DNA of 64,000 nucleotides from Muribaculaceae bacterium (GTDB lineage: Bacteria; Bacteroidota; Bacteroidia; Bacteroidales; Muribaculaceae): assembly GCA_017557425.1 (NCBI GenBank), contig JAFYYU010000015.1, forward strand, positions 1 through 64,000, written 5' to 3'. Both the position numbers and the translations under genes were made by a program. The notes below the pieces were generated by a model that saw only the letters and a program-made list of their open reading frames with translations, searched no databases and was not told the DNA's origin. Shown here in pieces: positions 1 to 64,000 of the stretch. The stretch's first letter is position 1. Every line of letters starts with the position of its first letter.

Positions 1-222
1 ATATTTGTGCATAGCTTTATAGCACTTGCCGTCAATGACAGTGTCGCCTTTGAGCTCAAGGTTGTAATAGCGGTGATAGATTATCCCCAAGTAGTCGCGG
101 TAAGGTGCATCACAAACCCACTTGACACCCTCGCGAACGAACGGAACGTACTCGTATTCCTGTGCTATTGCTTGGGACATGCCCAGCAGGGCGAGAATAG
201 TTAAAAGTAATGTCTTTTTCAT
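1..222 (-). CDS. Secreted protein of unknown function, 5' part (runs off the left edge)
   Basis: The minus strand stays open from an ATG at 222 to the window edge (74 codons). It begins MKKTLLLTILALLGMSQAIA, a clean signal peptide with likely cleavage before QEYEY. The visible mature part contains VREGVKWVC and LKGDTVIDGKCYKAM, a style common in secreted Bacteroidales proteins of unknown role. A promoter -7 box (TAACTTTG) lies at 259-266, so the leader is about 30 nt. The rest of the gene is outside the window and no function can be assigned. Confidence 0.75.
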   Translation of the reverse strand, partial: MKKTLLLTILALLGMSQAIAQEYEYVPFVREGVKWVCDAPYRDYLGIIYHRYYNLELKGDTVIDGKCYKAMHKY

Positions 223-258
223 AAGCATTGTGTTTTGGGTTAATATTATTGTTTTCCG

Positions 259-266
259 CAAAGTTA
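259..266 (-). promoter_or_regulatory. Promoter -7 box for the left-edge secreted gene
   Basis: Minus strand reads TAACTTTG, matching the Bacteroidota TAnnTTTG box. No clear -33 TTG is present; instead a run of nine C (G on the transcribed strand's sense) at 292-300 ends 25 nt upstream of the box. Confidence 0.55.
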
Positions 267-375
267 CTACTTTTTTGTGAAATTCCTTTTACCCCCCCCC
301 ATTTTAACATTTTGTTAACACTTGGATAAGCTGGGGTAAAGCCGGGCAGAGAAGGGCCCTGGCGCGGTAACTTTA

Positions 376-510
376 CAAGCTGTCGCTTGCATTACTGGAC
401 ACGGCTGCCGCTTGGGTTACGGGACAGGTGCAAGCTGGCAGCTTGCAATACTTTGACGGCTCTGGGGTGGAGTGGTTTTTACGCGTTGACAACGCGTAAT
501 ACGGGACGGC
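376..510. repeat. Cluster of short palindromic units at the 3' end of the ATPase gene
   Basis: Four imperfect hairpin units follow each other, each ending in a variant of ATTACGGGACA: CAAGCTGTCGCTTG near 376, CGGCTGCCGCTTG near 400, GCAAGCTGGCAGCTTGC at 430-446, and ACGCGTTGACAACGCGT at 481-497. The last two lie inside the final codons of the ATPase ORF (stop at 417-419), so the C-terminal residues RITRCQRV and SIASCQLAPVP are encoded by repeat DNA. Confidence 0.7.
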
Positions 511-1445
511 GCTTCGTTTGGCAGTTGGGTCGGAAGTGTTAATGAATTGTTAACAGCCTCGCGGTTGTCGCTGGGTTCCTTGTGGTTACAGTCGCAGCCC
601 TCGGGGTTGGGCTTGGGGTCGCGTTGGGCTTCGTGGGGGAGGTTGTCGTCGCCGATGGTGAAGCGGTACTCGGTGTCGTCGGGGGAACGGCTGAGGTCGT
701 AGCTCCTGACGAGGCGGACTGTGGTGACTTCACGCTGCGTGGAGAGGGAGAAGACGTCGGAGGCGTCGAGGAAAAGGTACTTGCCGAGGTTGCCTGTGGT
801 GCTGGCTTTCTTGCCGAGGTGGTTGTAGCCGATGAAGAGGAAGGCGGTCTCGGTGTGATTGGTGACGTCGCGTACGATGCGGCAGAACTCTGTGGCCACG
901 TGTACGCCGCAGAAGGGCATGAAGTGGTCGATGTCGTCGATGACGACGAGCTGGGGCTTGAACTGGCGGATGAGGGCTTCGATGTTGCGGTTGATGGCGT
1001 AGACGTTCTCGCGCTGGGAGCCGAGGACGTCGAGGCAGACGAAATGGAGGTTTTCCTTGGCGGGGGCGTGGGCGACGAGCTCACGGTAGATCCGGGTGCA
1101 GATGTGAGGGCCGTGGAGGGTGTCAATCCAGAGGACCTTGCAGGCGGGGGCATTGCTAACGGGGGCCGTGGAGGGTGCCACGGCACAGGGAACCAGGCTG
1201 GTGGGAACGGACTCTCCTGTCAAGACTTTGATGGCGAGGAACTTGGCGAAGTGGTGGGCGCGACAGGTTTCCTTGCCGGTGAGGTAGGTGCTGTGGTGCT
1301 GGCGGATGACGGGCTGGCCGTTGAGTGTGACCAACGGCTTGATTGAAGAGAAGGGACTGAGGTCGGTCTCGTGGGTGAATTGGCAGTTCTGCCAGGACTC
1401 GTCTTCGCCTTGGGCGTTGGGATAACGATAATAATTGATTTCCAT
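417..1445 (-). CDS. RecA/RepA-fold ATPase-like protein with degenerate P-loop
   Basis: 342 residues starting MEINYYRYPNAQGED. The segment from about residue 100 to 270 resembles the RepA/DnaB-type RecA-fold ATPases found on Bacteroidota mobile elements: a strand VLWIDTLHG (about 104-112), a Walker B-like LVVIDDIDHF (about 166-175), then FLFIGYNHLGKKASTTGNLG and a final strand block. The expected Walker A site falls at LTGKETCRAHHFAKFLA (about 55-71), where the P-loop lysine and Ser/Thr are replaced, so nucleotide binding is doubtful. The last 40 or so residues are low quality and partly repeat-derived. A -7 box is at 1535-1542, giving an 85-nt leader that contains a palindrome. Role unknown; possibly a domesticated or decaying mobile-element gene. 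Confidence 0.7.
   Translation of the reverse strand: MEINYYRYPNAQGEDESWQNCQFTHETDLSPFSSIKPLVTLNGQPVIRQHHSTYLTGKETCRAHHFAKFLAIKVLTGESVPTSLVPCAVAPSTAPVSNAPACKVLWIDTLHGPHICTRIYRELVAHAPAKENLHFVCLDVLGSQRENVYAINRNIEALIRQFKPQLVVIDDIDHFMPFCGVHVATEFCRIVRDVTNHTETAFLFIGYNHLGKKASTTGNLGKYLFLDASDVFSLSTQREVTTVRLVRSYDLSRSPDDTEYRFTIGDDNLPHEAQRDPKPNPEGCDCNHKEPSDNREAVNNSLTLPTQLPNEAPSRITRCQRVKTTPPQSRQSIASCQLAPVP
428..451. repeat. 24-bp palindromic repeat, copy 1
   Basis: Identical to the repeat at 1484-1507. The core GCAAGCTGGCAGCTTGC has perfect 8-bp arms around a single G, framed by GT on the left and AATAC on the right. This copy lies inside the 3' end of the ATPase ORF. Confidence 0.85.
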
Positions 1446-1483
1446 GGTGTTTTTGATTTAATGTGTTTAATTTGGTGGTTATT

Positions 1484-1507
1484 GTGCAAGCTGGCAGCTT
1501 GCAATAC
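1484..1507. repeat. 24-bp palindromic repeat, copy 2
   Basis: Exact direct copy of 428-451, here in the 5' leader of the ATPase gene, between its -7 box (1535-1542) and start codon (1445). The two copies bracket the gene. Confidence 0.85.
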
Positions 1508-1534
1508 ATCGACCGCCTGATGGTGGCGATGGTG

Positions 1535-1542
1535 CAAAGGTA
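1535..1542 (-). promoter_or_regulatory. Promoter -7 box for the ATPase-like gene
   Basis: Minus strand TACCTTTG, followed by an 85-nt leader to the ATG at 1445. Confidence 0.55.
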
Positions 1543-1640
1543 ATACATTTAAGGGCGGTTGTCAAGGGGGAAGGGGGATTATTTGATACATAGGCTTGCT
1601 TTGCCCGCAGTTTAAAGATTTAAAAAATATCGGGTCATTA

Positions 1641-1671
1641 TTGCATATTTTTGATAATTGGTGTATTTTTG
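1641..1671 (+). promoter_or_regulatory. Promoter of the threonine dehydrogenase gene
   Basis: TTG at 1641-1643, a 20-bp spacer, then TATTTTTG at 1664-1671. The ATG follows at 1717, giving a leader of about 40 nt. Confidence 0.6.
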
Positions 1672-1716
1672 TGGCTTGGTAAGAAAACATAGACCTGAAC
1701 ATAAACTTTTACTGCA

Positions 1717-2676
1717 ATGAAGAATATCCTGATTATCGGCTCGACGGGACAAATCGGTTCCGAGCTGACAATGAAGTTGAGAGGCATTTACAGCGGAAAT
1801 GTCGTCGCCGGTTACATCCCGGGAGCTGAGCCCAAGGGAGAACTCGCTGAGAGTGGCCCTTCGGAAATCGTTGACATCACCAACGCCCAACAAATAGGCG
1901 ATGTGGTTGACAAGTACAATATCGACACCATCTACAATCTGGCAGCGCTGTTGAGCGCCGTTGCCGAGAACAAGCCCCAACTGGCTTGGCACATCGGCAT
2001 CGACGGCCTGATGAACGTGCTAGAGGTATCGCGTGAAAAGAAATGCGCCGTTTTCACCCCCAGCAGCATTGGTTCGTTCGGCCCCAACGCGCCCAAGGAC
2101 GGCACGCCCCAGGACACCATCCAGCAGCCGCGCACGATGTACGGCGTGACCAAGGTGGCGGGTGAGCTGTTGAGCAACTATTATGCCCTCAAGTTCGGCG
2201 TCGATACCCGTTCGGTGCGCTTCCCCGGCTTGATCAGCTATGTCACTCCTCCGGGCGGCGGCACGACCGACTATGCCGTGGATATTTATTATAGCGCTGT
2301 TCAGGGTAAGAAATTCGTGTGCCCCATCGCCGCCGGCACCTTGATGGACATGATGTACATGCCCGACGCCCTGCGCGCCGCCATCGAGATCATGGAGGCC
2401 GACCCGACACGTCTTGTTCACCGCAACTCGTTCAACATCGCGTCGATGAGCTTCGACCCCGAGGTCATCTACCACAAGATCAAGGAGTACATCCCCGAGT
2501 TTGAGATGGAATATGACGTTGACCCCTTGCGCCAAGGCATCGCCGACAGCTGGCCCAACAAGCTGGACGACACCTGCGCCCGTGTCGAGTGGGACTGGAG
2601 ACCCGAGTATGACCTCGACGCCATGACCAAGGACATGATCGAGAAGCTGCGCATCAAGTTCGGCATCAAGCAGTAA
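1717..2676 (+). CDS. tdh: L-threonine 3-dehydrogenase, SDR type (NAD-dependent epimerase family)
   Basis: 319 residues, cytosolic, with no signal peptide. The N-terminal Rossmann motif GSTGQIGSEL (about 8-17) binds NAD; the catalytic YGVTK (Tyr/Lys) sits near 143-147, with SSIGSFGP just before it supplying the Ser. Length and motifs fit the short-chain threonine dehydrogenases (EC 1.1.1.103), which convert L-threonine to 2-amino-3-ketobutyrate. The partner ligase (kbl) that turns this product into glycine and acetyl-CoA is encoded at 13190-14377, which supports the assignment although the genes are not adjacent. The next gene starts 5 nt after the stop and is probably co-transcribed. An unspecified sugar epimerase is the less likely alternative. 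Confidence 0.82.
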   Translation: MKNILIIGSTGQIGSELTMKLRGIYSGNVVAGYIPGAEPKGELAESGPSEIVDITNAQQIGDVVDKYNIDTIYNLAALLSAVAENKPQLAWHIGIDGLMNVLEVSREKKCAVFTPSSIGSFGPNAPKDGTPQDTIQQPRTMYGVTKVAGELLSNYYALKFGVDTRSVRFPGLISYVTPPGGGTTDYAVDIYYSAVQGKKFVCPIAAGTLMDMMYMPDALRAAIEIMEADPTRLVHRNSFNIASMSFDPEVIYHKIKEYIPEFEMEYDVDPLRQGIADSWPNKLDDTCARVEWDWRPEYDLDAMTKDMIEKLRIKFGIKQ

Positions 2677-2681
2677 ACACG

Positions 2682-3038
2682 ATGAGACGCTCTCTCCTTG
2701 TTCTGCTCGGCCTTACCTGTCTGTTGCTGAGCGGATGTTCCGACAACAGCTATAAGCTGGCCAAGGAGTATCAGACACGTGACACCTTCGGCTTCCTGGT
2801 TTTCGTGAGCGAGTCGGGCAAGCAATATGACGACCTGTGGGTCAACATCTCGGGCCTAGACAAGACTTTCCTCGCCTCGACGGCACAGATTGTTGACGGC
2901 CAGGTCAAGGGAATGCGCTACGGTGCCCAGCAAGGAACCCGCCAAGTCATGATACGACAAAAGAACGAACGGCTGCTCTATCAGGATATTATCACGATTC
3001 GCGCCGGCGAGGACACCATCATCAAGTTCAAGGATTGA
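2682..3038 (+). CDS. Small lipoprotein of unknown function
   Basis: 118 residues. The N-terminus MRRSLLVLLGLTCLLLSGC is a lipoprotein signal with lipobox LLSGC, so the mature protein is probably anchored by Cys19. The mature part is a short beta-rich domain (FGFLVFVSESGKQYDDLWV, IITIRAGEDTIIKFKD) without a recognised motif. It begins 5 nt after tdh and ends just before a strong terminator, so the two form a short operon. No role can be inferred from the sequence. Confidence 0.75.
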   Translation: MRRSLLVLLGLTCLLLSGCSDNSYKLAKEYQTRDTFGFLVFVSESGKQYDDLWVNISGLDKTFLASTAQIVDGQVKGMRYGAQQGTRQVMIRQKNERLLYQDIITIRAGEDTIIKFKD

Positions 3039-3043
3039 TATCA

Positions 3044-3077
3044 TTCGAGGGAGCAAGAAAATTCTTGCTCCCTCGAA
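3044..3077. terminator. Bidirectional terminator hairpin
   Basis: Perfect 16-bp arms (TTCGAGGGAGCAAGAA and its complement at 3062-3077) around a 2-nt loop. It lies between the convergent tdh-lipoprotein unit and the sirtuin gene. Confidence 0.85.
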
Positions 3078-3106
3078 GTTTAAAGGGTAAAGGTTAGAGA
3101 TACCAA

Positions 3107-3817
3107 CTACTTTCGCAGGATGTCGATGAGGTCGGCGACACCTTGGGTGGCAGGCTTTTGGATGACGGTTACCCAGCCGGGCACTGCGGCGGGCTTGGGG
3201 TCGATGTAGTAGATGGGCACACCGCGTTTCACATACTGGATGAGGGCCGCAGCAGGATAGACCACCAGCGAGGTGCCGATGACCACAAAAATGTCGGCAT
3301 CATGGGCCAACTGGGCCGCGGCTTCCATGTTGGGAACCGCCTCGCCAAAGAACACGATGTGGGGTCTTACCGGGTCGCCGTAGGGGTCACGCGTGTCCAC
3401 ACTGGTCACCAGGCCCTTGTCGGTCAACTGGTCACAGGGCAGAACGTATTCACGTTCCTCGCGCCTGAGCGAACGCACCTTCATCAGCTCGCCGTGGAGG
3501 TGCAGCACATTGCTGCTGCCGGCGCGCTCATGCAGGTCATCGACATTCTGGGTAATCACACGCACGTCAAAGTCCTTTTCCAGCTCGACCAGTCCCAGGT
3601 GGGCGGCATTTGGCTGGGCGTTAATCAATTGCTCGCGGCGTTCGTTATAGAATTTGTGGATGAGCGCGGGATTACGCAGGAAGCCCTCATGGCTGGCCAC
3701 GTCCATTACGGGATAATTCTCCCACAACCCGTCGGCATCACGAAAGGTCTTGATACCGCTCTCGGCGCTGATGCCTGCGCCCGATGAGATTACTAATTTC
3801 TTCTTATTCATAGTCAT
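3107..3817 (-). CDS. NAD-dependent protein deacylase (Sir2 family, zinc-less)
   Basis: 236 residues. Sirtuin motifs: GAGISAESGIKTFR (NAD binding, about 14-27), TQNVDDLHERAGS with LHGEL (catalytic His, about 115-135), and VIGTSLVVYPAA near the C-terminus. A Tyr-x-x-Arg pair in FYNERR (about 57-62) matches class III sirtuins of the CobB/SIRT5 type, which remove acyl groups such as succinyl. The four zinc cysteines normally following the HGE motif are missing: the region reads MKVRSLRREEREYVLPCDQ with one Cys. Start could be 3817 (MTMNKKK) or 3811 (MNKKK). Its -7 box is at 3861-3868. Family sure; substrate inferred. Confidence 0.88.
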   Translation of the reverse strand: MTMNKKKLVISSGAGISAESGIKTFRDADGLWENYPVMDVASHEGFLRNPALIHKFYNERREQLINAQPNAAHLGLVELEKDFDVRVITQNVDDLHERAGSSNVLHLHGELMKVRSLRREEREYVLPCDQLTDKGLVTSVDTRDPYGDPVRPHIVFFGEAVPNMEAAAQLAHDADIFVVIGTSLVVYPAAALIQYVKRGVPIYYIDPKPAAVPGWVTVIQKPATQGVADLIDILRK

Positions 3818-3860
3818 TTGTCAATTTTGGTTGTATCACTGAATACTCATTTTGTGATAG

Positions 3861-3868
3861 CAAAAATA
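3861..3868 (-). promoter_or_regulatory. Promoter -7 box for the sirtuin gene
   Basis: Minus strand TATTTTTG, about 44 nt upstream of the start codon. Confidence 0.5.
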
Positions 3869-3910
3869 GTAAATTTTTTCTAAAAAAGTACAGCCAATCA
3901 CATAAATCAC

Positions 3911-3918
3911 TATCTTTG
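3911..3918 (+). promoter_or_regulatory. Promoter -7 box for the FKBP cluster
   Basis: TATCTTTG preceded by TAAATCAC; the same TAAATCACTAnCTTTGCA string precedes the L,D-transpeptidase gene at 33621-33638. The leader to the ATG at 4017 is about 95 nt and holds a copy of a dispersed repeat. Confidence 0.6.
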
Positions 3919-3932
3919 CACCGTTTTTTACA

Positions 3933-3999
3933 AAATTTACGCAAACCGAACACCATGAAGCAACGCTTCGATGGTTGAGGTGAAGCCAAATTTATACAA
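3933..3999 (-). repeat. Dispersed promoter-linked repeat, diverged copy
   Basis: Shares its two ends with the copies at 49991-50060 and 55695-55764: AAATTTnCGCAAnCCGAACAC at one end and GCCAAATTTAT at the other, with a replaced middle that contains a small hairpin (GAAGC-AAC-GCTTC). Here it sits in the leader of the first FKBP gene. Confidence 0.6.
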
Positions 4000-4016
4000 A
4001 AAAAGTAGATTTTTCA

Positions 4017-4604
4017 ATGGATAAACTGAGTTACGCTTTAGGCTTGAGCATGGGTGGAAACTTCATTGGCTCAGGTATCAAGAAGCTGGATATCAATGAC
4101 TTTGCTGATGGCCTGAGAGCCATCTTTGAGGGTGCGGAGCAAAAAATGACCTTTGACGAGGCCAAGCAGATTGTTACCGACTATTTCACCAATCTGGAGA
4201 AAGAAGGTGCCGAGATGAACGAGCGTCTGGGCCGCGAGTATCTGGAAAAGAACAAAGACACCGAAGGCGTGAAAGTTACCGCCAGCGGTCTGCAATATCA
4301 AGTCATCAAGGAAGGCAACGGTCAGCAACCCGGCCCCAACGACGTGGTTACCGTCCACTACACCGGCAAGCTGATTGACGGCACCGTGTTTGACAGCAGC
4401 GTCGAGCGTGGCGAGCCCGCCACCTTCGCCGTCGGCCAGGTCATCCCCGGTTGGGTCGAGGGTCTGCAGCTGATGCGCGAGGGCGCAGCCTACAGGCTGT
4501 TCATCCCGTCGAACCTCGCCTACGGCCCCCACGGCACCGGCCCCATCCAGCCCAACTCCACGCTCATCTTTGACGTGCAGCTGATTAAGGTCGAGAAGAA
4601 GTAA
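4017..4604 (+). CDS. FKBP-type peptidyl-prolyl cis-trans isomerase (cytosolic)
   Basis: 195 residues. An N-terminal dimerisation-type helical domain (about 1-80, [16 protein letters not shown]) is followed by an FKBP domain (about 95-193) with [29 protein letters not shown] and [13 protein letters not shown], the usual active-site and rapamycin-pocket segments. There is no signal peptide, unlike the next two paralogues, so it probably acts in the cytoplasm as a FklB-like folding catalyst. It is first in a tandem set of three FKBP genes spaced 30-50 nt apart, likely one operon read from the -7 box at 3911-3918. Confidence 0.92.
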
Positions 4605-4636
4605 CAAAGCATTTAATTATTTTAAAATTGATGACA

Positions 4637-5161
4637 ATGAAAAAGTTTTTAGCTATAGCTATGGCCGCCATACTGATGACTGCTATGTCAAGTTGCGGCG
4701 GCGGTAACGCTTCGGATACCGAGAACACCACCGATACCGTTGCCGATTACGGCACTGAGATCAAGGACAACAAGACCATTGGCCGTGAGTTCCTGGAAGA
4801 GAACGCCAAGAACGACAGCGTCATTCAGACCGAGAGCGGCCTCCAGTACATGGTATTAAAAGAGGGCACCGGCGCCAAGCCCGGTCCCACCGACGAGGTG
4901 ACCGTACACTATACCGGCAAGCTGATCAACGGCACTGTGTTTGACAGCAGCGTTGAGCGCGGTGAGCCCGCCACATTCCCTCTGAACAAAGTCATTCCTG
5001 GCTGGACCGAAGGTCTGCAGCTCATGAGCGAGGGCGCCAAGTACAGGCTGTTCATCCCCAGCGAGCTGGCTTACGGCGAGAAAGGTGCAGGTCAACAAAT
5101 CCTGCCCAACTCCACACTCATCTTCGACGTTGAGCTGATTAAGGTCGAGAAAAAGAACTAA
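4637..5161 (+). CDS. FKBP-type peptidyl-prolyl isomerase lipoprotein
   Basis: 174 residues from the ATG at 4637; an ATG at 4631 would add two residues. The signal [20 protein letters not shown] ends in a lipobox with Cys20, so the enzyme is probably tethered in the periplasm or outer membrane. The FKBP domain (about 70-172) is close to that of the upstream gene, including [19 protein letters not shown] and [12 protein letters not shown], showing recent tandem duplication. The N-terminal helical domain is reduced to a short linker ([14 protein letters not shown]). Likely function: prolyl isomerisation during folding of exported proteins. Confidence 0.9.
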
Positions 5162-5213
5162 ACAACATTTTTAATAACAACATTCAATTCATTAAAAACT
5201 CGTTTTATTTATT

Positions 5214-6086
5214 ATGAAGAAGATTTTAGCAATTGTAGCAGCCGGTCTGATGACCGTTGGTTTTGTAGGCTGCAACAGCAAGGCAGGCGGCAGCAGTGAG
5301 GCTATGGACTCGCTGAGCATGGCATTTGGTGACCTCTACGGCGCCGGTATGGGCCAGCAGCTGCGCGGCATGGATTCCACCGTTAACATGGAGCAGGCCC
5401 TCAAGGGCATGGAGTACATCGCCAACGCCGACACCAGCAAGAACTTCATGGCAGGTCTGCAGATGGGTATGCAGATTGCCCAGCTCTATTCAGGCATCGA
5501 GCAGCAGTGCGGTATGTCCATCAACAAGAGCTTGTTCATGAAGCACCTGCGTGAGGCTATCATGAGCACCACCCCCATGGGTCAGGAAGAGATGATGGCT
5601 CTGCAGAGCAAGATTGAGCCCTTGCTGAACAAGGCTATGGAGCAGTCTCCCAAGGCTATCGCCAACAAGAAGAAAGGCGAGGAGTACATGGCTAAGCTGA
5701 AAAACGACAAGAGCTACACCTTCACCAAGAGCGGTATCGCTTACAAGGTGATCAACGCTGGCGAAGGCAAGAACTTCAGCGACAGCGACGTCGTTAAGGT
5801 GAACTACGTAGGCCGCCACGTTGACGGCACCGAGTTTGACAAGAGCGGTGAAAACCCCGTGCCCTTCAACCTGAAGCAAGTCATCCCCGGCTTCGCCGAG
5901 ATGATCCAGCTCATGAAGCCCGGCAGCAAGGTAACCGTTGTCATCCCCGGTGAACTCGCTTACGGTCCCCAGGGTAACCGCGGCATCGAGCCCAACGAGA
6001 CTCTGATTTTCGACATCGAGACCGTTGGTCTGGACGACACCCCTAAGACCACAGCTCCCCGTCCCATCATTCCGAAGAAGAAATAA
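5214..6086 (+). CDS. FKBP-type peptidyl-prolyl isomerase lipoprotein, FkpA/Mip-like
   Basis: 290 residues. Signal MKKILAIVAAGLMTVGFVGC gives a lipid-anchored protein. A long N-terminal helical domain (about 25-165) of the Mip/FkpA dimerisation type precedes an FKBP domain (about 170-270; VKVNYVGRHVDGTEFDKS, VIPGFAEMIQLM, IPGELAYGPQG). A basic, proline-rich tail (PKTTAPRPIIPKKK) follows the domain. It is the last gene of the FKBP triplet, with a terminator 27 nt after the stop. Its FKBP domain is more diverged than those of the other two. Confidence 0.9.
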   Translation: MKKILAIVAAGLMTVGFVGCNSKAGGSSEAMDSLSMAFGDLYGAGMGQQLRGMDSTVNMEQALKGMEYIANADTSKNFMAGLQMGMQIAQLYSGIEQQCGMSINKSLFMKHLREAIMSTTPMGQEEMMALQSKIEPLLNKAMEQSPKAIANKKKGEEYMAKLKNDKSYTFTKSGIAYKVINAGEGKNFSDSDVVKVNYVGRHVDGTEFDKSGENPVPFNLKQVIPGFAEMIQLMKPGSKVTVVIPGELAYGPQGNRGIEPNETLIFDIETVGLDDTPKTTAPRPIIPKKK

Positions 6087-6112
6087 TCTAACGGGAACGA
6101 CTACAAACAAAT

Positions 6113-6147
6113 CGCCTGAGGCCAAAAGGCCTCAGGCGGTTTTGTTT
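6113..6147 (+). terminator. Terminator after the FKBP cluster
   Basis: CGCCTGAGGCC, an AAAA loop, GGCCTCAGGCG, then a T-rich tract (ttttgtttt). It also lies at the 3' end of the convergent minus-strand gene. Confidence 0.9.
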
Positions 6148-6170
6148 TATCACTGACATCCTTGATCACA

Positions 6171-6863
6171 TTACAGCCACAGGAGGAAATCCTCGCGCTG
6201 CAATTTGGGATTGGGGTTGAGGATGGCGATTTTGCCGTTGGTATAAGTCTGTCCCATGGGCATGCTGTCGCAGCAGGCGTCAAACAGCTCATGCATCGTC
6301 TTGTCGCGGTTCACATTGCGCAGCACAACGACACAACGGTTATCCAGCAGACGCTTGAGCACAGCTTCATCGACAGGAACGTTGACAAGCGCCATCGTGG
6401 AGGCCCCTTCATCAGCCAATGCCTCATCAAGAGCCATGGCGATGTCATCGTAGCACTCTACCCGACCCTGCTGGCTTTGCAGCACGCGCACGGCGAGCGG
6501 GTTCTGTTCCAGTTGCGTGTCATACAAGTGGAGGCGGCTGTTGCTGTTCACTGCCATCATGGCGACGCTCTCAATACCCGTGGCTGCCCCTATTTGTAAA
6601 ATGCGGCCAGGATTGAAGAAATTTGTCACCCTGAACAACAGTTTCGCCTCACGGTCGCTGATGAGGTCCATCCCGCTCCGTTGAACACGGGTCGTGCTGT
6701 CTTTGATGGTATCTACCAGTTCATCGATACCTTCGTAGGCATAATAGGGTGTGCGCTGACGCCAGACGTCACGTACAAACCGATAGGCGTAGGGTGAATG
6801 TATGCCGAAGCCGCCACTGCGATGGTGACGGCTCCAGGCGCTCAGATATCTCTTAAAGGCCAT
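6171..6863 (-). CDS. SAM-dependent methyltransferase-like protein
   Basis: 230 residues. The region ILQIGAATGIESVAMM (about 88-103) is a class I methyltransferase motif I, followed by LHLYDTQLEQNPLA, where the acidic residue after the second strand would bind SAM ribose. The N-terminal HHRSGGFGIHSPYAYRFVRDV is typical of a Bacteroidota-specific conserved family. Substrate unknown. It starts 14 nt downstream of the YfhO-type gene on the same strand and has no promoter of its own, so the two are co-transcribed. Confidence 0.72.
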   Translation of the reverse strand: MAFKRYLSAWSRHHRSGGFGIHSPYAYRFVRDVWRQRTPYYAYEGIDELVDTIKDSTTRVQRSGMDLISDREAKLLFRVTNFFNPGRILQIGAATGIESVAMMAVNSNSRLHLYDTQLEQNPLAVRVLQSQQGRVECYDDIAMALDEALADEGASTMALVNVPVDEAVLKRLLDNRCVVVLRNVNRDKTMHELFDACCDSMPMGQTYTNGKIAILNPNPKLQREDFLLWL

Positions 6864-6877
6864 GAAGGCTACAGGTT

Positions 6878-9406
6878 TTAGGCTTCAGGGGCTTTCACCT
6901 CTTTCTTGCGGAGTTTGTCGCCGAAGAGGGCATAATTCAATGCCAGCAGGAGCAACAGGTAGATGACTACCACGGCCACCTTGGCCCAGGTTTGGGTCTT
7001 GTTGACCTCGTCGGGAGTAAATTTGAAGTCTATCTCATGGTCACCGGCCGGCAGTTGCAGGGCACGCAGCACATAATTGACACGTCCCATCTCCACGGGC
7101 TTGCCGTCCACGTTCACCTTCCATCCCCAGGGGAAATAGATCTCGCTGAAGACCGCCAGTCCGCCGTTGGCGCTGTGGCTCTTATAGGTCAGGTGGTTGG
7201 GGGCGTAGGAGGTCTCATAGATGGTGTCGCCCGGCTGCACGGCACTGGCCTCGCCCAACTGCTCACGGAACTTGGCATCGGCCACGGCACTGCGGGCGGC
7301 GTTGAAGTTGTCCAGGAAGGCCATTTCCTCGTCGGCATTGTTTACATAGGTGAGCGAATCGACAAACCAGGCGTTGCCCAATGCGTCAGGGTTGCCCTGT
7401 ACCGTCTGGTCATCAACGATGACATAGCGGGTGTTGAGCATATTGAGCACCTGGATATTGTTCTTGGCAATCTGGTTGTTGATAAGGTCGTTGTAACGCG
7501 ACAACTTGGCAGCATGGTATCCGCCCACGGTCTTGTGGAAGTAGCTGGGCATCGCCTCGCCAAAGTGCTGAATGTCCATCACGCGGTAGTTCATGTCCTT
7601 GTCCTGAAGGATGCGGGCATCGGCAGGACGCTGAACAAACTGTTGCTCGGGCAGGTCATAGTGTGAAGTGAACGATTCGGAATCGATATAACGCTTATTC
7701 ACGGCAAACATGTCCACCAGCACGATACCTGCAACGATAAGCGTGGCAACCATCTCATTGATCTTTCCCTTGAGGCAGGCGAAAATGACACCAAAGCCAA
7801 TCAGGATAATGAGCAGGCTGCGCCATGCGTCGCCACTGACCAGAGCGCCGCGAACGGCAGCGATGGCGGCATCCACGCTGGGGTATTGCTGAATCTGTCC
7901 TGATGCCACCAGCTGCTCGTGCTCTTCGGCCGAGAAGTGACCGAAGATGCCGGGGGCAACCGCTGCGAGCAGGCAAATCGCGGCACACAGGCCAAACGAC
8001 GTCAGCAAAGCTACCTTGTGCTTGCGCCAGCCGTCGGGCTCCTTGAAGAGTTCTCGTAGGCCCAATACGGCCAATAGGGGCATGGCAATCTCGGCAATAA
8101 CCAGTATCGACGCTACGGTGCGGAACTTGTTGTACATCGGGAAGTGGTCAATCATCCAATCGGTGAGCCACATCATGTTGTGTCCCCACGAGAGCAGGAT
8201 GCTGATGATGGTCACGATGAGCAAGGCCCATTTCACGGGACCCTTGACGATGAGGCAGCCCAGCAGGAACAAGGCGCAGATCAAGGCTCCGACATACACG
8301 GGACCATTGGTCATGGGCTGGTCGCCGAAGTACTGCGGGAACTGGCTCAGGATCTGATAATCCTGCTGGTTCATCTGGCCTGTGTTGACCATCTTCTCGG
8401 CCTTCGGGGTCTCACCCAGCGAGAGCATGCGGTTATTCCCCTTCTCGGGCTTAATGGTCGCACCACCCTTCACGTTAGGGATGAGCAAAGTAAAGGTCTC
8501 GCCCTTGCCATAGCTCCACTGGGTGATGTAGTCCTTGTCCAAGCCGCCCTTAGTGGGCTTGGCATTGAGAGCATCTTCACCCTTGGGCGTGAGTTCGCTG
8601 TGTCCTCCACGGATGGTCTCCTGCGAGTACTTGTAAGTCATGAACAGGTTGGGCGAGTTGGCCGCCAAGGCCAGCACTGCGGCAATAGCGAGTGCCACGG
8701 TAGCGATGCACCAGCGCTTAACCTGCTTGTCCATAATGGCCTTGACCAGGAAAGCGATGACCAGCGCCACGATGATGAACATCGAGTAATAGGTCATCTG
8801 CACATGGTTGCTTGCCAGCTGCAGCGCGGCAAAGAAGGCCGCCAGAGCCATACCGCCCAGATACTTGCCACGGTAGCACCACACGATACCTGCCAGCGTG
8901 GGCGGGATATAGGCCAGCACCATCAGTTTCCAGATGTGGCCAGCACCCATGAGGATAAAGAAGTAACTCGAGAACGCGTAGCCGATGGCGCCCAATACGG
9001 CATAGTACCACTTGACCTTGAAGGCAAGCATCAGCAGGAAGAAGCCAAGCATCAGCAGGAAAATCCAGCTCACGGGAGTCGGGAAATACAGGCGGTAGAG
9101 CGCCGAAGCGGGACTGAGCATCGTCGTTCCCTGGTAGGACGGCGCGATCTGGAAGGTGGGCATGCCGCCAAACAGGGCGTCGGTCCACCACGACTTTTCA
9201 CCCGTCTGCTGCTCATAGGAGTTGACTTCCTGGCCGTTGGCAAGGCCCTGCATGATATCGTTCTGCTGCAGGACATCGCCATTGACGTCGTTAGGATAGA
9301 AATAAATCCACGAGATGGCGGCAAAGGCAATCACCGCAATCGCGAAGTGGATCACATCGGCAAGCGACAGCGACCCAATCAGTTTCTTGTCTAAGTTCCT
9401 TTTCAT
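6878..9406 (-). CDS. YfhO-family integral membrane protein
   Basis: 842 residues from the ATG at 9406; an ATG at 9448 lies inside the -7 box (9448-9455) and is rejected. About a dozen membrane segments run from residue 10 to 560 (for example VIHFAIAVIAFAAISWIYF and ISILLSWGHNMMW), then a long soluble domain (about 580-810) and a last membrane helix (VAVVVIYLLLLLALNYALF). The layout resembles lipid-linked sugar glycosyltransferases of the GT-C fold; in Firmicutes, YfhO takes part in decorating teichoic acids, but its role in Bacteroidales is not established. The C-terminal soluble part (GDTIYETSYAPNHLTYKSHS, YFPWGWKVNVDGKPV) is typical of the family. It leads a two-gene operon. Confidence 0.85.
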   Translation of the reverse strand: MKRNLDKKLIGSLSLADVIHFAIAVIAFAAISWIYFYPNDVNGDVLQQNDIMQGLANGQEVNSYEQQTGEKSWWTDALFGGMPTFQIAPSYQGTTMLSPASALYRLYFPTPVSWIFLLMLGFFLLMLAFKVKWYYAVLGAIGYAFSSYFFILMGAGHIWKLMVLAYIPPTLAGIVWCYRGKYLGGMALAAFFAALQLASNHVQMTYYSMFIIVALVIAFLVKAIMDKQVKRWCIATVALAIAAVLALAANSPNLFMTYKYSQETIRGGHSELTPKGEDALNAKPTKGGLDKDYITQWSYGKGETFTLLIPNVKGGATIKPEKGNNRMLSLGETPKAEKMVNTGQMNQQDYQILSQFPQYFGDQPMTNGPVYVGALICALFLLGCLIVKGPVKWALLIVTIISILLSWGHNMMWLTDWMIDHFPMYNKFRTVASILVIAEIAMPLLAVLGLRELFKEPDGWRKHKVALLTSFGLCAAICLLAAVAPGIFGHFSAEEHEQLVASGQIQQYPSVDAAIAAVRGALVSGDAWRSLLIILIGFGVIFACLKGKINEMVATLIVAGIVLVDMFAVNKRYIDSESFTSHYDLPEQQFVQRPADARILQDKDMNYRVMDIQHFGEAMPSYFHKTVGGYHAAKLSRYNDLINNQIAKNNIQVLNMLNTRYVIVDDQTVQGNPDALGNAWFVDSLTYVNNADEEMAFLDNFNAARSAVADAKFREQLGEASAVQPGDTIYETSYAPNHLTYKSHSANGGLAVFSEIYFPWGWKVNVDGKPVEMGRVNYVLRALQLPAGDHEIDFKFTPDEVNKTQTWAKVAVVVIYLLLLLALNYALFGDKLRKKEVKAPEA

Positions 9407-9447
9407 TATATCTTTGTCTGTTATGTGATTTTCCAGAATACAGCCCA

Positions 9448-9455
9448 CAAAAGTA
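9448..9455 (-). promoter_or_regulatory. Promoter -7 box for the YfhO-type gene
   Basis: Minus strand TACTTTTG; transcription would begin near 9444, after the ATG at 9448 and before the chosen start at 9406. Confidence 0.6.
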
Positions 9456-9489
9456 CTAAAAAGTTTTTAAATCACCCTATTGACGTCTC

Positions 9490-9780
9490 TAAACATCAGG
9501 GTAACCGCATCAAAATCGTCGAAAACCACCCAAAGGGTGGCCTCTTAATAACCCTGGGTAATGTAACCCACTGAACGATAGCGAAGTGGGGCGCATCACC
9601 CAGGGCTGGCTCCATCTAAACTGGTGTCGCTGGAGGCGACCCCTACCCGCCCACGAGAAGGGTGTCGCCCTTCAGGCGACGATGAGATGAGACTGCACCA
9701 CCCCCAGTGAATCAGAAGCCCTCGCTGCGCTCGAGCCCCTGATTTATTGGGGGTTACTCAAATGGCCGCCCTCCGGGCGT
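9490..9780. repeat. Palindrome-rich gene-free element
   Basis: About 290 bp without a credible ORF contain six or more hairpins in a row: CCACCCAAAGGGTGG (9526-9540); an outer stem CCCTGGGT/ACCCAGGG (9552-9559 with 9598-9605) enclosing CCCACT/AGTGGG (9567-9572 with 9585-9590); GTCGC/GCGAC (9626-9640); GTCGCC/GGCGAC (9664-9680); a 16-bp inverted repeat with two wobble positions (9700-9715 with 9739-9754); and GCCC-TCC-GGGC near 9768. It looks like a degenerate repeat element or a structured RNA; no transposase or terminal target duplication was recognised. Confidence 0.6.
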
Positions 9781-9848
9781 CTATCACAACACACGGTAAT
9801 CAAGTCAATCTGAAATTTTAGTGCGGTTGCCCTGTCTAAACATGAATG

Positions 9849-9881
9849 AAAAAGCCAGAGGAGAACCGGAGTCCTCCTCTG
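9849..9881 (-). terminator. Terminator of the acidic secreted protein gene
   Basis: CAGAGGAG and CTCCTCTG arms (9856-9881); on the minus strand the hairpin is followed by GGCTTTTTC. Confidence 0.75.
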
Positions 9882-9908
9882 ACAGGAAAATCTTAATTAA
9901 AATGTATG

Positions 9909-11645
9909 TTAGAGAATTACCTTCTTGGACTTGGTGCTGCCATCGCTGTAGCGGGTCACCTCGATGTTAAAGCCCTCGTAGGGGGTGTCACTGGCAAGAC
10001 CCTGCAGGTTGTAGTAGGTCTTAGCCACCTCGTTCTCGGAGCCAATCTCTTTCACGCCAGTTACAATAGACTGGATTTTCCAGGGAAGCTGTTTCTCAAC
10101 CACACAGTACCAGGGATAGTCGTTAGCCTTGCCAGGCATCGGAACTTGAGCCTCATAATAGAAACGGATGACGAAGGTGACACCTTCCTCACCGGCGGAG
10201 CAGGTAGCGCCGAAACCGCAGGGGTTATCTCCGTAATCACCAATGGAAAGCTCTCCCGTGAAAGCGCTCACCCACTCTCCGAGGTCCTCGTCCCAAACCT
10301 CTCCGCCTAAATATTCATCCCATATACACTGATAGTCACCGCGCTCATCGTCCTCATCCTTGGGCACATATACGAGGTTGTCATCGTCATCAAACTCGAA
10401 GTCGCGGAGTTTGTCACTCTTTACCCAGATGGTAAGCCCTATAGGCCTGTACCCATATGTTACATAGTCGGGCAATTTAAGGGTGATGTCAAAGTGGTTA
10501 TCGAATATAACGCAGTCCACGCCATCATCGTCCTTAAACATCAAGGGCTCCTCAGAATTCTGATCATGTGCGAAACCATCGACATAGGCCTCAATGCCAG
10601 CGACACCGGTCATCTGGGATAAGCCTCCATAAGTGTTATCGCCATCTTGCATCACGCGGTCTTCGCCGTTAACTATGGTCACAGGTACATAGGTCATAAA
10701 GTCACCGTAGTCACCCAGAACCTTTAAAGTTGTATCATATCGCGCAATTATCCAAGACGTCTGTTCCATAAAATATTCGGGCAGCGCGTTGCATTCTTCA
10801 ATGTATAAACGTTCTTCTGAATTGGGACGCACCAGATAGGAGATGGTGTCTGTGGGATAAGTATTGTCACCACGCAAAATCATGTATCCAGTAACTTCGG
10901 GGTCTTCTTCGAGGCTGAAGCATTCAAAATAGGCATTCTTCATGCCTGCCTGGAGCGTAGGTTTCCAATAATCCTGATCCAGTTCGTCTTCAAAATAATT
11001 ACCCAAGGCGAACAAATTGGTTCTGTGAGCATAAGGCAACTCACAAGTGTTGGTACTTACGGCATCATCATCCTCAAGTTCCAACACATAACCACAGCAT
11101 GTCCAAAAATAGATTTTGCTGGGATCAAATTCCCCCTCATCATCATAGTAATAGTTATCAAACGAACCATCGTCAACAAGAGCCACACGCAATTGGTCAA
11201 CAAAAACAATAAATTGCATGTCGACTAAGCCCTCTATTACATATAGATCGCCCTGTGTAACCAATGGGAGATCATAGCCGGGTAGCGGTTCCTGATTCAT
11301 GTAGGTGATTTCATACTTCACCTCGGCTTCGTTATTGGTTAAGGTCAGTTTGGCAACAGGGGTTTTCTCGGCTCCATCTATTAAAGGAAAGCGATAGAGA
11401 ATGAAGCTGTTATAACCTTCATAAATCTGATCGGGAGTCAGCGTAAGGGACATTAAAGTGGGATCAGCATTTTTAATTGTGATGAAATGGCGGTAGTAGT
11501 TACTTTCAACAGCGGGCACGAAATCGGACTCGATGTGCTGAAGTGCCAAATTCATACAGAAGGGTTCTTCTTGTGCCTGGGTGCTAAACGCCCCGATAAG
11601 CACGAACAAGGCTGCAAAGAGCCATGACTTGTAATAATTCATCAT
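9909..11645 (-). CDS. Large acidic secreted protein with C-terminal sorting-like tail
   Basis: 578 residues. The signal peptide MNYYKSWLFAALFVLIGAFSTQAQ (after an initial extra Met) ends at AQ-EEPF. The mature protein is rich in Asp/Glu (for example FEFDDDDNLVY and PKDEDDERGDY) and aromatic residues, suggesting a calcium-binding or surface-exposed beta-rich fold; no catalytic motif is recognised. The last 40 residues (AKTYYNLQGLASDTPYEGFN, then VTRYSDGSTKSKKVIL) resemble the C-terminal signal domains linked to outer-membrane delivery in Bacteroidales. It stands alone: promoter at 11696-11703 and terminator at 9849-9881. Function unknown. Confidence 0.75.
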   Translation of the reverse strand: MMNYYKSWLFAALFVLIGAFSTQAQEEPFCMNLALQHIESDFVPAVESNYYRHFITIKNADPTLMSLTLTPDQIYEGYNSFILYRFPLIDGAEKTPVAKLTLTNNEAEVKYEITYMNQEPLPGYDLPLVTQGDLYVIEGLVDMQFIVFVDQLRVALVDDGSFDNYYYDDEGEFDPSKIYFWTCCGYVLELEDDDAVSTNTCELPYAHRTNLFALGNYFEDELDQDYWKPTLQAGMKNAYFECFSLEEDPEVTGYMILRGDNTYPTDTISYLVRPNSEERLYIEECNALPEYFMEQTSWIIARYDTTLKVLGDYGDFMTYVPVTIVNGEDRVMQDGDNTYGGLSQMTGVAGIEAYVDGFAHDQNSEEPLMFKDDDGVDCVIFDNHFDITLKLPDYVTYGYRPIGLTIWVKSDKLRDFEFDDDDNLVYVPKDEDDERGDYQCIWDEYLGGEVWDEDLGEWVSAFTGELSIGDYGDNPCGFGATCSAGEEGVTFVIRFYYEAQVPMPGKANDYPWYCVVEKQLPWKIQSIVTGVKEIGSENEVAKTYYNLQGLASDTPYEGFNIEVTRYSDGSTKSKKVIL

Positions 11646-11695
11646 AATAAATAGAATTAATGGTTAATAATTTAGTGAAACAACTCGAACATCCG

Positions 11696-11703
11696 CAAAG
11701 ATA
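11696..11703 (-). promoter_or_regulatory. Promoter -7 box for the acidic secreted protein gene
   Basis: Minus strand TATCTTTG with TTTTTGAT just upstream; leader about 50 nt. Confidence 0.65.
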
Positions 11704-11786
11704 ATCAAAAATTCATAAACTCCAAAAAAATACGCAAAAAAATAAAAGACAAACTCAGAACAACCATAAATCTGATTGTCGAGCAT

Positions 11787-11817
11787 GCCTTTTCAGATGC
11801 GGGCCGTGTTATCTGAA
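11787..11817 (-). terminator. Terminator of the cytidine deaminase gene
   Basis: TTCAGAT/ATCTGAA arms (11792-11798 with 11811-11817) start 3 nt past the stop codon; on the minus strand AAAAGG follows, so the T-tract is weak. Confidence 0.5.
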
Positions 11818-11820
11818 CCC

Positions 11821-12285
11821 TTAGAATTCAGTAAACGAGAGGGGCATCGTGTCGCGGAAGCTGTCGAGGATGTAGATTTTCTCCTTGCCGGCGAGAATGA
11901 GTTCGATGGGATGCCCGTTCTTCTCAAACTCGAGGAAGGCCTGGCGACACACGCCGCAGGGGGCCGTGGGCTCCTCGACGAAGTCGCCCCGTGTGAAAGA
12001 AGTGATGGCCACGGCTTTCACCGGAACGCCGGGGAAATTGGCACCGGCCGAATAGAGTGCGGCGCGTTCTCCACAGATGCCTGCAAATGCCGCATTCTCC
12101 TGATTTGCACCGATAAACACCTCTCCGTTATCGAGCATCAAAGCGGCGCCTACCTTGAAATTACTGTAAGGTGAATAGGAGTTCATGGTGGCCTCTCGGG
12201 CAAGGTCAACTAATTTTTTTTGCTCCTCGGTGAGTTCATTATAAGAATAAACCCTTACCTTTGTGGTGATTTTCTTTTCGGTCAT
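11821..12285 (-). CDS. cdd: Cytidine deaminase
   Basis: 154 residues from the ATG at 12285. The same frame continues open far upstream, but that part is antisense to the neighbouring gene. Zinc-site motifs are complete: CGERAA (Cys71, catalytic Glu73) and PCGVCRQ (Cys110, Cys113), typical of tetrameric cytidine deaminases (EC 3.5.4.5) that convert cytidine/deoxycytidine to uridine/deoxyuridine in pyrimidine salvage. Substrate-binding segment SYSPYSNFKVGAAL is present. The divergent glucosaminidase start codon is only 9 bp away, and the cdd -7 box (12315-12322) lies inside that gene. Confidence 0.95.
   Translation of the reverse strand: MTEKKITTKVRVYSYNELTEEQKKLVDLAREATMNSYSPYSNFKVGAALMLDNGEVFIGANQENAAFAGICGERAALYSAGANFPGVPVKAVAITSFTRGDFVEEPTAPCGVCRQAFLEFEKNGHPIELILAGKEKIYILDSFRDTMPLSFTEF
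12256..12263 (+). promoter_or_regulatory. Promoter -7 box for the glucosaminidase gene, inside cdd
   Basis: TACCTTTG on the plus strand, within the 5' coding part of cdd; leader about 28 nt to the ATG at 12295. Confidence 0.55.
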
Positions 12286-12294
12286 AACGAAATT

Positions 12295-13044
12295 ATGAGT
12301 TTGAACTTTGAACGCAAAATTATAGAAATTTTTCCGATAAGCAAGCAAATATCCCATTTTTGCTTGATTTTTGCGCTGTTTTGTTCCGTTTCGGCGCCAG
12401 CGCAGACTAAACATCAGCAATATTTGGACTATATCGAGCGCTACAAGCAGGTAGCGCTGCAATCGGCGCGCGAGTATGGCGTGCCCGCCAGCATCACCCT
12501 GGCCCAGGGCCTGCTGGAGAGCTACGTGGGCAAGAGCAAGATGGCCGTGGAGGCCAACAACCACTTCGGCATCAAGGCCTATCACTGGCAAGGCGAGGTG
12601 TACGGCCGTTGTGACTCCCTGAAGCAGGTGGGCTACCGCAAGTACGGCACTCCCGAGGACTCTTTCCTGGACCATGCCCAATTCCTCAAAGGGCCGCGCT
12701 ACAGCATCCTGTACCAGTTTGACATCACCGACTACCGCAGCTGGGCGCAGGGCCTGCGCGACTGCGGCTATGCCGAGGATGCCAATTATCCCGCCAAGCT
12801 CATCAATATCATTGAGCAATATGAGCTGTACGCCCTCGACGGCGGCAAGCGCCTGAACGGTGACCGCGTCATCCAGCAGGACGAAGCCGAAGAACAGCCT
12901 AACAATGACCGCTGGCACCACCGCAAGCGCCGCAACCGCACCACCGACCAAAACCAGGTGCAGCAGGAGCAGAGCCAGGAAAACCAGCCGACGTTCACGC
13001 CCATGCGCCAAGGCCGTGTGGGGTCCAGCGCCGATAATGATTGA
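12295..13044 (+). CDS. GH73 glucosaminidase (peptidoglycan hydrolase), secreted
   Basis: 249 residues from the ATG at 12295, chosen because the only upstream TAnnTTTG box is at 12256-12263. A signal-like segment (HFCLIFALFCSVSAPAQ) precedes the catalytic domain (about 50-190): YGVPASITLAQGLLESYVG contains the catalytic Glu of the family, with NNHFGIKAYHW, KYGTPEDSFLDHAQFL and WAQGLRDCGYAED following. Such enzymes cleave the N-acetylglucosamine-N-acetylmuramic acid bond of peptidoglycan. The C-terminal 60 residues are Gln/Asn/Arg-rich and disordered (RWHHRKRRNRTTDQNQ), with no LysM domain. Substrate use is inferred from the family. Confidence 0.88.
   Translation: MSLNFERKIIEIFPISKQISHFCLIFALFCSVSAPAQTKHQQYLDYIERYKQVALQSAREYGVPASITLAQGLLESYVGKSKMAVEANNHFGIKAYHWQGEVYGRCDSLKQVGYRKYGTPEDSFLDHAQFLKGPRYSILYQFDITDYRSWAQGLRDCGYAEDANYPAKLINIIEQYELYALDGGKRLNGDRVIQQDEAEEQPNNDRWHHRKRRNRTTDQNQVQQEQSQENQPTFTPMRQGRVGSSADND
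12315..12322 (-). promoter_or_regulatory. Promoter -7 box for cdd, inside the glucosaminidase gene
   Basis: Minus strand TAATTTTG in codons 7-10 of the glucosaminidase; leader about 33 nt to the cdd ATG. Confidence 0.5.
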
Positions 13045-13051
13045 GGTGTTA

Positions 13052-13083
13052 GGCTTTAGGTTTTATTTAGGCTTTAGGTTTTA
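13052..13083 (+). repeat. Heptamer repeat GGYTTTA downstream of the glucosaminidase
   Basis: Two copies of GGCTTTAGGTTTTA (13052-13065, 13070-13083). The same heptamers recur at 14381-14417 after kbl. Confidence 0.8.
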
Positions 13084-13129
13084 ATGACATTAAAACATAC
13101 ACAACTCATACACTTTAGAAAAAAAGTAT

Positions 13130-13137
13130 TATCTTTG
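13130..13137 (+). promoter_or_regulatory. Promoter -7 box for kbl
   Basis: TATCTTTG; leader of about 50 nt to the ATG at 13190. Confidence 0.65.
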
Positions 13138-13189
13138 TGGGCATCTAATCGACCTAACATATTAATAACCTTTTAAAATAGTAATTATC

Positions 13190-14377
13190 ATGTTCGGAAA
13201 ATTCCAAGAACATCTCCAGAAGGAGCTTGCCGACATCCAGGCTGCCGGCCTTTACAAGAACGAGCGTATCATCACCACGCCTCAGCGCGCCGACATCAAG
13301 GTGAAGCCCGACGACGAGGTGCTGAACTTCTGCGCCAACAACTATCTGGGCCTTAGCGATAACAGCCGCCTGATCAAGGCTGCTACCGAGACCATGTCAC
13401 ACCATGGCTACGGCATGTCGTCGGTACGTTTCATCTGCGGTACCAGCGATATCCACAAGGAACTGGAGGCTGCCATTGCCGACTACTTCCACACCGAGGA
13501 TGCTATCCTCTACGGCTCCTGCTTTGACGCCAACGGCGGTCTGTTCGAGGCCCTGTTGACCGAGGAGGACGCCATCATCAGCGACTCGCTCAACCACGCC
13601 TCGATCATCGACGGCGTGCGCCTGTGCAAGGCAAAACGCTATCGCTATGCCAACGCCGACATGGGCGAGCTCGAGGAGTGCCTGAAGCAGGCCCAGGAGC
13701 AGCGCTTCCGCATCATCGCAACGGACGGTGTCTTCTCGATGGACGGCAACGTGGCTCCCATGGATAAGATCTGTGACCTGGCCGAGAAGTATGACGCCAT
13801 GGTCATGGTCGATGAGTCGCACTCGGCAGGTGTCGTTGGACCGACCGGCCACGGTGTAGCCGAGCAGTTCGACATCTATGGCCGCATCGACGTCTTCACC
13901 GGCACGCTGGGCAAGGCCTTCGGCGGTGCTATGGGCGGTTTCACCACCGGCCGAAAGGAGATCATCGACATGCTGCGCCAGCGCTCACGTCCCTACCTGT
14001 TCAGCAACAGCATCGCTCCCGGCATCGTGGGTGCCAGCATCGAGATGTTCAAGATGTTGAAGGAGAGCAACGCCCTGCACGACAAGCTAGTGGACAACGT
14101 GAACTACTTCCGCGACAAGATGATTGCTGCAGGCTTCGACATCAAGCCCACCCAGAGCGCCATCTGCGCCGTGATGCTCTATGATGCCAAGCTGTCTCAG
14201 GATTTCGCTGCCGAGCTGCAGAAGGAAGGCATCTACGTTACCGGTTTCTACTATCCCGTTGTGCCCAAGGGCCAGGCCCGCATCCGCGTGCAGGTTTCGG
14301 CCGGTCACGAGCGTGAGCACCTCGACAAGTGCATCAACGCCTTCATCAAGATCGGCAAGCAGATGGGGATAATATAA
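13190..14377 (+). CDS. kbl: 2-amino-3-ketobutyrate CoA ligase (glycine C-acetyltransferase)
   Basis: 395 residues, the standard length for this class II PLP enzyme. The pyridoxal lysine is in GTLGKAFGGAMGG (about 239-251). MVMVDESHSAGVVGPTGHG carries the cofactor-binding Asp and His, and NNYLGLS lies near the N-terminus. It joins 2-amino-3-ketobutyrate with CoA to give glycine and acetyl-CoA (EC 2.3.1.29), the second step after the threonine dehydrogenase encoded at 1717-2676. Related 8-amino-7-oxononanoate and serine palmitoyl synthases share the fold, but the high identity feel of FCANNYLGLSDN and the presence of tdh favour kbl. Transcribed alone, with its own promoter and distal terminator. 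Confidence 0.92.
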   Translation: MFGKFQEHLQKELADIQAAGLYKNERIITTPQRADIKVKPDDEVLNFCANNYLGLSDNSRLIKAATETMSHHGYGMSSVRFICGTSDIHKELEAAIADYFHTEDAILYGSCFDANGGLFEALLTEEDAIISDSLNHASIIDGVRLCKAKRYRYANADMGELEECLKQAQEQRFRIIATDGVFSMDGNVAPMDKICDLAEKYDAMVMVDESHSAGVVGPTGHGVAEQFDIYGRIDVFTGTLGKAFGGAMGGFTTGRKEIIDMLRQRSRPYLFSNSIAPGIVGASIEMFKMLKESNALHDKLVDNVNYFRDKMIAAGFDIKPTQSAICAVMLYDAKLSQDFAAELQKEGIYVTGFYYPVVPKGQARIRVQVSAGHEREHLDKCINAFIKIGKQMGII

Positions 14378-14380
14378 TAA

Positions 14381-14417
14381 GGCTTTAGGCTTTAGGTTTT
14401 AGGCTTTAGGTTTTAGG
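14381..14417 (+). repeat. Heptamer repeat GGYTTTA downstream of kbl
   Basis: Five consecutive 7-bp units (GGCTTTA, GGCTTTA, GGTTTTA, GGCTTTA, GGTTTTA) start 4 nt after the kbl stop codon. A low-complexity stretch rich in ACTAAAAACTA follows (14434-14462). Confidence 0.85.
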
Positions 14418-14510
14418 TATGGCGGATGCCGACTAAAAACTAAAAACTTACAACTAACAACTAGAATATAATGAGGCAATCATTATAACACCCAGAAAAA
14501 ACCTCATGTT

Positions 14511-14552
14511 GACGGCCGCAGGTGCATTCACCTGCGGCCGTCCCTTCTTTGT
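14511..14552 (+). terminator. Strong hairpin after kbl
   Basis: Perfect 14-bp arms GACGGCCGCAGGTG (14511-14524) and complement (14529-14542), CATT loop, then CCTTCTTTG. It lies 134 nt beyond the kbl stop. Confidence 0.75.
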
Positions 14553-14611
14553 CCCATGTCTATTACTCCAACTATTAACCTTTCACTATCAACTATTAAC
14601 TAAAAAAACAC

Positions 14612-14619
14612 TATCTTTG
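14612..14619 (+). promoter_or_regulatory. Promoter -7 box directly before the ABC exporter gene
   Basis: TATCTTTG ends only 5 nt before the ATG at 14625, so the mRNA would have almost no leader. Confidence 0.6.
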
Positions 14620-14624
14620 CGGCC

Positions 14625-16445
<1,821 letters not shown>

Positions 16446-16451
<6 letters not shown>

Positions 16452-16497
16452 GTTTTCTAGATTATCTAGATCATCTAGATTTTCTAGGTCATCTAGA
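16446..16497. repeat. 9-bp TCTAG tandem array
   Basis: Six units with 9-bp period (TTCTAGG, TTTTCTAGA, TTATCTAGA, TCATCTAGA, TTTTCTAGG, TCATCTAGA). The first unit contains the exporter's stop codon; the array ends 15 nt before the ECF-like motif of the next gene. Confidence 0.9.
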
Positions 16498-16511
16498 AAA
16501 AAATATGTTAT

Positions 16512-16550
16512 TGTGTAGTTTTTTAGTAACTCATTGCGTCTAAGGGACAA
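16512..16550 (+). promoter_or_regulatory. Putative ECF sigma-dependent promoter, copy 1
   Basis: TGTAGTTTTT (16514-16523), 10 bp, TTGCGTCTAA (16534-16543), then GGGACAAAAA. The same two blocks with the same 10-bp gap occur at 21943-21972. No TAnnTTTG box is present before the sigma gene, so this is the likely autoregulated promoter. Leader about 15 nt. Confidence 0.6.
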
Positions 16551-16564
16551 AAAGTAAAATTGAA

Positions 16565-17038
16565 ATGGAAATCAACGAAGCCGAATTTGCACGCATCATC
16601 CGCGAGAACAAGGGTACCATCTACACCGTGTGCTACATGTTCTCCAAGGACAAGGAGGAGGTCGATGACCTCTTCCAGGAGGCACTCATCAAGCTGTGGC
16701 AGGGCTTTGCTTCCTTCCAGGGAAAGAGCGACTTGAAGACGTGGATTTACAAGGTGACCCTGAACTCCTGTATCTCCATCGACCGCAAGAAAAAGAGCCG
16801 CAAGACCCAGCCGCTCATGGAAGGCATCGACCTGTTTGACAAGAATGACGCCGACAACCGACAGACCGAGATGCTGCACGCGCGCATCCAGCGGCTTCAA
16901 CCCTTCGACCGCGCTATCGTTCTGCTATGGCTCGAGAACATGAGCTATGACGAGATCGCCCAGATTGTGGGCATCAACGTCAAGAACGTATCGGTGCGCC
17001 TATACCGCATCAAGGAACAACTCAAACAAATGAACTGA
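16565..17038 (+). CDS. RNA polymerase ECF-type sigma factor
   Basis: 157 residues. Region 2 (about 10-75; TVCYMFSKDKEEVDDLFQEALIKLWQGF and TWIYKVTLNSCISIDRKKK) and region 4 (about 105-155; LQPFDRAIVLLWLENMSYDEIAQIVGINVKNVSVRLYRIKEQLK) are complete, with a short linker and no region 3, as in group IV sigma factors. It directs RNA polymerase to its own set of promoters. A membrane protein gene begins 15 nt downstream and is a candidate regulator. Sequence upstream lacks a housekeeping box but carries the bipartite motif shared with the M16 peptidase gene. Confidence 0.93.
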   Translation: MEINEAEFARIIRENKGTIYTVCYMFSKDKEEVDDLFQEALIKLWQGFASFQGKSDLKTWIYKVTLNSCISIDRKKKSRKTQPLMEGIDLFDKNDADNRQTEMLHARIQRLQPFDRAIVLLWLENMSYDEIAQIVGINVKNVSVRLYRIKEQLKQMN

Positions 17039-17053
17039 AAAACTATAATCGAT

Positions 17054-17662
17054 ATGGAAACACAAAACAACAATCTGAACAACGACTTAGAACTTGAAGA
17101 CCTGCGTGCGCAGATCAACGACCTGAAGAACAAAGTCAATCAACAGGGACGCCTCAACGAGAACCTGGTCAAGAAGGCCATCCAGAGCAAGATGAGAGGT
17201 GTTCACAACATTATCTTCATACTCGGTATCCTCGTCATCCTGTGCATCCCGTTTTACATCATGATGAAATATCAGGTAGGCTTGTCATGGCCGCTCATCA
17301 TCTTTACCATCGTATTCCTGTTGGCTTCGGTAACATCAGACTTTTTCATCAACCGAATGGATGTTTCCCACATGGGTGACGACCTGGTAGAGACGGCCAA
17401 CAAGCTCCTCAAAATGAAGAAAAACCGCGTCATAGCCCAGCGCATCGGCATCGGCGTGGCTATCATCTGGCTCGTTTGGTTTGGATATGAGTATTTCATG
17501 CTGAACAGCGCCTATGGCCTTGACGTCGCCTGGGGCAGCATCGCCGGAATCATTGTCGGTGCCGTTATCGGTGGCCTCATCGGCCTGCGCATCTTCAACA
17601 AGATGCAGCGCAGCAACGACGAGATGATTGACCAGATCAACGAGTTTGTAGGCAAACACTAA
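17054..17662 (+). CDS. Four-helix membrane protein, possible sigma-factor partner
   Basis: 202 residues. The N-terminal 50 residues form a charged coiled coil (LNNDLELEDLRAQINDLKNKVNQQ), followed by two membrane helices (about 52-95), a cytosolic loop, and two more (about 138-185), the last being glycine-rich (GSIAGIIVGAVIGGLIGLRI). It lies 15 nt after the ECF sigma gene and shares its transcript. By position it could act as an anti-sigma or sensor, but it shows no zinc (ZAS) motif or FecR domain, so this is inference only. Confidence 0.7.
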   Translation: METQNNNLNNDLELEDLRAQINDLKNKVNQQGRLNENLVKKAIQSKMRGVHNIIFILGILVILCIPFYIMMKYQVGLSWPLIIFTIVFLLASVTSDFFINRMDVSHMGDDLVETANKLLKMKKNRVIAQRIGIGVAIIWLVWFGYEYFMLNSAYGLDVAWGSIAGIIVGAVIGGLIGLRIFNKMQRSNDEMIDQINEFVGKH

Positions 17663-17685
17663 GCGACTCCCGTCGTCGCAGGCCC

Positions 17686-17729
17686 AAACGGAGCCCTGAC
17701 TTAGCTGATGCTAAATCAGGGCTCCGTTT
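17686..17729 (+). terminator. Terminator of the sigma operon
   Basis: Twenty-nucleotide arms (AAACGGAGCCCTGACTTAGC at 17686-17705 and near-complement at 17710-17729), TGAT loop, T/G-rich tail. Confidence 0.8.
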
Positions 17730-17923
17730 GTTGTATGCTTTCACTCAAGACCTATGCTTTACCATGAATGTGAGCGGCATTTGCAGCAAACCACTTGCTC
17801 ATCTCAACTATTTTGCCGATATTTGCCAAAAGTTGGTTTTATTGAGTTCATCCTTAAAACCTCACGTAAAAATTTTTAACCTCGCCAATCAAGTTCTATT
17901 TTATATCTATAAACAATAACCAA

Positions 17924-20900
17924 ATGAAAAAGTTATCTCTTTTCTTCAATCTAGCTGTTGTTGTGCTGCTCGCGAGTGCGTGGTGCGGCACGGCAAGCGC
18001 CCAGGATGTGCTGCAGCTCACTGCCTCTACACCACAGGTGACCCAGAACTTTGACGGCATGTGGGACAGTGAAGCCCAGGCCGCAACGCTCGTGATGCCT
18101 CAAGGTTGGCGCATCGAGCGGCAGATGAACGCTCCCCGCACGGTGGGCAGTTATGCCACAGCCGCGACCGAGGTCATGTACACTGGCGGTGAGAGCCTTG
18201 CAAGCAACGCCAAGAACGGCACCTGGAACTTCGTTTCGACCATCGACCCCGGTGACTGCTCGGTGGGAGGACTATCGACCACAGTCGATGGCGGCACCCG
18301 CTGCATCAACGTGATGACATGCCTGCACAATGCTGGCGATGAGCCTGTTACCAAGCTCACGCTCAATTATGACATCGAGAAGTACCGCGACGGTGACAAT
18401 GCTGCCGGATTTGCCGTGCAGCTTTACATCTCTACCGATGGCGCGACATGGAGCAACGCCGGCGAGGACTTTTACACCTATTTTGCTCCCGATGGCGCCA
18501 CCCAAGGCGCAGCTGTTGTGCCCATCAGCACAACACCGGTATCGGGCAAGCAGATCATGGTAGAACTGGCTGCCGGCAGCGACCTGTATCTGGCTTGGAA
18601 CATCAGCGTGGCCAGCGGCAGCAGTCCTAACAAGGCCATGGGTCTGTCGATTGACAATGTGACAATTGACGCCACCTTTGCCTCTCAGGACCAGTCCTGC
18701 TACATCTATGTCGAGGATGTGACCAAGTGGAGCACCCTGTTGATGGGTGTTGACGGCGCCGAGGCTCAGCCTGCCGGCGGCAGTGCAGTGGTAAACGGCG
18801 TGACCTACAAGGTGTGGCCCATGACCATGGACGGCAGCGAACATGCACTCGTGTTCACCGATGGCTATGGCAATACCGTGAACTATACCGTTACCGCCGA
18901 CGGTGACCACTACCTGTGCCTGACTAAGGATGAAGTAATCGAAATAGCCGATCCTCAAAACTATGAGGGCTATGTTGATCCCTCGCGTCCTCCTTTTGTC
19001 GCTTCAGGTATCTATCTGCGCGGTGAGGTAAACAGTTGGGGCGCTGTCAGCGACTGGGAATTCAGTGACGAGGGCGGTGGCACCTATGTGCTGTATGACA
19101 AGACATTGAGCGGCCAATTCAAGGTGGCCGACTCGGGCTGGACCAGCGCCTGCAACTACGGCAGCAACGGCTCCAGCGCCCAGATGGGCGTTCCTTACAC
19201 CCTCGTGCTGGGTACCAACGACAACATCTCGTGCGGCGGCAACACCTACGTGTGCAAGCGCATCGTTGTTACCATCAACAACGGCACCGCGACCCTGCTG
19301 CTCGAGAGCGACGATGACGAAACGGGACTGACCTCGATTTATGTCATCGGCGACAACAACGGCTGGAACTACATGGATACCTCGGGCGAACTGAAACTCG
19401 ACCACGACAAGGTGTTCACTGGTCAAGTGACCATGCCTGCCGTGGGTGACGGCTACAGCCATTGGCGCATCTATCAGCGCCTGGGCATGGGCGGCGTGTG
19501 GGGTGCCGAGAGCGACCTCACGGGTGACAATACCAGCGGCACGCTCATCAAGGGCGCTACTGGTAAGGTTTCGACCGCACCGGGCACCTACGACATGACC
19601 TTTGACCTGGCAACGGGCGAGTACAGCCTTGTTTTGGCAGCCTCAACCCCCACCACGATGACGCTGCAACCCGCCGATGTCGTGCTGGTACCCGAGTTGC
19701 CCGAGCAGGTAAAGGTGCTCTCGCTAAACAACAGCCTTATCTATTATAATGACCAGGACGCTGTGTTCAACGGCATCGCAGCCGCTATGGGCAAGGATGC
19801 CAACTGGACCAAGCACACCCTGCTGGGCAAGTCGCTCAGGACCCATTGGGATGAGGGCGACGGCGTTGCCGAGGACGGTAACCCCGGCGCGAAGATGCTC
19901 GTGCGCAGCGAGGCGTGGAGCCACATCATCCTGCAGGAGCAGAGTTCGCTACCCCGCACCGACATTGAGACCTTCCGTGCCAACGTGAAGCGCTGGGTGG
20001 ACTACATACGCGACTATTGCCCCAATCCCAACGCCATCATCATCGTGCCCGTGAACTGGGCTTACAGCGGCGACTGGGAGAACTACACCGCCTTCAACGC
20101 CACCTTTGTCAAGAACTACCAGGATGTGGCTCTCGACCTGGGTGTGACGCTGTGTCCCGTGGGCGTGGCTTATCAGGAGGTTTATGACCTGGAGGGCAGT
20201 GCCGGAACGTTGACGTGGTTCCTTGATGACCGCCACCCGACTCTCAAAGCGACGTATATGGCTGCCGCGATGGAATACGGCCTTATCTACGGCGTTGACC
20301 CAATGGAGATCACCTGGGCGCCGTCGGGCCTGAGCAGTGACGATGCCGCAGCTATGCGCGGCTATGCCAGCCGTGCGTTGAACGGTTTCACCAACTACGT
20401 GGACCACACCGCAGGCCAAGTGCACTATAAAGTGACCGTGCGTGACCAGTTCGGCATGGAAATCGAAGCTCCCGAGCCTGTTGTGATGACCTTGAGCGAC
20501 GGCGGTGAGATCGATGCCAACCAGGTATTCACCAGCAACGGCACCAACGGCGAATATACCGTAACCGCCACAACCGGTGACTTTACCCAGAACGCTACCG
20601 TCAAGGTGGCCAGCGCCCTGACCGAGGTGGTAGTCTATCCCGCCATCGAGTTGAATGAGACGACTTTGAGCGCCAGCCAGAGCTTTGACGGCATGGGTGA
20701 CGAGGCTACTGCCACCCTGCCCGAGGCATGGCGCATCGACCGCATCCTGACGGCTCCTCGCACCGTGGGCCGCTATGACCAGGCCGACGACCAGACGATG
20801 TACAGCGGCGGCGTGAACCTGCCTAGCAATGCCAAGAACGGTACGTGGAACTTCGGCGACAATGCCGGTGATGACCGCGCCCTGGGAGGCATCACGACCG

Positions 20901-21817
20901 GTGTGGCCGACGCCACCCGTTGCGTGAACGTGTATGCCCACCTGCTCAACACGGGCAAGAAGAACCTGGAGAACGTCAACGTGGCCTATAATGTGGAGAA
21001 ATACCGCAAGGGCAACAATCCGGCCGGCTTTGCCGTTCAACTGTACTACAGCATTGACGGACGCAACTGGACCAGTGCTGGCAACGATTTCTACACCTAC
21101 TTCGCTCCTGACAGCGAGACGGCAGGCTATGAGACCGTGCCTGGCGAGACCGTATCCGTCACGGGTGTCCTCCCCGTCAATATGTCGCGTGGCTGTGACC
21201 TTTATCTGGCTTGGAACATCGGTGTAGCCAGCGGCAGCACCTGCAATGCAGCGATGGCGCTGGGTATCGACGACTTTGCCATCAGCGGCTCACTGCCCAC
21301 GATTCCCGCCTCACAGCACTATATCTTCGTCAATGATTTGACCGGATGGGATGCACTGGGACTGTATGCGTGGGGTGACAGCGAACTCTTCGGCGCTTGG
21401 CCAGGTGAGGCCAGTGTGGGTGATTCCATTGTCAATGGCACCAACTACAAGGTATTCCTGCTGGATGCCACGAGCGGAAACTATCACCTGATTTTCAACA
21501 ACTGGAATAATGGTCTGCAATTGCCCGACTATGACATCGTCGCTGACCGTGATTACTATTTCACCATCACCGACACCAATGTTGTTGAAGACCAAACAAC
21601 CGTCGTTGAGATGTTTGATGACGATGAGCCCGCAATAGGCATCAACGGCAAGGAGGTCATTTTCCCTGGCCCCATCACGGTCTATAACCTTCATGGACAG
21701 ATTGTTGCAGCAGGCAAGCACGCTGTCGGCCTGACCCATCTGTCGCGTGGCATCTACATCGTGCAAGCTATGGGCGCCAAGACCGTCAAGACGATCAAGG
21801 TCAGCATCGGTCAATAA
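17924..21817 (+). CDS. Multidomain secreted protein: SGNH hydrolase core with duplicated beta domains, CBM-like modules and sorting tail
   Basis: 1297 residues. Signal peptide to about residue 26 (ending TASAQ). Order of parts: domain A (about 33-252); a starch-binding, CBM26-like module (about 255-345, CYIYVEDVTKW); two SusE/F-like modules (about 355-465, GIYLRGEVNSWG; about 467-580, YVIGDNNGWNYM); an SGNH/GDSL-type domain (about 593-815) with LSLNNSLIYYND, IILQEQSSLP and the catalytic-type DDRHPTLKATYM; an Ig-like domain (about 825-900); domain B (about 905-1125), a clear copy of domain A; a second CBM26-like module (about 1130-1215); and a type-9-like sorting tail (about 1238-1297, TVYNLHGQIVAAG, RGIYIVQAMGAKTVKTIKV). 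A surface esterase acting on a polysaccharide is likely; the substrate is unknown. Confidence 0.75.
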   Translation: MKKLSLFFNLAVVVLLASAWCGTASAQDVLQLTASTPQVTQNFDGMWDSEAQAATLVMPQGWRIERQMNAPRTVGSYATAATEVMYTGGESLASNAKNGTWNFVSTIDPGDCSVGGLSTTVDGGTRCINVMTCLHNAGDEPVTKLTLNYDIEKYRDGDNAAGFAVQLYISTDGATWSNAGEDFYTYFAPDGATQGAAVVPISTTPVSGKQIMVELAAGSDLYLAWNISVASGSSPNKAMGLSIDNVTIDATFASQDQSCYIYVEDVTKWSTLLMGVDGAEAQPAGGSAVVNGVTYKVWPMTMDGSEHALVFTDGYGNTVNYTVTADGDHYLCLTKDEVIEIADPQNYEGYVDPSRPPFVASGIYLRGEVNSWGAVSDWEFSDEGGGTYVLYDKTLSGQFKVADSGWTSACNYGSNGSSAQMGVPYTLVLGTNDNISCGGNTYVCKRIVVTINNGTATLLLESDDDETGLTSIYVIGDNNGWNYMDTSGELKLDHDKVFTGQVTMPAVGDGYSHWRIYQRLGMGGVWGAESDLTGDNTSGTLIKGATGKVSTAPGTYDMTFDLATGEYSLVLAASTPTTMTLQPADVVLVPELPEQVKVLSLNNSLIYYNDQDAVFNGIAAAMGKDANWTKHTLLGKSLRTHWDEGDGVAEDGNPGAKMLVRSEAWSHIILQEQSSLPRTDIETFRANVKRWVDYIRDYCPNPNAIIIVPVNWAYSGDWENYTAFNATFVKNYQDVALDLGVTLCPVGVAYQEVYDLEGSAGTLTWFLDDRHPTLKATYMAAAMEYGLIYGVDPMEITWAPSGLSSDDAAAMRGYASRALNGFTNYVDHTAGQVHYKVTVRDQFGMEIEAPEPVVMTLSDGGEIDANQVFTSNGTNGEYTVTATTGDFTQNATVKVASALTEVVVYPAIELNETTLSASQSFDGMGDEATATLPEAWRIDRILTAPRTVGRYDQADDQTMYSGGVNLPSNAKNGTWNFGDNAGDDRALGGITTGVADATRCVNVYAHLLNTGKKNLENVNVAYNVEKYRKGNNPAGFAVQLYYSIDGRNWTSAGNDFYTYFAPDSETAGYETVPGETVSVTGVLPVNMSRGCDLYLAWNIGVASGSTCNAAMALGIDDFAISGSLPTIPASQHYIFVNDLTGWDALGLYAWGDSELFGAWPGEASVGDSIVNGTNYKVFLLDATSGNYHLIFNNWNNGLQLPDYDIVADRDYYFTITDTNVVEDQTTVVEMFDDDEPAIGINGKEVIFPGPITVYNLHGQIVAAGKHAVGLTHLSRGIYIVQAMGAKTVKTIKVSIGQ

Positions 21818-21843
21818 CCCGTATGCTGGCATTCATATGCTTT

Positions 21844-21879
21844 ATGGCCGCAAGCCCTCAATGGTTTGCGGCCATTTTT
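21844..21879 (+). terminator. Terminator of the multidomain secreted protein gene
   Basis: ATGGCCGCAA (21844-21853) and TTGCGGCCAT (21866-21875), followed by TTTTT. Confidence 0.9.
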
Positions 21880-21940
21880 AGGCAGACGCGATAGCGAAAA
21901 AATGAATATTTCGCTTTTCCCGCACAATTCATAGCCCAAT

Positions 21941-21980
21941 TGTGTAGTTTTTCATGCCCCAGTTGCGTCTAATGGACAAA
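21941..21980 (+). promoter_or_regulatory. Putative ECF sigma-dependent promoter, copy 2
   Basis: TGTAGTTTTT (21943-21952), 10 bp, TTGCGTCTAA (21963-21972), then TGGACAAAAA; spacing identical to 16514-16543. It lies 220 nt before the M16 peptidase start. Confidence 0.55.
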
Positions 21981-22071
21981 AACAAGAAATAATAGAGTTG
22001 GAAGATGAGTCTGAAAACGTCACTGATTAGAAAAATGAAGTCTAAACAAGTGTATATTAATAAAATTGAAT

Positions 22072-22079
22072 TAACTTTG
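22072..22079 (+). promoter_or_regulatory. Housekeeping -7 box for the M16 peptidase gene
   Basis: TAACTTTG; leader about 110 nt to the ATG at 22193. Confidence 0.5.
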
Positions 22080-22192
22080 TCGGTTGGTTTGCTTTAACAT
22101 CATGAGTTGCAACCAAATCGACACTTCAAGAAGTCTAACAACAAGAAACAACCGTATATAAATAACTTTTTAAAAACCAATTTTTAAACCAC

Positions 22193-25024
22193 ATGAAGAT
22201 GAAGAAAATCTTTGCTGTAATGTTCATGATGATCATGGCATTCAGCGTAAATGTGACCAAAGCACAACAGATGGGCCCCATCCCCGTGGATGATGCCGTG
22301 CGCATCGGTAAGTTGGATTGCGGATTGACCTATTACATCCGCCACAACGACTATCCCGAGCATCGTGTGAACTTCTACATCGCACAGCGCGTGGGCTCCA
22401 TCCAGGAGGAAGAGAGCCAGCGTGGTCTTGCCCACTTCCTGGAGCACATGGCCTTTAACGGCAGTGAGCACTTCAACGGCGAGGGCAATAGCATCATTGA
22501 CTATACCCGCTCACTGGGTGTCGCTTTCGGTAAGGACTTGAACGCCTATACCAGCATTGCCGAGACTGTTTACAACATCAACGACGTGCCCAGCGATCGC
22601 CAGAGCGCTATCGACTCTTGCCTGCTCATCCTCAAGGACTGGAGCAACGGCCTGTTGCTTACCGACGAGGAGATCGACAAGGAGCGTGGTGTCATCCACG
22701 AGGAGTGGCGTCTGCGCCGCAGCGCCCAGCAGCGCATGCTTGAGAACCAGCTTGAGGCATTATATCCCGGCTCGAAGTATGGTCGCCGCATGCCCATCGG
22801 TCTGATGGAGGTGGTTGACAACTTCAAGTACAACGAGTTGCGCGACTACTACCACAAGTGGTATCGTCCCGACAACCAGGCCCTGGTAATCGTTGGTGAT
22901 GTGGATGTTGACCACATCGAGGCCCAGATCAAAGACCTGTTCAAAGGCATGACCTTGGATCCCAATGCCGCACAGGTTGTTGATGAGCCCGTTCCCGACA
23001 ACGAGACTCCCATCATCGTTGTAGACAAGGACAAGGAGCAGCAGTACAGCCAGGTTCAAGTGATGTTCAAGCATGAAGCCTTCCCCAAGGAGATGAAGGG
23101 CGACATGGTTTATATGGTCATGGACTATGCTTCCTTTATGATGAGCAACATGCTCAACGACCGCTTGAGGGAGAAGGCCCAAGAGCCCGACTGCCCCTTC
23201 ATTCAGGCTTATGGCTATGACAGTGGCTATCTGCTGTCCAATACGGTTAATGCCTTCACGCTGTCGGTACTGCCCAAGGAGGGCATGACCGAAGCCGCTA
23301 CCCAGGCAGTAGTGACCGAGGCCATGCGTGCCGCCAAGCACGGCTTTACCGCTACCGAGTATGAGCGTGCCAAGGAAGAGTACCTGAGCCAGCTCGAGAG
23401 GCAGTACAACGAACGCAACAAGATTCCTAATGCACGTCTTGCCAGCCAGTACTACCGCAACTATCTCGACAACGAGCCCATGCCCTCGATTGAGCAGGAA
23501 TACCAGATCATGAACATGATAGCTCCCCAAATTCCCGTTGACATTGTCAACCAGTTGATGCCCGAGTACATCACCACCGACGGTAAAAACCTTGTTGTGA
23601 TGAACTTCAACCAAGAGAAGGACGGTGCCGTTTATCCCACCCCCGAAAGCCTGAAGACTGCTGTTGACGCCGGTTTGAACGCCCAGGTGGAGGCATTTGT
23701 TGACAATGTGAAGCAAGAGCCCCTCATCAGCAAGCTGCCCAAGGCTGGCAAGATCAAAAAGGAGAGCTACAACAGCAAGTTTGACTACAAGGAACTTGAG
23801 CTGAGCAATGGCGCCCGCGTCATCCTCAAGAAGACCGATTTCAAGGAGAACGAGATTCGTATGGTAGCCCGCGCCCGCGGTGGCCGGTCGCTCTATGATG
23901 AGAAGGATTGGGCCAACACCAATTTGCTTGGTGCCGTCTCCATGATGAGCGGTCTGGGCGAGTTCTCGCGCACCGAGCTCCAGAAGGCCTTAGCCGGCAA
24001 GCAGGCCAGCGCCAGCCTGAGCATGAACGATTATACCGACGTCGTTAGTGGTCAGTCCACCGTCAAGGACCTCGAGACCATGTTCCAGCTCACCTACCTC
24101 AACTTCACTGACATCCGCAAGGACGAGAAGAGCTTCAACCAGATCATGAGCCAGCTCGAAACCGTGCTCAAGAACCAGGGTCTGACTCCCGAATCGGCAT
24201 TCAGCGATTCAGTGGAATATGTCCTCAATAACCACAGCTGGCGCAACAAGCCCGTCCACGTAGAGGATCTGCAGAGCGTGAACTATGACCGCATGCTGGA
24301 GATTGCCAAGGAGCGCACTGCCAACGCTGCCGATTACACCTTCTTCTTCGTGGGTAACTTTGACGAGGCCGTTATCCGTCCGCTCATTGAGCAGTACATC
24401 GCTTCGCTGCCCGGCAAGAAGGGTAAGATGAGCAACTGGGTGAACACCGACACTCATCCCGAGGGCCAGACCATCAACCACTTCACCCGTAAGATGGAGA
24501 CCCCCAAGGCCAACGCTCGCATCTACTGGTATGACACCAAGACGCCTTACAGCTTGGAGAACAGCATCAAGGCCGACATGCTGGGTCAGGTACTGGGCAA
24601 GATCTACTTGCAGAAGATCCGCGAGGATGCCAGCGCTGCTTACTCGGCAGGTGCAAGCGGTTACGCTACCATCAACGGCGACCGTCCCTTCACAGCTATC
24701 ATGGCCTCTTGCCCAATGAAGCCCGAGATGGCCGACGTTGCCCTGAAGATCATGAACGATGAAATCGTTGAGGCTTGTAAGAATATCGATGCCACCACCT
24801 TGAAGGAAATCAAGGAGCTCATGATCAAGGATCACGGCACCGAACTCAAGGAGAACGGCTACTGGATGAGTACCCTTATCAGCTACGTGGGCCGCGGTAT
24901 CGACGACCACACCGGTTATGAGGACATCATCAATGCCCAGACTCCCGAGACCATCGCCGCCTTCGCCCGCCAGATTCTGGCTGCCGGCAACAAGGTAGAG
25001 GTTGTCATGCTGCCTGAGGAGTAA
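22193..25024 (+). CDS. M16-family zinc metallopeptidase (insulinase/pitrilysin type), exported
   Basis: 943 residues. Signal peptide (MKMKKIFAVMFMMIMAFSVNVTKAQ) then a duplicated pitrilysin architecture. The first half has the inverted zinc motif HxxEH in LAHFLEHMAFNGS (about residue 80) and the downstream Glu in EEWRLRRSAQQRML (about 165); the C-terminal half (about 520-940) is the inactive partner repeat. Such two-domain periplasmic enzymes form a clam-shell that degrades peptides. Two possible promoters precede it: the ECF-like motif and a TAACTTTG box, suggesting stress-linked control. A terminator follows 23 nt after the stop. Confidence 0.92.
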   Translation: MKMKKIFAVMFMMIMAFSVNVTKAQQMGPIPVDDAVRIGKLDCGLTYYIRHNDYPEHRVNFYIAQRVGSIQEEESQRGLAHFLEHMAFNGSEHFNGEGNSIIDYTRSLGVAFGKDLNAYTSIAETVYNINDVPSDRQSAIDSCLLILKDWSNGLLLTDEEIDKERGVIHEEWRLRRSAQQRMLENQLEALYPGSKYGRRMPIGLMEVVDNFKYNELRDYYHKWYRPDNQALVIVGDVDVDHIEAQIKDLFKGMTLDPNAAQVVDEPVPDNETPIIVVDKDKEQQYSQVQVMFKHEAFPKEMKGDMVYMVMDYASFMMSNMLNDRLREKAQEPDCPFIQAYGYDSGYLLSNTVNAFTLSVLPKEGMTEAATQAVVTEAMRAAKHGFTATEYERAKEEYLSQLERQYNERNKIPNARLASQYYRNYLDNEPMPSIEQEYQIMNMIAPQIPVDIVNQLMPEYITTDGKNLVVMNFNQEKDGAVYPTPESLKTAVDAGLNAQVEAFVDNVKQEPLISKLPKAGKIKKESYNSKFDYKELELSNGARVILKKTDFKENEIRMVARARGGRSLYDEKDWANTNLLGAVSMMSGLGEFSRTELQKALAGKQASASLSMNDYTDVVSGQSTVKDLETMFQLTYLNFTDIRKDEKSFNQIMSQLETVLKNQGLTPESAFSDSVEYVLNNHSWRNKPVHVEDLQSVNYDRMLEIAKERTANAADYTFFFVGNFDEAVIRPLIEQYIASLPGKKGKMSNWVNTDTHPEGQTINHFTRKMETPKANARIYWYDTKTPYSLENSIKADMLGQVLGKIYLQKIREDASAAYSAGASGYATINGDRPFTAIMASCPMKPEMADVALKIMNDEIVEACKNIDATTLKEIKELMIKDHGTELKENGYWMSTLISYVGRGIDDHTGYEDIINAQTPETIAAFARQILAAGNKVEVVMLPEE

Positions 25025-25047
25025 TCCTTTATCAAATCATCAAAATT

Positions 25048-25082
25048 AGCTCTGTAGTATATATACTACAGGGCTTTTTTTG
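25048..25082 (+). terminator. Terminator of the M16 peptidase gene
   Basis: AGCTCTGTAGTATATATACTACAGGGCT-type hairpin (25048-25075; arms pair with one wobble) followed by TTTTTTTG. Confidence 0.9.
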
Positions 25083-25146
25083 TTTTTAATCATTAAAAAT
25101 TACCTTTTTCAGTCAGTTTTCTTATATAATATTGAGAAAAAAGCAT

Positions 25147-25154
25147 TATCTTTG
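25147..25154 (+). promoter_or_regulatory. Promoter -7 box of the rbfA operon
   Basis: TATCTTTG; leader about 25 nt to the ATG at 25182. Confidence 0.65.
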
Positions 25155-25181
25155 CCGATTGAAATGCAACCAAGCACTTAA

Positions 25182-25556
25182 ATGGACTCAACAAGACAAC
25201 AGAAAATAAGCCGTCTCGTACAGAAGGAGCTTAGCGAAATCTTCCGCCGCGAGACAGCTAAGACACGTGGGACGCTCGTGAGTGTGAGCAGCGTACGTGT
25301 CTCGCCCGACTTAAGTGTGGCTAACGTACGCCTGAGCATTTTCCCCAGTGAGAACGCACAAACCATTATGGACAACATCAATGCCAGCGAGCGCAGCATC
25401 CGCCACCAGCTGGCCCAGCAGGTGCGCTACCAGCTGCGTCGATGCCCTGAATTGAAGTTCCATATCGACGACTCACTGGACTATATCGACCACATCGATG
25501 AATTGCTTGCAGGCGACAAGCCCAAGGATGCGAAGAAAGAGAACGAGAAGGAGTAA
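25182..25556 (+). CDS. rbfA: Ribosome-binding factor A
   Basis: 124 residues, usual length. RbfA hallmarks: N-terminal RQQKISRLVQKELSEIFRRE, the strand TLVSVSSVRVSPDLSVANVRLSIF, and the KH-like end LRRCPELKFHIDDSLDYIDHIDELL. It binds the 30S subunit and assists 16S rRNA 5' maturation and cold adaptation. It opens an operon of six closely spaced genes (gaps of 18, 15, -1, 19 and -4 nt), an arrangement in which rbfA and a LolC/E-type permease are commonly adjacent in Bacteroidota. Confidence 0.95.
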   Translation: MDSTRQQKISRLVQKELSEIFRRETAKTRGTLVSVSSVRVSPDLSVANVRLSIFPSENAQTIMDNINASERSIRHQLAQQVRYQLRRCPELKFHIDDSLDYIDHIDELLAGDKPKDAKKENEKE

Positions 25557-25574
25557 CAAACCATATACTGAGTA

Positions 25575-26804
25575 ATGGGTTTACCATTAAGGATAGCGTG
25601 TCGCTACCTGATGTCCCGAAAGGGGCACCAGGCCGTTAACGTCATTTCAATTGTCGCTGTGTGCGGCATTGTTGTGGCTACCGCTGCCCTCATCTGCGTG
25701 TTGAGTGTATTCAACGGATTCCGCGGACTCATCATGGGCAAGCTCGCCATGCTCGACCCACAAGTGGCCATAACAGCCACCCTCGGCAAGACCGTTAATG
25801 ACGCCGATAGCGTCATCAATGCCGTAAGCGGCATCCCCGGAGTAGAACGGGCCGTTCCTGTAATTGAGGATCAAGCGCTTGCGATATACGCACAGATGCA
25901 AATGCCTGTGCACCTCAAGGGTGTTCCCGACGACTACAACACGATGAACCAGATGGACTCGGTCATCGTTGACGGCCAGTGGAAGCTGAGCGACCAGGTA
26001 TCACGGTTTGCCGTGGCTGGAGCAGGACCTGCCATCAGGCTGTGTGTCCGACCCGATTTCCTGGGCATGGTGCACTTGTACGCTCCACAGCGCCAAGGCA
26101 ACGTCAATATCGCCAACCCGATGGAGGCATTCAGGCAAGATTCCTTGTTCGTGTCAGGCATCTTCCAGCTTCAGCAAAACAGCTATGACGCCGACCTCAT
26201 CTACGTCCCCCTGGATATGGCACGTGACCTGTTTGACTACGAGACCGAGGCCACACAAATCGAGGTGAAACTTGCCCCCGGAGCCAATGAGCAGCAAGTC
26301 ATGCGCGCCATCGGCCAGGCGTTAGGCAACGGCTATCAGGTGAAAAACCGCCTGATGCAACAGAGCGAGGCTTACCGACTCGTCAATATCGAGAAGTGGA
26401 TGACATTCCTGCTGCTCACATTTATCCTGATCATTGCCACATTTAACGTCATCAGCACCCTGTCACTGCTCATAATCGAGAAGGATGACAGTATTGCGAC
26501 AATGCGTGCCCTGGGTGCCAATGACCGCCAAATCTCCCGCATTTTTGTCCTTCAAGGGTGGCTCATCACCTTGGCAGGCGCGATTACCGGCGTGGTCATC
26601 GGTCTTATCCTGTGCCTGTGCCAGCAGCAATTCGGCTGGCTTAGACTCAGTGGTGACCCGGCCAACATGATCATCAATGCCTACCCTGTCGAGGTACAAT
26701 GGACCGACGTACTCATCACTCTTGCGCTCGTCGCCGCCGTGGGACTGTTGACAAGCATGGTTACGGCCCTGATTATGCGCCGGCGCCTGACAACCAAGAA
26801 TTAA
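25575..26804 (+). CDS. ABC permease of the LolC/LolE (FtsX-like) type
   Basis: 409 residues. Membrane helix 1 (about 20-45, VNVISIVAVCGIVVATAALICVLSVF), a large periplasmic domain (about 50-270), then three helices (about 275-400) of the FtsX fold, with IEKDDSIATMRALGANDRQISRIFVLQG as the cytosolic coupling loop. This fits subunits of the LolCDE complex that releases lipoproteins from the inner membrane toward the outer membrane. No ATPase gene is adjacent. It begins 18 nt after rbfA. Confidence 0.88.
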   Translation: MGLPLRIACRYLMSRKGHQAVNVISIVAVCGIVVATAALICVLSVFNGFRGLIMGKLAMLDPQVAITATLGKTVNDADSVINAVSGIPGVERAVPVIEDQALAIYAQMQMPVHLKGVPDDYNTMNQMDSVIVDGQWKLSDQVSRFAVAGAGPAIRLCVRPDFLGMVHLYAPQRQGNVNIANPMEAFRQDSLFVSGIFQLQQNSYDADLIYVPLDMARDLFDYETEATQIEVKLAPGANEQQVMRAIGQALGNGYQVKNRLMQQSEAYRLVNIEKWMTFLLLTFILIIATFNVISTLSLLIIEKDDSIATMRALGANDRQISRIFVLQGWLITLAGAITGVVIGLILCLCQQQFGWLRLSGDPANMIINAYPVEVQWTDVLITLALVAAVGLLTSMVTALIMRRRLTTKN

Positions 26805-26819
26805 CAACTAAGAACCAAT

Positions 26820-27281
26820 ATGCTCACTATCAACTCATACGAAGAATTCGCATCGCATCTCGGCGAGGAACTTGGTGCCAGTGACTGGCTCACGGTGGAC
26901 CAGGACCGCATCAACATGTTTGCCGATGCCACGCTCGACCACCAGTGGATTCACGTGGACGTTGAGCGTGCCAAAGCCGAGAGCGCCTATCATAGCACCA
27001 TAGCCCATGGCTACCTGACCATGTCGCTGATTCCCCACTTGTGGAACCAGATTATCGAGGTGAATAACCTGGAGATGCAAGTCAACTACGGCATGGAAAA
27101 GATGCGCTTTGGACAACCGGTCATCACTGGCAGCCGCGTGCGCCTTGTGACCAAGTTGCACAACATTGCAGACCTACGCGGCATCTGCAAGGCTGAAATA
27201 GACTTAAAAATGGAAATCGAGGGACAACGCAAACCCGCCCTGCAAGGCATTGCTTCGTTCCTGTATTACTTTAAGAAATAA
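26820..27281 (+). CDS. MaoC-like (R)-enoyl hydratase/dehydratase
   Basis: 153 residues with a single hot-dog fold. The hydratase signature FADATLDHQWIHVDVERA (about 37-54) supplies the catalytic Asp/His pair, and STIAHGYLTMSLIP follows, as in MaoC/R-hydratase proteins that add water to (R)-enoyl-CoA or act on related thioesters. It follows the permease by 15 nt, and its TAA overlaps the ATG of aroQ by one base (TAATG), so translation of the two is coupled. Substrate not known. Confidence 0.88.
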   Translation: MLTINSYEEFASHLGEELGASDWLTVDQDRINMFADATLDHQWIHVDVERAKAESAYHSTIAHGYLTMSLIPHLWNQIIEVNNLEMQVNYGMEKMRFGQPVITGSRVRLVTKLHNIADLRGICKAEIDLKMEIEGQRKPALQGIASFLYYFKK

Positions 27282-27718
27282 TGGTTATCCACATCATCAA
27301 CGGCCCCAACCTGAACCTCGTAGGCATTCGTGAACCCGAGGTATATGGCAGCCAGTCACTCGACCAGTATCTGGCGGGATTGATTGGGCTTTATCCTGAG
27401 CACACCATCGACGTGTTCCAGAGCAACATCGAGGGTGAAATCGTGGACAGGCTGCAGCAGGTGGGCTTTGAAGATTGTGGAATAGTGCTCAACGCTGGCG
27501 GCTACACCCACACATCGATTGCTATCGCCGATGCTGTGGCCGCCATCACTGCCCCAGTGGTCGAGGTTCACATCAGCAACATCTATAGCCGTGAGCCTTT
27601 CCGCCGCAGGTCGCTTCTGTCCCCTATGTGCAAGGGCATCATCGCGGGCTTCGGTCTCGACAGTTACCGCATTGCCCTCACGGCCCTATTATCAAACGAA
27701 TCAGGTCAAACAACTTGA
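27281..27718 (+). CDS. aroQ: 3-dehydroquinate dehydratase, type II
   Basis: 145 residues, usual for the dodecameric type II enzyme (EC 4.2.1.10) of the shikimate pathway. Motifs: INGPNLNLVGIREPEVYG (active-site Arg and Tyr), LNAGGYTHTS, VVEVHISNIYSREPFRRRS (catalytic His) and KGIIAGFGLDSYRIAL. It converts 3-dehydroquinate to 3-dehydroshikimate. The start codon overlaps the previous stop by one base. Confidence 0.96.
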   Translation: MVIHIINGPNLNLVGIREPEVYGSQSLDQYLAGLIGLYPEHTIDVFQSNIEGEIVDRLQQVGFEDCGIVLNAGGYTHTSIAIADAVAAITAPVVEVHISNIYSREPFRRRSLLSPMCKGIIAGFGLDSYRIALTALLSNESGQTT

Positions 27719-27737
27719 ATAACGACAGCTTGATAAG

Positions 27738-28373
27738 ATGAACGACAAATTAGAGGAATATATCTTGAGCCATATTGATGAGGAGCCTGCAGAGCTGGCA
27801 CGCATTGATCATGACACCCATGTGCAGAATTACTATTGGCACATGTGCTCGGGACACCTGCAGGGTCGTCTTATCAAGATGTTGACCAGCATGATCAAGC
27901 CGCGACGCGTGCTCGAGATCGGCACCTTCAGCGGCTACTCGGCCCTCTGTCTAGCCGAGGGGCTAGTAGATGACGACTGCCGCGTCGACACCATCGAGGT
28001 TAACGACGAGCAGGAAGACTTCATCCGTAAGCATTTGGCCTTATCACCCTTTGGCAAGCGCGTCTGCCTGCACATCGGCGATGCCCGCGACATTGTGCCC
28101 TCGCTGGGCGAACGTTATGATCTCGTGTTTATCGATGCCAACAAACGGCAGTATGAAGAGTATTATGACCTGGTGATGGACCACCTCAACGACGGTGGCT
28201 ACATCATTGCCGACAACACTTTATGGGCAGGCAAAGTGGTGGACCCCAAGGCCCAACATGAAGCCCAAACCCAAGGCATCCTCGCATTTAATGAGAAAGT
28301 TAAACAAGACCCTCGCGTCGAACAAGTCATCATCCCCATGCGCGACGGCCTTACCCTAATTCATAGACTATGA
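27738..28373 (+). CDS. O-methyltransferase (class I, caffeoyl-CoA type)
   Basis: 211 residues. SAM-binding motif I VLEIGTFSGYSALCLAEGL (about 55-73), DTIEVNDEQEDF with the ribose-binding Glu, LVFIDANKRQYEEYYD (metal/substrate site) and YIIADNTLWAGKVVD are typical of the TrmR/caffeoyl-CoA O-methyltransferase family, which in bacteria includes tRNA 5-hydroxyuridine methyltransferases. Given the housekeeping operon, a tRNA-modifying role is plausible but inferred. Its TGA overlaps the next gene's ATG (ATGA). Confidence 0.88.
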   Translation: MNDKLEEYILSHIDEEPAELARIDHDTHVQNYYWHMCSGHLQGRLIKMLTSMIKPRRVLEIGTFSGYSALCLAEGLVDDDCRVDTIEVNDEQEDFIRKHLALSPFGKRVCLHIGDARDIVPSLGERYDLVFIDANKRQYEEYYDLVMDHLNDGGYIIADNTLWAGKVVDPKAQHEAQTQGILAFNEKVKQDPRVEQVIIPMRDGLTLIHRL

Positions 28374-30307
28374 GTACAATGAGTCCCAATCGATCAACAT
28401 TCTACCGCAGAGCCGCTTTATGCTTTGTCGCCATCTTCTCGTTCTTCCTGCAAGGGATTGCAGGGGATTATTACGTTTATCTTACTGATGGGACGGTGCG
28501 TGTGTTTCCCGATTCGTGCGTATTAAAAAAGTTTAAAAGCAGGAAAGACCGTATTTTATACATTTATCCCATAGTAGGTGAACCGTTCAAATACTCCCTA
28601 GATGATATCGCACAGGACACTGAAACGCCGATCAGGAACTTGCCGACTATTAAATCATTCAAGTTTAACAACAAATACAATTATCAGGTTGTTACCGATG
28701 CTTATGGTGTATTCACCAATGACAGCAGCTGCATCACTGTCGAAGTCTCGGGCATTGGCAAACGCCTGACAGCGTCTTTTTCGGCATCTGACGATAATGC
28801 AAAAGTTTATATTGGGGATGAAGAGGTGGTAAGCACAATCAACCGTTTGCGCTACGATTCCGACAAGGTTTTGTCAATAGGATACATGGGGGACTCTATC
28901 CTGACACGTTTTGAGAACAACACTTACGGTTTTAAGCCTTACCGCAAGGAATATGCCCTCAAGGTCATCTTCTTAACCGATCAGGCCACATCTGTGCCGC
29001 GCATCGACATCAATACCGTTGGCGGTGTGAACATCAGCAGCAAGGAAAAATACATTGATGCCGAAATCATCATTGACGGCAAAGGGGCATTCCCTTCAAT
29101 GACCGACTCGGTAAAAGTCAGAGGGCGCGGTAACACAAGCTGGTCCTCGGACCCCAATGCCAAAAATCCCTACCGCCTCAAGTTTGCAGAGAAGGTTAAG
29201 CCTCTTGGCATGACCAACGGCAAGAACTGGGTGCTTTTAGCCAACAAAATGCCCGGCTCCATGTTGACCAATGCCTACGGCATGAAAATCGCCAGCCTGA
29301 TTGGCACCCCTTATCCCAACAATATCATCCCTGTTGATCTTTATGTCAACGGCGTCTATAAGGGGAATTACAATCTTACTGAAAAAGTGGGACTCTATAA
29401 CAATAGCGTGGAACTGGACAACGAGAAAGTAGCAGCCCTGTTGGAACTGGACGATTACTTTGACGAGGAAGAGGGCCAGAAATTTACATCCTCTCCCTAC
29501 AGTATACCTGTCAACATAAAAGAGCCTGACTTTGGTGTTGACACTACAATGCTAACATTAAACATCATCAAATATCGTTTCAACAGATTCGCCACAGCGG
29601 TTTCTCTTGGCAGGGGGATTACCGATCATGTCGACACCGACTATCTCGCCCGTTACCTGCTGACAAGCGATCTGATATACAACAGAGAGTTGTTCCATCC
29701 CAAGAGCGTGTTTTGCTATAACGTGGATTTATCTGACAACAACAGCAAGTTCGTTTTTGGGCCTATTTGGGATCTTGACTGGGGGTTCGGTTATACAGAA
29801 ATATGGACTTCCTACTTTAACCGAAATGCGACAAAAGACTTTTTCGCGAACTCAAGCGGCTTGCAACAGAGTAAGTTTTTTTGCGCATTACGGAATGAAC
29901 CGAAGGTCGCCAGACGGATATTTGAGTTGTGTAGGGACTTCGTGAAAAATGATCTTGATGAGTTGTGTGAGTACTTTGAGGACTATTATTTATATGCCAA
30001 GCCCTCTCTTGAAAGCAGCACGTCGGCATACCCAGATCCAACTAATTACGCCGTGCAATCGGTTCAGGCAGCCACATGGATCAGGCAACGCGCCAATTAT
30101 CTCCTCAATAAACTCAAGCAAGAGATGAGGATGCCCGGTGATGTAGACGATGACGGAATCATCACAATCAAAGACGTGACCACGCTCATCGACTATCTCA
30201 TTGGGATTGCAGAACTGTCTAACGACTTGAATGCCGATGTTAATCAAGACGGCGTAATAACCATTCAAGACACGATCGTCCTTATTGACATGTTATTAAA
30301 TAAGTAA
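28370..30307 (+). CDS. CotH-family kinase-like secreted protein with dockerin repeats
   Basis: 645 residues. Signal peptide (about 15-32, LCFVAIFSFFLQGIAG). N-terminal beta-rich part (33-215), then a CotH domain (about 225-580): VKVRGRGNTSW, KNPYRLKF, GKNWVLLAN, LYVNGVYKGNYNLTEKV and FGPIWDLDWGFGY, the residues that in spore CotH kinases bind ATP and metal. The C-terminus (about 585-645) is a dockerin pair: GDVDDDGIITIKDVTTLIDYL and ADVNQDGVITIQDTIVLIDML. Proteins like this occur on Bacteroidota surfaces and may bind polysaccharide; activity is not shown. The start overlaps the preceding stop by 4 nt, tying a secreted protein to a housekeeping operon. Confidence 0.85.
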   Translation: MSTMSPNRSTFYRRAALCFVAIFSFFLQGIAGDYYVYLTDGTVRVFPDSCVLKKFKSRKDRILYIYPIVGEPFKYSLDDIAQDTETPIRNLPTIKSFKFNNKYNYQVVTDAYGVFTNDSSCITVEVSGIGKRLTASFSASDDNAKVYIGDEEVVSTINRLRYDSDKVLSIGYMGDSILTRFENNTYGFKPYRKEYALKVIFLTDQATSVPRIDINTVGGVNISSKEKYIDAEIIIDGKGAFPSMTDSVKVRGRGNTSWSSDPNAKNPYRLKFAEKVKPLGMTNGKNWVLLANKMPGSMLTNAYGMKIASLIGTPYPNNIIPVDLYVNGVYKGNYNLTEKVGLYNNSVELDNEKVAALLELDDYFDEEEGQKFTSSPYSIPVNIKEPDFGVDTTMLTLNIIKYRFNRFATAVSLGRGITDHVDTDYLARYLLTSDLIYNRELFHPKSVFCYNVDLSDNNSKFVFGPIWDLDWGFGYTEIWTSYFNRNATKDFFANSSGLQQSKFFCALRNEPKVARRIFELCRDFVKNDLDELCEYFEDYYLYAKPSLESSTSAYPDPTNYAVQSVQAATWIRQRANYLLNKLKQEMRMPGDVDDDGIITIKDVTTLIDYLIGIAELSNDLNADVNQDGVITIQDTIVLIDMLLNK

Positions 30308-30364
30308 TTCTAACTCCTATGCCGGCATATCGGCTAAATGGAGAACCACCATAAACGGATATAA

Positions 30365-30412
30365 AATCAAATCCCGCAAGCTGTGGTACAGCCTGCGGGA
30401 TTTGATTGTTTT
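30365..30412. terminator. Bidirectional terminator between the rbfA operon and the minus-strand gene
   Basis: AATCAAATCCCGCA (30365-30378) pairs with TGCGGGATTTGATT (30394-30407), with an inner GCTG/CAGC stem. Confidence 0.85.
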
Positions 30413-30424
30413 AAATAAACGTAA

Positions 30425-30943
30425 TTAGTTCTGGATTGTTGCGAAACGCACGAAAGTCATCGTCTCGCCATCCTTTGTCATCTCGAGCATGTTGTCGCCC
30501 ACCTTGACGGTATTGGTCTCGGGCTCAGCAAATTGTGCTTTAAACTCGGCACTATTCATCATTTGCTTAATTTGGGATGTAACCATGGGGTTGTTGGATA
30601 CCTTGCCGTTCATCGACACGCTGAGCAAGTCTGCTTTATAGGTGTCCATGTCGGGAGTGAGCGTCAGTTGGTCACCATCGAGGGTATAAGTGCCCTTATA
30701 TTCAATGGCGGTGGCGACTTCCAATGCCATGGTAGGTGCCGGTTCCGATGCTTCGGTCAATTCGTTAACGTAGTAGAACGTGCCATCCTCATTAAAAGTG
30801 AAAGTGAGGTTCTGTGCCGAAAACGAGCCATCCTCTTCAGTCTCAACAATAGGTTGCATGCTGCGCCAGGTTGCGCAAATGGATTGTGCCTGCACGGTCA
30901 TGACCGAAATCAAGGCGATCAGTGAAAATAAAACCTTCTTCAT
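30425..30943 (-). CDS. Small secreted lipocalin-like protein, paralogue 1
   Basis: 172 residues from the ATG at 30943 (MKKVLFSLIALISVMTVQAQ, signal peptide). The mature protein begins SICATWRSMQP and shows repeated beta-strand segments with FTFNEDGTFYYV and YKGTYTLDGDQLTLTPD, the pattern of lipocalin-like, copper-resistance-like beta barrels. The gene at 31153-31689 is a paralogue with the same signal sequence and framework. Each has its own TATCTTTG promoter. Function not known; extracytoplasmic ligand binding is a guess. Confidence 0.75.
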   Translation of the reverse strand: MKKVLFSLIALISVMTVQAQSICATWRSMQPIVETEEDGSFSAQNLTFTFNEDGTFYYVNELTEASEPAPTMALEVATAIEYKGTYTLDGDQLTLTPDMDTYKADLLSVSMNGKVSNNPMVTSQIKQMMNSAEFKAQFAEPETNTVKVGDNMLEMTKDGETMTFVRFATIQN

Positions 30944-30971
30944 AATCAATTTTGTTTGTTTAATAACATCG

Positions 30972-30979
30972 CAAAGATA
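30972..30979 (-). promoter_or_regulatory. Promoter -7 box for paralogue 1
   Basis: Minus strand TATCTTTG, leader about 30 nt. Confidence 0.65.
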
Positions 30980-31085
30980 ATCACAATTTTCATGCCAACA
31001 CACATTTAGGCGTTTTTTTGAGATTTTTGTGTTGACCGTATAGTTGCATCGACATGGTTTACGAGGAGCTCAAGTATGCAGTCGT

Positions 31086-31130
31086 TCAATAAAAAGTCCC
31101 ACAAGCTTTGACTAGCCGCGGGACCTTTTT
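31086..31130 (-). terminator. Terminator of paralogue 2
   Basis: On the minus strand GGTCCC/GGGAC arms are followed by TTTTTATT; the stem has internal mismatches. Confidence 0.6.
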
Positions 31131-31152
31131 TCTCTCAAGAGGCATATTATCC

Positions 31153-31689
31153 TCAGTGCTTGATGGTCACAATGCGAATCAGTTTTTCAGTATTACCCTT
31201 CGCATCTGTGAGTTCAAGCATCGAGCCGTTAGCGTCCAATTTGACTGTGTAGGTGTCATTCTTGAATCCTTTGGCTGCTTTGGTCTTGGTCTCATCATTG
31301 TTGAATACATCATTAAAGCCAGCTTTCAGTTCAGGCGCGTTAATCACCTTGCCGTTTTCTGATATGCTGATTAACTCCAATGTCAACGTATTAAAGTCAA
31401 CTTTTAACACCAGCTTGTTGCCTTCCTGGGTATAGGTGCCCTTAACGTTCGCTACAAGTGCGACTTCCCTTTCTTTAGTCTGTGACGGTTTTGTAGAATA
31501 GGTAATATCGGCTGCTGAAGCAAAGGTACCATCCTCATTAAAGGTATAGGTGTCGGTAAACGTCGAATAAGTACCATTATTCCCGTTATTGACTTCAGGC
31601 TGCATGCTTTGCCAAGAACCACATACTGATTGTGCCTGGACGGTCATGACCGCCATCAAGGCAACGAGTGAAAATAAAACCTTTTTCAT
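31153..31689 (-). CDS. Small secreted lipocalin-like protein, paralogue 2
   Basis: 178 residues; signal MKKVLFSLVALMAVMTVQAQ nearly identical to the neighbouring paralogue, and mature start SVCGSWQSMQPEV. The core YTFNEDGTFASAADITYS and VKGTYTQEGNKLVLKVDF aligns with paralogue 1, while the C-terminal half has diverged more. This is a tandem duplication with separate promoters (31715-31722) and terminators, so the pair may be independently regulated. A run of eight C lies 60 nt upstream of the -7 box. Function not known. Confidence 0.75.
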   Translation of the reverse strand: MKKVLFSLVALMAVMTVQAQSVCGSWQSMQPEVNNGNNGTYSTFTDTYTFNEDGTFASAADITYSTKPSQTKEREVALVANVKGTYTQEGNKLVLKVDFNTLTLELISISENGKVINAPELKAGFNDVFNNDETKTKAAKGFKNDTYTVKLDANGSMLELTDAKGNTEKLIRIVTIKH

Positions 31690-31714
31690 ATTTTGTAAAT
31701 ATTTGAATCCATTG

Positions 31715-31722
31715 CAAAGATA
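31715..31722 (-). promoter_or_regulatory. Promoter -7 box for paralogue 2
   Basis: Minus strand TATCTTTG with TTTTTGAT upstream. Confidence 0.65.
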
Positions 31723-31815
31723 ATCAAAAAATCAATAATCAAAACAATTTCTTGTATTTTTTGAGATATAATCACCTTTAGATCCCCCCCCTGTGTAAAC
31801 TCTCGTCACCATATG

Positions 31816-31854
31816 ACAAAAAAATGTGGAGACACAAAACCTTGCGTCTCCACA
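31816..31854 (-). terminator. Terminator of eno
   Basis: TGTGGAGAC/GTCTCCACA arms (31825-31833, 31846-31854); on the minus strand TTTTTTTG follows. Confidence 0.85.
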
Positions 31855-31897
31855 ATACTGATGCCTCAAATAATCAGCCTAATGCGCCGATATGGGA

Positions 31898-33208
<1,311 letters not shown>

Positions 33209-33252
33209 TCACAAATATTATTGGTAAAAATATAAATTTCACTTATCGACTG

Positions 33253-33260
33253 CAAAGTTA
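33253..33260 (-). promoter_or_regulatory. Promoter -7 box of eno
   Basis: Minus strand TAACTTTG; leader about 45 nt. Confidence 0.65.
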
Positions 33261-33628
33261 CTGCATTTTGAGCGCAAAACAAACAAGCCAGACCGTTTTT
33301 TTGTCAAAATGCCATATGACATAGCAAAAGTGGACCCAAATCATGTGATAATTGTCCGCCCAAAGCTGATTTGTCGATAAAAAACCTCACTTTGTCTAAT
33401 CATTTTGCACATGTGGTTCAATAAAATGTACTTTTGTAACGGTATAAAACGAGGGCAGTTGCCGAGTTTTGTGCCACACTCACAATTTTTGGGTACCAAA
33501 AAGGACATCAGTTACATTTTCATAACCACAAGTTTATAGTTTTTATTGGACACACACATCAATCCGTTGCTTCGGCCTGAAGCGGCGGATTGTGCTTAAT
33601 AAGGCTTGCACGGCTACGTATAAATCAC

Positions 33629-33636
33629 TACCTTTG
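33629..33636 (+). promoter_or_regulatory. Promoter -7 box of the L,D-transpeptidase gene
   Basis: TACCTTTG in the context TAAATCACTACCTTTGCA; leader about 35 nt. Confidence 0.65.
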
Positions 33637-33673
33637 CATCCACAACCACCAAACAATAGCTATTCGATAAGAT

Positions 33674-34315
33674 ATGCATGACCGCTTGAAACTCATCATC
33701 ACGTTGCTGCTTGTGCCCATCCTGGGGACAGCATGCTCTGGCAACGCCAGTGAAACCCAACCCGTTCCTCAACCCGTCAAAGCCGAAGTCACGGCACCGC
33801 CCACCCTACCAGACAGCCCTACCGGCACGGCGTTTATCGTCGTCTCGAAACGGGACCAAACGCTCAGCGTCTATGACCTGAACGCGTCGGGCGACACCGT
33901 CATGGTGGCCCAGTTCCCCTGCTGCATGGGCAAGAACAAGGGCAATAAAGTGAAACGCGGCGACATGCGCACACCCGAGTCCCCCGCAGGCAAGCCCTTC
34001 AAGATCACCATGATACAGGATGCATCCACGTGGCATCACGATTTTAAGGACGGCCGTGGCAACATCAAAGCCTACGGTAACTGGTTCCTGCGACTGGAAA
34101 CGCCAGGCCACAGGGGCATCGGCATCCACGGCAGCACCAACAACGAGAACACCGTCCCCGGCCGCGCCAGCGAAGGCTGCATCCGCCTGCTCGACAAGGA
34201 CATCATCACCCTCAAGGAGCACTTCGCCTACGTCGGCATGCCCGTCATCGTCCAGCCCGAAGACCAGGCACCTCTCCCCTGGGAACTCCGCGCCCGCCAG
34301 CGCAATACGAATTAA
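33674..34315 (+). CDS. L,D-transpeptidase (YkuD domain) lipoprotein
   Basis: 213 residues. Signal with lipobox LGTAC (Cys21), then a Pro-rich spacer (TQPVPQPVKAEVTAPP), then a YkuD domain (about 50-195). The catalytic motif is complete: IGIHGSTNNENTV with SEGCIRL (nucleophilic Cys in the SxGC(I/V)R box, about residue 176). Such enzymes make 3-3 crosslinks in peptidoglycan or attach proteins to it, from the periplasm. It stands alone on the plus strand, and its 3' side is the boundary of the surface-protein array. Confidence 0.9.
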   Translation: MHDRLKLIITLLLVPILGTACSGNASETQPVPQPVKAEVTAPPTLPDSPTGTAFIVVSKRDQTLSVYDLNASGDTVMVAQFPCCMGKNKGNKVKRGDMRTPESPAGKPFKITMIQDASTWHHDFKDGRGNIKAYGNWFLRLETPGHRGIGIHGSTNNENTVPGRASEGCIRLLDKDIITLKEHFAYVGMPVIVQPEDQAPLPWELRARQRNTN

Positions 34316-34340
34316 TAATTTTCAGATACACTATAACAAA

Positions 34341-34386
34341 CGGCCGGCTGAGGGAATCAGTCGGTCATTTTTGAGGTGGCACCAGC
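34341..34386. repeat. Terminator hairpin plus tRNA-tail-like repeat, copy R0 (diverged)
   Basis: CGGCCGGCTGA-GGGAA-TCAGTCGGTC hairpin followed by ATTTTTGAGGTGGCACC. It resembles R1-R3 (TTTTTGATGTGGTACC) with several changes and serves as a bidirectional terminator between the L,D-transpeptidase and DUF285 genes. Confidence 0.6.
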
Positions 34387-34438
34387 AATTATTACCCTCT
34401 CAGAGAGCATAAGGGATTTGTCATAGTTTGCAGGAGAT

Positions 34439-35983
34439 TTAATTCGGCCAGCTACCGCACAGCAGGTAGTCGATCAGGGTGGTTACGTCGCTGATGTTCA
34501 CGCTGCCGTCCTGGTCGCAGTCGGCAGCACTCAGGTTAACGCCGCTGGCGTTGCCGCTCAGCAGATAGTCGATCAAGGTAGTCACGTCGCTGATGTTCAC
34601 GCTGCCGTCGCCGTTCACGTCACCGCGCGAATAAGCAGGCTTCTCGCTAAAGTAGCCCGGGTTGCTGGGGCCACCGTCAATGTGGGCATAAGCGGCATCC
34701 ACATGGTTGGCATCGTAGGTCGTGCCTTTGCCGCCCACCAGGCTGGTGCAGCCATAGAACATATTGTTTGAAGAGGTCACTGCTGCTGTACTCCAAGCAT
34801 CGCCCACATAGATGGTTTTCAAGTATGGACAATTCCAGAACATCCACATCATATAGTTCACATCGGCCGTGTTGAAACTGCTCAAGTCAAGACTCGTTAA
34901 GGATTTGCAACCATCGAACAAATTGCTCATATTGGTCACATTGGCCGTGTTGAAACTGCTCACATTAAGGCTTTTCAAAGCTATGCAATCAGAGAACATC
35001 CCCGCCATATCGGTCACGTTGGCCGTGTTGAAGTTGCTCACGTCAAGGCTTGTCAAGGCACTGCAGCCAGAGAACATGTTACGCATATTAGCCACATCTG
35101 CAGTATTGAAGTGGCTCACGTCAAGGCTCGTCAAGTTACTGCAGTCAGAGAACATGGAGGACATGTCGGTTACTTTTGCGGTATTGAAGTGGCTCACATC
35201 AAGATTTGTCAAAGCACCGCAATTCAAGAACACGGATGACATGTATTCCACATTAGCGGTATTGAAGTGGCTCACATCTATATTTGTCAAACTGCTGCAT
35301 CCCCAGAACAGGCCTGACATGTATTGCACATTCGCAGTGTTGAAGTGACTCACGTCAAGACTTGTTAAACTGGAGCATCCCTCGAAAGTGACAGCCATAT
35401 ATTTCACGTTAGCGGTGTTGAAACTGCTCACATCAAGGCTCGTCAAACCTTTGCACCCTCCGAACATATTAGATATGTTTACCACTTTATCGGTGTTGAA
35501 ATGGCTCAGGTCAAGGCTCGTCAAACCGGTGCAATTATAGAACATGCTATTCATGTCGGTCACATTTCGGGTGTTGAAATGACTCAAGTCAAGTCTCGTC
35601 AAGTTACTGCAGTCAAAAAACATGCAGGACATATCAGTCACCTGAGACGTGTTGAGGTATTGCATACCCGTGAAAGACTGAAGGTATTGCATACTCATAA
35701 ACCAATTGTGGGTTGATGTGGGACGCGCACTGGCGAAAGACGAGTTGAACACAACCCGCGTGACCGACGAATTACTGCCGTCGTTGTACCAGCCGGGATT
35801 GTTGCTGCCCGTGTTCAGGTCATAGGTCGTTCCCGTGCGGGAACTGCGCAGGTTGTCATAATAGAACGTCAGCGTCGTGTTAGACGACGTATAGCATGCA
35901 TATGCCTCAGCAGCCACCGCACTTATTGAACACAGCAGGCAGGCCACGAGGGCGAGCACGTTAAAATATAGTCTCTTGTTCAT
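34439..35983 (-). CDS. BspA-like surface protein with 11 DUF285 repeats and dockerin pair
   Basis: 514 residues. Signal peptide to about residue 25 (AVAAEAYA). After an entry domain (SNTTLTFYYDNLRSSRTGTT), eleven 26-residue repeats run from about 105 to 395, each of the form NTANVTDMSxMFxxCxxLTSLDVSxF (DUF285, a relative of leucine-rich repeats in BspA and mycoplasmal surface proteins). A closing domain (GGPSNPGYFSEKP) precedes two dockerin units (GDVNGDGSVNISDVTTLIDY and DCDQDGSVNISDVTTLIDYL). Probable surface adhesin or display protein; partner unknown. It lies 32 nt downstream of its shorter paralogue in one operon. Confidence 0.88.
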   Translation of the reverse strand: MNKRLYFNVLALVACLLCSISAVAAEAYACYTSSNTTLTFYYDNLRSSRTGTTYDLNTGSNNPGWYNDGSNSSVTRVVFNSSFASARPTSTHNWFMSMQYLQSFTGMQYLNTSQVTDMSCMFFDCSNLTRLDLSHFNTRNVTDMNSMFYNCTGLTSLDLSHFNTDKVVNISNMFGGCKGLTSLDVSSFNTANVKYMAVTFEGCSSLTSLDVSHFNTANVQYMSGLFWGCSSLTNIDVSHFNTANVEYMSSVFLNCGALTNLDVSHFNTAKVTDMSSMFSDCSNLTSLDVSHFNTADVANMRNMFSGCSALTSLDVSNFNTANVTDMAGMFSDCIALKSLNVSSFNTANVTNMSNLFDGCKSLTSLDLSSFNTADVNYMMWMFWNCPYLKTIYVGDAWSTAAVTSSNNMFYGCTSLVGGKGTTYDANHVDAAYAHIDGGPSNPGYFSEKPAYSRGDVNGDGSVNISDVTTLIDYLLSGNASGVNLSAADCDQDGSVNISDVTTLIDYLLCGSWPN

Positions 35984-36015
35984 AATCGGTGTGGTTTATA
36001 GGTTAGTTAAGTCAT

Positions 36016-37008
36016 TTACCACGAGCCGCACAGCAGGTAGTCGATTAAGGTGGTTACGTCGCTGATGTTCACGCTGCCGTCCTGGTCGCAGTCAGCGGCA
36101 CTCAGGTTGACGCCATCGGCATTGCCGCTCAGCAGGTAGTCGATCAAGGTAGTCACGTCGCTGATGTTCACACTGCCGTCACTGTCCACGTCACCACGCA
36201 GGAAGTCAACCTTCTCGCTGAAGTAGCCTGGGTTACTCGGACCGCCGTCGATGTGGGCATAAGCAACATCCACGTAGTTCTCGTCATAGGTCGTACCCTT
36301 GCCACCCACCAGGTTAGTACAGCCAATAAACATATTATTAGACTGTGACACGGCAGCTGTGCTCCACTCGTCACCGGCATAGATGGTCGTCAAACTGGTG
36401 CAGCTACGGAACATGTTCTCCATGGATATTACTTTGGCGGTGTTAAAGATACTCAGGTCCAGGCTCGTCAAACCGTAGCAGCCTGCGAACATGCTGTACA
36501 ATCTTGTCACGTTGGCTGTGTTGAAACTGCTCAGGTCCAGGCTCGTCAAACCAGAGCAGCTTAGGAACATACAGTCCATGATGGTTACGTTCGCGGTGTT
36601 GAAATTGCTCAAGTCAAGACTAGTCAATGCGATACAGCCAGAGAACATGTAACCCATGTTTGTCACCTCAGATGTATTGAGGTATTGCATGCCAGTGATG
36701 GACTCCAGCTTAATCATAAGATGAAACCATTGGTAGGTCGATGTGGGGCGCGCATCGGCAAATGACGGATCGAATACCACCCGAGTGAGGTAATAATAGA
36801 TTCCGGGGGTGTTCCACTCCGGAGGATTAGACTCCGTGTTCAGGTCATAGGTCGTGCCCGAGCGGGAACTGCGCAGGTTGTCAAAGTAGAACGTCAGCGT
36901 GGAGTCCTCAGGCGTGAAATTGACATAGGCCTCCTGGGCCATTGTCCCAAGGGCGCACATCATGGCCGCTACCAGGGCGACGAGTTTAAATAGTAGTTTC
37001 TTGTTCAT
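36016..37008 (-). CDS. BspA-like surface protein with 4 DUF285 repeats and dockerin pair
   Basis: 330 residues; signal MNKKLLFKLVALVAAMMCALGTMAQ. Same plan as the downstream gene, but only four 26-residue repeats (about 110-215) instead of eleven. The entry domain, closing domain (AHIDGGPSNPGYFSEKV) and both dockerin units are nearly identical to the neighbour even at the DNA level, pointing to recent duplication or gene conversion with repeat loss or gain. It is first in the two-gene operon, with a -7 box at 37075-37082. Function: presumed cell-surface protein. Confidence 0.88.
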   Translation of the reverse strand: MNKKLLFKLVALVAAMMCALGTMAQEAYVNFTPEDSTLTFYFDNLRSSRSGTTYDLNTESNPPEWNTPGIYYYLTRVVFDPSFADARPTSTYQWFHLMIKLESITGMQYLNTSEVTNMGYMFSGCIALTSLDLSNFNTANVTIMDCMFLSCSGLTSLDLSSFNTANVTRLYSMFAGCYGLTSLDLSIFNTAKVISMENMFRSCTSLTTIYAGDEWSTAAVSQSNNMFIGCTNLVGGKGTTYDENYVDVAYAHIDGGPSNPGYFSEKVDFLRGDVDSDGSVNISDVTTLIDYLLSGNADGVNLSAADCDQDGSVNISDVTTLIDYLLCGSW

Positions 37009-37074
37009 AGTTATCGGGATTTATTGGTTAGTACTATTTTTTGCTGTTTGGAGTTTCTTACGAGGTGTAGACTA

Positions 37075-37082
37075 CAAAGGTA
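37075..37082 (-). promoter_or_regulatory. Promoter -7 box of the DUF285 operon
   Basis: Minus strand TACCTTTG; leader about 60 nt. Confidence 0.6.
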
Positions 37083-37131
37083 ATCAACTTTTTCAGATTC
37101 TCATCAACGGTTAGACCATTTTATCTCCCGC

Positions 37132-37336
37132 AGACGCCTTATATATGTATTATGATTTAGACTAACTTTTTATTTATCAACTTTTTAATAACACAACATT
37201 ATGAGACAACTATTGAAATTTATCAACCTTGCGGCTCAGCTAACTGCATGAATAACTGACAATTTACATCCCACACGACAAAAAAGCGGCTGGCTGCGTG
37301 GGCAGTCGGCCGCTTGTTTTTTGATGTGGTACCTCC
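37132..37336. repeat. 205-bp cassette-boundary repeat, copy R1
   Basis: Collinear with 43233-43437. Shared blocks include CGCCTTATATA, TAGACTAACTTTTTATTTATC, ACATTATGAGAC, GACAATTTACATCCCACACG, the hairpin GCGGC..GCCGC (37286-37313) and the tail TTGATGTGGTACCTCC (37321-37336), which on the minus strand is the 3' end of tRNA-Phe (GGAGGTACCA) plus flank. Confidence 0.85.
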
Positions 37337-37483
37337 AGTCTCGGATGAATGAGTTTAAAGGAGACCGAATGAGTCGTTGATGTCGCTGATATTCAGAAAA
37401 TTAAGCTATCACCGAATACTCACTGAGATTACCATGTATCACCAAGGTTCAATCCCGGTTGTCATTTTGACAACCAGTTATAT

Positions 37484-39979
37484 CTAATTCTCGGCGCCAC
37501 TCAGGATGATGTTGATGACGGCGTTGATGTCAGCGATGTTGATTTCGCCATCATCATTCACGTCAGCCGAAGTGGTGCCACTATCTCCGCCCAAGATGAT
37601 GTTGATGACGGCATTTACATCTGCGATGTTCACTTCGCCGTCGCCATTCACGTCGCCCGGCACTTGATCCATCTCCACGATAGAGCCGAAATACGGATAC
37701 CAGTTCTCGTCAGCCCGGTAGGCATCAGCCATCCCCTGCAGTACGTGAAGCGTACGACCAGAGTAATCACCATTATCCAATGAGAATTGTCTATTCCCGT
37801 TCGATACCCTTGAGAGGTCAGCAATGTAGCAATACACATCCGTCAGGCCGCAACCATAGAACGCTCTTTCGCCGATAGAGGTAACGGAATTCCCAATCGT
37901 CACGCTTGTCAGTCCGCAGTACTCGAATGCCGAGGCACCGATTGAAGTAACGGAGTTTGGAATGGTGATGCTTGTCAGGCCCCAGCAGCCAGCGAACGCT
38001 TCCTTGCCGATGTGAGTGACGGAATTCCCCATCTTCACGTTTGACAGTTGACGGCAATACCTGAACGCATTATCTCCAATATTAGTGACGGAATTACCAA
38101 TCGTCACGCTTGTCAGGCTGCTACAATCATAGAACGCTCTTTCGCCGATGGAGGTGACGGAATTCCCAATCGTCACGCTTGTCAGGCCGCTGCAGTTCTC
38201 GAATGCCGCGTCACCCATTGAAGTAACGGAGTTTGGAATGGTGATGTTGGTCAGTCCGCTGCAGCCAGCGAACGCTGAGCCGCCGATGTAAGTAAGGGAG
38301 TTTGGAATGGTGATACTTGTCAGGACACTGCAACCAGAGAACGCATAATCGCCAATGGTAGTGACGGAAGTCCCCATTGTCACGTTCGACAATTTACGTA
38401 AATCGTATGCAAAATAATCGGGTATCTTCTGTACGCTATCGCCAATGATGATGGTCGAGATATTTAATTTAAATAAACTACTTTCACCTGGCGTTAAACT
38501 GAAATTGTCACATGAAACAGCATTAAAAATAAGTGTATCCAATAACGTGCAACGTTGGAATGCACATTCGCCGATGGAGGTGACGGATTTGCCAATCGTA
38601 ACGCTTGTCATACTATTGTTAGAATAGAACGCTCTTTCGCCGATGGTAGTGACGGAATTCGGAATCTCCACGCTCATAAGCCTACTGCAACCCATGAAGG
38701 CACATTCGCCAATGGAAATGACGGAATTCGGGATAGTCACACTCGTCAATTGGGTGAAACAGTATGCAAAATAGGCTGGAATCTTCTGTACACTATTACC
38801 AATATTGACAGTCGAGATATTATTTAAGTAATAGAAAGGACTATCGTTTCCCGTTGTACCGAATTCAGTGCACTCTACTGCATTGAAATTGAGGGTATCC
38901 AATGATGTGCAACTCGCGAACGCATTTTTGCCGATGGAGGTGACGGAATTGCCAATCGTCACGCTGGTCAGGCCGCTGCAACCATAGAACGCATTTTCTC
39001 CAATATTAGTGACGGAATTCGGAATCTCCACGCTTGTCAGGCCGCTGCAACCATAGAACGCTTCGTAGCCGATGGAAGTGACGGAATTCCCAATCTCCAC
39101 GCTTGTCAGGCCGCTGCAAAGAGAGAACGCACCGGAACCAATTGACGTGACGGAATTCCCAATCGTCACGCTAGTTAGGCCACTGCAACCACTGAACGCT
39201 TGATCTCCAATATTAGTGACGGAATTCGGTATCGCCACACTCGTAAGCCCACTGCAATCCATAAAGGCACATTCGCCAATGGTAGTGACGGAATTAGGAA
39301 TCTCCACGCTTGTCAGGCCATAGCAATTATAAAACGTATTAGGGCTGATGGTGGTGACGGAGTCCGGAATCGTCACGCTCCGCAGGTAATAGCAACCACC
39401 GAACGCATATTCGTCGATGGAAATGACGGAATTCGGGATTGTCACGCCCGTCAGGCCACTGCACCAATAGAACGCATGACTTGTGATACTTTTCGTACCA
39501 TCAGTTATAATGATATGTGTCCCTTCTGGCATCCTGCCTTTGTACTTATAAGCTACCAACCCAGCGTAAACAAGACCATCGGGTTGATTATCATACCACT
39601 CCGTATTATCAAATGCATCTCTGCCGATGTAAGTGACGGAATTCGGTATCGTCACGCTCCGCAGGTAATAGCAACCACCGAACGCATATTTGCCAATGGA
39701 GGTGACGGAATTCCCAATCGTCACGCTCCTCAGGCCGCGGCAATGACAGAACGCCTCACCACCGATGGAAGTGACGGAGAAAGTGGTTCCATTGTAGGTA
39801 ACAGTAGCCGGGATGACAACAGAGCCTGAATACCCACCATTGGCCCCATTGTTGGTCACAGTGGCTTCGTTGCCGTTGATGTTGTAGTAGATGCCATCGA
39901 CCTTAAAGTCGTAGGCCGTAGCGAGTGCGGGCAGCATGAGGGTCAGCACCAAGAAAGAAAAGCGGAACAGTTGTTTCAT
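37484..39979 (-). CDS. BspA-like LRR_5 surface protein with dockerin pair, long form
   Basis: 831 residues; signal MKQLFRFSFLVLTLMLPALATA. About 25-28 leucine-rich repeats of 23 residues (type LTSVTIGNSVTSIGERAFYGCSG, LRR_5) fill residues 60-720 and include two inserted loops (around VECTEFGTTGNDSPFYYL and VSCDNFSLTPGESS). The closing segment (LSRVSNGNRQFSLDNGDYSG, LHVLQGMADAYRADENW) and dockerin pair (GDVNGDGEVNIADVNAVINI and ADVNDDGEINIADINAVINI) match the paralogue at 40305. BspA-type proteins bind host or bacterial surface partners; ligand here unknown. Single gene with own promoter (40040-40047). Confidence 0.9.
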   Translation of the reverse strand: MKQLFRFSFLVLTLMLPALATAYDFKVDGIYYNINGNEATVTNNGANGGYSGSVVIPATVTYNGTTFSVTSIGGEAFCHCRGLRSVTIGNSVTSIGKYAFGGCYYLRSVTIPNSVTYIGRDAFDNTEWYDNQPDGLVYAGLVAYKYKGRMPEGTHIIITDGTKSITSHAFYWCSGLTGVTIPNSVISIDEYAFGGCYYLRSVTIPDSVTTISPNTFYNCYGLTSVEIPNSVTTIGECAFMDCSGLTSVAIPNSVTNIGDQAFSGCSGLTSVTIGNSVTSIGSGAFSLCSGLTSVEIGNSVTSIGYEAFYGCSGLTSVEIPNSVTNIGENAFYGCSGLTSVTIGNSVTSIGKNAFASCTSLDTLNFNAVECTEFGTTGNDSPFYYLNNISTVNIGNSVQKIPAYFAYCFTQLTSVTIPNSVISIGECAFMGCSRLMSVEIPNSVTTIGERAFYSNNSMTSVTIGKSVTSIGECAFQRCTLLDTLIFNAVSCDNFSLTPGESSLFKLNISTIIIGDSVQKIPDYFAYDLRKLSNVTMGTSVTTIGDYAFSGCSVLTSITIPNSLTYIGGSAFAGCSGLTNITIPNSVTSMGDAAFENCSGLTSVTIGNSVTSIGERAFYDCSSLTSVTIGNSVTNIGDNAFRYCRQLSNVKMGNSVTHIGKEAFAGCWGLTSITIPNSVTSIGASAFEYCGLTSVTIGNSVTSIGERAFYGCGLTDVYCYIADLSRVSNGNRQFSLDNGDYSGRTLHVLQGMADAYRADENWYPYFGSIVEMDQVPGDVNGDGEVNIADVNAVINIILGGDSGTTSADVNDDGEINIADINAVINIILSGAEN

Positions 39980-40039
39980 TGCCGTATATTGTTTAAGTTA
40001 ATAACGATTGATAGAGGCACTGCTTAAAGGTTTGACCCA

Positions 40040-40047
40040 CAAAGGTA
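40040..40047 (-). promoter_or_regulatory. Promoter -7 box of the long LRR_5 gene
   Basis: Minus strand TACCTTTG; leader about 55 nt. Confidence 0.6.
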
Positions 40048-40107
40048 ATAAAGATTTTTCAATTCTTATCACAGGCATGCCCATTTCCTATGACATCCAA
40101 CAAAAAA

Positions 40108-40157
40108 ACGGCCGGCTGATTTCTCAGTCGGTCGTTTGTTTTTGATGTGGTACCTCC
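40108..40157. repeat. Terminator hairpin plus tRNA-Phe tail, copy R2
   Basis: ACGGCCGGCTGA-TTTC-TCAGTCGGTCGT hairpin (40108-40135) and TTGATGTGGTACCTCC (40142-40157). On the minus strand, CCGGAGGTACCACATCAA equals the tRNA-Phe 3' end at 43422-43439. Confidence 0.85.
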
Positions 40158-40304
40158 GGTCTCGCATGGATGAGTCTGAATGAGACCGAATGAGTCGTCG
40201 ATGCCACTGATATTCAAACAATTAGAATACCACCTAAGACTCACCATGGTGCATTTAGAATCACCAAGGCTCAATCTCGGTTGACATTTTGACAACCGAT
40301 TATG

Positions 40305-41747
40305 TCAATTTAAGGTGCCGCCCAGGATGATGTCAATGACAGCGTTGATGTCGGCGATGTTGATTTCTCCATCACCGTTCACGTCGGCAGCAGTAGTGCT
40401 ACTGTTTCCACCCAAGATGATGTCGATGACGGCATTCACATCAGCAATATTGACTTCAAGGTCGCCATTCACGTCACCCATGAATATATCTTCCACAATC
40501 TGTCTGAAATACGGATTCCAGTTCTTATCAGCCCGGTAGGCATCACCCGTCCCCCGCAGCACATGAAGCGTGCGACCAGAGTAATCACTATTGAAATCCC
40601 TATAGAATAGTTGATTCCCGCACGATACGCCCGAGAGGTCAGCAATGTAGCAATACACATCCGTCAGCATCCAGCAGTTCTTGAACGCCTCGTTACCAAT
40701 TGAAGTCACCGAGTTCGGGATGACGATGCTGGTCAGACCATCGCACCAATAGAACGCATTGTCACCGATTTCAGTCACCGAGTTAGGAATATTGATGCTG
40801 GTCAGACCTTGGCAGTTGTAGAACGCATATCTACCGATAGAAGTCACCGAGTTGGCGATGTCGACGCTGGTCAGTCCTTTGCAGCTCTCGAACGCACATT
40901 TACCGATAGCAGTCACCGAGTTGGGAATAATGATGCTGGTCAGGCCACGGCAGTAAGAGAACGCAAAGTTACCGATTGAAGTTACCGAGTTGGGGATCAT
41001 CGTGTTCTTGCAGCCAACAATTAAAGTATTATCGGCGGTCTCTATAATTGCATTGCAGTTGTTGCGCGAATCATATCTTGGATTGCCACTTTCTACTACG
41101 ATGCAGGCCAGCTCATCGCAGTTCTCGAACACATTGTCACCGATAGCAGTCACCGAGTTAGGAATATTGATGCTGGTCAGACCATCGCAGTTGTAGAACG
41201 CTTTGTTACCGATAGCAGTCACCGAGTTGGGGATGACGATGCTGGTCAGACCATCGCAGCCCTCGAACGCAAAGTTACCGATCTTAGTCACCGAGTTGGG
41301 GATCATCGTGTTCTTGCAGCCAGCAATTAAAGTATTAGAGGCGGTCTCTATAATTGCATTGCAGTTGTTGCGCGAATCAAACCTTGGATTGCCACTTTCT
41401 ACCACGATGCTGGTCAGCACAGGGCAGTTCCCGAACGCAAAGTTACCGATCTTAGTTATCGAGCTGGGGATGTCGACGCTGGTCAGACCTTCGCAACAAT
41501 AGAAGGCAATTTCATCGATTGAAGTTACCGGGTAGGTGGTTCCATTGTAGGTGACGGTGGGCGGGATGACAACAGAGCCTAAATACCCAACGAAATACAT
41601 ATCATAATAATCACCTTTGCTGGTCACGGCGGCCTCGTTGCCGTTGATGTTGTAACAGATGCCATCGACCTGGAAGTCGTAGGCCGAGGCGGTAGCTGAC
41701 AGCATGAGGGCCAGTAGCAGTGTTATCAGTTTCTTAGTCGTGTTCAT
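40305..41747 (-). CDS. BspA-like LRR_5 surface protein with dockerin pair, short form
   Basis: 480 residues from the ATG at 41747 (MNTTKKLITLLLALMLSATASA); an in-frame ATG at 41777 lies beside the -7 box and is rejected. About a dozen 23-residue LRR_5 repeats (type LTSINIPNSVTEIGDNAFYWCDG) are interrupted twice by the same loop (IVVESGNPRYDSRNNCNAII, then NTLIVGCKNTMIPNSV), revealing an internal segment duplication. The closing segment and dockerin pair (GDVNGDLEVNIADVNAVIDI, ADVNGDGEINIADINAVIDI) are shared with the long form. Presumed surface adhesin. Confidence 0.9.
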   Translation of the reverse strand: MNTTKKLITLLLALMLSATASAYDFQVDGICYNINGNEAAVTSKGDYYDMYFVGYLGSVVIPPTVTYNGTTYPVTSIDEIAFYCCEGLTSVDIPSSITKIGNFAFGNCPVLTSIVVESGNPRFDSRNNCNAIIETASNTLIAGCKNTMIPNSVTKIGNFAFEGCDGLTSIVIPNSVTAIGNKAFYNCDGLTSINIPNSVTAIGDNVFENCDELACIVVESGNPRYDSRNNCNAIIETADNTLIVGCKNTMIPNSVTSIGNFAFSYCRGLTSIIIPNSVTAIGKCAFESCKGLTSVDIANSVTSIGRYAFYNCQGLTSINIPNSVTEIGDNAFYWCDGLTSIVIPNSVTSIGNEAFKNCWMLTDVYCYIADLSGVSCGNQLFYRDFNSDYSGRTLHVLRGTGDAYRADKNWNPYFRQIVEDIFMGDVNGDLEVNIADVNAVIDIILGGNSSTTAADVNGDGEINIADINAVIDIILGGTLN

Positions 41748-41774
41748 GATGTTATTCTGTTTGGGTTTATTCTG

Positions 41775-41782
41775 CAAAGATA
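41775..41782 (-). promoter_or_regulatory. Promoter -7 box of the short LRR_5 gene
   Basis: Minus strand TATCTTTG; a run of six C (41807-41812) lies 24 nt upstream, mirroring the left-edge gene. Confidence 0.6.
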
Positions 41783-41874
41783 CTTATTATTTTCGGAAAA
41801 GTTTCACCCCCCTGTTTTAATATTTATTTAACAAATATTGGGTGGATTCGACGGCTGTGGGCGGTTGTAATCGG

Positions 41875-43116
41875 TTAGTTACCGCAGTAGGTGCCGATGA
41901 AGAAGATGCTACGGGTGCTCTCCTCGAGAATGAAATACAGGAAGGGGCGGTTGGCATGAAACACGGCTTTCTCATAAAGTTGCGGCCCGGGAGATGTCGC
42001 TTCCATTCCCGATATGGTGACGGCCGAGGCTTTGGCGCCCTCCTCGTCGACATCGATCTTGGCCTTCTGCTTCATCATTGATACATACAAGCTCATGTCA
42101 GACATGTTAGAGAAGTCGGCACTGGCGGTGAACGCCGATTGGATGCCCATGGGTTTAAGAACACTAATCAGGTCAATATCGCTCACGATTTCAAACCGCG
42201 GCATGAGGATATCCACCTCTTGGGCTGTCATGTCGATGGCGTTCAGGTGTTCGGTAAGGGCTTGCTGGCTCATGTCGCGGATGAGGTCGCTCGTGGTCTT
42301 CCCCTCGGCAGGCAGCATGACATACATGCTGTAGCCACCGCTACCAAAGGGTATGCGCAGCATGGAACACAACTCGCTCTCGCAGCCCTGTGCTATAGCC
42401 TTGCGGTGCATAAGTTCACGTGTAACGACAGACCCGTCAGGCAAGGTAAAACTTGAGTTGCGGGTGTCGTTTTTATCAAATTTCTCTTTCCAGTCGGCGT
42501 TGAAGTAGATGGCGTTCAACAGATACATCGCGGCGTTGGGATTGATTTCGTTAAGGATGCTCGGAATCATGCCGCCAGTATTCTTTGAGCACCACTTGTT
42601 GATTTTGTCGAGGGTTCCGCTTTTGGTGAAGTCCAGTGCGTCAATCTGAGCGTTGTAGTAGTTCTTCATGTCATTGACAAATGCCCCAAGCAGACTCAGC
42701 CCTTTGGCCGAATTGACATTGATGCAGTTGGCGATTTTCACAGTCGCTGCAGGATCGACATTGGGCGCTCCCTCAATCATTTTCTTGCAATACTCGTTCA
42801 CAGCCTTCGGGTCTGAGCCAAAGCCCAGTGTAGCGGTGATTTCGTCGCGTGTTGTCCCTGCCGCACCAGTGTTAAGCATCCCCAGCATATAGGTCACGCT
42901 GATGGGTGATAGTACAGTGCTGACCTCGCCTTGCTGCTCCTGCATGGTCTGGAACAGACGCCATGCAAACTCATTGTTGTTGTCACGCATCTGCTGTTGT
43001 TCTGCACTCAACTGGATGGGCTTCACCTCAGGAAGCATATAAACCACCTCTCCGTCATCTTTACAGGCCGTCAGTGCCAACAGGCACACTAGCGTTGTAT
43101 AAAGTATCTTTTTCAT
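41875..43116 (-). CDS. Serpin lipoprotein (serine protease inhibitor)
   Basis: 413 residues. Lipoprotein signal with lipobox ALTAC (Cys18), then a full serpin fold: NNEFAWRLFQ (helix A), LSPISVTYMLGMLNTGAAG (helix B), YLLNAIYFNADWKEKF (strand 3A), DILMPRFEI, and the hinge DEEGAKASAVTISGMEAT, with small residues as expected for an inhibitory reactive loop. The serpin end signature FHANRPFLYFILEESTRSIFFIG is present. Gut Bacteroidales serpins are thought to protect against host or microbial proteases; the target here is not predictable. It lies between the LRR_5 gene and tRNA-Phe, same strand. Confidence 0.93.
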   Translation of the reverse strand: MKKILYTTLVCLLALTACKDDGEVVYMLPEVKPIQLSAEQQQMRDNNNEFAWRLFQTMQEQQGEVSTVLSPISVTYMLGMLNTGAAGTTRDEITATLGFGSDPKAVNEYCKKMIEGAPNVDPAATVKIANCINVNSAKGLSLLGAFVNDMKNYYNAQIDALDFTKSGTLDKINKWCSKNTGGMIPSILNEINPNAAMYLLNAIYFNADWKEKFDKNDTRNSSFTLPDGSVVTRELMHRKAIAQGCESELCSMLRIPFGSGGYSMYVMLPAEGKTTSDLIRDMSQQALTEHLNAIDMTAQEVDILMPRFEIVSDIDLISVLKPMGIQSAFTASADFSNMSDMSLYVSMMKQKAKIDVDEEGAKASAVTISGMEATSPGPQLYEKAVFHANRPFLYFILEESTRSIFFIGTYCGN

Positions 43117-43175
43117 TGCGATATTAGTTTATTCCGTAAATAATTCCGTTAAAGTATACCAGTTTTTAAGCACTG

Positions 43176-43183
43176 CAAAGATA
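43176..43183 (-). promoter_or_regulatory. Promoter -7 box of the serpin gene
   Basis: Minus strand TATCTTTG; leader about 55 nt. Confidence 0.6.
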
Positions 43184-43232
43184 CGAAAAGTATCTTGTTC
43201 ATGTTCAATATTCGCTTCCAAAAAAAACCGAA

Positions 43233-43437
43233 GTCGCCTTATATAATTATGATATAGACTAACTTTTTATTTATCCACTTATTAACAACAATAACATTAT
43301 GAGACGACTTTTTGAAATTTAGCAACTATGCGGCTCAGTTCATGGCATGCATCACTGACAATTTACATCCCACACGATAAAAAAACGGCCGGCTGCATGG
43401 GCAGTCGGCCGCTTCGTGTTTTTGATGTGGTACCTCC
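43233..43437. repeat. 205-bp cassette-boundary repeat, copy R3 (at the tRNA)
   Basis: Homologous over its length to 37132-37336. The hairpin CGGCCGGCTGC-ATGG-GCAGTCGGCCG (43386-43411) is the tRNA-Phe terminator, and the last 10 bp belong to the tRNA itself. Confidence 0.85.
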
Positions 43438-43499
43438 GGGGATCGAACCAGGGACACGCGGATTTTCAGTCCACTGCTCTACCACTGAGCTAAGGTACC
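43428..43499 (-). tRNA. tRNA-Phe (anticodon GAA)
   Basis: Minus strand forms a complete cloverleaf: acceptor GGTACCT/AGGTACC with discriminator A, D-arm GCTC-AGTGGTA-GAGC, anticodon loop ACTGAAAATCC, T-arm with GGTTCGATCC. CCA is not encoded. A TATCTTTG box lies at 43516-43523 and a strong hairpin terminator at 43386-43411. Confidence 0.93.
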
Positions 43500-43515
43500 T
43501 TTTCAAAAGCGACTG

Positions 43516-43523
43516 CAAAGATA
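43516..43523 (-). promoter_or_regulatory. Promoter -7 box of tRNA-Phe
   Basis: Minus strand TATCTTTG with TTG 21 bp upstream (43545-43547). Confidence 0.6.
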
Positions 43524-43596
43524 CGGCGGATTTTTGACGTGGCCAAATTTTTTGGCAAAAATTTTTAAAATAATTATTCAGCGTGCCTGCCTTGCG

Positions 43597-45306
43597 CTAG
43601 CGGCTCTTGCCAGTCGGGAGATAGAGGGCAAACCACTCGTTTTGCCACACAATGCGGTATCCCACTCCATCCATCCAGCGCTTGAGGGCATCCATTTTGT
43701 CCTGAGTGAGGAATTTATCCTGATGAGGGTAGGCCATGAGATAACCGTCGGTCGCCTCGCTCCAATACAGGCCCAGGTTGTTGAACTTTTGCCGCAGGAT
43801 GGCCGGACGGCTTCCTGCCATGGCATCGAGACGTGCATTCAGGGCATCGGCGCTGAGCAATTCGGGCCATGAGCAACCGATGGCGGGAATGGTGCGGGTC
43901 AAGTGGTTCATCATAGGGATGCTGCCATAACATAATAATGTGTCACCTACCGACAGTTGTCCCGAGAGGCCTGAGAGCGTCTCGTTGATGATATGGGCGC
44001 GTTCGGGCGTGGTGAGGATGCCGCAGGCGCGGCTGTCATTCACGGTCGCGGTCTTGTGCCACAGGGACCCACCGTCAAAATAGGCTCCGATGGTCATCGT
44101 CTGCACTAGGCCGACAAGGATAAACGCAAGGGGGAAAACGACATTGCCACGGCGCTGCCACAAGAGAGCCGCCACGGGGGCCGCCATCCATGCGATGATA
44201 GCGCCGTTATTGGTCGCGCCGTCGCTGCCCAGCGGGAACACCAGCAACATGAACAGGCCCAGCCATGCCGCCACGGCTCGATTTCCACCCTGGCAAATGA
44301 CCCATATCAGTCCCGCCACACACATCACCCATAAGGGATGCATGATGTGTGACTGGTGCCACATGAAATACAGTGCCGCAACAACCACAGCAAGCCAAAC
44401 CGCCAAGCGCAGCCACCGATTACCGATGAAGCGCCAGGCCAGCCACACGGGCAGCCATAGCGCGAACATCTTGAGGCCCACCAGCAGGCATTGCCGGTAG
44501 AAAGCGAGCATGACCGCCACCAGTCCGCCTGCATTGTGCGACGCCGCCCCACTGCTGCCGGTCGCAATACCCAACAAGTCTGCCATATTCTGCTTGAAGA
44601 TGTTCCAATGCCCCAGCACCATCATCATGCCAATGATGACGAGAGCGCCCAACAGAGCACCCGACAGAAATGCTCCGCACTGGCGCCAGCTGTTGCGCCA
44701 TGCACAGCGGGTGTGGAGTCTGGCAATGAACGGCACCACCGCCAGTCCGACAGCAAGCACATTGGGGATGCGCGTGAACGTGTTCACGCCCACCAATATG
44801 CCCGCCAACAACAGATGCCACAATCTGCCGCCAGTGAGTCCTTTGAACACACATGCCAAAGCGGCTACCCACAGCAGGGCGCTCATCAGGTCATTATTAA
44901 ATGTATAGGGGAACGCAACCAACGATGCCGTCACCATCAAGAAGCCGAGGATTACCGCCGCCGCGGGCAAGATGCGTCGCAATGCACACGCCAGTATCGC
45001 CATAGCGCCCACATTACACAGCACGCCGGCCACACGCATCGCCAGCCACTTGCCGCCCTCGGGCAGCAGGGCGTTTAGAGCACCGCCTGCCACACCACTC
45101 AGGTAGTACATGAAGTTATACTCCACGCTATCCGGCGCCTTGAAGATATTCTCAAAGAAGGTCAGGTAATAGCCCGAGTCGCACAAGTCCACACCAAACA
45201 TGGCGACCATCAGCTGCCACAGCGAGAGCAGGACAATCGCCCACCCCACCGAGGTTCCATAATGGCCATCAAGCCACTGCCTGATATGTTGCAACTGGCT
45301 AATCAT
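43597..45306 (-). CDS. GT39-like integral membrane glycosyltransferase family protein
   Basis: 569 residues from the ATG at 45306; the open frame upstream is antisense to the next gene. N-terminal helix (WAIVLLSLWQLMVAMFGVDLCDSGYYLTFFENIF) is followed by about ten membrane segments to residue 430 and a soluble C-terminal domain (AHIINETLSGLSGQLSVGDT to the end). An acidic pair in the first periplasmic loop (DLCDSGYY) recalls the catalytic Asp of GT-C transferases that use lipid-linked sugars, but the family here is uncharacterised. A TACCTTTG box at 45314-45321 leaves a leader of only a few nt. Confidence 0.72.
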   Translation of the reverse strand: MISQLQHIRQWLDGHYGTSVGWAIVLLSLWQLMVAMFGVDLCDSGYYLTFFENIFKAPDSVEYNFMYYLSGVAGGALNALLPEGGKWLAMRVAGVLCNVGAMAILACALRRILPAAAVILGFLMVTASLVAFPYTFNNDLMSALLWVAALACVFKGLTGGRLWHLLLAGILVGVNTFTRIPNVLAVGLAVVPFIARLHTRCAWRNSWRQCGAFLSGALLGALVIIGMMMVLGHWNIFKQNMADLLGIATGSSGAASHNAGGLVAVMLAFYRQCLLVGLKMFALWLPVWLAWRFIGNRWLRLAVWLAVVVAALYFMWHQSHIMHPLWVMCVAGLIWVICQGGNRAVAAWLGLFMLLVFPLGSDGATNNGAIIAWMAAPVAALLWQRRGNVVFPLAFILVGLVQTMTIGAYFDGGSLWHKTATVNDSRACGILTTPERAHIINETLSGLSGQLSVGDTLLCYGSIPMMNHLTRTIPAIGCSWPELLSADALNARLDAMAGSRPAILRQKFNNLGLYWSEATDGYLMAYPHQDKFLTQDKMDALKRWMDGVGYRIVWQNEWFALYLPTGKSR

Positions 45307-45313
45307 GATGTGG

Positions 45314-45321
45314 CAAAGGTA
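45314..45321 (-). promoter_or_regulatory. Promoter -7 box close to the GT39-like start
   Basis: Minus strand TACCTTTG ends 7 nt before the ATG at 45306. Confidence 0.55.
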
Positions 45322-45382
45322 ACAAAAAATCGTCGCATTCTTATCCTCGTCATCAAAAAAAGCAGTAAATTCGCACTGCATT

Positions 45383-46663
45383 ATGGAAGGACTGCTGCAA
45401 TACATCTGGCAACACAAGCTGTGGCTCAGCGAGGACATGGTGACCAACGATGGCCGCAAGGTGCGTGTCATCGACCCCGGCCTGCTCAACACTAACGCCG
45501 GTCCCGACTTTTTCAATGCCAAGGTCGAGATCGATGGCCACACTTGGGTGGGCAACGTCGAGATCCATGTGCGTGCCAGTGACTGGAAACGTCACCACCA
45601 CGACGAGGATCCAGCCTACGACAACGTCATCCTTCACGTGGTCGAGAAAGACGACGCGCCCGTTACCCGCATCAACGGGGAAATCATCCCGCAAGTCGAG
45701 TTGCGGGTGTCGCCACGCTTCAACGAATCTTATGACCGGCTAGTGAATGCCAAGGTCGAACTGCCCTGTGCCGCACGCCTGGGCGAGGTGCCCCCGCTCA
45801 CCATCACCGAGTGGATCGAGGCGCTGGCCTTCGAGCGCCTGCACGGCAAGGTGGACCGCGTGAGAGAGCTTTATGAACGCTACAATGGGAGCTGGGAGGA
45901 TATCTGCTATGTGATGCTGGCCAGGACACTGGGCTTCGGCATCAACAATGATGCTTTCGAGCGGTTGGCAAGAATCACGCCGCTGCGTCTGCTGCACAAG
46001 CACAGCGACTCCATCCTCCAGGTCGAGGCGTTGCTCCTTGGGCAGTCCGGGCTCTTGAACGGCGCTCACAGCGACGACACCTATTACCAGCAGTTGACGC
46101 GCGAATATGCCTTTCTGGCCAACAAATTCTCGTTGCGGCCCATCGAGGGTTCGGCATGGCGCCTGTTCCGCAGCCGTCCGCAGAATTTCCCGTATCGCCG
46201 CATCGCCCTGCTGGCCCAGTTCGTCCACGGCGGCTTCAATCTGATGAACGATATCCTCAATGCCAGCGACACCAAGGCCCTGCGCCAACTGTTCGACATC
46301 CAATTGAGCGGCTACTGGACAACCCATTACTCCTTCGGCAAGCCGTCGCCCAGTGCGGGACGTGCCTTGAGCAACAGCAGCATCGACATCGTGCTCATCA
46401 ACACCGTCGCCCCACTCTACTACGCCCGCGGCGAGATGACCGACGACTACACCATGACCGACCGCGCCATCGCATTGCTCGAGGACATCCGTCCCGAGCA
46501 AAACAGCATCGTCACCCTTTTCAAGAACGCCGGCATCAAGTGTGACGACGCCCTTACCAGCCAAGCCCTCATCCAGCTGCGCCGCAACTATTGCGAGGCC
46601 CGCAAGTGCATCTACTGCCGCCTGGGGCACCGCCTGCTGGCCACCGACGCCCGTTCCCTGTAA
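45383..46663 (+). CDS. DUF2851 family protein
   Basis: 426 residues, no signal peptide. The N-terminal block (MEGLLQYIWQHKLW, NTNAGPDFFNAKVEIDG, WVGNVEIHVRASDWKRHHHD) and middle ARTLGFGINNDAFERLA are diagnostic of DUF2851, a family nearly restricted to Bacteroidota. The GPDF...VEIHVRASDW arrangement recalls PD-(D/E)xK nuclease cores, but this is a resemblance, not evidence. The C-terminal Cys pair in ARKCIYCRLGHRLL could bind metal. Convergent with the PBP1A gene through a shared terminator. Confidence 0.85.
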   Translation: MEGLLQYIWQHKLWLSEDMVTNDGRKVRVIDPGLLNTNAGPDFFNAKVEIDGHTWVGNVEIHVRASDWKRHHHDEDPAYDNVILHVVEKDDAPVTRINGEIIPQVELRVSPRFNESYDRLVNAKVELPCAARLGEVPPLTITEWIEALAFERLHGKVDRVRELYERYNGSWEDICYVMLARTLGFGINNDAFERLARITPLRLLHKHSDSILQVEALLLGQSGLLNGAHSDDTYYQQLTREYAFLANKFSLRPIEGSAWRLFRSRPQNFPYRRIALLAQFVHGGFNLMNDILNASDTKALRQLFDIQLSGYWTTHYSFGKPSPSAGRALSNSSIDIVLINTVAPLYYARGEMTDDYTMTDRAIALLEDIRPEQNSIVTLFKNAGIKCDDALTSQALIQLRRNYCEARKCIYCRLGHRLLATDARSL

Positions 46664-46681
46664 AACAGGACGATATAACAA

Positions 46682-46711
46682 AAGGGGCTCCGGAAATCTT
46701 CGGGGCCCCTT
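46682..46711. terminator. Terminator between DUF2851 and PBP1A genes
   Basis: AAGGGGCTCCG and CGGGGCCCCTT arms with one mismatch, in a convergent gap. Confidence 0.75.
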
Positions 46712-46737
46712 GCTATGATTTGTTACGACTGTTACAG

Positions 46738-49167
46738 CTATACCGAGTCAGGAACTGCGATGGGATCCTCCAGTTTTCCGTCGGGCTTGATGTCGTCGGT
46801 CAGCGGCACAAAGAGCGAATCCTCATCATATTCCAGCATCGTCGAGTCAAACTCCTCGACAGGACCGATCGCCGAGCAGCCGGAATAGAGTGCGGCGTCG
46901 ATAGGCTCCTTAGCCGGCTGGAAACGCTGGTGGTACTGCTTGAACTGCGGGTCACTCAACACGAGCTGCAGGAAGCGTCCGCAGATGGGCAGTGCCGTGC
47001 GGCTACCCTGACCCAGAGCGCCCCAGCGGAAGTGGATCTGCCTGTACTCTCCTCCGACCCACGAACCGCACACCAGACCTGGCGAGACAGCGATGAACCA
47101 CGCGTCGGCATGGCGGTTGCTGGTGCCTGTCTTGCCACCCAGGTCCACGTCATACAGGGGACGGGTGATGTAACCGTTGAGAGCCATCGCCGTGCCGCCG
47201 GCGTCGGTGCGGCAAGCCATGAGCATCTGCTGCATGAGCCAAGCCGAGCGATAGCTCATGGCGCGTTCCTGGTGAGTGGGCGCCTTATAGATTTCATTGC
47301 CGTCGCGGTCCACGATGCGCGTGACGAGAATAGGTTCGCTGCGCATACCGTCATTGACCACTGTGCAGTAGGAATTGACCAATTCCATCAAATCCACATC
47401 GCTGGCACCCAACGAGAGTGCAGGCTTGGCCTCAAGGGGTGACTTGATGCCCATGTCACGTGCAAGCTGCGCGATTTCGGCAAAGCCGACCTCGGTGCCC
47501 ACACGCACGGTTACACTGTTAATGCTTTGAGCAAAGGCGGCACGCAGCGTCATGTCGGCCCCGCTAAACGTGCCGTTGGCATTGGTGGGACGCCAGTGTT
47601 CCAGTTCGTGCTTCTCCTCGTTATAAACCAGCGTGTCGATATACTCATCCAAGCGGCGGGTGCACGGCACAAGGCCGCGTTCCATCGCCATGGCATAGAC
47701 AAACAGCTTGAACGTAGAGCCGGGCTGATGCTTGGCCCGAACCTTGTCGTATTTCCAAGTGTCAAAATCCACATCGCCCACCCAGGCCTTGACGTGGCCG
47801 TTGCCCGGCTCCATAGCGATGAAGCCGCAGTGCATGAAGTGCAGCATGTAACGCACCGAGTCCATCGAACTCATCTCCATATACAGCGAGTCGTTCTCGT
47901 AGTCAAACAGGTGCACCATGTGGGGCTGGTTCATATAGTAGTTGACCGAGTCCAGATCGTTGGGATAACGCGCCAGCAATTCGTGGTAGATGGGCGTGTT
48001 GCGGGCCTTGTCCTCGACAAAATTGGCGATGGGCTGGTTGTTCTCGTCGAGCCAGCAGTCATTGTCGCCCCAGTGGCTCTTGAAGTTCTGCTGCACGACC
48101 TTCATCTTCTCGCTCACGGCCTGCTCGGCATATTCCTGCATCTTGGAGTCCAGAGTGGTGTAAATCTTGAGGCCGTCACGCTCCAGGTCCAGCTTGATAC
48201 CTTGAGCCGCGGCGATTTCCTCGATCTCGCGGGCCACGGCCTCACGGAAGTAGGGTGCCACGCCGTCGTAGCTGGTTTCGAGGGTATATTTCAAGTCAAT
48301 GGGCAGCGACGATACCGAGTCATACTGGGCATCGGTCAAGTCTCCGTGCTCAATCATGTTCTTGAGGACTTGGTTGCGGCGCCGCAGGCTGTTTTTGGGG
48401 TTGATGCGGGGGTTATAGGTGCTGGTGGCCTTGAGCAGTCCCACGAGCACGGCGCTCTCTTCGAGTTTGAGGTTGCGCGGCGTGGTTTTGAAGTAGGTAT
48501 TGGCTGCCGTCTTGATGCCGTAGGCGTTGCTGCCGAAGTCCACCGTGTTGGCATACATCTCGAGGATTTCCTTCTTGCTGTACAGGATTTCCAGCTTGGT
48601 GGCGATGATCCATTCCTTGCTCTTCATGATGAGCATTTTCACACCCGGGATATATCCCAACAAACCCGTCGAGTAATCGCTGCGGGTGCGGAACATGTTC
48701 TTCACCAGCTGCTGGGTGATGGTGCTCGCGCCACGGGGACGGCCATGCAGCAACATATCCTTGAGTGCGGCACCCAGACCGCCGAAATCTATGCCATGGT
48801 GCATGTAGAAACGCTCGTCCTCGGTATCAATAAGCACCTTGAAGAACTGAGGGTTAATCGAGTCATAAGGCACCGGGGTGCGGTTCTCATCATAGTATTT
48901 GCCAATGGTCTTGCCGTCGGCGCTGTACAGGTAGCTTGCCTCGGGGTTGCGGGGATGCATGATGCTGTAAGTGCTGGGCGACTTGCCGAAGAGCCACAGA
49001 AAGTTGATATCCACGGCGACCAGATAAAGCAGGAACAGCACAATGAATGTGCCCAATGCCGCCAGTGTTTTGACCCACCATGGCCGGCCACGGTACAATC
49101 CCTTGTACCACACTTTAAAGCGGTGCCAGTTGCGGGTGATAATATTGCCTGATTGTTTATTATCCAT
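46738..49167 (-). CDS. mrcA: Penicillin-binding protein 1A (transglycosylase/transpeptidase)
   Basis: 809 residues. One N-terminal membrane anchor (about 32-55, LAALGTFIVLFLLYLVAVDI), a GT51 glycosyltransferase domain (about 85-270) with catalytic Glu in TEDERFYMHHGID and the RGASTITQQLVKN motif, then a transpeptidase domain (about 450-760) with SxxK in PGSTFKLF (about 483), SIN (about 546) and KTGTS (about 681). It polymerises and crosslinks peptidoglycan in the periplasm. The stretch HWGDNDCWLDENNQ before the transpeptidase domain is typical of the Bacteroidota form. Co-transcribed with the glycosyltransferase gene 34 nt upstream. Confidence 0.95.
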   Translation of the reverse strand: MDNKQSGNIITRNWHRFKVWYKGLYRGRPWWVKTLAALGTFIVLFLLYLVAVDINFLWLFGKSPSTYSIMHPRNPEASYLYSADGKTIGKYYDENRTPVPYDSINPQFFKVLIDTEDERFYMHHGIDFGGLGAALKDMLLHGRPRGASTITQQLVKNMFRTRSDYSTGLLGYIPGVKMLIMKSKEWIIATKLEILYSKKEILEMYANTVDFGSNAYGIKTAANTYFKTTPRNLKLEESAVLVGLLKATSTYNPRINPKNSLRRRNQVLKNMIEHGDLTDAQYDSVSSLPIDLKYTLETSYDGVAPYFREAVAREIEEIAAAQGIKLDLERDGLKIYTTLDSKMQEYAEQAVSEKMKVVQQNFKSHWGDNDCWLDENNQPIANFVEDKARNTPIYHELLARYPNDLDSVNYYMNQPHMVHLFDYENDSLYMEMSSMDSVRYMLHFMHCGFIAMEPGNGHVKAWVGDVDFDTWKYDKVRAKHQPGSTFKLFVYAMAMERGLVPCTRRLDEYIDTLVYNEEKHELEHWRPTNANGTFSGADMTLRAAFAQSINSVTVRVGTEVGFAEIAQLARDMGIKSPLEAKPALSLGASDVDLMELVNSYCTVVNDGMRSEPILVTRIVDRDGNEIYKAPTHQERAMSYRSAWLMQQMLMACRTDAGGTAMALNGYITRPLYDVDLGGKTGTSNRHADAWFIAVSPGLVCGSWVGGEYRQIHFRWGALGQGSRTALPICGRFLQLVLSDPQFKQYHQRFQPAKEPIDAALYSGCSAIGPVEEFDSTMLEYDEDSLFVPLTDDIKPDGKLEDPIAVPDSV

Positions 49168-49201
49168 ATAGCAGTTAATGATATTCTAGCAATTGTGAAG
49201 G

Positions 49202-49957
49202 TTATTGACGGTTGGCAGCACCACTAAGGCGGCGTTTCACATACCGCGGGATGAAGCCCAGATGGCTCAGCGTGGCGCGAAGAATGCCGTAGTGGCGGCA
49301 CATGATGCGGTAACGCTCCTTCAGCGAGTCGCAGTGGTGGCGCGTGGTCATGCCCTCAGCCAGATAGCTGATGATTGGAGCCTCGCCAGCATAGGCATTG
49401 ACGGTCGAGCTGCGCAGCACCTTGATGCACCAGTCATAGTCGGCGCTGAACCTGTATTGCAGGTCATATTGAGGAACCAGGTCGCGCCGGGCGAAAAAGG
49501 CCTGGTGGCAGACCACCATGCCGTTGAGGAAGCTGTCGGCGGTCAGCCGCTTGGGTGCGGTCAGGTGGCGGTCACCCACCACGTTGCGGTCGCTGTCGAC
49601 CAGCTGGGTTTGGCCGTAAATCACGCCAGGATTGCCGCTGGCCAGCCGCGCCAGCCGCGCCAGCACAGCGTCGTCGGCAAAGGCATCACCGGCATTGAGG
49701 AACACGATGTAACGGCCGCGTGCCCTCTCGATACCCTTATTCATGGCGTCATACAATCCCTTGTCCGGCTCACTGAACACGCGCATTGACGGAATGGATG
49801 CCTGACGGACGATGGCCAGCGTGTCGTCGGTCGACGCGCCATCGATAATCAGCATCTCATAGTCACTGCTCGTCTGCCGCTGTACGCTCTCCAATGTGGG
49901 CAAGATGACGCCGGCGGCATTCCATGTGACAGTAATAATCGAAAACAACGGATCCAT
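49202..49957 (-). CDS. Family 2 glycosyltransferase
   Basis: 251 residues from the ATG at 49957 (MDPLFSIITVTWNAAG). The longer open frame starting MFGLRKF is read from the dispersed repeat upstream of the promoter and is rejected. GT-A motifs: ITVTWNA, LIIDGASTDDTL, GLYDAMNKGIERARGRYIVFLNAGD (Asp of the DxD-like site), YGQTQL, and FSADYDWCIKVL. Transfers a sugar to a cell-envelope glycan; sugar and acceptor unknown. It leads a two-gene operon with PBP1A. Confidence 0.9.
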   Translation of the reverse strand: MDPLFSIITVTWNAAGVILPTLESVQRQTSSDYEMLIIDGASTDDTLAIVRQASIPSMRVFSEPDKGLYDAMNKGIERARGRYIVFLNAGDAFADDAVLARLARLASGNPGVIYGQTQLVDSDRNVVGDRHLTAPKRLTADSFLNGMVVCHQAFFARRDLVPQYDLQYRFSADYDWCIKVLRSSTVNAYAGEAPIISYLAEGMTTRHHCDSLKERYRIMCRHYGILRATLSHLGFIPRYVKRRLSGAANRQ

Positions 49958-49978
49958 AATACCAACGATTAAGTGATG

Positions 49979-49986
49979 CAAAATTA
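49979..49986 (-). promoter_or_regulatory. Promoter -7 box of the glycosyltransferase-PBP1A operon
   Basis: Minus strand TAATTTTG, directly downstream of the dispersed repeat at 49991-50060. Confidence 0.6.
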
Positions 49987-49990
49987 TTAA

Positions 49991-50060
49991 AAATTTGCGC
50001 AAGCCGAACACAAAACCAAATTTATTTGAGTTTTGCTAAGGCGCCGCCAAATTTATGGAA
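49991..50060 (-). repeat. Dispersed promoter-linked repeat, copy A
   Basis: About 70 bp, roughly 85-90 percent alike by eye to 55695-55764 in the opposite orientation. Ends are AAATTTGCGCAAGCCGAACA and GCCGCCAAATTTATGGAA. Reading toward the minus-strand operon it ends just before the -7 box. Confidence 0.85.
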
Positions 50061-50130
50061 AATTCTTCTATCTCTTACAATCTTATGCCCATTTTTTGCG
50101 TTAAATAGTCAACAACAGACCACTAACAAG

Positions 50131-50619
50131 ATGAAAAAGACCCTTTATCACCTGGCTGTGACGGCACTACTGCTTGCGGTATGCTGCAGCTGTGACCATA
50201 TCAACAACAAGGCCGTCCCCAGTTTTATTGTGCGCATCGACCTGGGCAACTATGCCTTGTGGAATACCTATGGCGTCAATGGCATGGGCGACTACCGCAT
50301 CTTCAGCCGCGAGAAGAACCTCCCCGCCAATTTTCCCTATAACGTCAACACCTATACGGGTTACGGCGGTGTGTTGCTGATGATGGGGATGGACGGCCCT
50401 CTGGCCTATGACCTGTCCTGCCCCGTCGAAGCGAGTCCCACCATCACGCTGTCGATCAATGCCGACAACTTTGAGGCCGTCTGCCCCAAATGCGGTTCCC
50501 GCTACAACCCGCTCACCGGCTTTGGCGGTCCCGTTGCGGGCGTTGCCATCAATAACAAGGTGGGTATGAGGCAGTATCATGTCTATCCCAGCAACGGCGG
50601 GTACCTGATCTCGAATTAG
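50131..50619 (+). CDS. Rieske-like lipoprotein with altered ligands
   Basis: 162 residues from the ATG at 50131 (MKKTLYHLAVTALLLAVCC); a longer frame from 50026 would start inside the dispersed repeat. The lipobox lies at LAVCCSC. The C-terminal half resembles a Rieske fold: LAYDLSCPVEA, then VCPKCGSRYNPLTGFGGPVAG and YHVYPSNGGYLIS. A classical Rieske site is CxH...CxxH; here the first motif is CPV and the second CPKC, so His ligands are missing. It may bind a different metal or none. Convergent/isolated; promoter not clear. Confidence 0.72.
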   Translation: MKKTLYHLAVTALLLAVCCSCDHINNKAVPSFIVRIDLGNYALWNTYGVNGMGDYRIFSREKNLPANFPYNVNTYTGYGGVLLMMGMDGPLAYDLSCPVEASPTITLSINADNFEAVCPKCGSRYNPLTGFGGPVAGVAINNKVGMRQYHVYPSNGGYLISN

Positions 50620-50648
50620 GGCAAAAACACACGGCCCAGGCCCAGCGC

Positions 50649-50679
50649 TTGATTTATTCAATTATTTGTATTATCTTTG
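50649..50679 (+). promoter_or_regulatory. Promoter of the leucine-rich dockerin gene
   Basis: TTG at 50649-50651, 20-bp spacer, TATCTTTG at 50672-50679; leader about 100 nt. Confidence 0.65.
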
Positions 50680-50786
50680 CGACTGACTAGAAGCTCACTC
50701 CATGTCGAGGAATGAGCCTATGGTTGTTTCTCTATTCAACTATCTGATTGCGTAGAATTGACTAATAACTCTAAATATACTTGATT

Positions 50787-53186
50787 ATGAAAAAAACTGT
50801 ATTACTCCTTTTGATGCTGGTGGCAATGATAACAGCTCAGGCAGCAACCAGTTACAACTTCTACGTTGGCGGTGTGCTGGTCACCAGTGACAACTGCAGC
50901 AACATCACGGGCAGCAACATCACGGGCGGCACGGCTGTATTCACGCCGAGCAACAACACGTTGACGCTGACCAACGTCACCATCACCCGCACGGGCACCG
51001 ATAACCGCGCCATCCAGAGCGACCGCTCGGGGCTGATCGTGAAACTGGTGGGCACCAACAAACTGAGCGCTTCCTCGTCGTCGGTCATCCGCTTCAACCA
51101 GCCTGGCTCGATCGTCGTGGCCAGCGGCACGACGACCGTCACCGGAGGCAGCGAGGGCGGCATCTACAGCAACAACGTGGCAGTAACCGTCTCGGGCCCC
51201 GGCACGCTCAACGTGTCCTCGACAAGCGACAAATACGGCTTTGAGGGCAAGGGTACCAGCAGTTCGAGCACGCTCACCTTCAGCAACATCACCGCCACCG
51301 TCTCGGGCAAGAAGGGTGCGCTATACGACTGGAGTAGCGTGACTTTCAACACCGGCAGCAACATCACCCTCAAGGCCACCAGTTCGAGCAGCTATCCTGT
51401 GGCCTGGCACTTGGGCGGCATGAGCTTCGGCACCAACACGGCTATTGTGATTCCCGACGGTGCCACCTACAACTCGTCGTCACAGGCCATCGTCAACTCG
51501 AGCGGAACCAGCATCTGGTCCACTGACATCGCCATCGCTGGCGACATAGCGGTAGCTCTCAACTCGGCCAACTTCCCTGACGCCAATTTCCGCAGTTACA
51601 TGCGCTCGCTCTACACAAAGGGTTACCTGAACCAGACGGACATCAACAACTGCACCACGCTTAGCATCGATAGCAGACTCATCGGCAACCTCACCGGCAT
51701 CGAGTGGTTATCCGCCCTGCAGCGACTCTACTGCAGCTACAACGCGTTGACATCAGTTGACTTGAGCCACAACACCAACCTTGTCTATGTTGACCTGAGA
51801 AACAACAAGTTGACCTCACTCAACGTGTCCGCCTTGTCGGCACTGGAGAACCTGTACTGCGGCAGCAACCAGCTCACGTCGCTGAGACTGCCGGCCAAAA
51901 GTTCACCACTTCATACCATTGAAATCAACGACAACAGGTTCGCTACACTCACCCTGACCGGACGCACTAATCTGGTAAAACTTAATGTGTCGAACAACAC
52001 ACTGCTGTACACTCTGGACTGCAACGACAACGACAATTTGACCACGCTCTATCTGACAGGTTGTACAGCGCTGACGACGCTCAATTGTTACAACAACAAC
52101 ATCCTATCGGTGCTCAACACGACGGGGCTGACGGCACTAAATTACATTGACTGCCGTTCCAATTGCTTCAACTCCCTCAATGTTTCAGGCTTGACAGCAC
52201 TGGAGTACCTGTACTGTAGTGACAACTACCTGTCATCGCTCACGCTGCCGTCGGCAACCAGTTCATCATTGAAGATCCTCGATGTCAGTTACAACAGTTT
52301 CACTTCACTAAGCGTAACCGGACACTCCAAACTGAAGACGCTTTCTGTGCAGGCTAATCCCGCGCTGACAAGCCTCTTTTGCTACAACAACGCGTTGACA
52401 TCGCTCGACGTTGCGGCTGATGACCAATTGACGGACCTGCGCTGCTACAATAACCCAGGTTTGTCTTCCATCTCTGGGTTGGGCGGCTGCACGGCCATCA
52501 CCTATTTTGACTGTAGTAACTGTGCAATAGGCAGTTTGACTGCATGCAACACGATGGAGGACCTTGTGGAATTGCACTGTAAAAACAACAAAATCAGTTC
52601 TCTCAATATCACCTACAAGGACCATTTGACCAAGGTTGACGCCTCGGGAAACACCTTGATGTCAAACGCCGACCTTACCTACAACAATGCGCTGGAGACG
52701 CTCAACCTCAGCAACTGCACAACCCTGACCACTATCCTATGCTACAACAGTGCCTTGACATCTCTCTCGGTTGCCGGCTGCAATGCGCTCACCAGGCTGG
52801 ACTGCTACACTAACAGATTAGCCGATGCCGCCATGACCACACTCATCGGCGACCTGCCAATGCGCTCCAGCACCGATCCGGGCACGTTCAAAGTCTTGTA
52901 TTCCACCCAAGACAACAACGTGTTCACCGCCGCTCACCTGGCCGCTGCCCAGGCCAAGTACTGGATGCCCATGAAGTGGAGTAACTGGGAGTGGGTGGAC
53001 ATCACGTTCAGCATCCGCGGCGACGTGAACGGCGATGGCAGCGTCAACATCAGCGACGTGACTACACTGATCGACCTGCTGCTTGGTAACGGCTCCACAT
53101 CAGAGGCTGCCGATGTCAATGGTGACGGCAGCGTCAACATCAGTGACGTGACCGCACTGATCGACCTGCTGCTGAGCTCTAATTGA
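50787..53186 (+). CDS. Secreted leucine-rich repeat protein with dockerin pair
   Basis: 799 residues from the ATG at 50787 (MKKTVLLLLMLVAMITAQA). Residues 25-250 are a Ser/Thr/Asn-rich beta region resembling a right-handed helix (TLTLTNVTITRTGTDNRAI). Residues 255-300 (VALNSANFPDANFRSYMRS) are a cap, followed by about 20 internalin-type leucine-rich repeats (LTSLNVSALSALENLYCGSN) to residue 690. The C-terminus carries two dockerin units (GDVNGDGSVNISDVTTLIDL, ADVNGDGSVNISDVTALIDL), nearly identical to those of the DUF285 proteins 15 kb away. Probably a surface binding protein; ligand unknown. Confidence 0.87.
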   Translation: MKKTVLLLLMLVAMITAQAATSYNFYVGGVLVTSDNCSNITGSNITGGTAVFTPSNNTLTLTNVTITRTGTDNRAIQSDRSGLIVKLVGTNKLSASSSSVIRFNQPGSIVVASGTTTVTGGSEGGIYSNNVAVTVSGPGTLNVSSTSDKYGFEGKGTSSSSTLTFSNITATVSGKKGALYDWSSVTFNTGSNITLKATSSSSYPVAWHLGGMSFGTNTAIVIPDGATYNSSSQAIVNSSGTSIWSTDIAIAGDIAVALNSANFPDANFRSYMRSLYTKGYLNQTDINNCTTLSIDSRLIGNLTGIEWLSALQRLYCSYNALTSVDLSHNTNLVYVDLRNNKLTSLNVSALSALENLYCGSNQLTSLRLPAKSSPLHTIEINDNRFATLTLTGRTNLVKLNVSNNTLLYTLDCNDNDNLTTLYLTGCTALTTLNCYNNNILSVLNTTGLTALNYIDCRSNCFNSLNVSGLTALEYLYCSDNYLSSLTLPSATSSSLKILDVSYNSFTSLSVTGHSKLKTLSVQANPALTSLFCYNNALTSLDVAADDQLTDLRCYNNPGLSSISGLGGCTAITYFDCSNCAIGSLTACNTMEDLVELHCKNNKISSLNITYKDHLTKVDASGNTLMSNADLTYNNALETLNLSNCTTLTTILCYNSALTSLSVAGCNALTRLDCYTNRLADAAMTTLIGDLPMRSSTDPGTFKVLYSTQDNNVFTAAHLAAAQAKYWMPMKWSNWEWVDITFSIRGDVNGDGSVNISDVTTLIDLLLGNGSTSEAADVNGDGSVNISDVTALIDLLLSSN

Positions 53187-53280
53187 CGTGCCTGACGGGG
53201 CGTGAATTTTCGCTATTGTTCCACGGCGGGCAATGCCGACTAGCTGCCCGCAGGAGGCGTAAAACTGCTTTTTCAACAAA

Positions 53281-53323
53281 AATGGCCTTAACGGTTGCAT
53301 TTTGCAATTTGTTGAGGCCATTT
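53281..53323 (+). terminator. Probable terminator of the leucine-rich dockerin gene
   Basis: AATGGCCT (53281-53288) and AGGCCATT (53315-53322) enclosing TTGCA-TTT-TGCAA; only a short T-run follows. Confidence 0.5.
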
Positions 53324-53535
53324 CCTTCGCTCGATGGCTGGTTTTTGTGGCAAAATATCAAAAAATAAATCTTATAGGATGCCATTTATTGTTAAAAAGT
53401 GTAAACTTTTTCATTTTTAATTTCCAAAATTTAAACATTGCGACACCTCACGAGCCACTATTATAAGGGAATTTGCGTGGAACAATCTCTCCGGAATGCC
53501 ATTTTCGGTAAAATGTTTACAAGTGTTTAAAGGGT

Positions 53536-53566
53536 TTGGCCGGGTTATGGGTTTGAAGTAATTTTG
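53536..53566 (+). promoter_or_regulatory. Promoter of the NlpC/P60 peptidase gene
   Basis: TTG at 53536-53538, 20-bp spacer, TAATTTTG at 53559-53566. Transcription near 53570 gives a leader of about 98 nt. Confidence 0.7.
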
Positions 53567-53587
53567 CGACTGCAAACCAGGGCGTAC

Positions 53588-53638
53588 GGCATTGAATCGT
53601 TCACAATGCCCTTGACGAAGGGACCGCTCGATGGAGCG
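53588..53638 (+). promoter_or_regulatory. Structured 5' leader with three hairpins
   Basis: GGCATTG/CAATGCC (53588-53594 with 53604-53610), CCCTT-GACG-AAGGG (53609-53622, sharing two bases with the first) and CGCTC-GATG-GAGCG (53625-53638). The first two stems compete for the shared CC, which is compatible with a switch; no known riboswitch is recognised. Confidence 0.45.
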
Positions 53639-53667
53639 AATCTTCCAGTCCACAAAATATATTATTT

Positions 53668-54198
53668 ATGAGTTTTATCAATAAAATACGTTTAACTGCA
53701 CTATTTGTAATTTTTGCAATTTCCCTTTCTAGCTTCACTGCTCAATCCCAGCAGCTGAGCAACCGCAAACAAGGCACCGTTCTGGAACAATTGGAGCAGA
53801 ACAGCCGCAACAGCATCATCGACCAAGTTATCAATTACGCATACCGGTTCCGTGGCACTCCTTACCGCTACGGCGCCATGTCGCCCAGAGGTTTTGACTG
53901 CTCGGGCTTTACCAGCTATGTATTCAAGCGCTTCGGCATCAATCTGGACCGCTCCTCGAGGGGTCAAATCAGTGACGGCGTGCGCGTCAAGAAGAATGAC
54001 CTGCAGCCTGGTGACCTGGTGTTCTTCCAGGGCCGTTCGGGCCGTGGTGGCGTTGGCCATGTAGGCATTGTGACCAAGGTGAACGACGACAACACCTTCC
54101 ATTTCATCCACTCGGCTTGCAGGAGCGGCGTGACCGAGAGCAAGAACACCGAGGCTTATTACAGCCGCCGCTACGTGGGCGCCTGCAGAGTTCTGTAA
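53668..54198 (+). CDS. NlpC/P60 (C40) cysteine peptidase, exported
   Basis: 176 residues. Signal-like N-terminus (LTALFVIFAISLSSFTAQSQ) and a single NlpC/P60 domain (about 50-170). The catalytic triad is visible: Cys in RGFDCSGFTSYVF (about 78), His in GVGHVGIV (about 131) and His in FHFIHSA (about 145); RGTPYRYGAMSP precedes. Such enzymes cleave gamma-D-Glu to meso-diaminopimelate bonds in peptidoglycan stem peptides. It has its own promoter with a folded leader, and a terminator 26 nt after the stop. Confidence 0.93.
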   Translation: MSFINKIRLTALFVIFAISLSSFTAQSQQLSNRKQGTVLEQLEQNSRNSIIDQVINYAYRFRGTPYRYGAMSPRGFDCSGFTSYVFKRFGINLDRSSRGQISDGVRVKKNDLQPGDLVFFQGRSGRGGVGHVGIVTKVNDDNTFHFIHSACRSGVTESKNTEAYYSRRYVGACRVL

Positions 54199-54223
54199 AA
54201 CAAATCATATCATAATGCATAAG

Positions 54224-54262
54224 TGAAGTGTGTGCCCAAATGGGTGCACACTTCATTTATGT
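54224..54262 (+). terminator. Terminator of the NlpC/P60 gene
   Basis: TGAAGTGTGTGCCC and GGGTGCACACTTCA arms (54224-54255) with a short loop, then a weak T-rich tail. Confidence 0.75.
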
Positions 54263-54273
54263 TTCATGAAAAT

Positions 54274-54304
54274 TTGCGGTATTGCGGCTTTTTGTGTACG
54301 TTTG
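54274..54304 (+). promoter_or_regulatory. Promoter of the esterase gene
   Basis: TTG at 54274-54276, 20-bp spacer, TACGTTTG at 54297-54304; leader about 25 nt to the ATG at 54334. Confidence 0.65.
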
Positions 54305-54333
54305 CACCAATAAAACAAACATTGCGACACGTT

Positions 54334-55659
54334 ATGAATTCTAGATGTTTTTTCTTCTTGACGCTTTGGCTGGCCACGGTATTAGCTGTGCAGGCGGGCC
54401 ACACAATGCTCGACGGCGTGCTGGAGCAGTCGGCAATTTATCCGGGGACCGTCCATACGTTCCAGGTCTATGTTCCTGGCCAATATGACGGCAAACGCCC
54501 TGCCGCACTATATGTGGGCCTCGATGGTGTGTTGTGCAACGCTCCCCAAGTGATGGACTCGCTCATTGCCGCCGGCAAGATGCCCGTGACCATCGGCGTG
54601 TTCCTGCAGCCCGGCATCATCAAGGACAAGGACGGCACGGTGTTGCGCTACAACCGCTGCTACGAGTTTGACAGCACGACAGGGACTTTTGCGGCGTTTC
54701 TTGAGAGCGAAATCCTGCCCGCGGTCGAGCAGATGAAGACCAGTAAGGGCAAAGCCATCCGCCTGTCCCGCAGGCCCGAGGACAGGATGATTTTCGGCCT
54801 GAGCAGCGGCGGCATCGCGGCCTTTAACGCAGCATGGCACCGCCCCGACCTGTTTGGCAAAGTGTTCACCGGCGTGGGCACATTTGTGGCAATGCGCGGC
54901 GGCAACGACCTGCAGGCACTCGTACGCAAGACCGAACCGCAGCCGCTACGCGTGTTTATCCAGGACGGAAGCAATGATGCCTGGAACCCGCTGTTCGGCC
55001 ACTGGTACGAGGGCAACCAGCTGCTGGCTAGCGCACTGGAGTTCGCCGGTTATGACGTGCAGTGTGACTGGAGCGATGGCGGACACAACGTAAAGCGCTC
55101 CACCGAGATATTCCCCCAAGTCATGGAATGGATGTGGCGCGACTGGCCCGCAGCGCTGGCCGCCGGAGTCACGCAGAACGACTTCCTGAAAGAACTATCC
55201 TGCGACGAGGACAAGGGCTGGGAAAAAGCCGGCGAGGGCATGAAAGGAAAACCCGTTACACGCATCATCTATCCCGACCTGACCAATATCGCGATGATTC
55301 CCACCACACCAGGCAACACCGTGTGGCAATACCTGCTGCAGGACGGGCAACCCACTTATGGTGAGCCCTTCTACTGGCTGCACAACGATGACAACAGCCG
55401 CCCGCTGGACATACAGACCATCACTTTTGACGGCAAGGGCAACCTGTGGGCAGTCACCAGCGCGGGAATACAGATCTGTGACCAGAACGGACGCGTGCGC
55501 GCCATCCTGCGCATGCCGCCGGATGTCGGCCCCATCAACGAGATCACCATCAGCGGAGGCTACGTGTGGCTGCTTACCGACAGTCTGAACTGGCGCCGAC
55601 GCCTCAACGTCGCCTCTCCTATCCTCGGCATCCGACCTGAGAGCCAAGGGCAAGGCTGA
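54334..55659 (+). CDS. Secreted alpha/beta-hydrolase esterase with SMP-30-like C-terminus
   Basis: 441 residues from the ATG at 54334 (MNSRCFFFLTLWLATVLAVQA); the frame upstream overlaps a terminator. Residues 25-290 form a putative esterase (ferulate/enterochelin-esterase-like) with nucleophile in GLSSGGIAAFN (about 195), acid in QDGSNDAWNP and His in GGHNVKRS (about 258). Residues 330-441 resemble the C-terminal blade of an SMP-30/gluconolactonase propeller (TFDGKGNLWAVTSAGIQICDQNGRV, ending RRLNV and SQGQG), probably truncated. Likely releases acyl or aryl esters from polysaccharide. Confidence 0.82.
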   Translation: MNSRCFFFLTLWLATVLAVQAGHTMLDGVLEQSAIYPGTVHTFQVYVPGQYDGKRPAALYVGLDGVLCNAPQVMDSLIAAGKMPVTIGVFLQPGIIKDKDGTVLRYNRCYEFDSTTGTFAAFLESEILPAVEQMKTSKGKAIRLSRRPEDRMIFGLSSGGIAAFNAAWHRPDLFGKVFTGVGTFVAMRGGNDLQALVRKTEPQPLRVFIQDGSNDAWNPLFGHWYEGNQLLASALEFAGYDVQCDWSDGGHNVKRSTEIFPQVMEWMWRDWPAALAAGVTQNDFLKELSCDEDKGWEKAGEGMKGKPVTRIIYPDLTNIAMIPTTPGNTVWQYLLQDGQPTYGEPFYWLHNDDNSRPLDIQTITFDGKGNLWAVTSAGIQICDQNGRVRAILRMPPDVGPINEITISGGYVWLLTDSLNWRRRLNVASPILGIRPESQGQG

Positions 55660-55694
55660 AAAACATAGCGCTAACGACCGCCAACTGAAAACTA

Positions 55695-55764
55695 TTCCAT
55701 AAATTTGGCTGCGCCTCAGCAAAACTCAAATAAACTTGGTCTTGTGTTCGGCTTGCACAAATTT
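55695..55764 (+). repeat. Dispersed promoter-linked repeat, copy B
   Basis: Inverted relative to 49991-50060; reading on the plus strand it runs TTCCATAAATTTGGCTGCGC to GGCTTGCACAAATTT and ends 4 nt before the -7 box of the Rel/SpoT gene. Confidence 0.85.
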
Positions 55765-55768
55765 TTAC

Positions 55769-55776
55769 TACCTTTG
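55769..55776 (+). promoter_or_regulatory. Promoter -7 box of the Rel/SpoT gene
   Basis: TACCTTTG immediately downstream of the dispersed repeat; leader about 25 nt. Confidence 0.65.
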
Positions 55777-55803
55777 TAGTTTAAATATAACTGACTACGA
55801 CTC

Positions 55804-58026
55804 ATGATGCAGAACCACATATCGCCCGATAAGGAAGACCAGATGATTGAACTGGCCTACCAGAACCTGTTAAATGGCTATTTGTCAAGCAATCACCGCA
55901 AGAAAGTGGAAGTCATTGACAAGGCGTTTAAGTTCGCGCGTGATGCCCACCAGGGCATCCGGCGGCGCTCGGGAGAGCCCTATATCCTGCATCCCATCGC
56001 CGTGGCGACCATCGTAAGTCAGGAAATAGGACTGGGTTCCACCAGCATCAGCGCAGCACTGCTGCACGACGTGGTCGAGGACACAGACTACACTGTCGAG
56101 GACATCGAGGCCCAGTTTGGCGCCAAAATTGCCCGCATCGTGGACGGACTGACCAAGATCTCGGGAGGCATCTTTGCAGACAAGGCATCGCTGCAGGCCG
56201 AGAACTTCCGCAAGCTGCTGCTCACCATGAGCGAGGACATACGCGTGGTGCTCATCAAGATGGCCGACCGCCTGCACAACATGCGCACTCTGTCGTCGAT
56301 GCCTGCCAACAAACAGTACAAGATTGCGGGTGAGACGCTCTACATCTACGCTCCGCTGGCCCACCGTCTGGGTCTATACGCCATCAAGACCGAACTTGAG
56401 GACCTGAGCTTCAAATACAATCACCCCGCCGAGCACAAGCGCATCAGCGAACAGATTTCGGCCAGCGAGGAGAGCCGCAACGAGTTGTTCGCACGCTTCT
56501 CGGCACCCATCCGCGAGCGGCTGGACAACATGGGGCTCAAGTATGAATTCAACACCCGCGTCAAGTCGTGCTACTCGATCTGGAACAAGATGCAGACCAA
56601 GCACATCCCCTTTGAGGAAGTCTATGACCTGTACGCGGCGCGCATCGTATTTGAATGTGACGACGAGAGCGCCGAGAAACGCATCTGCTGGAACATCTAC
56701 AACGAGATCACTGAGGTCTATGCCAAGCACCCCGACCGCGTGCGCGACTGGCTCACGACGCCCAAGGTGAACAAGTACCGCGCCCTGCACGTCACCGTGA
56801 TGGGCCCCGACGGCAACTGGGTCGAGGTGCAGATCCGCAGCCGCAAGATGGATGACATCGCCGAGCGAGGCTTTGCTGCCCACTGGAAATACAAGATCGG
56901 CGAGAGCGAGGAAGAAAAAGAGCTGGCTGCATGGCTCGGCACCATCACCGACATCCTCAAGGACCCTGAACCCAACGCCATCGACTTCCTGGACACCATC
57001 AAACTGAACTTGTTTGCCAGCGAGATTGTCGTCTTCACCCCCAAAGGCGAAACCATGACATTGCCCAAAGGGGCCTCGGTGCTTGACGTGGCCTTTATCC
57101 TGCACACCGACCTGGGCACGCATTGCATCGCCGGCAAGGTAAACCACAAGCTGGTGCCCCTGTCCTACAAACTCTCAAGCGGCGACCAGGTGGAAATCCT
57201 TACCAGCCAGTCCAACACCCCCAAAGCCGAGTGGGAGAAATACCTCGTCACCGCCAAGGGCAAAACAAGGCTGCGCTCGGCCCTCAAGCACGAACGCCGA
57301 CTCATCATCGAGCAAGGCGAGAAAGAGTTCATGGACTTCTTGAAAAAGCACAATATCGAATTCAGCAACGAGGTCCTCTCCCAAGCCATCACTCGGCAGC
57401 GCATCGCCAACAAGGAGGAGCTGTTCTTCCTCATCGGCAACGGCGAGATCGCCCTCAACGAGGATCTTGTCAGCCAAAAGGAGCAAGGCTCGCGCATCAA
57501 CTGGTGGCGGCGAAATCCTTTCAAAGGCAAAGATGAACCCCAAAAAACCTCCGAAGAAGCGGCCGAAGCCATCGACACCAAGGCCATCTACCCCCTGACC
57601 ACACGCAACGGCGTGAGCAACTATCAGATTGCCGACTGCTGTCATCCCATCCCTGGCGATGACGCAGTGGGATTTCTCAACGATGCCGGACGCGTCGTGG
57701 TGCACAAGATGGACTGCCCCACCCTGGCCCGCCTCAAGGCCAGCTACGGTTCACGCCTGATCCAGACCCAGTGGCAAGACAGCACCGACCGCTTCCTTGC
57801 CACCATCCACATCGAAGGCATCGACCAGAAGGGCATCCTTCAGTCCATCGTCAACATCATCTCGACCAACATGTCCATCAACATGAAGCGCATGAACGTC
57901 ACTGCCGACCAAGGCGTGTTCAACTGCGACCTTGACGTGCTCATCAGCGACACGAAGGTGGTTACCAACCTGTGCCGCGGAATCAAGAAAATCAAGGGCG
58001 TCAACAGTGCAACGCGCATGTCATAA
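55804..58026 (+). CDS. rel: Bifunctional (p)ppGpp synthetase/hydrolase (RelA/SpoT family)
   Basis: 740 residues. Hydrolase HD domain (about 30-190) with the HDxxED motif intact in ALLHDVVEDTDYT, so (p)ppGpp breakdown is expected. Synthetase domain (about 230-350; RVKSCYSIWNKMQTKHIPFEEVYDL, YRALHVTVMGPDG), TGS domain (about 400-460; VFTPKGETMTLPKGASVLDVAF) and a C-terminal zinc-finger/ACT part (YQIADCCHPIPGDDAVGF, then ATIHIEGIDQKGILQSIVNII). It controls the stringent response. The 7TM-HD gene follows after 37 nt. Confidence 0.95.
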   Translation: MMQNHISPDKEDQMIELAYQNLLNGYLSSNHRKKVEVIDKAFKFARDAHQGIRRRSGEPYILHPIAVATIVSQEIGLGSTSISAALLHDVVEDTDYTVEDIEAQFGAKIARIVDGLTKISGGIFADKASLQAENFRKLLLTMSEDIRVVLIKMADRLHNMRTLSSMPANKQYKIAGETLYIYAPLAHRLGLYAIKTELEDLSFKYNHPAEHKRISEQISASEESRNELFARFSAPIRERLDNMGLKYEFNTRVKSCYSIWNKMQTKHIPFEEVYDLYAARIVFECDDESAEKRICWNIYNEITEVYAKHPDRVRDWLTTPKVNKYRALHVTVMGPDGNWVEVQIRSRKMDDIAERGFAAHWKYKIGESEEEKELAAWLGTITDILKDPEPNAIDFLDTIKLNLFASEIVVFTPKGETMTLPKGASVLDVAFILHTDLGTHCIAGKVNHKLVPLSYKLSSGDQVEILTSQSNTPKAEWEKYLVTAKGKTRLRSALKHERRLIIEQGEKEFMDFLKKHNIEFSNEVLSQAITRQRIANKEELFFLIGNGEIALNEDLVSQKEQGSRINWWRRNPFKGKDEPQKTSEEAAEAIDTKAIYPLTTRNGVSNYQIADCCHPIPGDDAVGFLNDAGRVVVHKMDCPTLARLKASYGSRLIQTQWQDSTDRFLATIHIEGIDQKGILQSIVNIISTNMSINMKRMNVTADQGVFNCDLDVLISDTKVVTNLCRGIKKIKGVNSATRMS

Positions 58027-58063
58027 ATAACCAGCAACATCCACAAACCAGAAACCGAACGAT

Positions 58064-60166
58064 ATGTCCCGCAAGAATAACAACCTCATCATCATGGCGC
58101 TGGTGCTGCTCTCGATCCTGCTGATCGCGACAGCATTGTTCTTTAGCCGCGAGACCAGCCGAATCGACAGCTTTGAGGTGGGAAAACCCTGGCTGCACTC
58201 GAGGCTGGAGGCCTCCTTCCAGTATGATATCGAGCTTGACGAGGCCACCCGCAAACACATCACCGACAGCGTGAACCAGAACTTTGCCAAGATCTACACC
58301 CTCGACCGCAAGAAGGGAGAGCAGCAGATGGCATTACTCTCACGCGCCCTGAACGGTCGCAGCGGCAGTCAGGCCCTGTTGCAGGCGGTGTACAAGCTTT
58401 ATAGCGACGGCATCGTTGACAACGACGCGGCCAACGACATCCGCGCCGGCAAGCAGTTGCGCTTCATGGTCGGCAACAACGAGTTGCAGGTCGTTGATGC
58501 CACCAACATGAAGACCGTGCGCCAGGCATACTCTTGGCTCGCAGACTCGCTCCGCACCAACGCCGCCGTGCAGGAAGCCCTGAAGGCGGTGGACATCAGC
58601 CACTATCTCGTGCCCAACATGATGGTCGATGCCGCCGAGAACGAGAAATGGTTAGGCGAGGACCTGCGCAATGCCTTGCGCTCTCCCGGCACCATCCAGC
58701 AGGGTGAGGTCATCATCTCGAGGGGCGAAATCGTCACCCCCAAGAAGGCATCGGCCATCGAGAGCTACCAGAACGAGGTCACCCGCCGCAACAAGCAGCG
58801 CAACACCGACGAGGGACTTAATCTGCTGGGGCAGATCCTGATTGTAGCGACCATGATGCTGGCGTTCTACTTCTTCATTCGCCTGTTGCGCAAGCAGGTG
58901 TTCGGAAGCCTGCGTCGCATGGTGTTCCTGATTTCCTTCATCACGGTGTTTGTCATTGCGGTGTTCCTGCTCGTCAAATTCAAATACAGCCTGCTGTATG
59001 TCATCCCCTTCGGCCTGGTGCCCATTATCGTGTCCTCTTTCTTTGACGACCACACGTCATTCTTTGTACACATCGTCACGGTGCTCATCTGCTCGCTCGT
59101 CGCCAGCAGCCATCAGGCTGAATTCATCATCATGCAGTTCTTAGCGGGCATCATCTCGATCATTTCGGTCAAGGAACTGACCAAGCGCACACAGCTCGTG
59201 CGTTGCGCAGCGTTTATCTTCCTGGCCTACTGCATCACCTATGTGGCCATGACGCTCATCAATGAGGGCGACTTCGGCAAGATTGACAAGTTCTACTTTG
59301 CTTACTTCCTCATCAACTGCGTCATCCTCTCGTTCGCGTTCTTGATTATCCCGGTGGTGGAAAAGTTGTTCGGGTTCACTTCTTCGATGACACTGCTTGA
59401 GCTTGCCGACATCAACAACCCGTTGCTCCGACAGCTCTCCACCAACTGCCCGGGCACCTTCCAGCACTCGCTGCAGGTTGCCAACCTGGCGGGCGAGGCA
59501 GCGCTCAAGATCGGTGCCGACATGCAACTCGTGAGAGCGGGAGCGCTATACCACGACATCGGCAAGACCAAGAACCCCGCCTTCTTCACCGAGAACCAGA
59601 TCGGCGAAAACCCACACGACCACCTCGTGCGCCCCGAGGACAGCGCCAAGATTGTCATCGACCACGTGAACAACGGACTCAAACTTGCCGAGGACGCCGA
59701 CCTGCCCAAGGTCATCAAGGACCTGATTGCACAACACCACGGCAAGGGTGTGACACGTTATTTCTATTACAAAGCACGCGAGGCCCATCCCGACCAGGAA
59801 GTGGACAGAACGCCGTTCACCTATCCCGGCCCGAACCCGCAGACCAAGGAAGCCGCCATCCTCATGATGGCCGACGCCTGTGAAGCCGCCACCAAGAGCC
59901 TCAACGACCACAGCGAGGAATCCATTGCCGCCATGGTAGGAAAAATCATCGACGGACAAGTCGCCGAGGGGCTCCTGCGCGAGGCCCCCATCAGCTTCCG
60001 CGACGTGGAGACTATCAAGCGACTGTTCATCGAGCGACTGCGCACCGCCTACCATGCCCGCGTCTCCTACCCTAGCGAGGTCAAATCAAATGTCCCGGCA
60101 GACGACGGCACGACCGAAACGCCGCCGCCCTACAACGGCACCGCTGCGGCCCAAACCGAGAAATAA
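58064..60166 (+). CDS. 7TM-HD phosphohydrolase (PgpH-like c-di-AMP phosphodiesterase)
   Basis: 700 residues. One membrane helix (about 8-28), an extracytoplasmic domain (about 30-265; the 7TMR-HDED type), six membrane helices (about 268-455), and a cytosolic HD domain (about 470-650) with H in CPGTFQHSLQVANLAGE, the HD pair in ALYHDIGKTKNP, and later His and Asp in AQHHGKG and MMADACEAAT. The architecture matches PgpH, which hydrolyses c-di-AMP; in Listeria this family is inhibited by ppGpp, which fits its place directly after the alarmone gene. Pro-rich C-terminus (TTETPPPYNGT). Confidence 0.92.
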   Translation: MSRKNNNLIIMALVLLSILLIATALFFSRETSRIDSFEVGKPWLHSRLEASFQYDIELDEATRKHITDSVNQNFAKIYTLDRKKGEQQMALLSRALNGRSGSQALLQAVYKLYSDGIVDNDAANDIRAGKQLRFMVGNNELQVVDATNMKTVRQAYSWLADSLRTNAAVQEALKAVDISHYLVPNMMVDAAENEKWLGEDLRNALRSPGTIQQGEVIISRGEIVTPKKASAIESYQNEVTRRNKQRNTDEGLNLLGQILIVATMMLAFYFFIRLLRKQVFGSLRRMVFLISFITVFVIAVFLLVKFKYSLLYVIPFGLVPIIVSSFFDDHTSFFVHIVTVLICSLVASSHQAEFIIMQFLAGIISIISVKELTKRTQLVRCAAFIFLAYCITYVAMTLINEGDFGKIDKFYFAYFLINCVILSFAFLIIPVVEKLFGFTSSMTLLELADINNPLLRQLSTNCPGTFQHSLQVANLAGEAALKIGADMQLVRAGALYHDIGKTKNPAFFTENQIGENPHDHLVRPEDSAKIVIDHVNNGLKLAEDADLPKVIKDLIAQHHGKGVTRYFYYKAREAHPDQEVDRTPFTYPGPNPQTKEAAILMMADACEAATKSLNDHSEESIAAMVGKIIDGQVAEGLLREAPISFRDVETIKRLFIERLRTAYHARVSYPSEVKSNVPADDGTTETPPPYNGTAAAQTEK

Positions 60167-60249
60167 TCACGTTCCCTGGGCAATAATGCGCCCGAAATCG
60201 TGTTATATATAATTAAAGAGACAACAGTAAAACAGACTGACGACCGCAC

Positions 60250-60741
60250 ATGGTGTTTCAGACCATATTACTCATCGCTGGAGTAGCCTGCCTCGTGGTG
60301 GCGCTGCTGCTCGTGTTGTGGCCCCGATGGGTCGCCGCCGTTCCCGCATTTGCGGGACTCGCGCTCATGCACTGGAGCTATGCCATCGATGTGAAGACGA
60401 TGACCTTCATCTTCTGGGGCATCGCCACGCTCATCACAGTGGGTCTGTTCTACCTCCAGCCCAGCGGTGAACCCGACGGCAACCGCTCCAGCAACCTGTA
60501 CGTGGGATTCTCAGCCATGGCAGGCGGCATGCTGGGCATACTGCTCGCTCCCCGCATCATGGTGCTGGGCGTCATCCTGGGCGCCGCCATGGGTCAGCTG
60601 GCCTACAGCCGCACTCCGGCAGGCAAGTGGATGCTGTTCCCGTCCACACAGTTCTGGCGTTATTTCGCCGCCAAGTGCCTGCCCGCCATCGTCGCCGTCT
60701 CAATCGTGTGCATTGCTATCATGGGAGTGCTCATTGACTAA
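60250..60741 (+). CDS. Small four-helix membrane protein of unknown function
   Basis: 163 residues with about five hydrophobic segments, including a Gly-rich pair (VGFSAMAGGMLGILLAPRIMVLGVILGAAMGQLAYS) like the DUF456 type of membrane proteins. No catalytic residues are seen. It follows the 7TM-HD gene by 83 nt, without a recognisable TAnnTTTG box, and precedes the DUF4919 gene by 15 nt, so the three may share a transcript. Confidence 0.7.
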   Translation: MVFQTILLIAGVACLVVALLLVLWPRWVAAVPAFAGLALMHWSYAIDVKTMTFIFWGIATLITVGLFYLQPSGEPDGNRSSNLYVGFSAMAGGMLGILLAPRIMVLGVILGAAMGQLAYSRTPAGKWMLFPSTQFWRYFAAKCLPAIVAVSIVCIAIMGVLID

Positions 60742-60756
60742 AACAGTAAAGACTGA

Positions 60757-61485
60757 ATGAAACGTTTTCTCACCATAATCACAATAATTGCTACCTTAGC
60801 TGCATTGGCAGGAGCGCAGAACCGCCAAGATGCGCCCGAGCGCATCCAGCCCAACAAGTTCGCCATCAAGAAGGTGGACTTTGACCATGTGCGTGAAGTC
60901 ACCACCAACCCCAACAACGCCTATTTCTACCCCAAGCTCATGAAGGCCTACAACAGCAACGACACCACGCTGTCGATCGAGGGCTGGAGGAACTTTTACT
61001 ACGGCTACACGTTTCAAGAGGACTACAACCCCTTCCGCGAGAGCATCTATAGCAACGTCGTTGAACAGTTGTACTATAAGCAGCCCCACTCGCGCGCCGA
61101 GTGTGACAGTATCGAGAAATATGCCGAAAAGTCGCTCAACGACAACATGTTCGACATGAACCAGATGAACTTCTACATCTACGTCCTCAAGGAGAAAAAG
61201 AAACACGCCCGAGCTGCCGTCTGCCAGTACCGCCTAGACCGCCTCATCGCTGCCATCATGTCCAGTGGCCGTGGCACCAAGGAGGAGCCCTGGGTCGTCA
61301 TCGCACCCGAGCACGAGTATAACATCATCAACTTCCTGGGATTTGTCGCCACCGAGCACGAGACCCTGGACGGCGGTATCGACTACATCAAGGTCCAGCC
61401 CGTCGCCGGCAAGAGCGCCGTGGGCTTCTACTTCGACATCTCCCGCATGATGCAGGTTGCCGCCCTCAAGTTCCCCGACATCTAA
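60757..61485 (+). CDS. DUF4919 family exported protein
   Basis: 242 residues. Signal peptide (MKRFLTIITIIATLAALAGAQ) and a conserved domain of about 200 residues typical of DUF4919: LMKAYNSNDTTLSIEGWRNFYYGYTFQEDYNP, DSIEKYAEKSLNDNMFDMNQMNFYIYVLKEKK, AAIMSSGRGTKEEPWVVIAPEHEYNIINFLGF. The helical TPR-like spacing suggests a scaffold. Function not known. Ends shortly before a terminator. Confidence 0.82.
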   Translation: MKRFLTIITIIATLAALAGAQNRQDAPERIQPNKFAIKKVDFDHVREVTTNPNNAYFYPKLMKAYNSNDTTLSIEGWRNFYYGYTFQEDYNPFRESIYSNVVEQLYYKQPHSRAECDSIEKYAEKSLNDNMFDMNQMNFYIYVLKEKKKHARAAVCQYRLDRLIAAIMSSGRGTKEEPWVVIAPEHEYNIINFLGFVATEHETLDGGIDYIKVQPVAGKSAVGFYFDISRMMQVAALKFPDI

Positions 61486-61545
61486 CATGCCCGCGTTGCT
61501 CGTAGTTTAAAGACTATCGGACTTCAAACTGCAATACTATAGACT

Positions 61546-61575
61546 AAAGCCCTTGACGGGCTTTTTTCTTTTTTT
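61546..61575 (+). terminator. Terminator of the DUF4919 gene
   Basis: AAAGCCC-TTGAC-GGGCTTT followed by TTTCTTTTTTT. Confidence 0.9.
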
Positions 61576-61601
61576 AATTATTGGGGTTGGAATAAATTGT
61601 T

Positions 61602-61609
61602 TATCTTTG
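61602..61609 (+). promoter_or_regulatory. Promoter -7 box of the acyl-CoA synthetase gene
   Basis: TATCTTTG; TTG at 61581-61583. The ATG at 61597 lies before the box, so translation starts at 61633. Confidence 0.65.
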
Positions 61610-61632
61610 CGGCTAATAAACCTGTATCCGTT

Positions 61633-63294
61633 ATGATGAAGGAAAACCTGATCAAGATTTATGAGCGCAGCTTCATCGACAACTGGGAGCTGCCCGCGTT
61701 GACCGACTACAATACGGGGGAGAGTCTCACCTATGGCGACTTTGCCCGCAATGTAGCAGAGCTGCATCTGCTGTTCAAGAGCATAGGCGTCAATCCCGGC
61801 GACCGCATCGCCCTCATCGGCAAGAACACGCCCAACTGGGTGACCGTCTTCATGGGCACCATCACCTATGGCGCCGTCATCGTTCCCATCCTGCAGGAGT
61901 TCAACCCCGCTGACGCCCAGCACATCATCAACCACAGCGAAGCCACGATGCTGTTCATCAGCAAGAGCATCTGGGAAAACCTCGAGTTTGACAAGATGCC
62001 GCGCGTGCGCGCCGCCTTCCAGCTCGAGAACATGACGCTGTTGAGCGAAAACGACAGTGAGAACGTGAGTGCCGCCAGCGCAAGTTTGAAAGACGCCTTC
62101 AACACTCAATACAGCAAAGGATTCTACCGCAACGATATCCACTATGCCGAGGTGCCCAACGACGCTCTGGTAGAAATCAACTACACGTCAGGCACGACGG
62201 GATTCAGCAAGGGCGTGATGCTCACGGCCAACAACCTGGCAGGCAATATCGTATATGGCATCAACTCCGGACTGCACTTTAGAGGCTCACGCGACCTGGC
62301 CTTCCTGCCGTTAGCACACGCATTCGGATGTGCCTTCGACATGCTGACCCCGTTGGCTGTTGGCGGACACATCACCCTGCTGGGACGCATACCCTCGCCC
62401 AAGATCCTGGTCAAGGCCATGGCCGATGTCAAACCCAATGTGGTGTTCACCGTGCCCCTCGTATTGGAGAAGATATACAGCAAGATGATTGTGCCCATGA
62501 TCAGCAAGGGCGCACTGCGCTGGGCGCTGGCGGTGCCCTATCTGGACAAACGCATCTACAGCCAGATTCGCAACAAGCTCATCGAAGCCTTCGGCGGTGA
62601 GTTTGAGGAGGTCATCGTGGGTGGCGCTCCGTTCAATGCCGAGGTCGAGGACTTCCTGTATAAGATAAAATTCCCGTTCACCGTGGGATACGGCATGACC
62701 GAGTGCGGACCGCTGGTAAGCCACACCCCATGGCGCGAGTTCGTCCCCCACAGCGCGGGACGCATCCTGCCCGGCATCATGGAGTGCAAAATCCTGAGCG
62801 ATGATCCTGAAAATATCCCCGGTGAGATCTGCGTGCGCGGCGAGAACGTCATGCAGGGCTATTTCCACAACAGCGAGGCCACCGACAAGGTGCTGCACGA
62901 GGACGGATGGCTGCACACCGGTGACATGGGCACGTTGAATGCCGATGGCACATTATTTATAAGGGGACGCTTGAAGACCATGCTCCTGAGCTCCAGCGGA
63001 CAGAATATCTACCCCGAGGAGATTGAGGCCAAGCTGAACAACATGCTCTACGTGAGCGAGAGTCTTGTGGTCATGCGAGAGGGCAAGCTCGTGGCACTCG
63101 TCTATCCCGACTATGACGCGATGGACCAGATGGAAGTGACACGCGACAAGTTACCCGGCCTGATGGAAGACATCCGCAACGAGTTGAACAAACTGGTTGC
63201 CCCCTATGAGCGCATTGCCAAGATCCAACTCATGGCCACCGAATTTGATAAAACGCCCAAGCGCAGCATCAAGCGTTACCTATATAGCAATTGA
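61633..63294 (+). CDS. AMP-binding long-chain acyl-CoA synthetase
   Basis: 553 residues from the ATG at 61633 (MMKENLIKIYERSF). ANL superfamily motifs: P-loop NYTSGTTGFSKGVMLT (about 182-197), VGGAPFNAEVEDFLYKI, GYGMTECGPLVSHTP (about 353-367), WLHTGDMGTLNADG and RLKTMLLSSSGQNIYPEEIE, with the catalytic Lys region PKRSIKRYLY at the end. It activates fatty acids as acyl-AMP and transfers them to CoA. Substrate length is unknown. Single gene with own promoter and two hairpins downstream. Confidence 0.9.
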   Translation: MMKENLIKIYERSFIDNWELPALTDYNTGESLTYGDFARNVAELHLLFKSIGVNPGDRIALIGKNTPNWVTVFMGTITYGAVIVPILQEFNPADAQHIINHSEATMLFISKSIWENLEFDKMPRVRAAFQLENMTLLSENDSENVSAASASLKDAFNTQYSKGFYRNDIHYAEVPNDALVEINYTSGTTGFSKGVMLTANNLAGNIVYGINSGLHFRGSRDLAFLPLAHAFGCAFDMLTPLAVGGHITLLGRIPSPKILVKAMADVKPNVVFTVPLVLEKIYSKMIVPMISKGALRWALAVPYLDKRIYSQIRNKLIEAFGGEFEEVIVGGAPFNAEVEDFLYKIKFPFTVGYGMTECGPLVSHTPWREFVPHSAGRILPGIMECKILSDDPENIPGEICVRGENVMQGYFHNSEATDKVLHEDGWLHTGDMGTLNADGTLFIRGRLKTMLLSSSGQNIYPEEIEAKLNNMLYVSESLVVMREGKLVALVYPDYDAMDQMEVTRDKLPGLMEDIRNELNKLVAPYERIAKIQLMATEFDKTPKRSIKRYLYSN

Positions 63295-63303
63295 TGCCCG
63301 CAA

Positions 63304-63330
63304 CCCCTTAAAAATGCTGTTTTTTAGGGG
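63304..63330 (+). terminator. First terminator after the acyl-CoA synthetase gene
   Basis: CCCCTTAAAAA (63304-63314), TGCTG, TTTTTTAGGGG (63320-63330). Confidence 0.6.
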
Positions 63331-63355
63331 GGCGACGTAGGCTTAACAAAATTTA

Positions 63356-63386
63356 ACGGATACCCGCCACTGGGTGTCCGTTTTTC
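63356..63386 (+). terminator. Second terminator after the acyl-CoA synthetase gene
   Basis: ACGGATACCC (63356-63365), GCCACT, GGGTGTCCGT (63372-63381), then TTTTCT. Confidence 0.85.
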
Positions 63387-63499
63387 TATCTATCTGATAA
63401 TCAGTAATAAAGAATAAAAAATGGATCGATGTTCCAAAAGAAAAAAATACCGTGTCTCAAAAAAAAGTGGAAAAATGCTTGCACGTGAAAAATTTGTTA

Positions 63500-63507
63500 T
63501 AATTTTG
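63500..63507 (+). promoter_or_regulatory. Promoter -7 box of the small acidic lipoprotein gene
   Basis: TAATTTTG with TTG at 63479-63481; leader about 52 nt. Confidence 0.6.
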
Positions 63508-63562
63508 CACCCGATTTTAACAACTGAATATTATTGTTTATTATTTTAAAAGTACAAAAGAA

Positions 63563-63778
63563 ATGAAGAAGTTAGTTTTAGCTCTTGCTGTTATCGCTAG
63601 CGTTAGCATGATTTCATGCACCAACAACAACACCGAGGCCACCGCTGAGGAGGCTGTTGACACCACCGCCGTTGTAGAAGAGGCTCCCGTTGACACCACC
63701 GTTGTTGCTGACAGCGCTGCTGTTGAGGCTCCCGCTGAGGAGGCTGCTCCCGCCGAGGAGGCTGCTCCCGCCGAGTAA
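63563..63778 (+). CDS. Small acidic Ala/Glu/Thr-rich lipoprotein
   Basis: 71 residues. Lipoprotein signal MKKLVLALAVIASVSMISC (Cys19) followed by a low-complexity, strongly acidic tail: TEATAEEAVDTTAVVEEAPV, then EAPAEEAAPAEEAAPAE built from perfect or near-perfect 18-bp DNA repeats. It resembles abundant small surface lipoproteins of Bacteroidales; probably a flexible, negatively charged surface or periplasmic spacer. Own promoter and terminator. The repeat copy number may vary between strains. Confidence 0.75.
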   Translation: MKKLVLALAVIASVSMISCTNNNTEATAEEAVDTTAVVEEAPVDTTVVADSAAVEAPAEEAAPAEEAAPAE

Positions 63779-63804
63779 GCAAGACTTTACAACAAGAAAG
63801 TTTG

Positions 63805-63851
63805 AAGCTGTTCCCGCCGTTAGGCTCGAGCAGCTTTGTTTTTTTTCCTCT
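63805..63851 (+). terminator. Terminator of the small acidic lipoprotein gene
   Basis: AAGCTG/CAGCTT arms with an imperfect inner part, followed by TGTTTTTTTTCC. Confidence 0.7.
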
Positions 63852-63867
63852 CCCATAAAAAAGTCCA

Positions 63868-63908
63868 CCCTATAGACGCTATAGTTGCTATAGTATCTAT
63901 AGGGTGGT
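63868..63908 (-). terminator. Terminator/palindrome of the right-edge gene
   Basis: CCACCCTATAGA pairs with TCTATAGGGTGG; the loop holds two further CTATAG copies. On the minus strand TTTTTT follows. Confidence 0.75.
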
Positions 63909-63931
63909 TTATTGCAGGGTTACCTGTGCCG

Positions 63932-64000
63932 TTACAGGTTGTCCTTCTCGATGTCCTTGTAGTAGCGGTAGGTGCTCACCTTGAGCTCATCGACGGCAGC
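63932..64000 (-). CDS. 3' end of an unknown gene (runs off the right edge)
   Basis: Minus strand open from the edge to a TAA at 63932-63934; the last 22 residues read AAVDELKVSTYRYYKDIEKD plus NL. A terminator hairpin follows within 25 nt, supporting a true gene end. Too short to assign to a family. Confidence 0.6.
   Translation of the reverse strand, partial: AAVDELKVSTYRYYKDIEKDNL

Follow-up and report, generated by a model that had tools for sequence, protein, structure and literature searches.

Surface-protein gene units between copies of the tRNA-Phe 3' end in a Muribaculaceae genus: probable accretion at an attachment site

The window, a 64,000-nucleotide stretch of a Muribaculaceae draft genome (2.58 Mb, 24 contigs, 85% complete), carries an array of surface-protein genes on its minus strand beside a tRNA-Phe(gaa) gene (43427..43499; ARAGORN), the anchor of the array and, as elements are joined to its 3' end in relatives, its probable attachment site. 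Reading away from the tRNA, we found a core made of the last 10 nt of the tRNA plus CATCAA together with the native terminator (R3, 43379..43437), a serpin gene (41875..43116, 413 aa; Pfam Serpin, 1.5e-95) and LRR_A, a BspA-type gene with LRR_5 and dockerin domains (40305..41747, 480 aa; scanned against Pfam as 40305-41777), a homologue of which is tRNA-adjacent in genome G036. No core separates the serpin gene from LRR_A, and the unit that they make up ends at a second core and terminator (R2, 40099..40157); it is followed by LRR_B, an LRR_5 and dockerin gene (37484..39979, 831 aa; Pfam), by a third core with terminator and leader (R1, 37132..37336), by two DUF285 and dockerin genes (36016..37008, 330 aa, and 34439..35983, 514 aa; Pfam) and by R0 (34341..34386), a decayed core and terminator at the outer end of the array, all on the minus strand. 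Pfam agrees with the first-pass annotation, which had placed serpin, LRR_5 and DUF285 genes between the tail copies. On the outer flank lie a YkuD-domain gene (33674..34315, plus strand; Pfam) and a minus-strand 435-aa gene (31898..33205), presumably enolase to judge from its start, which serves as a flank marker with a protein match in 14 compared loci, the window included. Dockerin domains terminate the four array proteins and also a CotH protein (window 28370-30307); for cohesin, the window's genome gave one marginal match only (26.3 bits against a cut-off of 24.1).

R3, R2 and R1 contain the core as an exact 16-mer on the minus strand (43422-43437, 40142-40157 and 37321-37336), and with three mismatches allowed none of 100 shuffles reached three matches (mean 0.46, largest 2), which bears out the proposed copies of the tRNA tail and rules out chance matches as their source. 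All three were also recovered by a tail+terminator profile and by folding, with hairpins of -22.5 kcal/mol (z -5.4) in R3, -15.0 (z -3.4) in R2 and -18.9 (z -4.3) in R1; the terminator hairpin claimed for every copy therefore stands for these three, but by fold alone is unconvincing for R0 (-11.1 kcal/mol, z -1.3). The profile, built from the tails of relatives and of the window with R0 left out, matched R0 at 34383 (E 5.1e-7), in keeping with its description as a diverged copy. R1 and the R3 copy of the same 205-bp stretch (43233..43437) are homologous as had been stated, with 180 of 209 alignment columns identical (86%), and homology between R1 and R2 extends upstream into the 3' flanks of the LRR genes, a continuation that holds the clue to how the array arose. 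A dispersed genome repeat was rejected, the 219-bp R1 query matching only R3 and R2 elsewhere in the window's genome. The supposed gene start shared by R1 and R3 is an ATG-led plus-strand stub of 16 codons in R1, with a stop after 7 codons in R3, and has a single 23-bp match elsewhere among the fetched loci; the idea that the R1/R3 leader is an inverted LRR gene start found no support on comparison.

To place the array in context we surveyed 101 genomes of the same genus and fetched loci from 63 of them, the window's genome included; all genome comparisons are between species, with one draft genome per species. tRNA-Phe was matched in 92 of the 101 genomes. The exact 16-mer gave 51 matches in 31 of the 101, and 9 more genomes matched only with one mismatch; the reversed control gave 0 exact matches in 61 genomes and, with one mismatch, 47 matches in 36 of the 101, so that the nine one-mismatch-only genomes need other support. 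The match in at least one of these nine (G072) was shown to be no tail, and a one-mismatch match at G099:C18 was also discarded, the tail profile giving no match there. Scanning the fetched loci of the 63 genomes with the profile located 78 full cores, of which 29 lie at a tRNA-Phe and 49 away from one; these 49 are defined by the profile and not by the 16-mer alone, are spread over 25 genomes, contain the exact 16-mer in 27 cases and include 4 prophage ends. Intervals between consecutive full cores (n = 37) measure 1.3-9.9 kb, with a median of 2.5 kb. When truncated cores are included there are 42 units with 67 ORFs of at least 90 aa (window units counted), 56 of which are similar to the LRR, DUF285 or serpin proteins of the window. 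Integrase genes were absent among the Pfam-scanned genes of the window array, and none was seen in the LRR units, where the 11 of 67 ORFs without a reference match were scanned only in part. Beside the tRNA docking site the row differs from species to species: unit number and content vary among the genomes examined, and a gene order fixed in all relatives, which the first-pass annotation had set against its own proposal of a modular locus, was not what we observed. In public records the same tail occurs in 34 stretches from metagenome-assembled Muribaculaceae, 'Prevotellaceae', 'Porphyromonadaceae' or Bacteroidales, several of them with titles that name the gut of goat, sheep or roe deer.

In relatives, elements with an integrase sit at this very junction, starting exactly at the tRNA 3' end and bearing a copy of that end at their far side. 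A prophage end with its own terminator directly follows the CCA of tRNA-Phe in G102, G017, G114 and G006, as does element B in G099, G035 and G018; far ends of the prophage join the same core in G017, G020, G006 and G114, and those of element B do so in G018, G035 and, with differing flank and terminator, G076. Tyrosine integrases were identified by Pfam beside the element end for the G102 prophage and for element B of G018 and G035, the Phage_integrase matches lying at L078:3294-4457 (2.7e-18), L026:12479-13834 (8.8e-9) and L032:1141-2493 (7.7e-11). Among the fetched loci no element lies whole on one contig, attL and attR of element B being on separate contigs in G035 and G018, and the element B attR was not found in G099. 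Apart from the query's own set, close element-B integrases (at least 72% identical) were found in five genomes only (G076, G018, G095, G031 and G035 itself). Those of G095 and G031 have a different arm, and a core is missing within 600 bp of them; the window's genome has only a 41% relative. A sister element sits at tRNA-Arg(acg) in G018, with its left end on G018:C11, its right end, which has the same kind of arm, on G018:C54, and an integrase 72% identical to that of G035. In L200 (G107:C37) a tRNA-Arg(acg) tail copy and terminator stand without a tRNA, hinting at more integration at that gene. A search of IMG/VR with one pattern found no free phage with the prophage attP; one viral contig, L201 (IMGVR_UViG_3300031992_000337), terminates in the arm of the prophage together with the core and an LRR unit that resembles LRR_A of the window at about 90%.

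It is the flanks of the window's LRR genes that tie the array to element B. The 160 bp ending at the R2 core, made up of the LRR_A 3' flank and the core (40142..40301, minus strand), match the integrase-side end of element B in G035 at 156 of 160 positions (97.5%), and the equivalent R1 end (LRR_B 3' flank and core, 37321..37482, minus strand) matches the same arm at 130 of 162; upstream of the tRNA, G035 and the window's genome are only 77.5% identical over 2496 bp. Motif search places an inverted repeat, GGTTGTCAAAATGACAACC, in both ends (40277-40297 in R2, 37455-37475 in R1). At up to 3 mismatches it lies upstream of 24 of the 49 non-tRNA cores and of none of the 27 tRNA cores, and it occurs in 9 of 3000 windows drawn at random; the motif survey lists 50 non-tRNA cores, one of which is G106's tRNA. 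A 25th candidate (G101) is cut by a contig end, and 24-25 of the 49 non-tRNA cores, about half, lack the motif. It stands 139-140 bp (10 cases), 46-47 bp (10), 73 bp (2) or 85 bp (2) from the core, and the 139-140 bp group brings together the two integrase-bearing ends and 8 further cores, R1 and R2 among them. Across whole genomes the motif gave 33 matches in 22 of the 101, against none for the reversed control; array contigs account for 30 of them, two more adjoin integrases (G076 and G018:C54) and one precedes an LRR gene (G079). It was found in 13 of 297 sampled family genomes, the 2 outside the genus being two-mismatch matches. TTGACAACC is also present in the other end of element B, and the GGTTGTCAAAATGACAACC/TTGACAACC repeats are putative integrase arm sites. 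LRR/dockerin units lie between core copies, about half of which have the integrase-side arm motif of element B just upstream, and no left-hand arm of element B was found in LRR units.

Several loci depart from this arrangement or add to it. Serpin genes occur in 58 of the 101 genus genomes and are not unique to the window: in L204 (G079:C120), positions 1-3800 hold an LRR_A-like end, a serpin gene with 90% protein identity, an arm motif without a core and the start of an LRR gene, and on G077:C81, from a genome of the genus without the 16-mer, tRNA-Phe has a serpin gene some 3 kb away. In L097 (G107:C21) a 9.65-kb unit bounded by two cores holds genes for DarT, DUF6939 and a kinase-LRR fusion next to an LRR gene (7988-14728), possibly defence cargo. 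In L029 (G007:C54, about 9937-9965) a core is flanked on both sides by LRR/DUF285 genes on a 140-kb contig without tRNA-Phe, the tRNA-Phe array of G007 being on another contig; this stretch, 97.6% shared with G031 (L027, G031:C1), is either a second locus or a remote part of the array. The tRNA-Phe of L105 (G106:C13) has a short internal duplication, and that of L116 (G115:C12) lacks its 3' part and is joined to the terminator, oddities that could be genuine or assembly errors.

Comparison between species places the breakpoints of this variation at the core. Where two loci share their downstream sequence and are unrelated upstream, homology starts no more than 3 bases from the core in 24 of 25 pairs, which are non-independent and one of which shares 11 bases, and identity over the 25 falls from 0.96 at -2 to 0.24 at -3. 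Three pairs represent filled and empty states. From core base 1 onward, G035 and G070 are 97.3% identical over 2611 bp, a stretch that follows the tRNA in G070 and the element B end in G035; the third unit of G009 corresponds to the first, tRNA-adjacent unit of G022 (93.6%, 1312 bp); and the LRR_B unit, second in the window's row, lies directly after tRNA-Phe in G071 (90% over 2452 bp, with a 115-bp leader at 93.9%). Units are closer than rpoB in G097/G120 (98.4 versus 90.7-92.9), G035/G070 (97.3 versus 88.1), G036/G070 (95.7 versus 88.2) and G007/G020 (98.8 versus 88.6), barely so in G107/G120 (94.9 versus 92.4), and no closer in G031/G095 (about 90-95.5% versus 93.3%) or G035/G036; the window's genome and G022 yielded no rpoB, so their unit pairs have no rpoB score. 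The excess of unit over rpoB identity suggests transfer between species. The serpin gene precedes LRR_A in the window and follows the LRR_A-like end in G079, where no core was found, a sign of possible reshuffling independent of cores. Decay of cores with distance from the tRNA was weak (p 0.029 over 15 arrays, 0.11 without prophage ends), too weak for a steady age gradient along the arrays, on which we do not rely.

We consider CIME-like accretion at the tRNA-Phe attachment site, followed by reshuffling, the best reading of the array and a probable one, in which the core copies behave as attachment-site remnants. Of the two explanations first put forward for the locus, the one in which insertions accumulate step by step at the 3' end of the tRNA is directly supported: integrase elements sit at the exact site, the R2 flank is near-identical to an element end, breakpoints fall at the core and filled and empty pairs exist. 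Against accretion count the absence of the arm at about half of the cores, the few close element-B integrases, the element B ends found on separate contigs or, for attR in G099, not at all, the serpin gene and LRR_A sharing one unit, the G031/G095 units being no closer than rpoB, the weak core decay and the restriction of all comparisons to different species. The other explanation, segmental duplication, fails by itself to account for a common joining place of tRNA, prophage, element B and LRR 3' flanks, though reshuffling by recombination probably contributes. A rival account, in which a single early insertion left an LRR gene and an element-B end and all later growth came from tandem duplication, unequal crossing-over and gene conversion with no further site-specific LRR events, draws on the mutual homology of the LRR genes and their 3' ends, on terminators and leaders that offer long shared stretches for recombination, on units 1 and 2, neighbours which G097 and G120 share as a pair, and on the differing serpin order in the coreless G079 stretch; we judge it unlikely in view of the 24 of 25 breakpoints at the core and of an arm whose spacing matches that of the integrase-bearing elements and which is 97.5% alike between species.

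Two further alternatives would dispense with accretion at the tRNA altogether. That the copies are conserved terminators re-used for each transcription unit, with no mobile element involved, would fit the good hairpin and T run of every copy but R0, yet a terminator needs neither 10 nt of tRNA nor an element-B arm, and with integrase-bearing elements at the same junction we hold it highly improbable. Hardest of all to credit is chance or an artefact of draft metagenome assembly: several contigs do stop at or near a core (G097, G101), the tRNA-Phe genes of G106 and G115 are odd, and both the one-mismatch reversed control and the G072 match call for caution, but the exact matches in 31 genomes stand against none in the exact control, arrays occur within long contigs (e.g., 151 kb and 317 kb), and the 49 cores rest on the profile.

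In relatives, the 3' end of tRNA-Phe (about CCGGAGGTACCAC) is the attachment site for tyrosine-integrase elements. Under accretion followed by reshuffling, units would have entered by integration beside the tRNA or would descend from integrated elements, older units being shifted outward while their sites decayed. Later, an integrating element may have carried units between species in cis, an element-B-type integrase may have moved them in trans, or their flanks may have undergone homologous recombination. As every core has its own terminator, insertion would spare the tRNA and leave it followed by a terminator. The LRR genes are placed between a native-type terminator and the right arm of element B, in units where no left arm was seen, an arrangement for which this reading does not account. 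A bolder and doubtful proposal, which we offer tentatively, is that LRR/dockerin units are individually mobile cassettes, moving as circles of one or two genes with the element-B arm and tRNA core and inserted in trans at tRNA-Phe by element-B-type integrases, an integron-like exchange of surface proteins. The locus offers a traceable path along which gut Bacteroidota may swap surface-protein genes between species; the docking site and the arm on this path are defined, and there are candidate integrases. Single units, if they do move, would form a tRNA-based counterpart, specialised for the cell surface, to the cassette arrays of integrons.

Among open-licence PMC papers we found none that treats this locus or describes tRNA-linked LRR cassettes. 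Integron cassette arrays consist of short same-strand units, each with a copy of the recombination site, beside a fixed site, and depend on an IntI-type integrase and a folded attC; the present array resembles them in its short same-strand units ending in a site copy beside a hairpin, and differs in that the integrase domains are of phage type, the hairpin is a terminator and the units have their own leaders. Tycheposons are tRNA-linked islands with tyrosine recombinases and cargo, and by that description the array shares all three features. The Dehalococcoides ssrA islands (PMC3146451) are many and stand in tandem, bounded by short 3'-end repeats and some without an integration module, and our units likewise lie in tandem downstream of one RNA gene between 3'-end repeats, though with tRNA-Phe, tyrosine integrases and LRR/dockerin cargo in place of ssrA, serine recombinases and reductive dehalogenases. 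The closest parallel is with CIMEs, which in PMC5704250 are units bounded by attachment sites that accrete in tandem at a tRNA 3' end. The array likewise has units stacked by a tRNA between copies of the attachment site, with integrase elements adjoining, with cores on both sides and with the element-B arm at 24 of the 49 non-tRNA cores, R1 and R2 included; a CIME origin by decay of an integrative element is probable for its units, and their excision and transfer are putative. Unlike the CIMEs described there, its units mostly hold one or two genes (median 2.5 kb) of one kind of surface protein, and it is the very small size of these surface-gene units, several to a site and genus-wide, that sets the array apart from CIME accretion as so far described.
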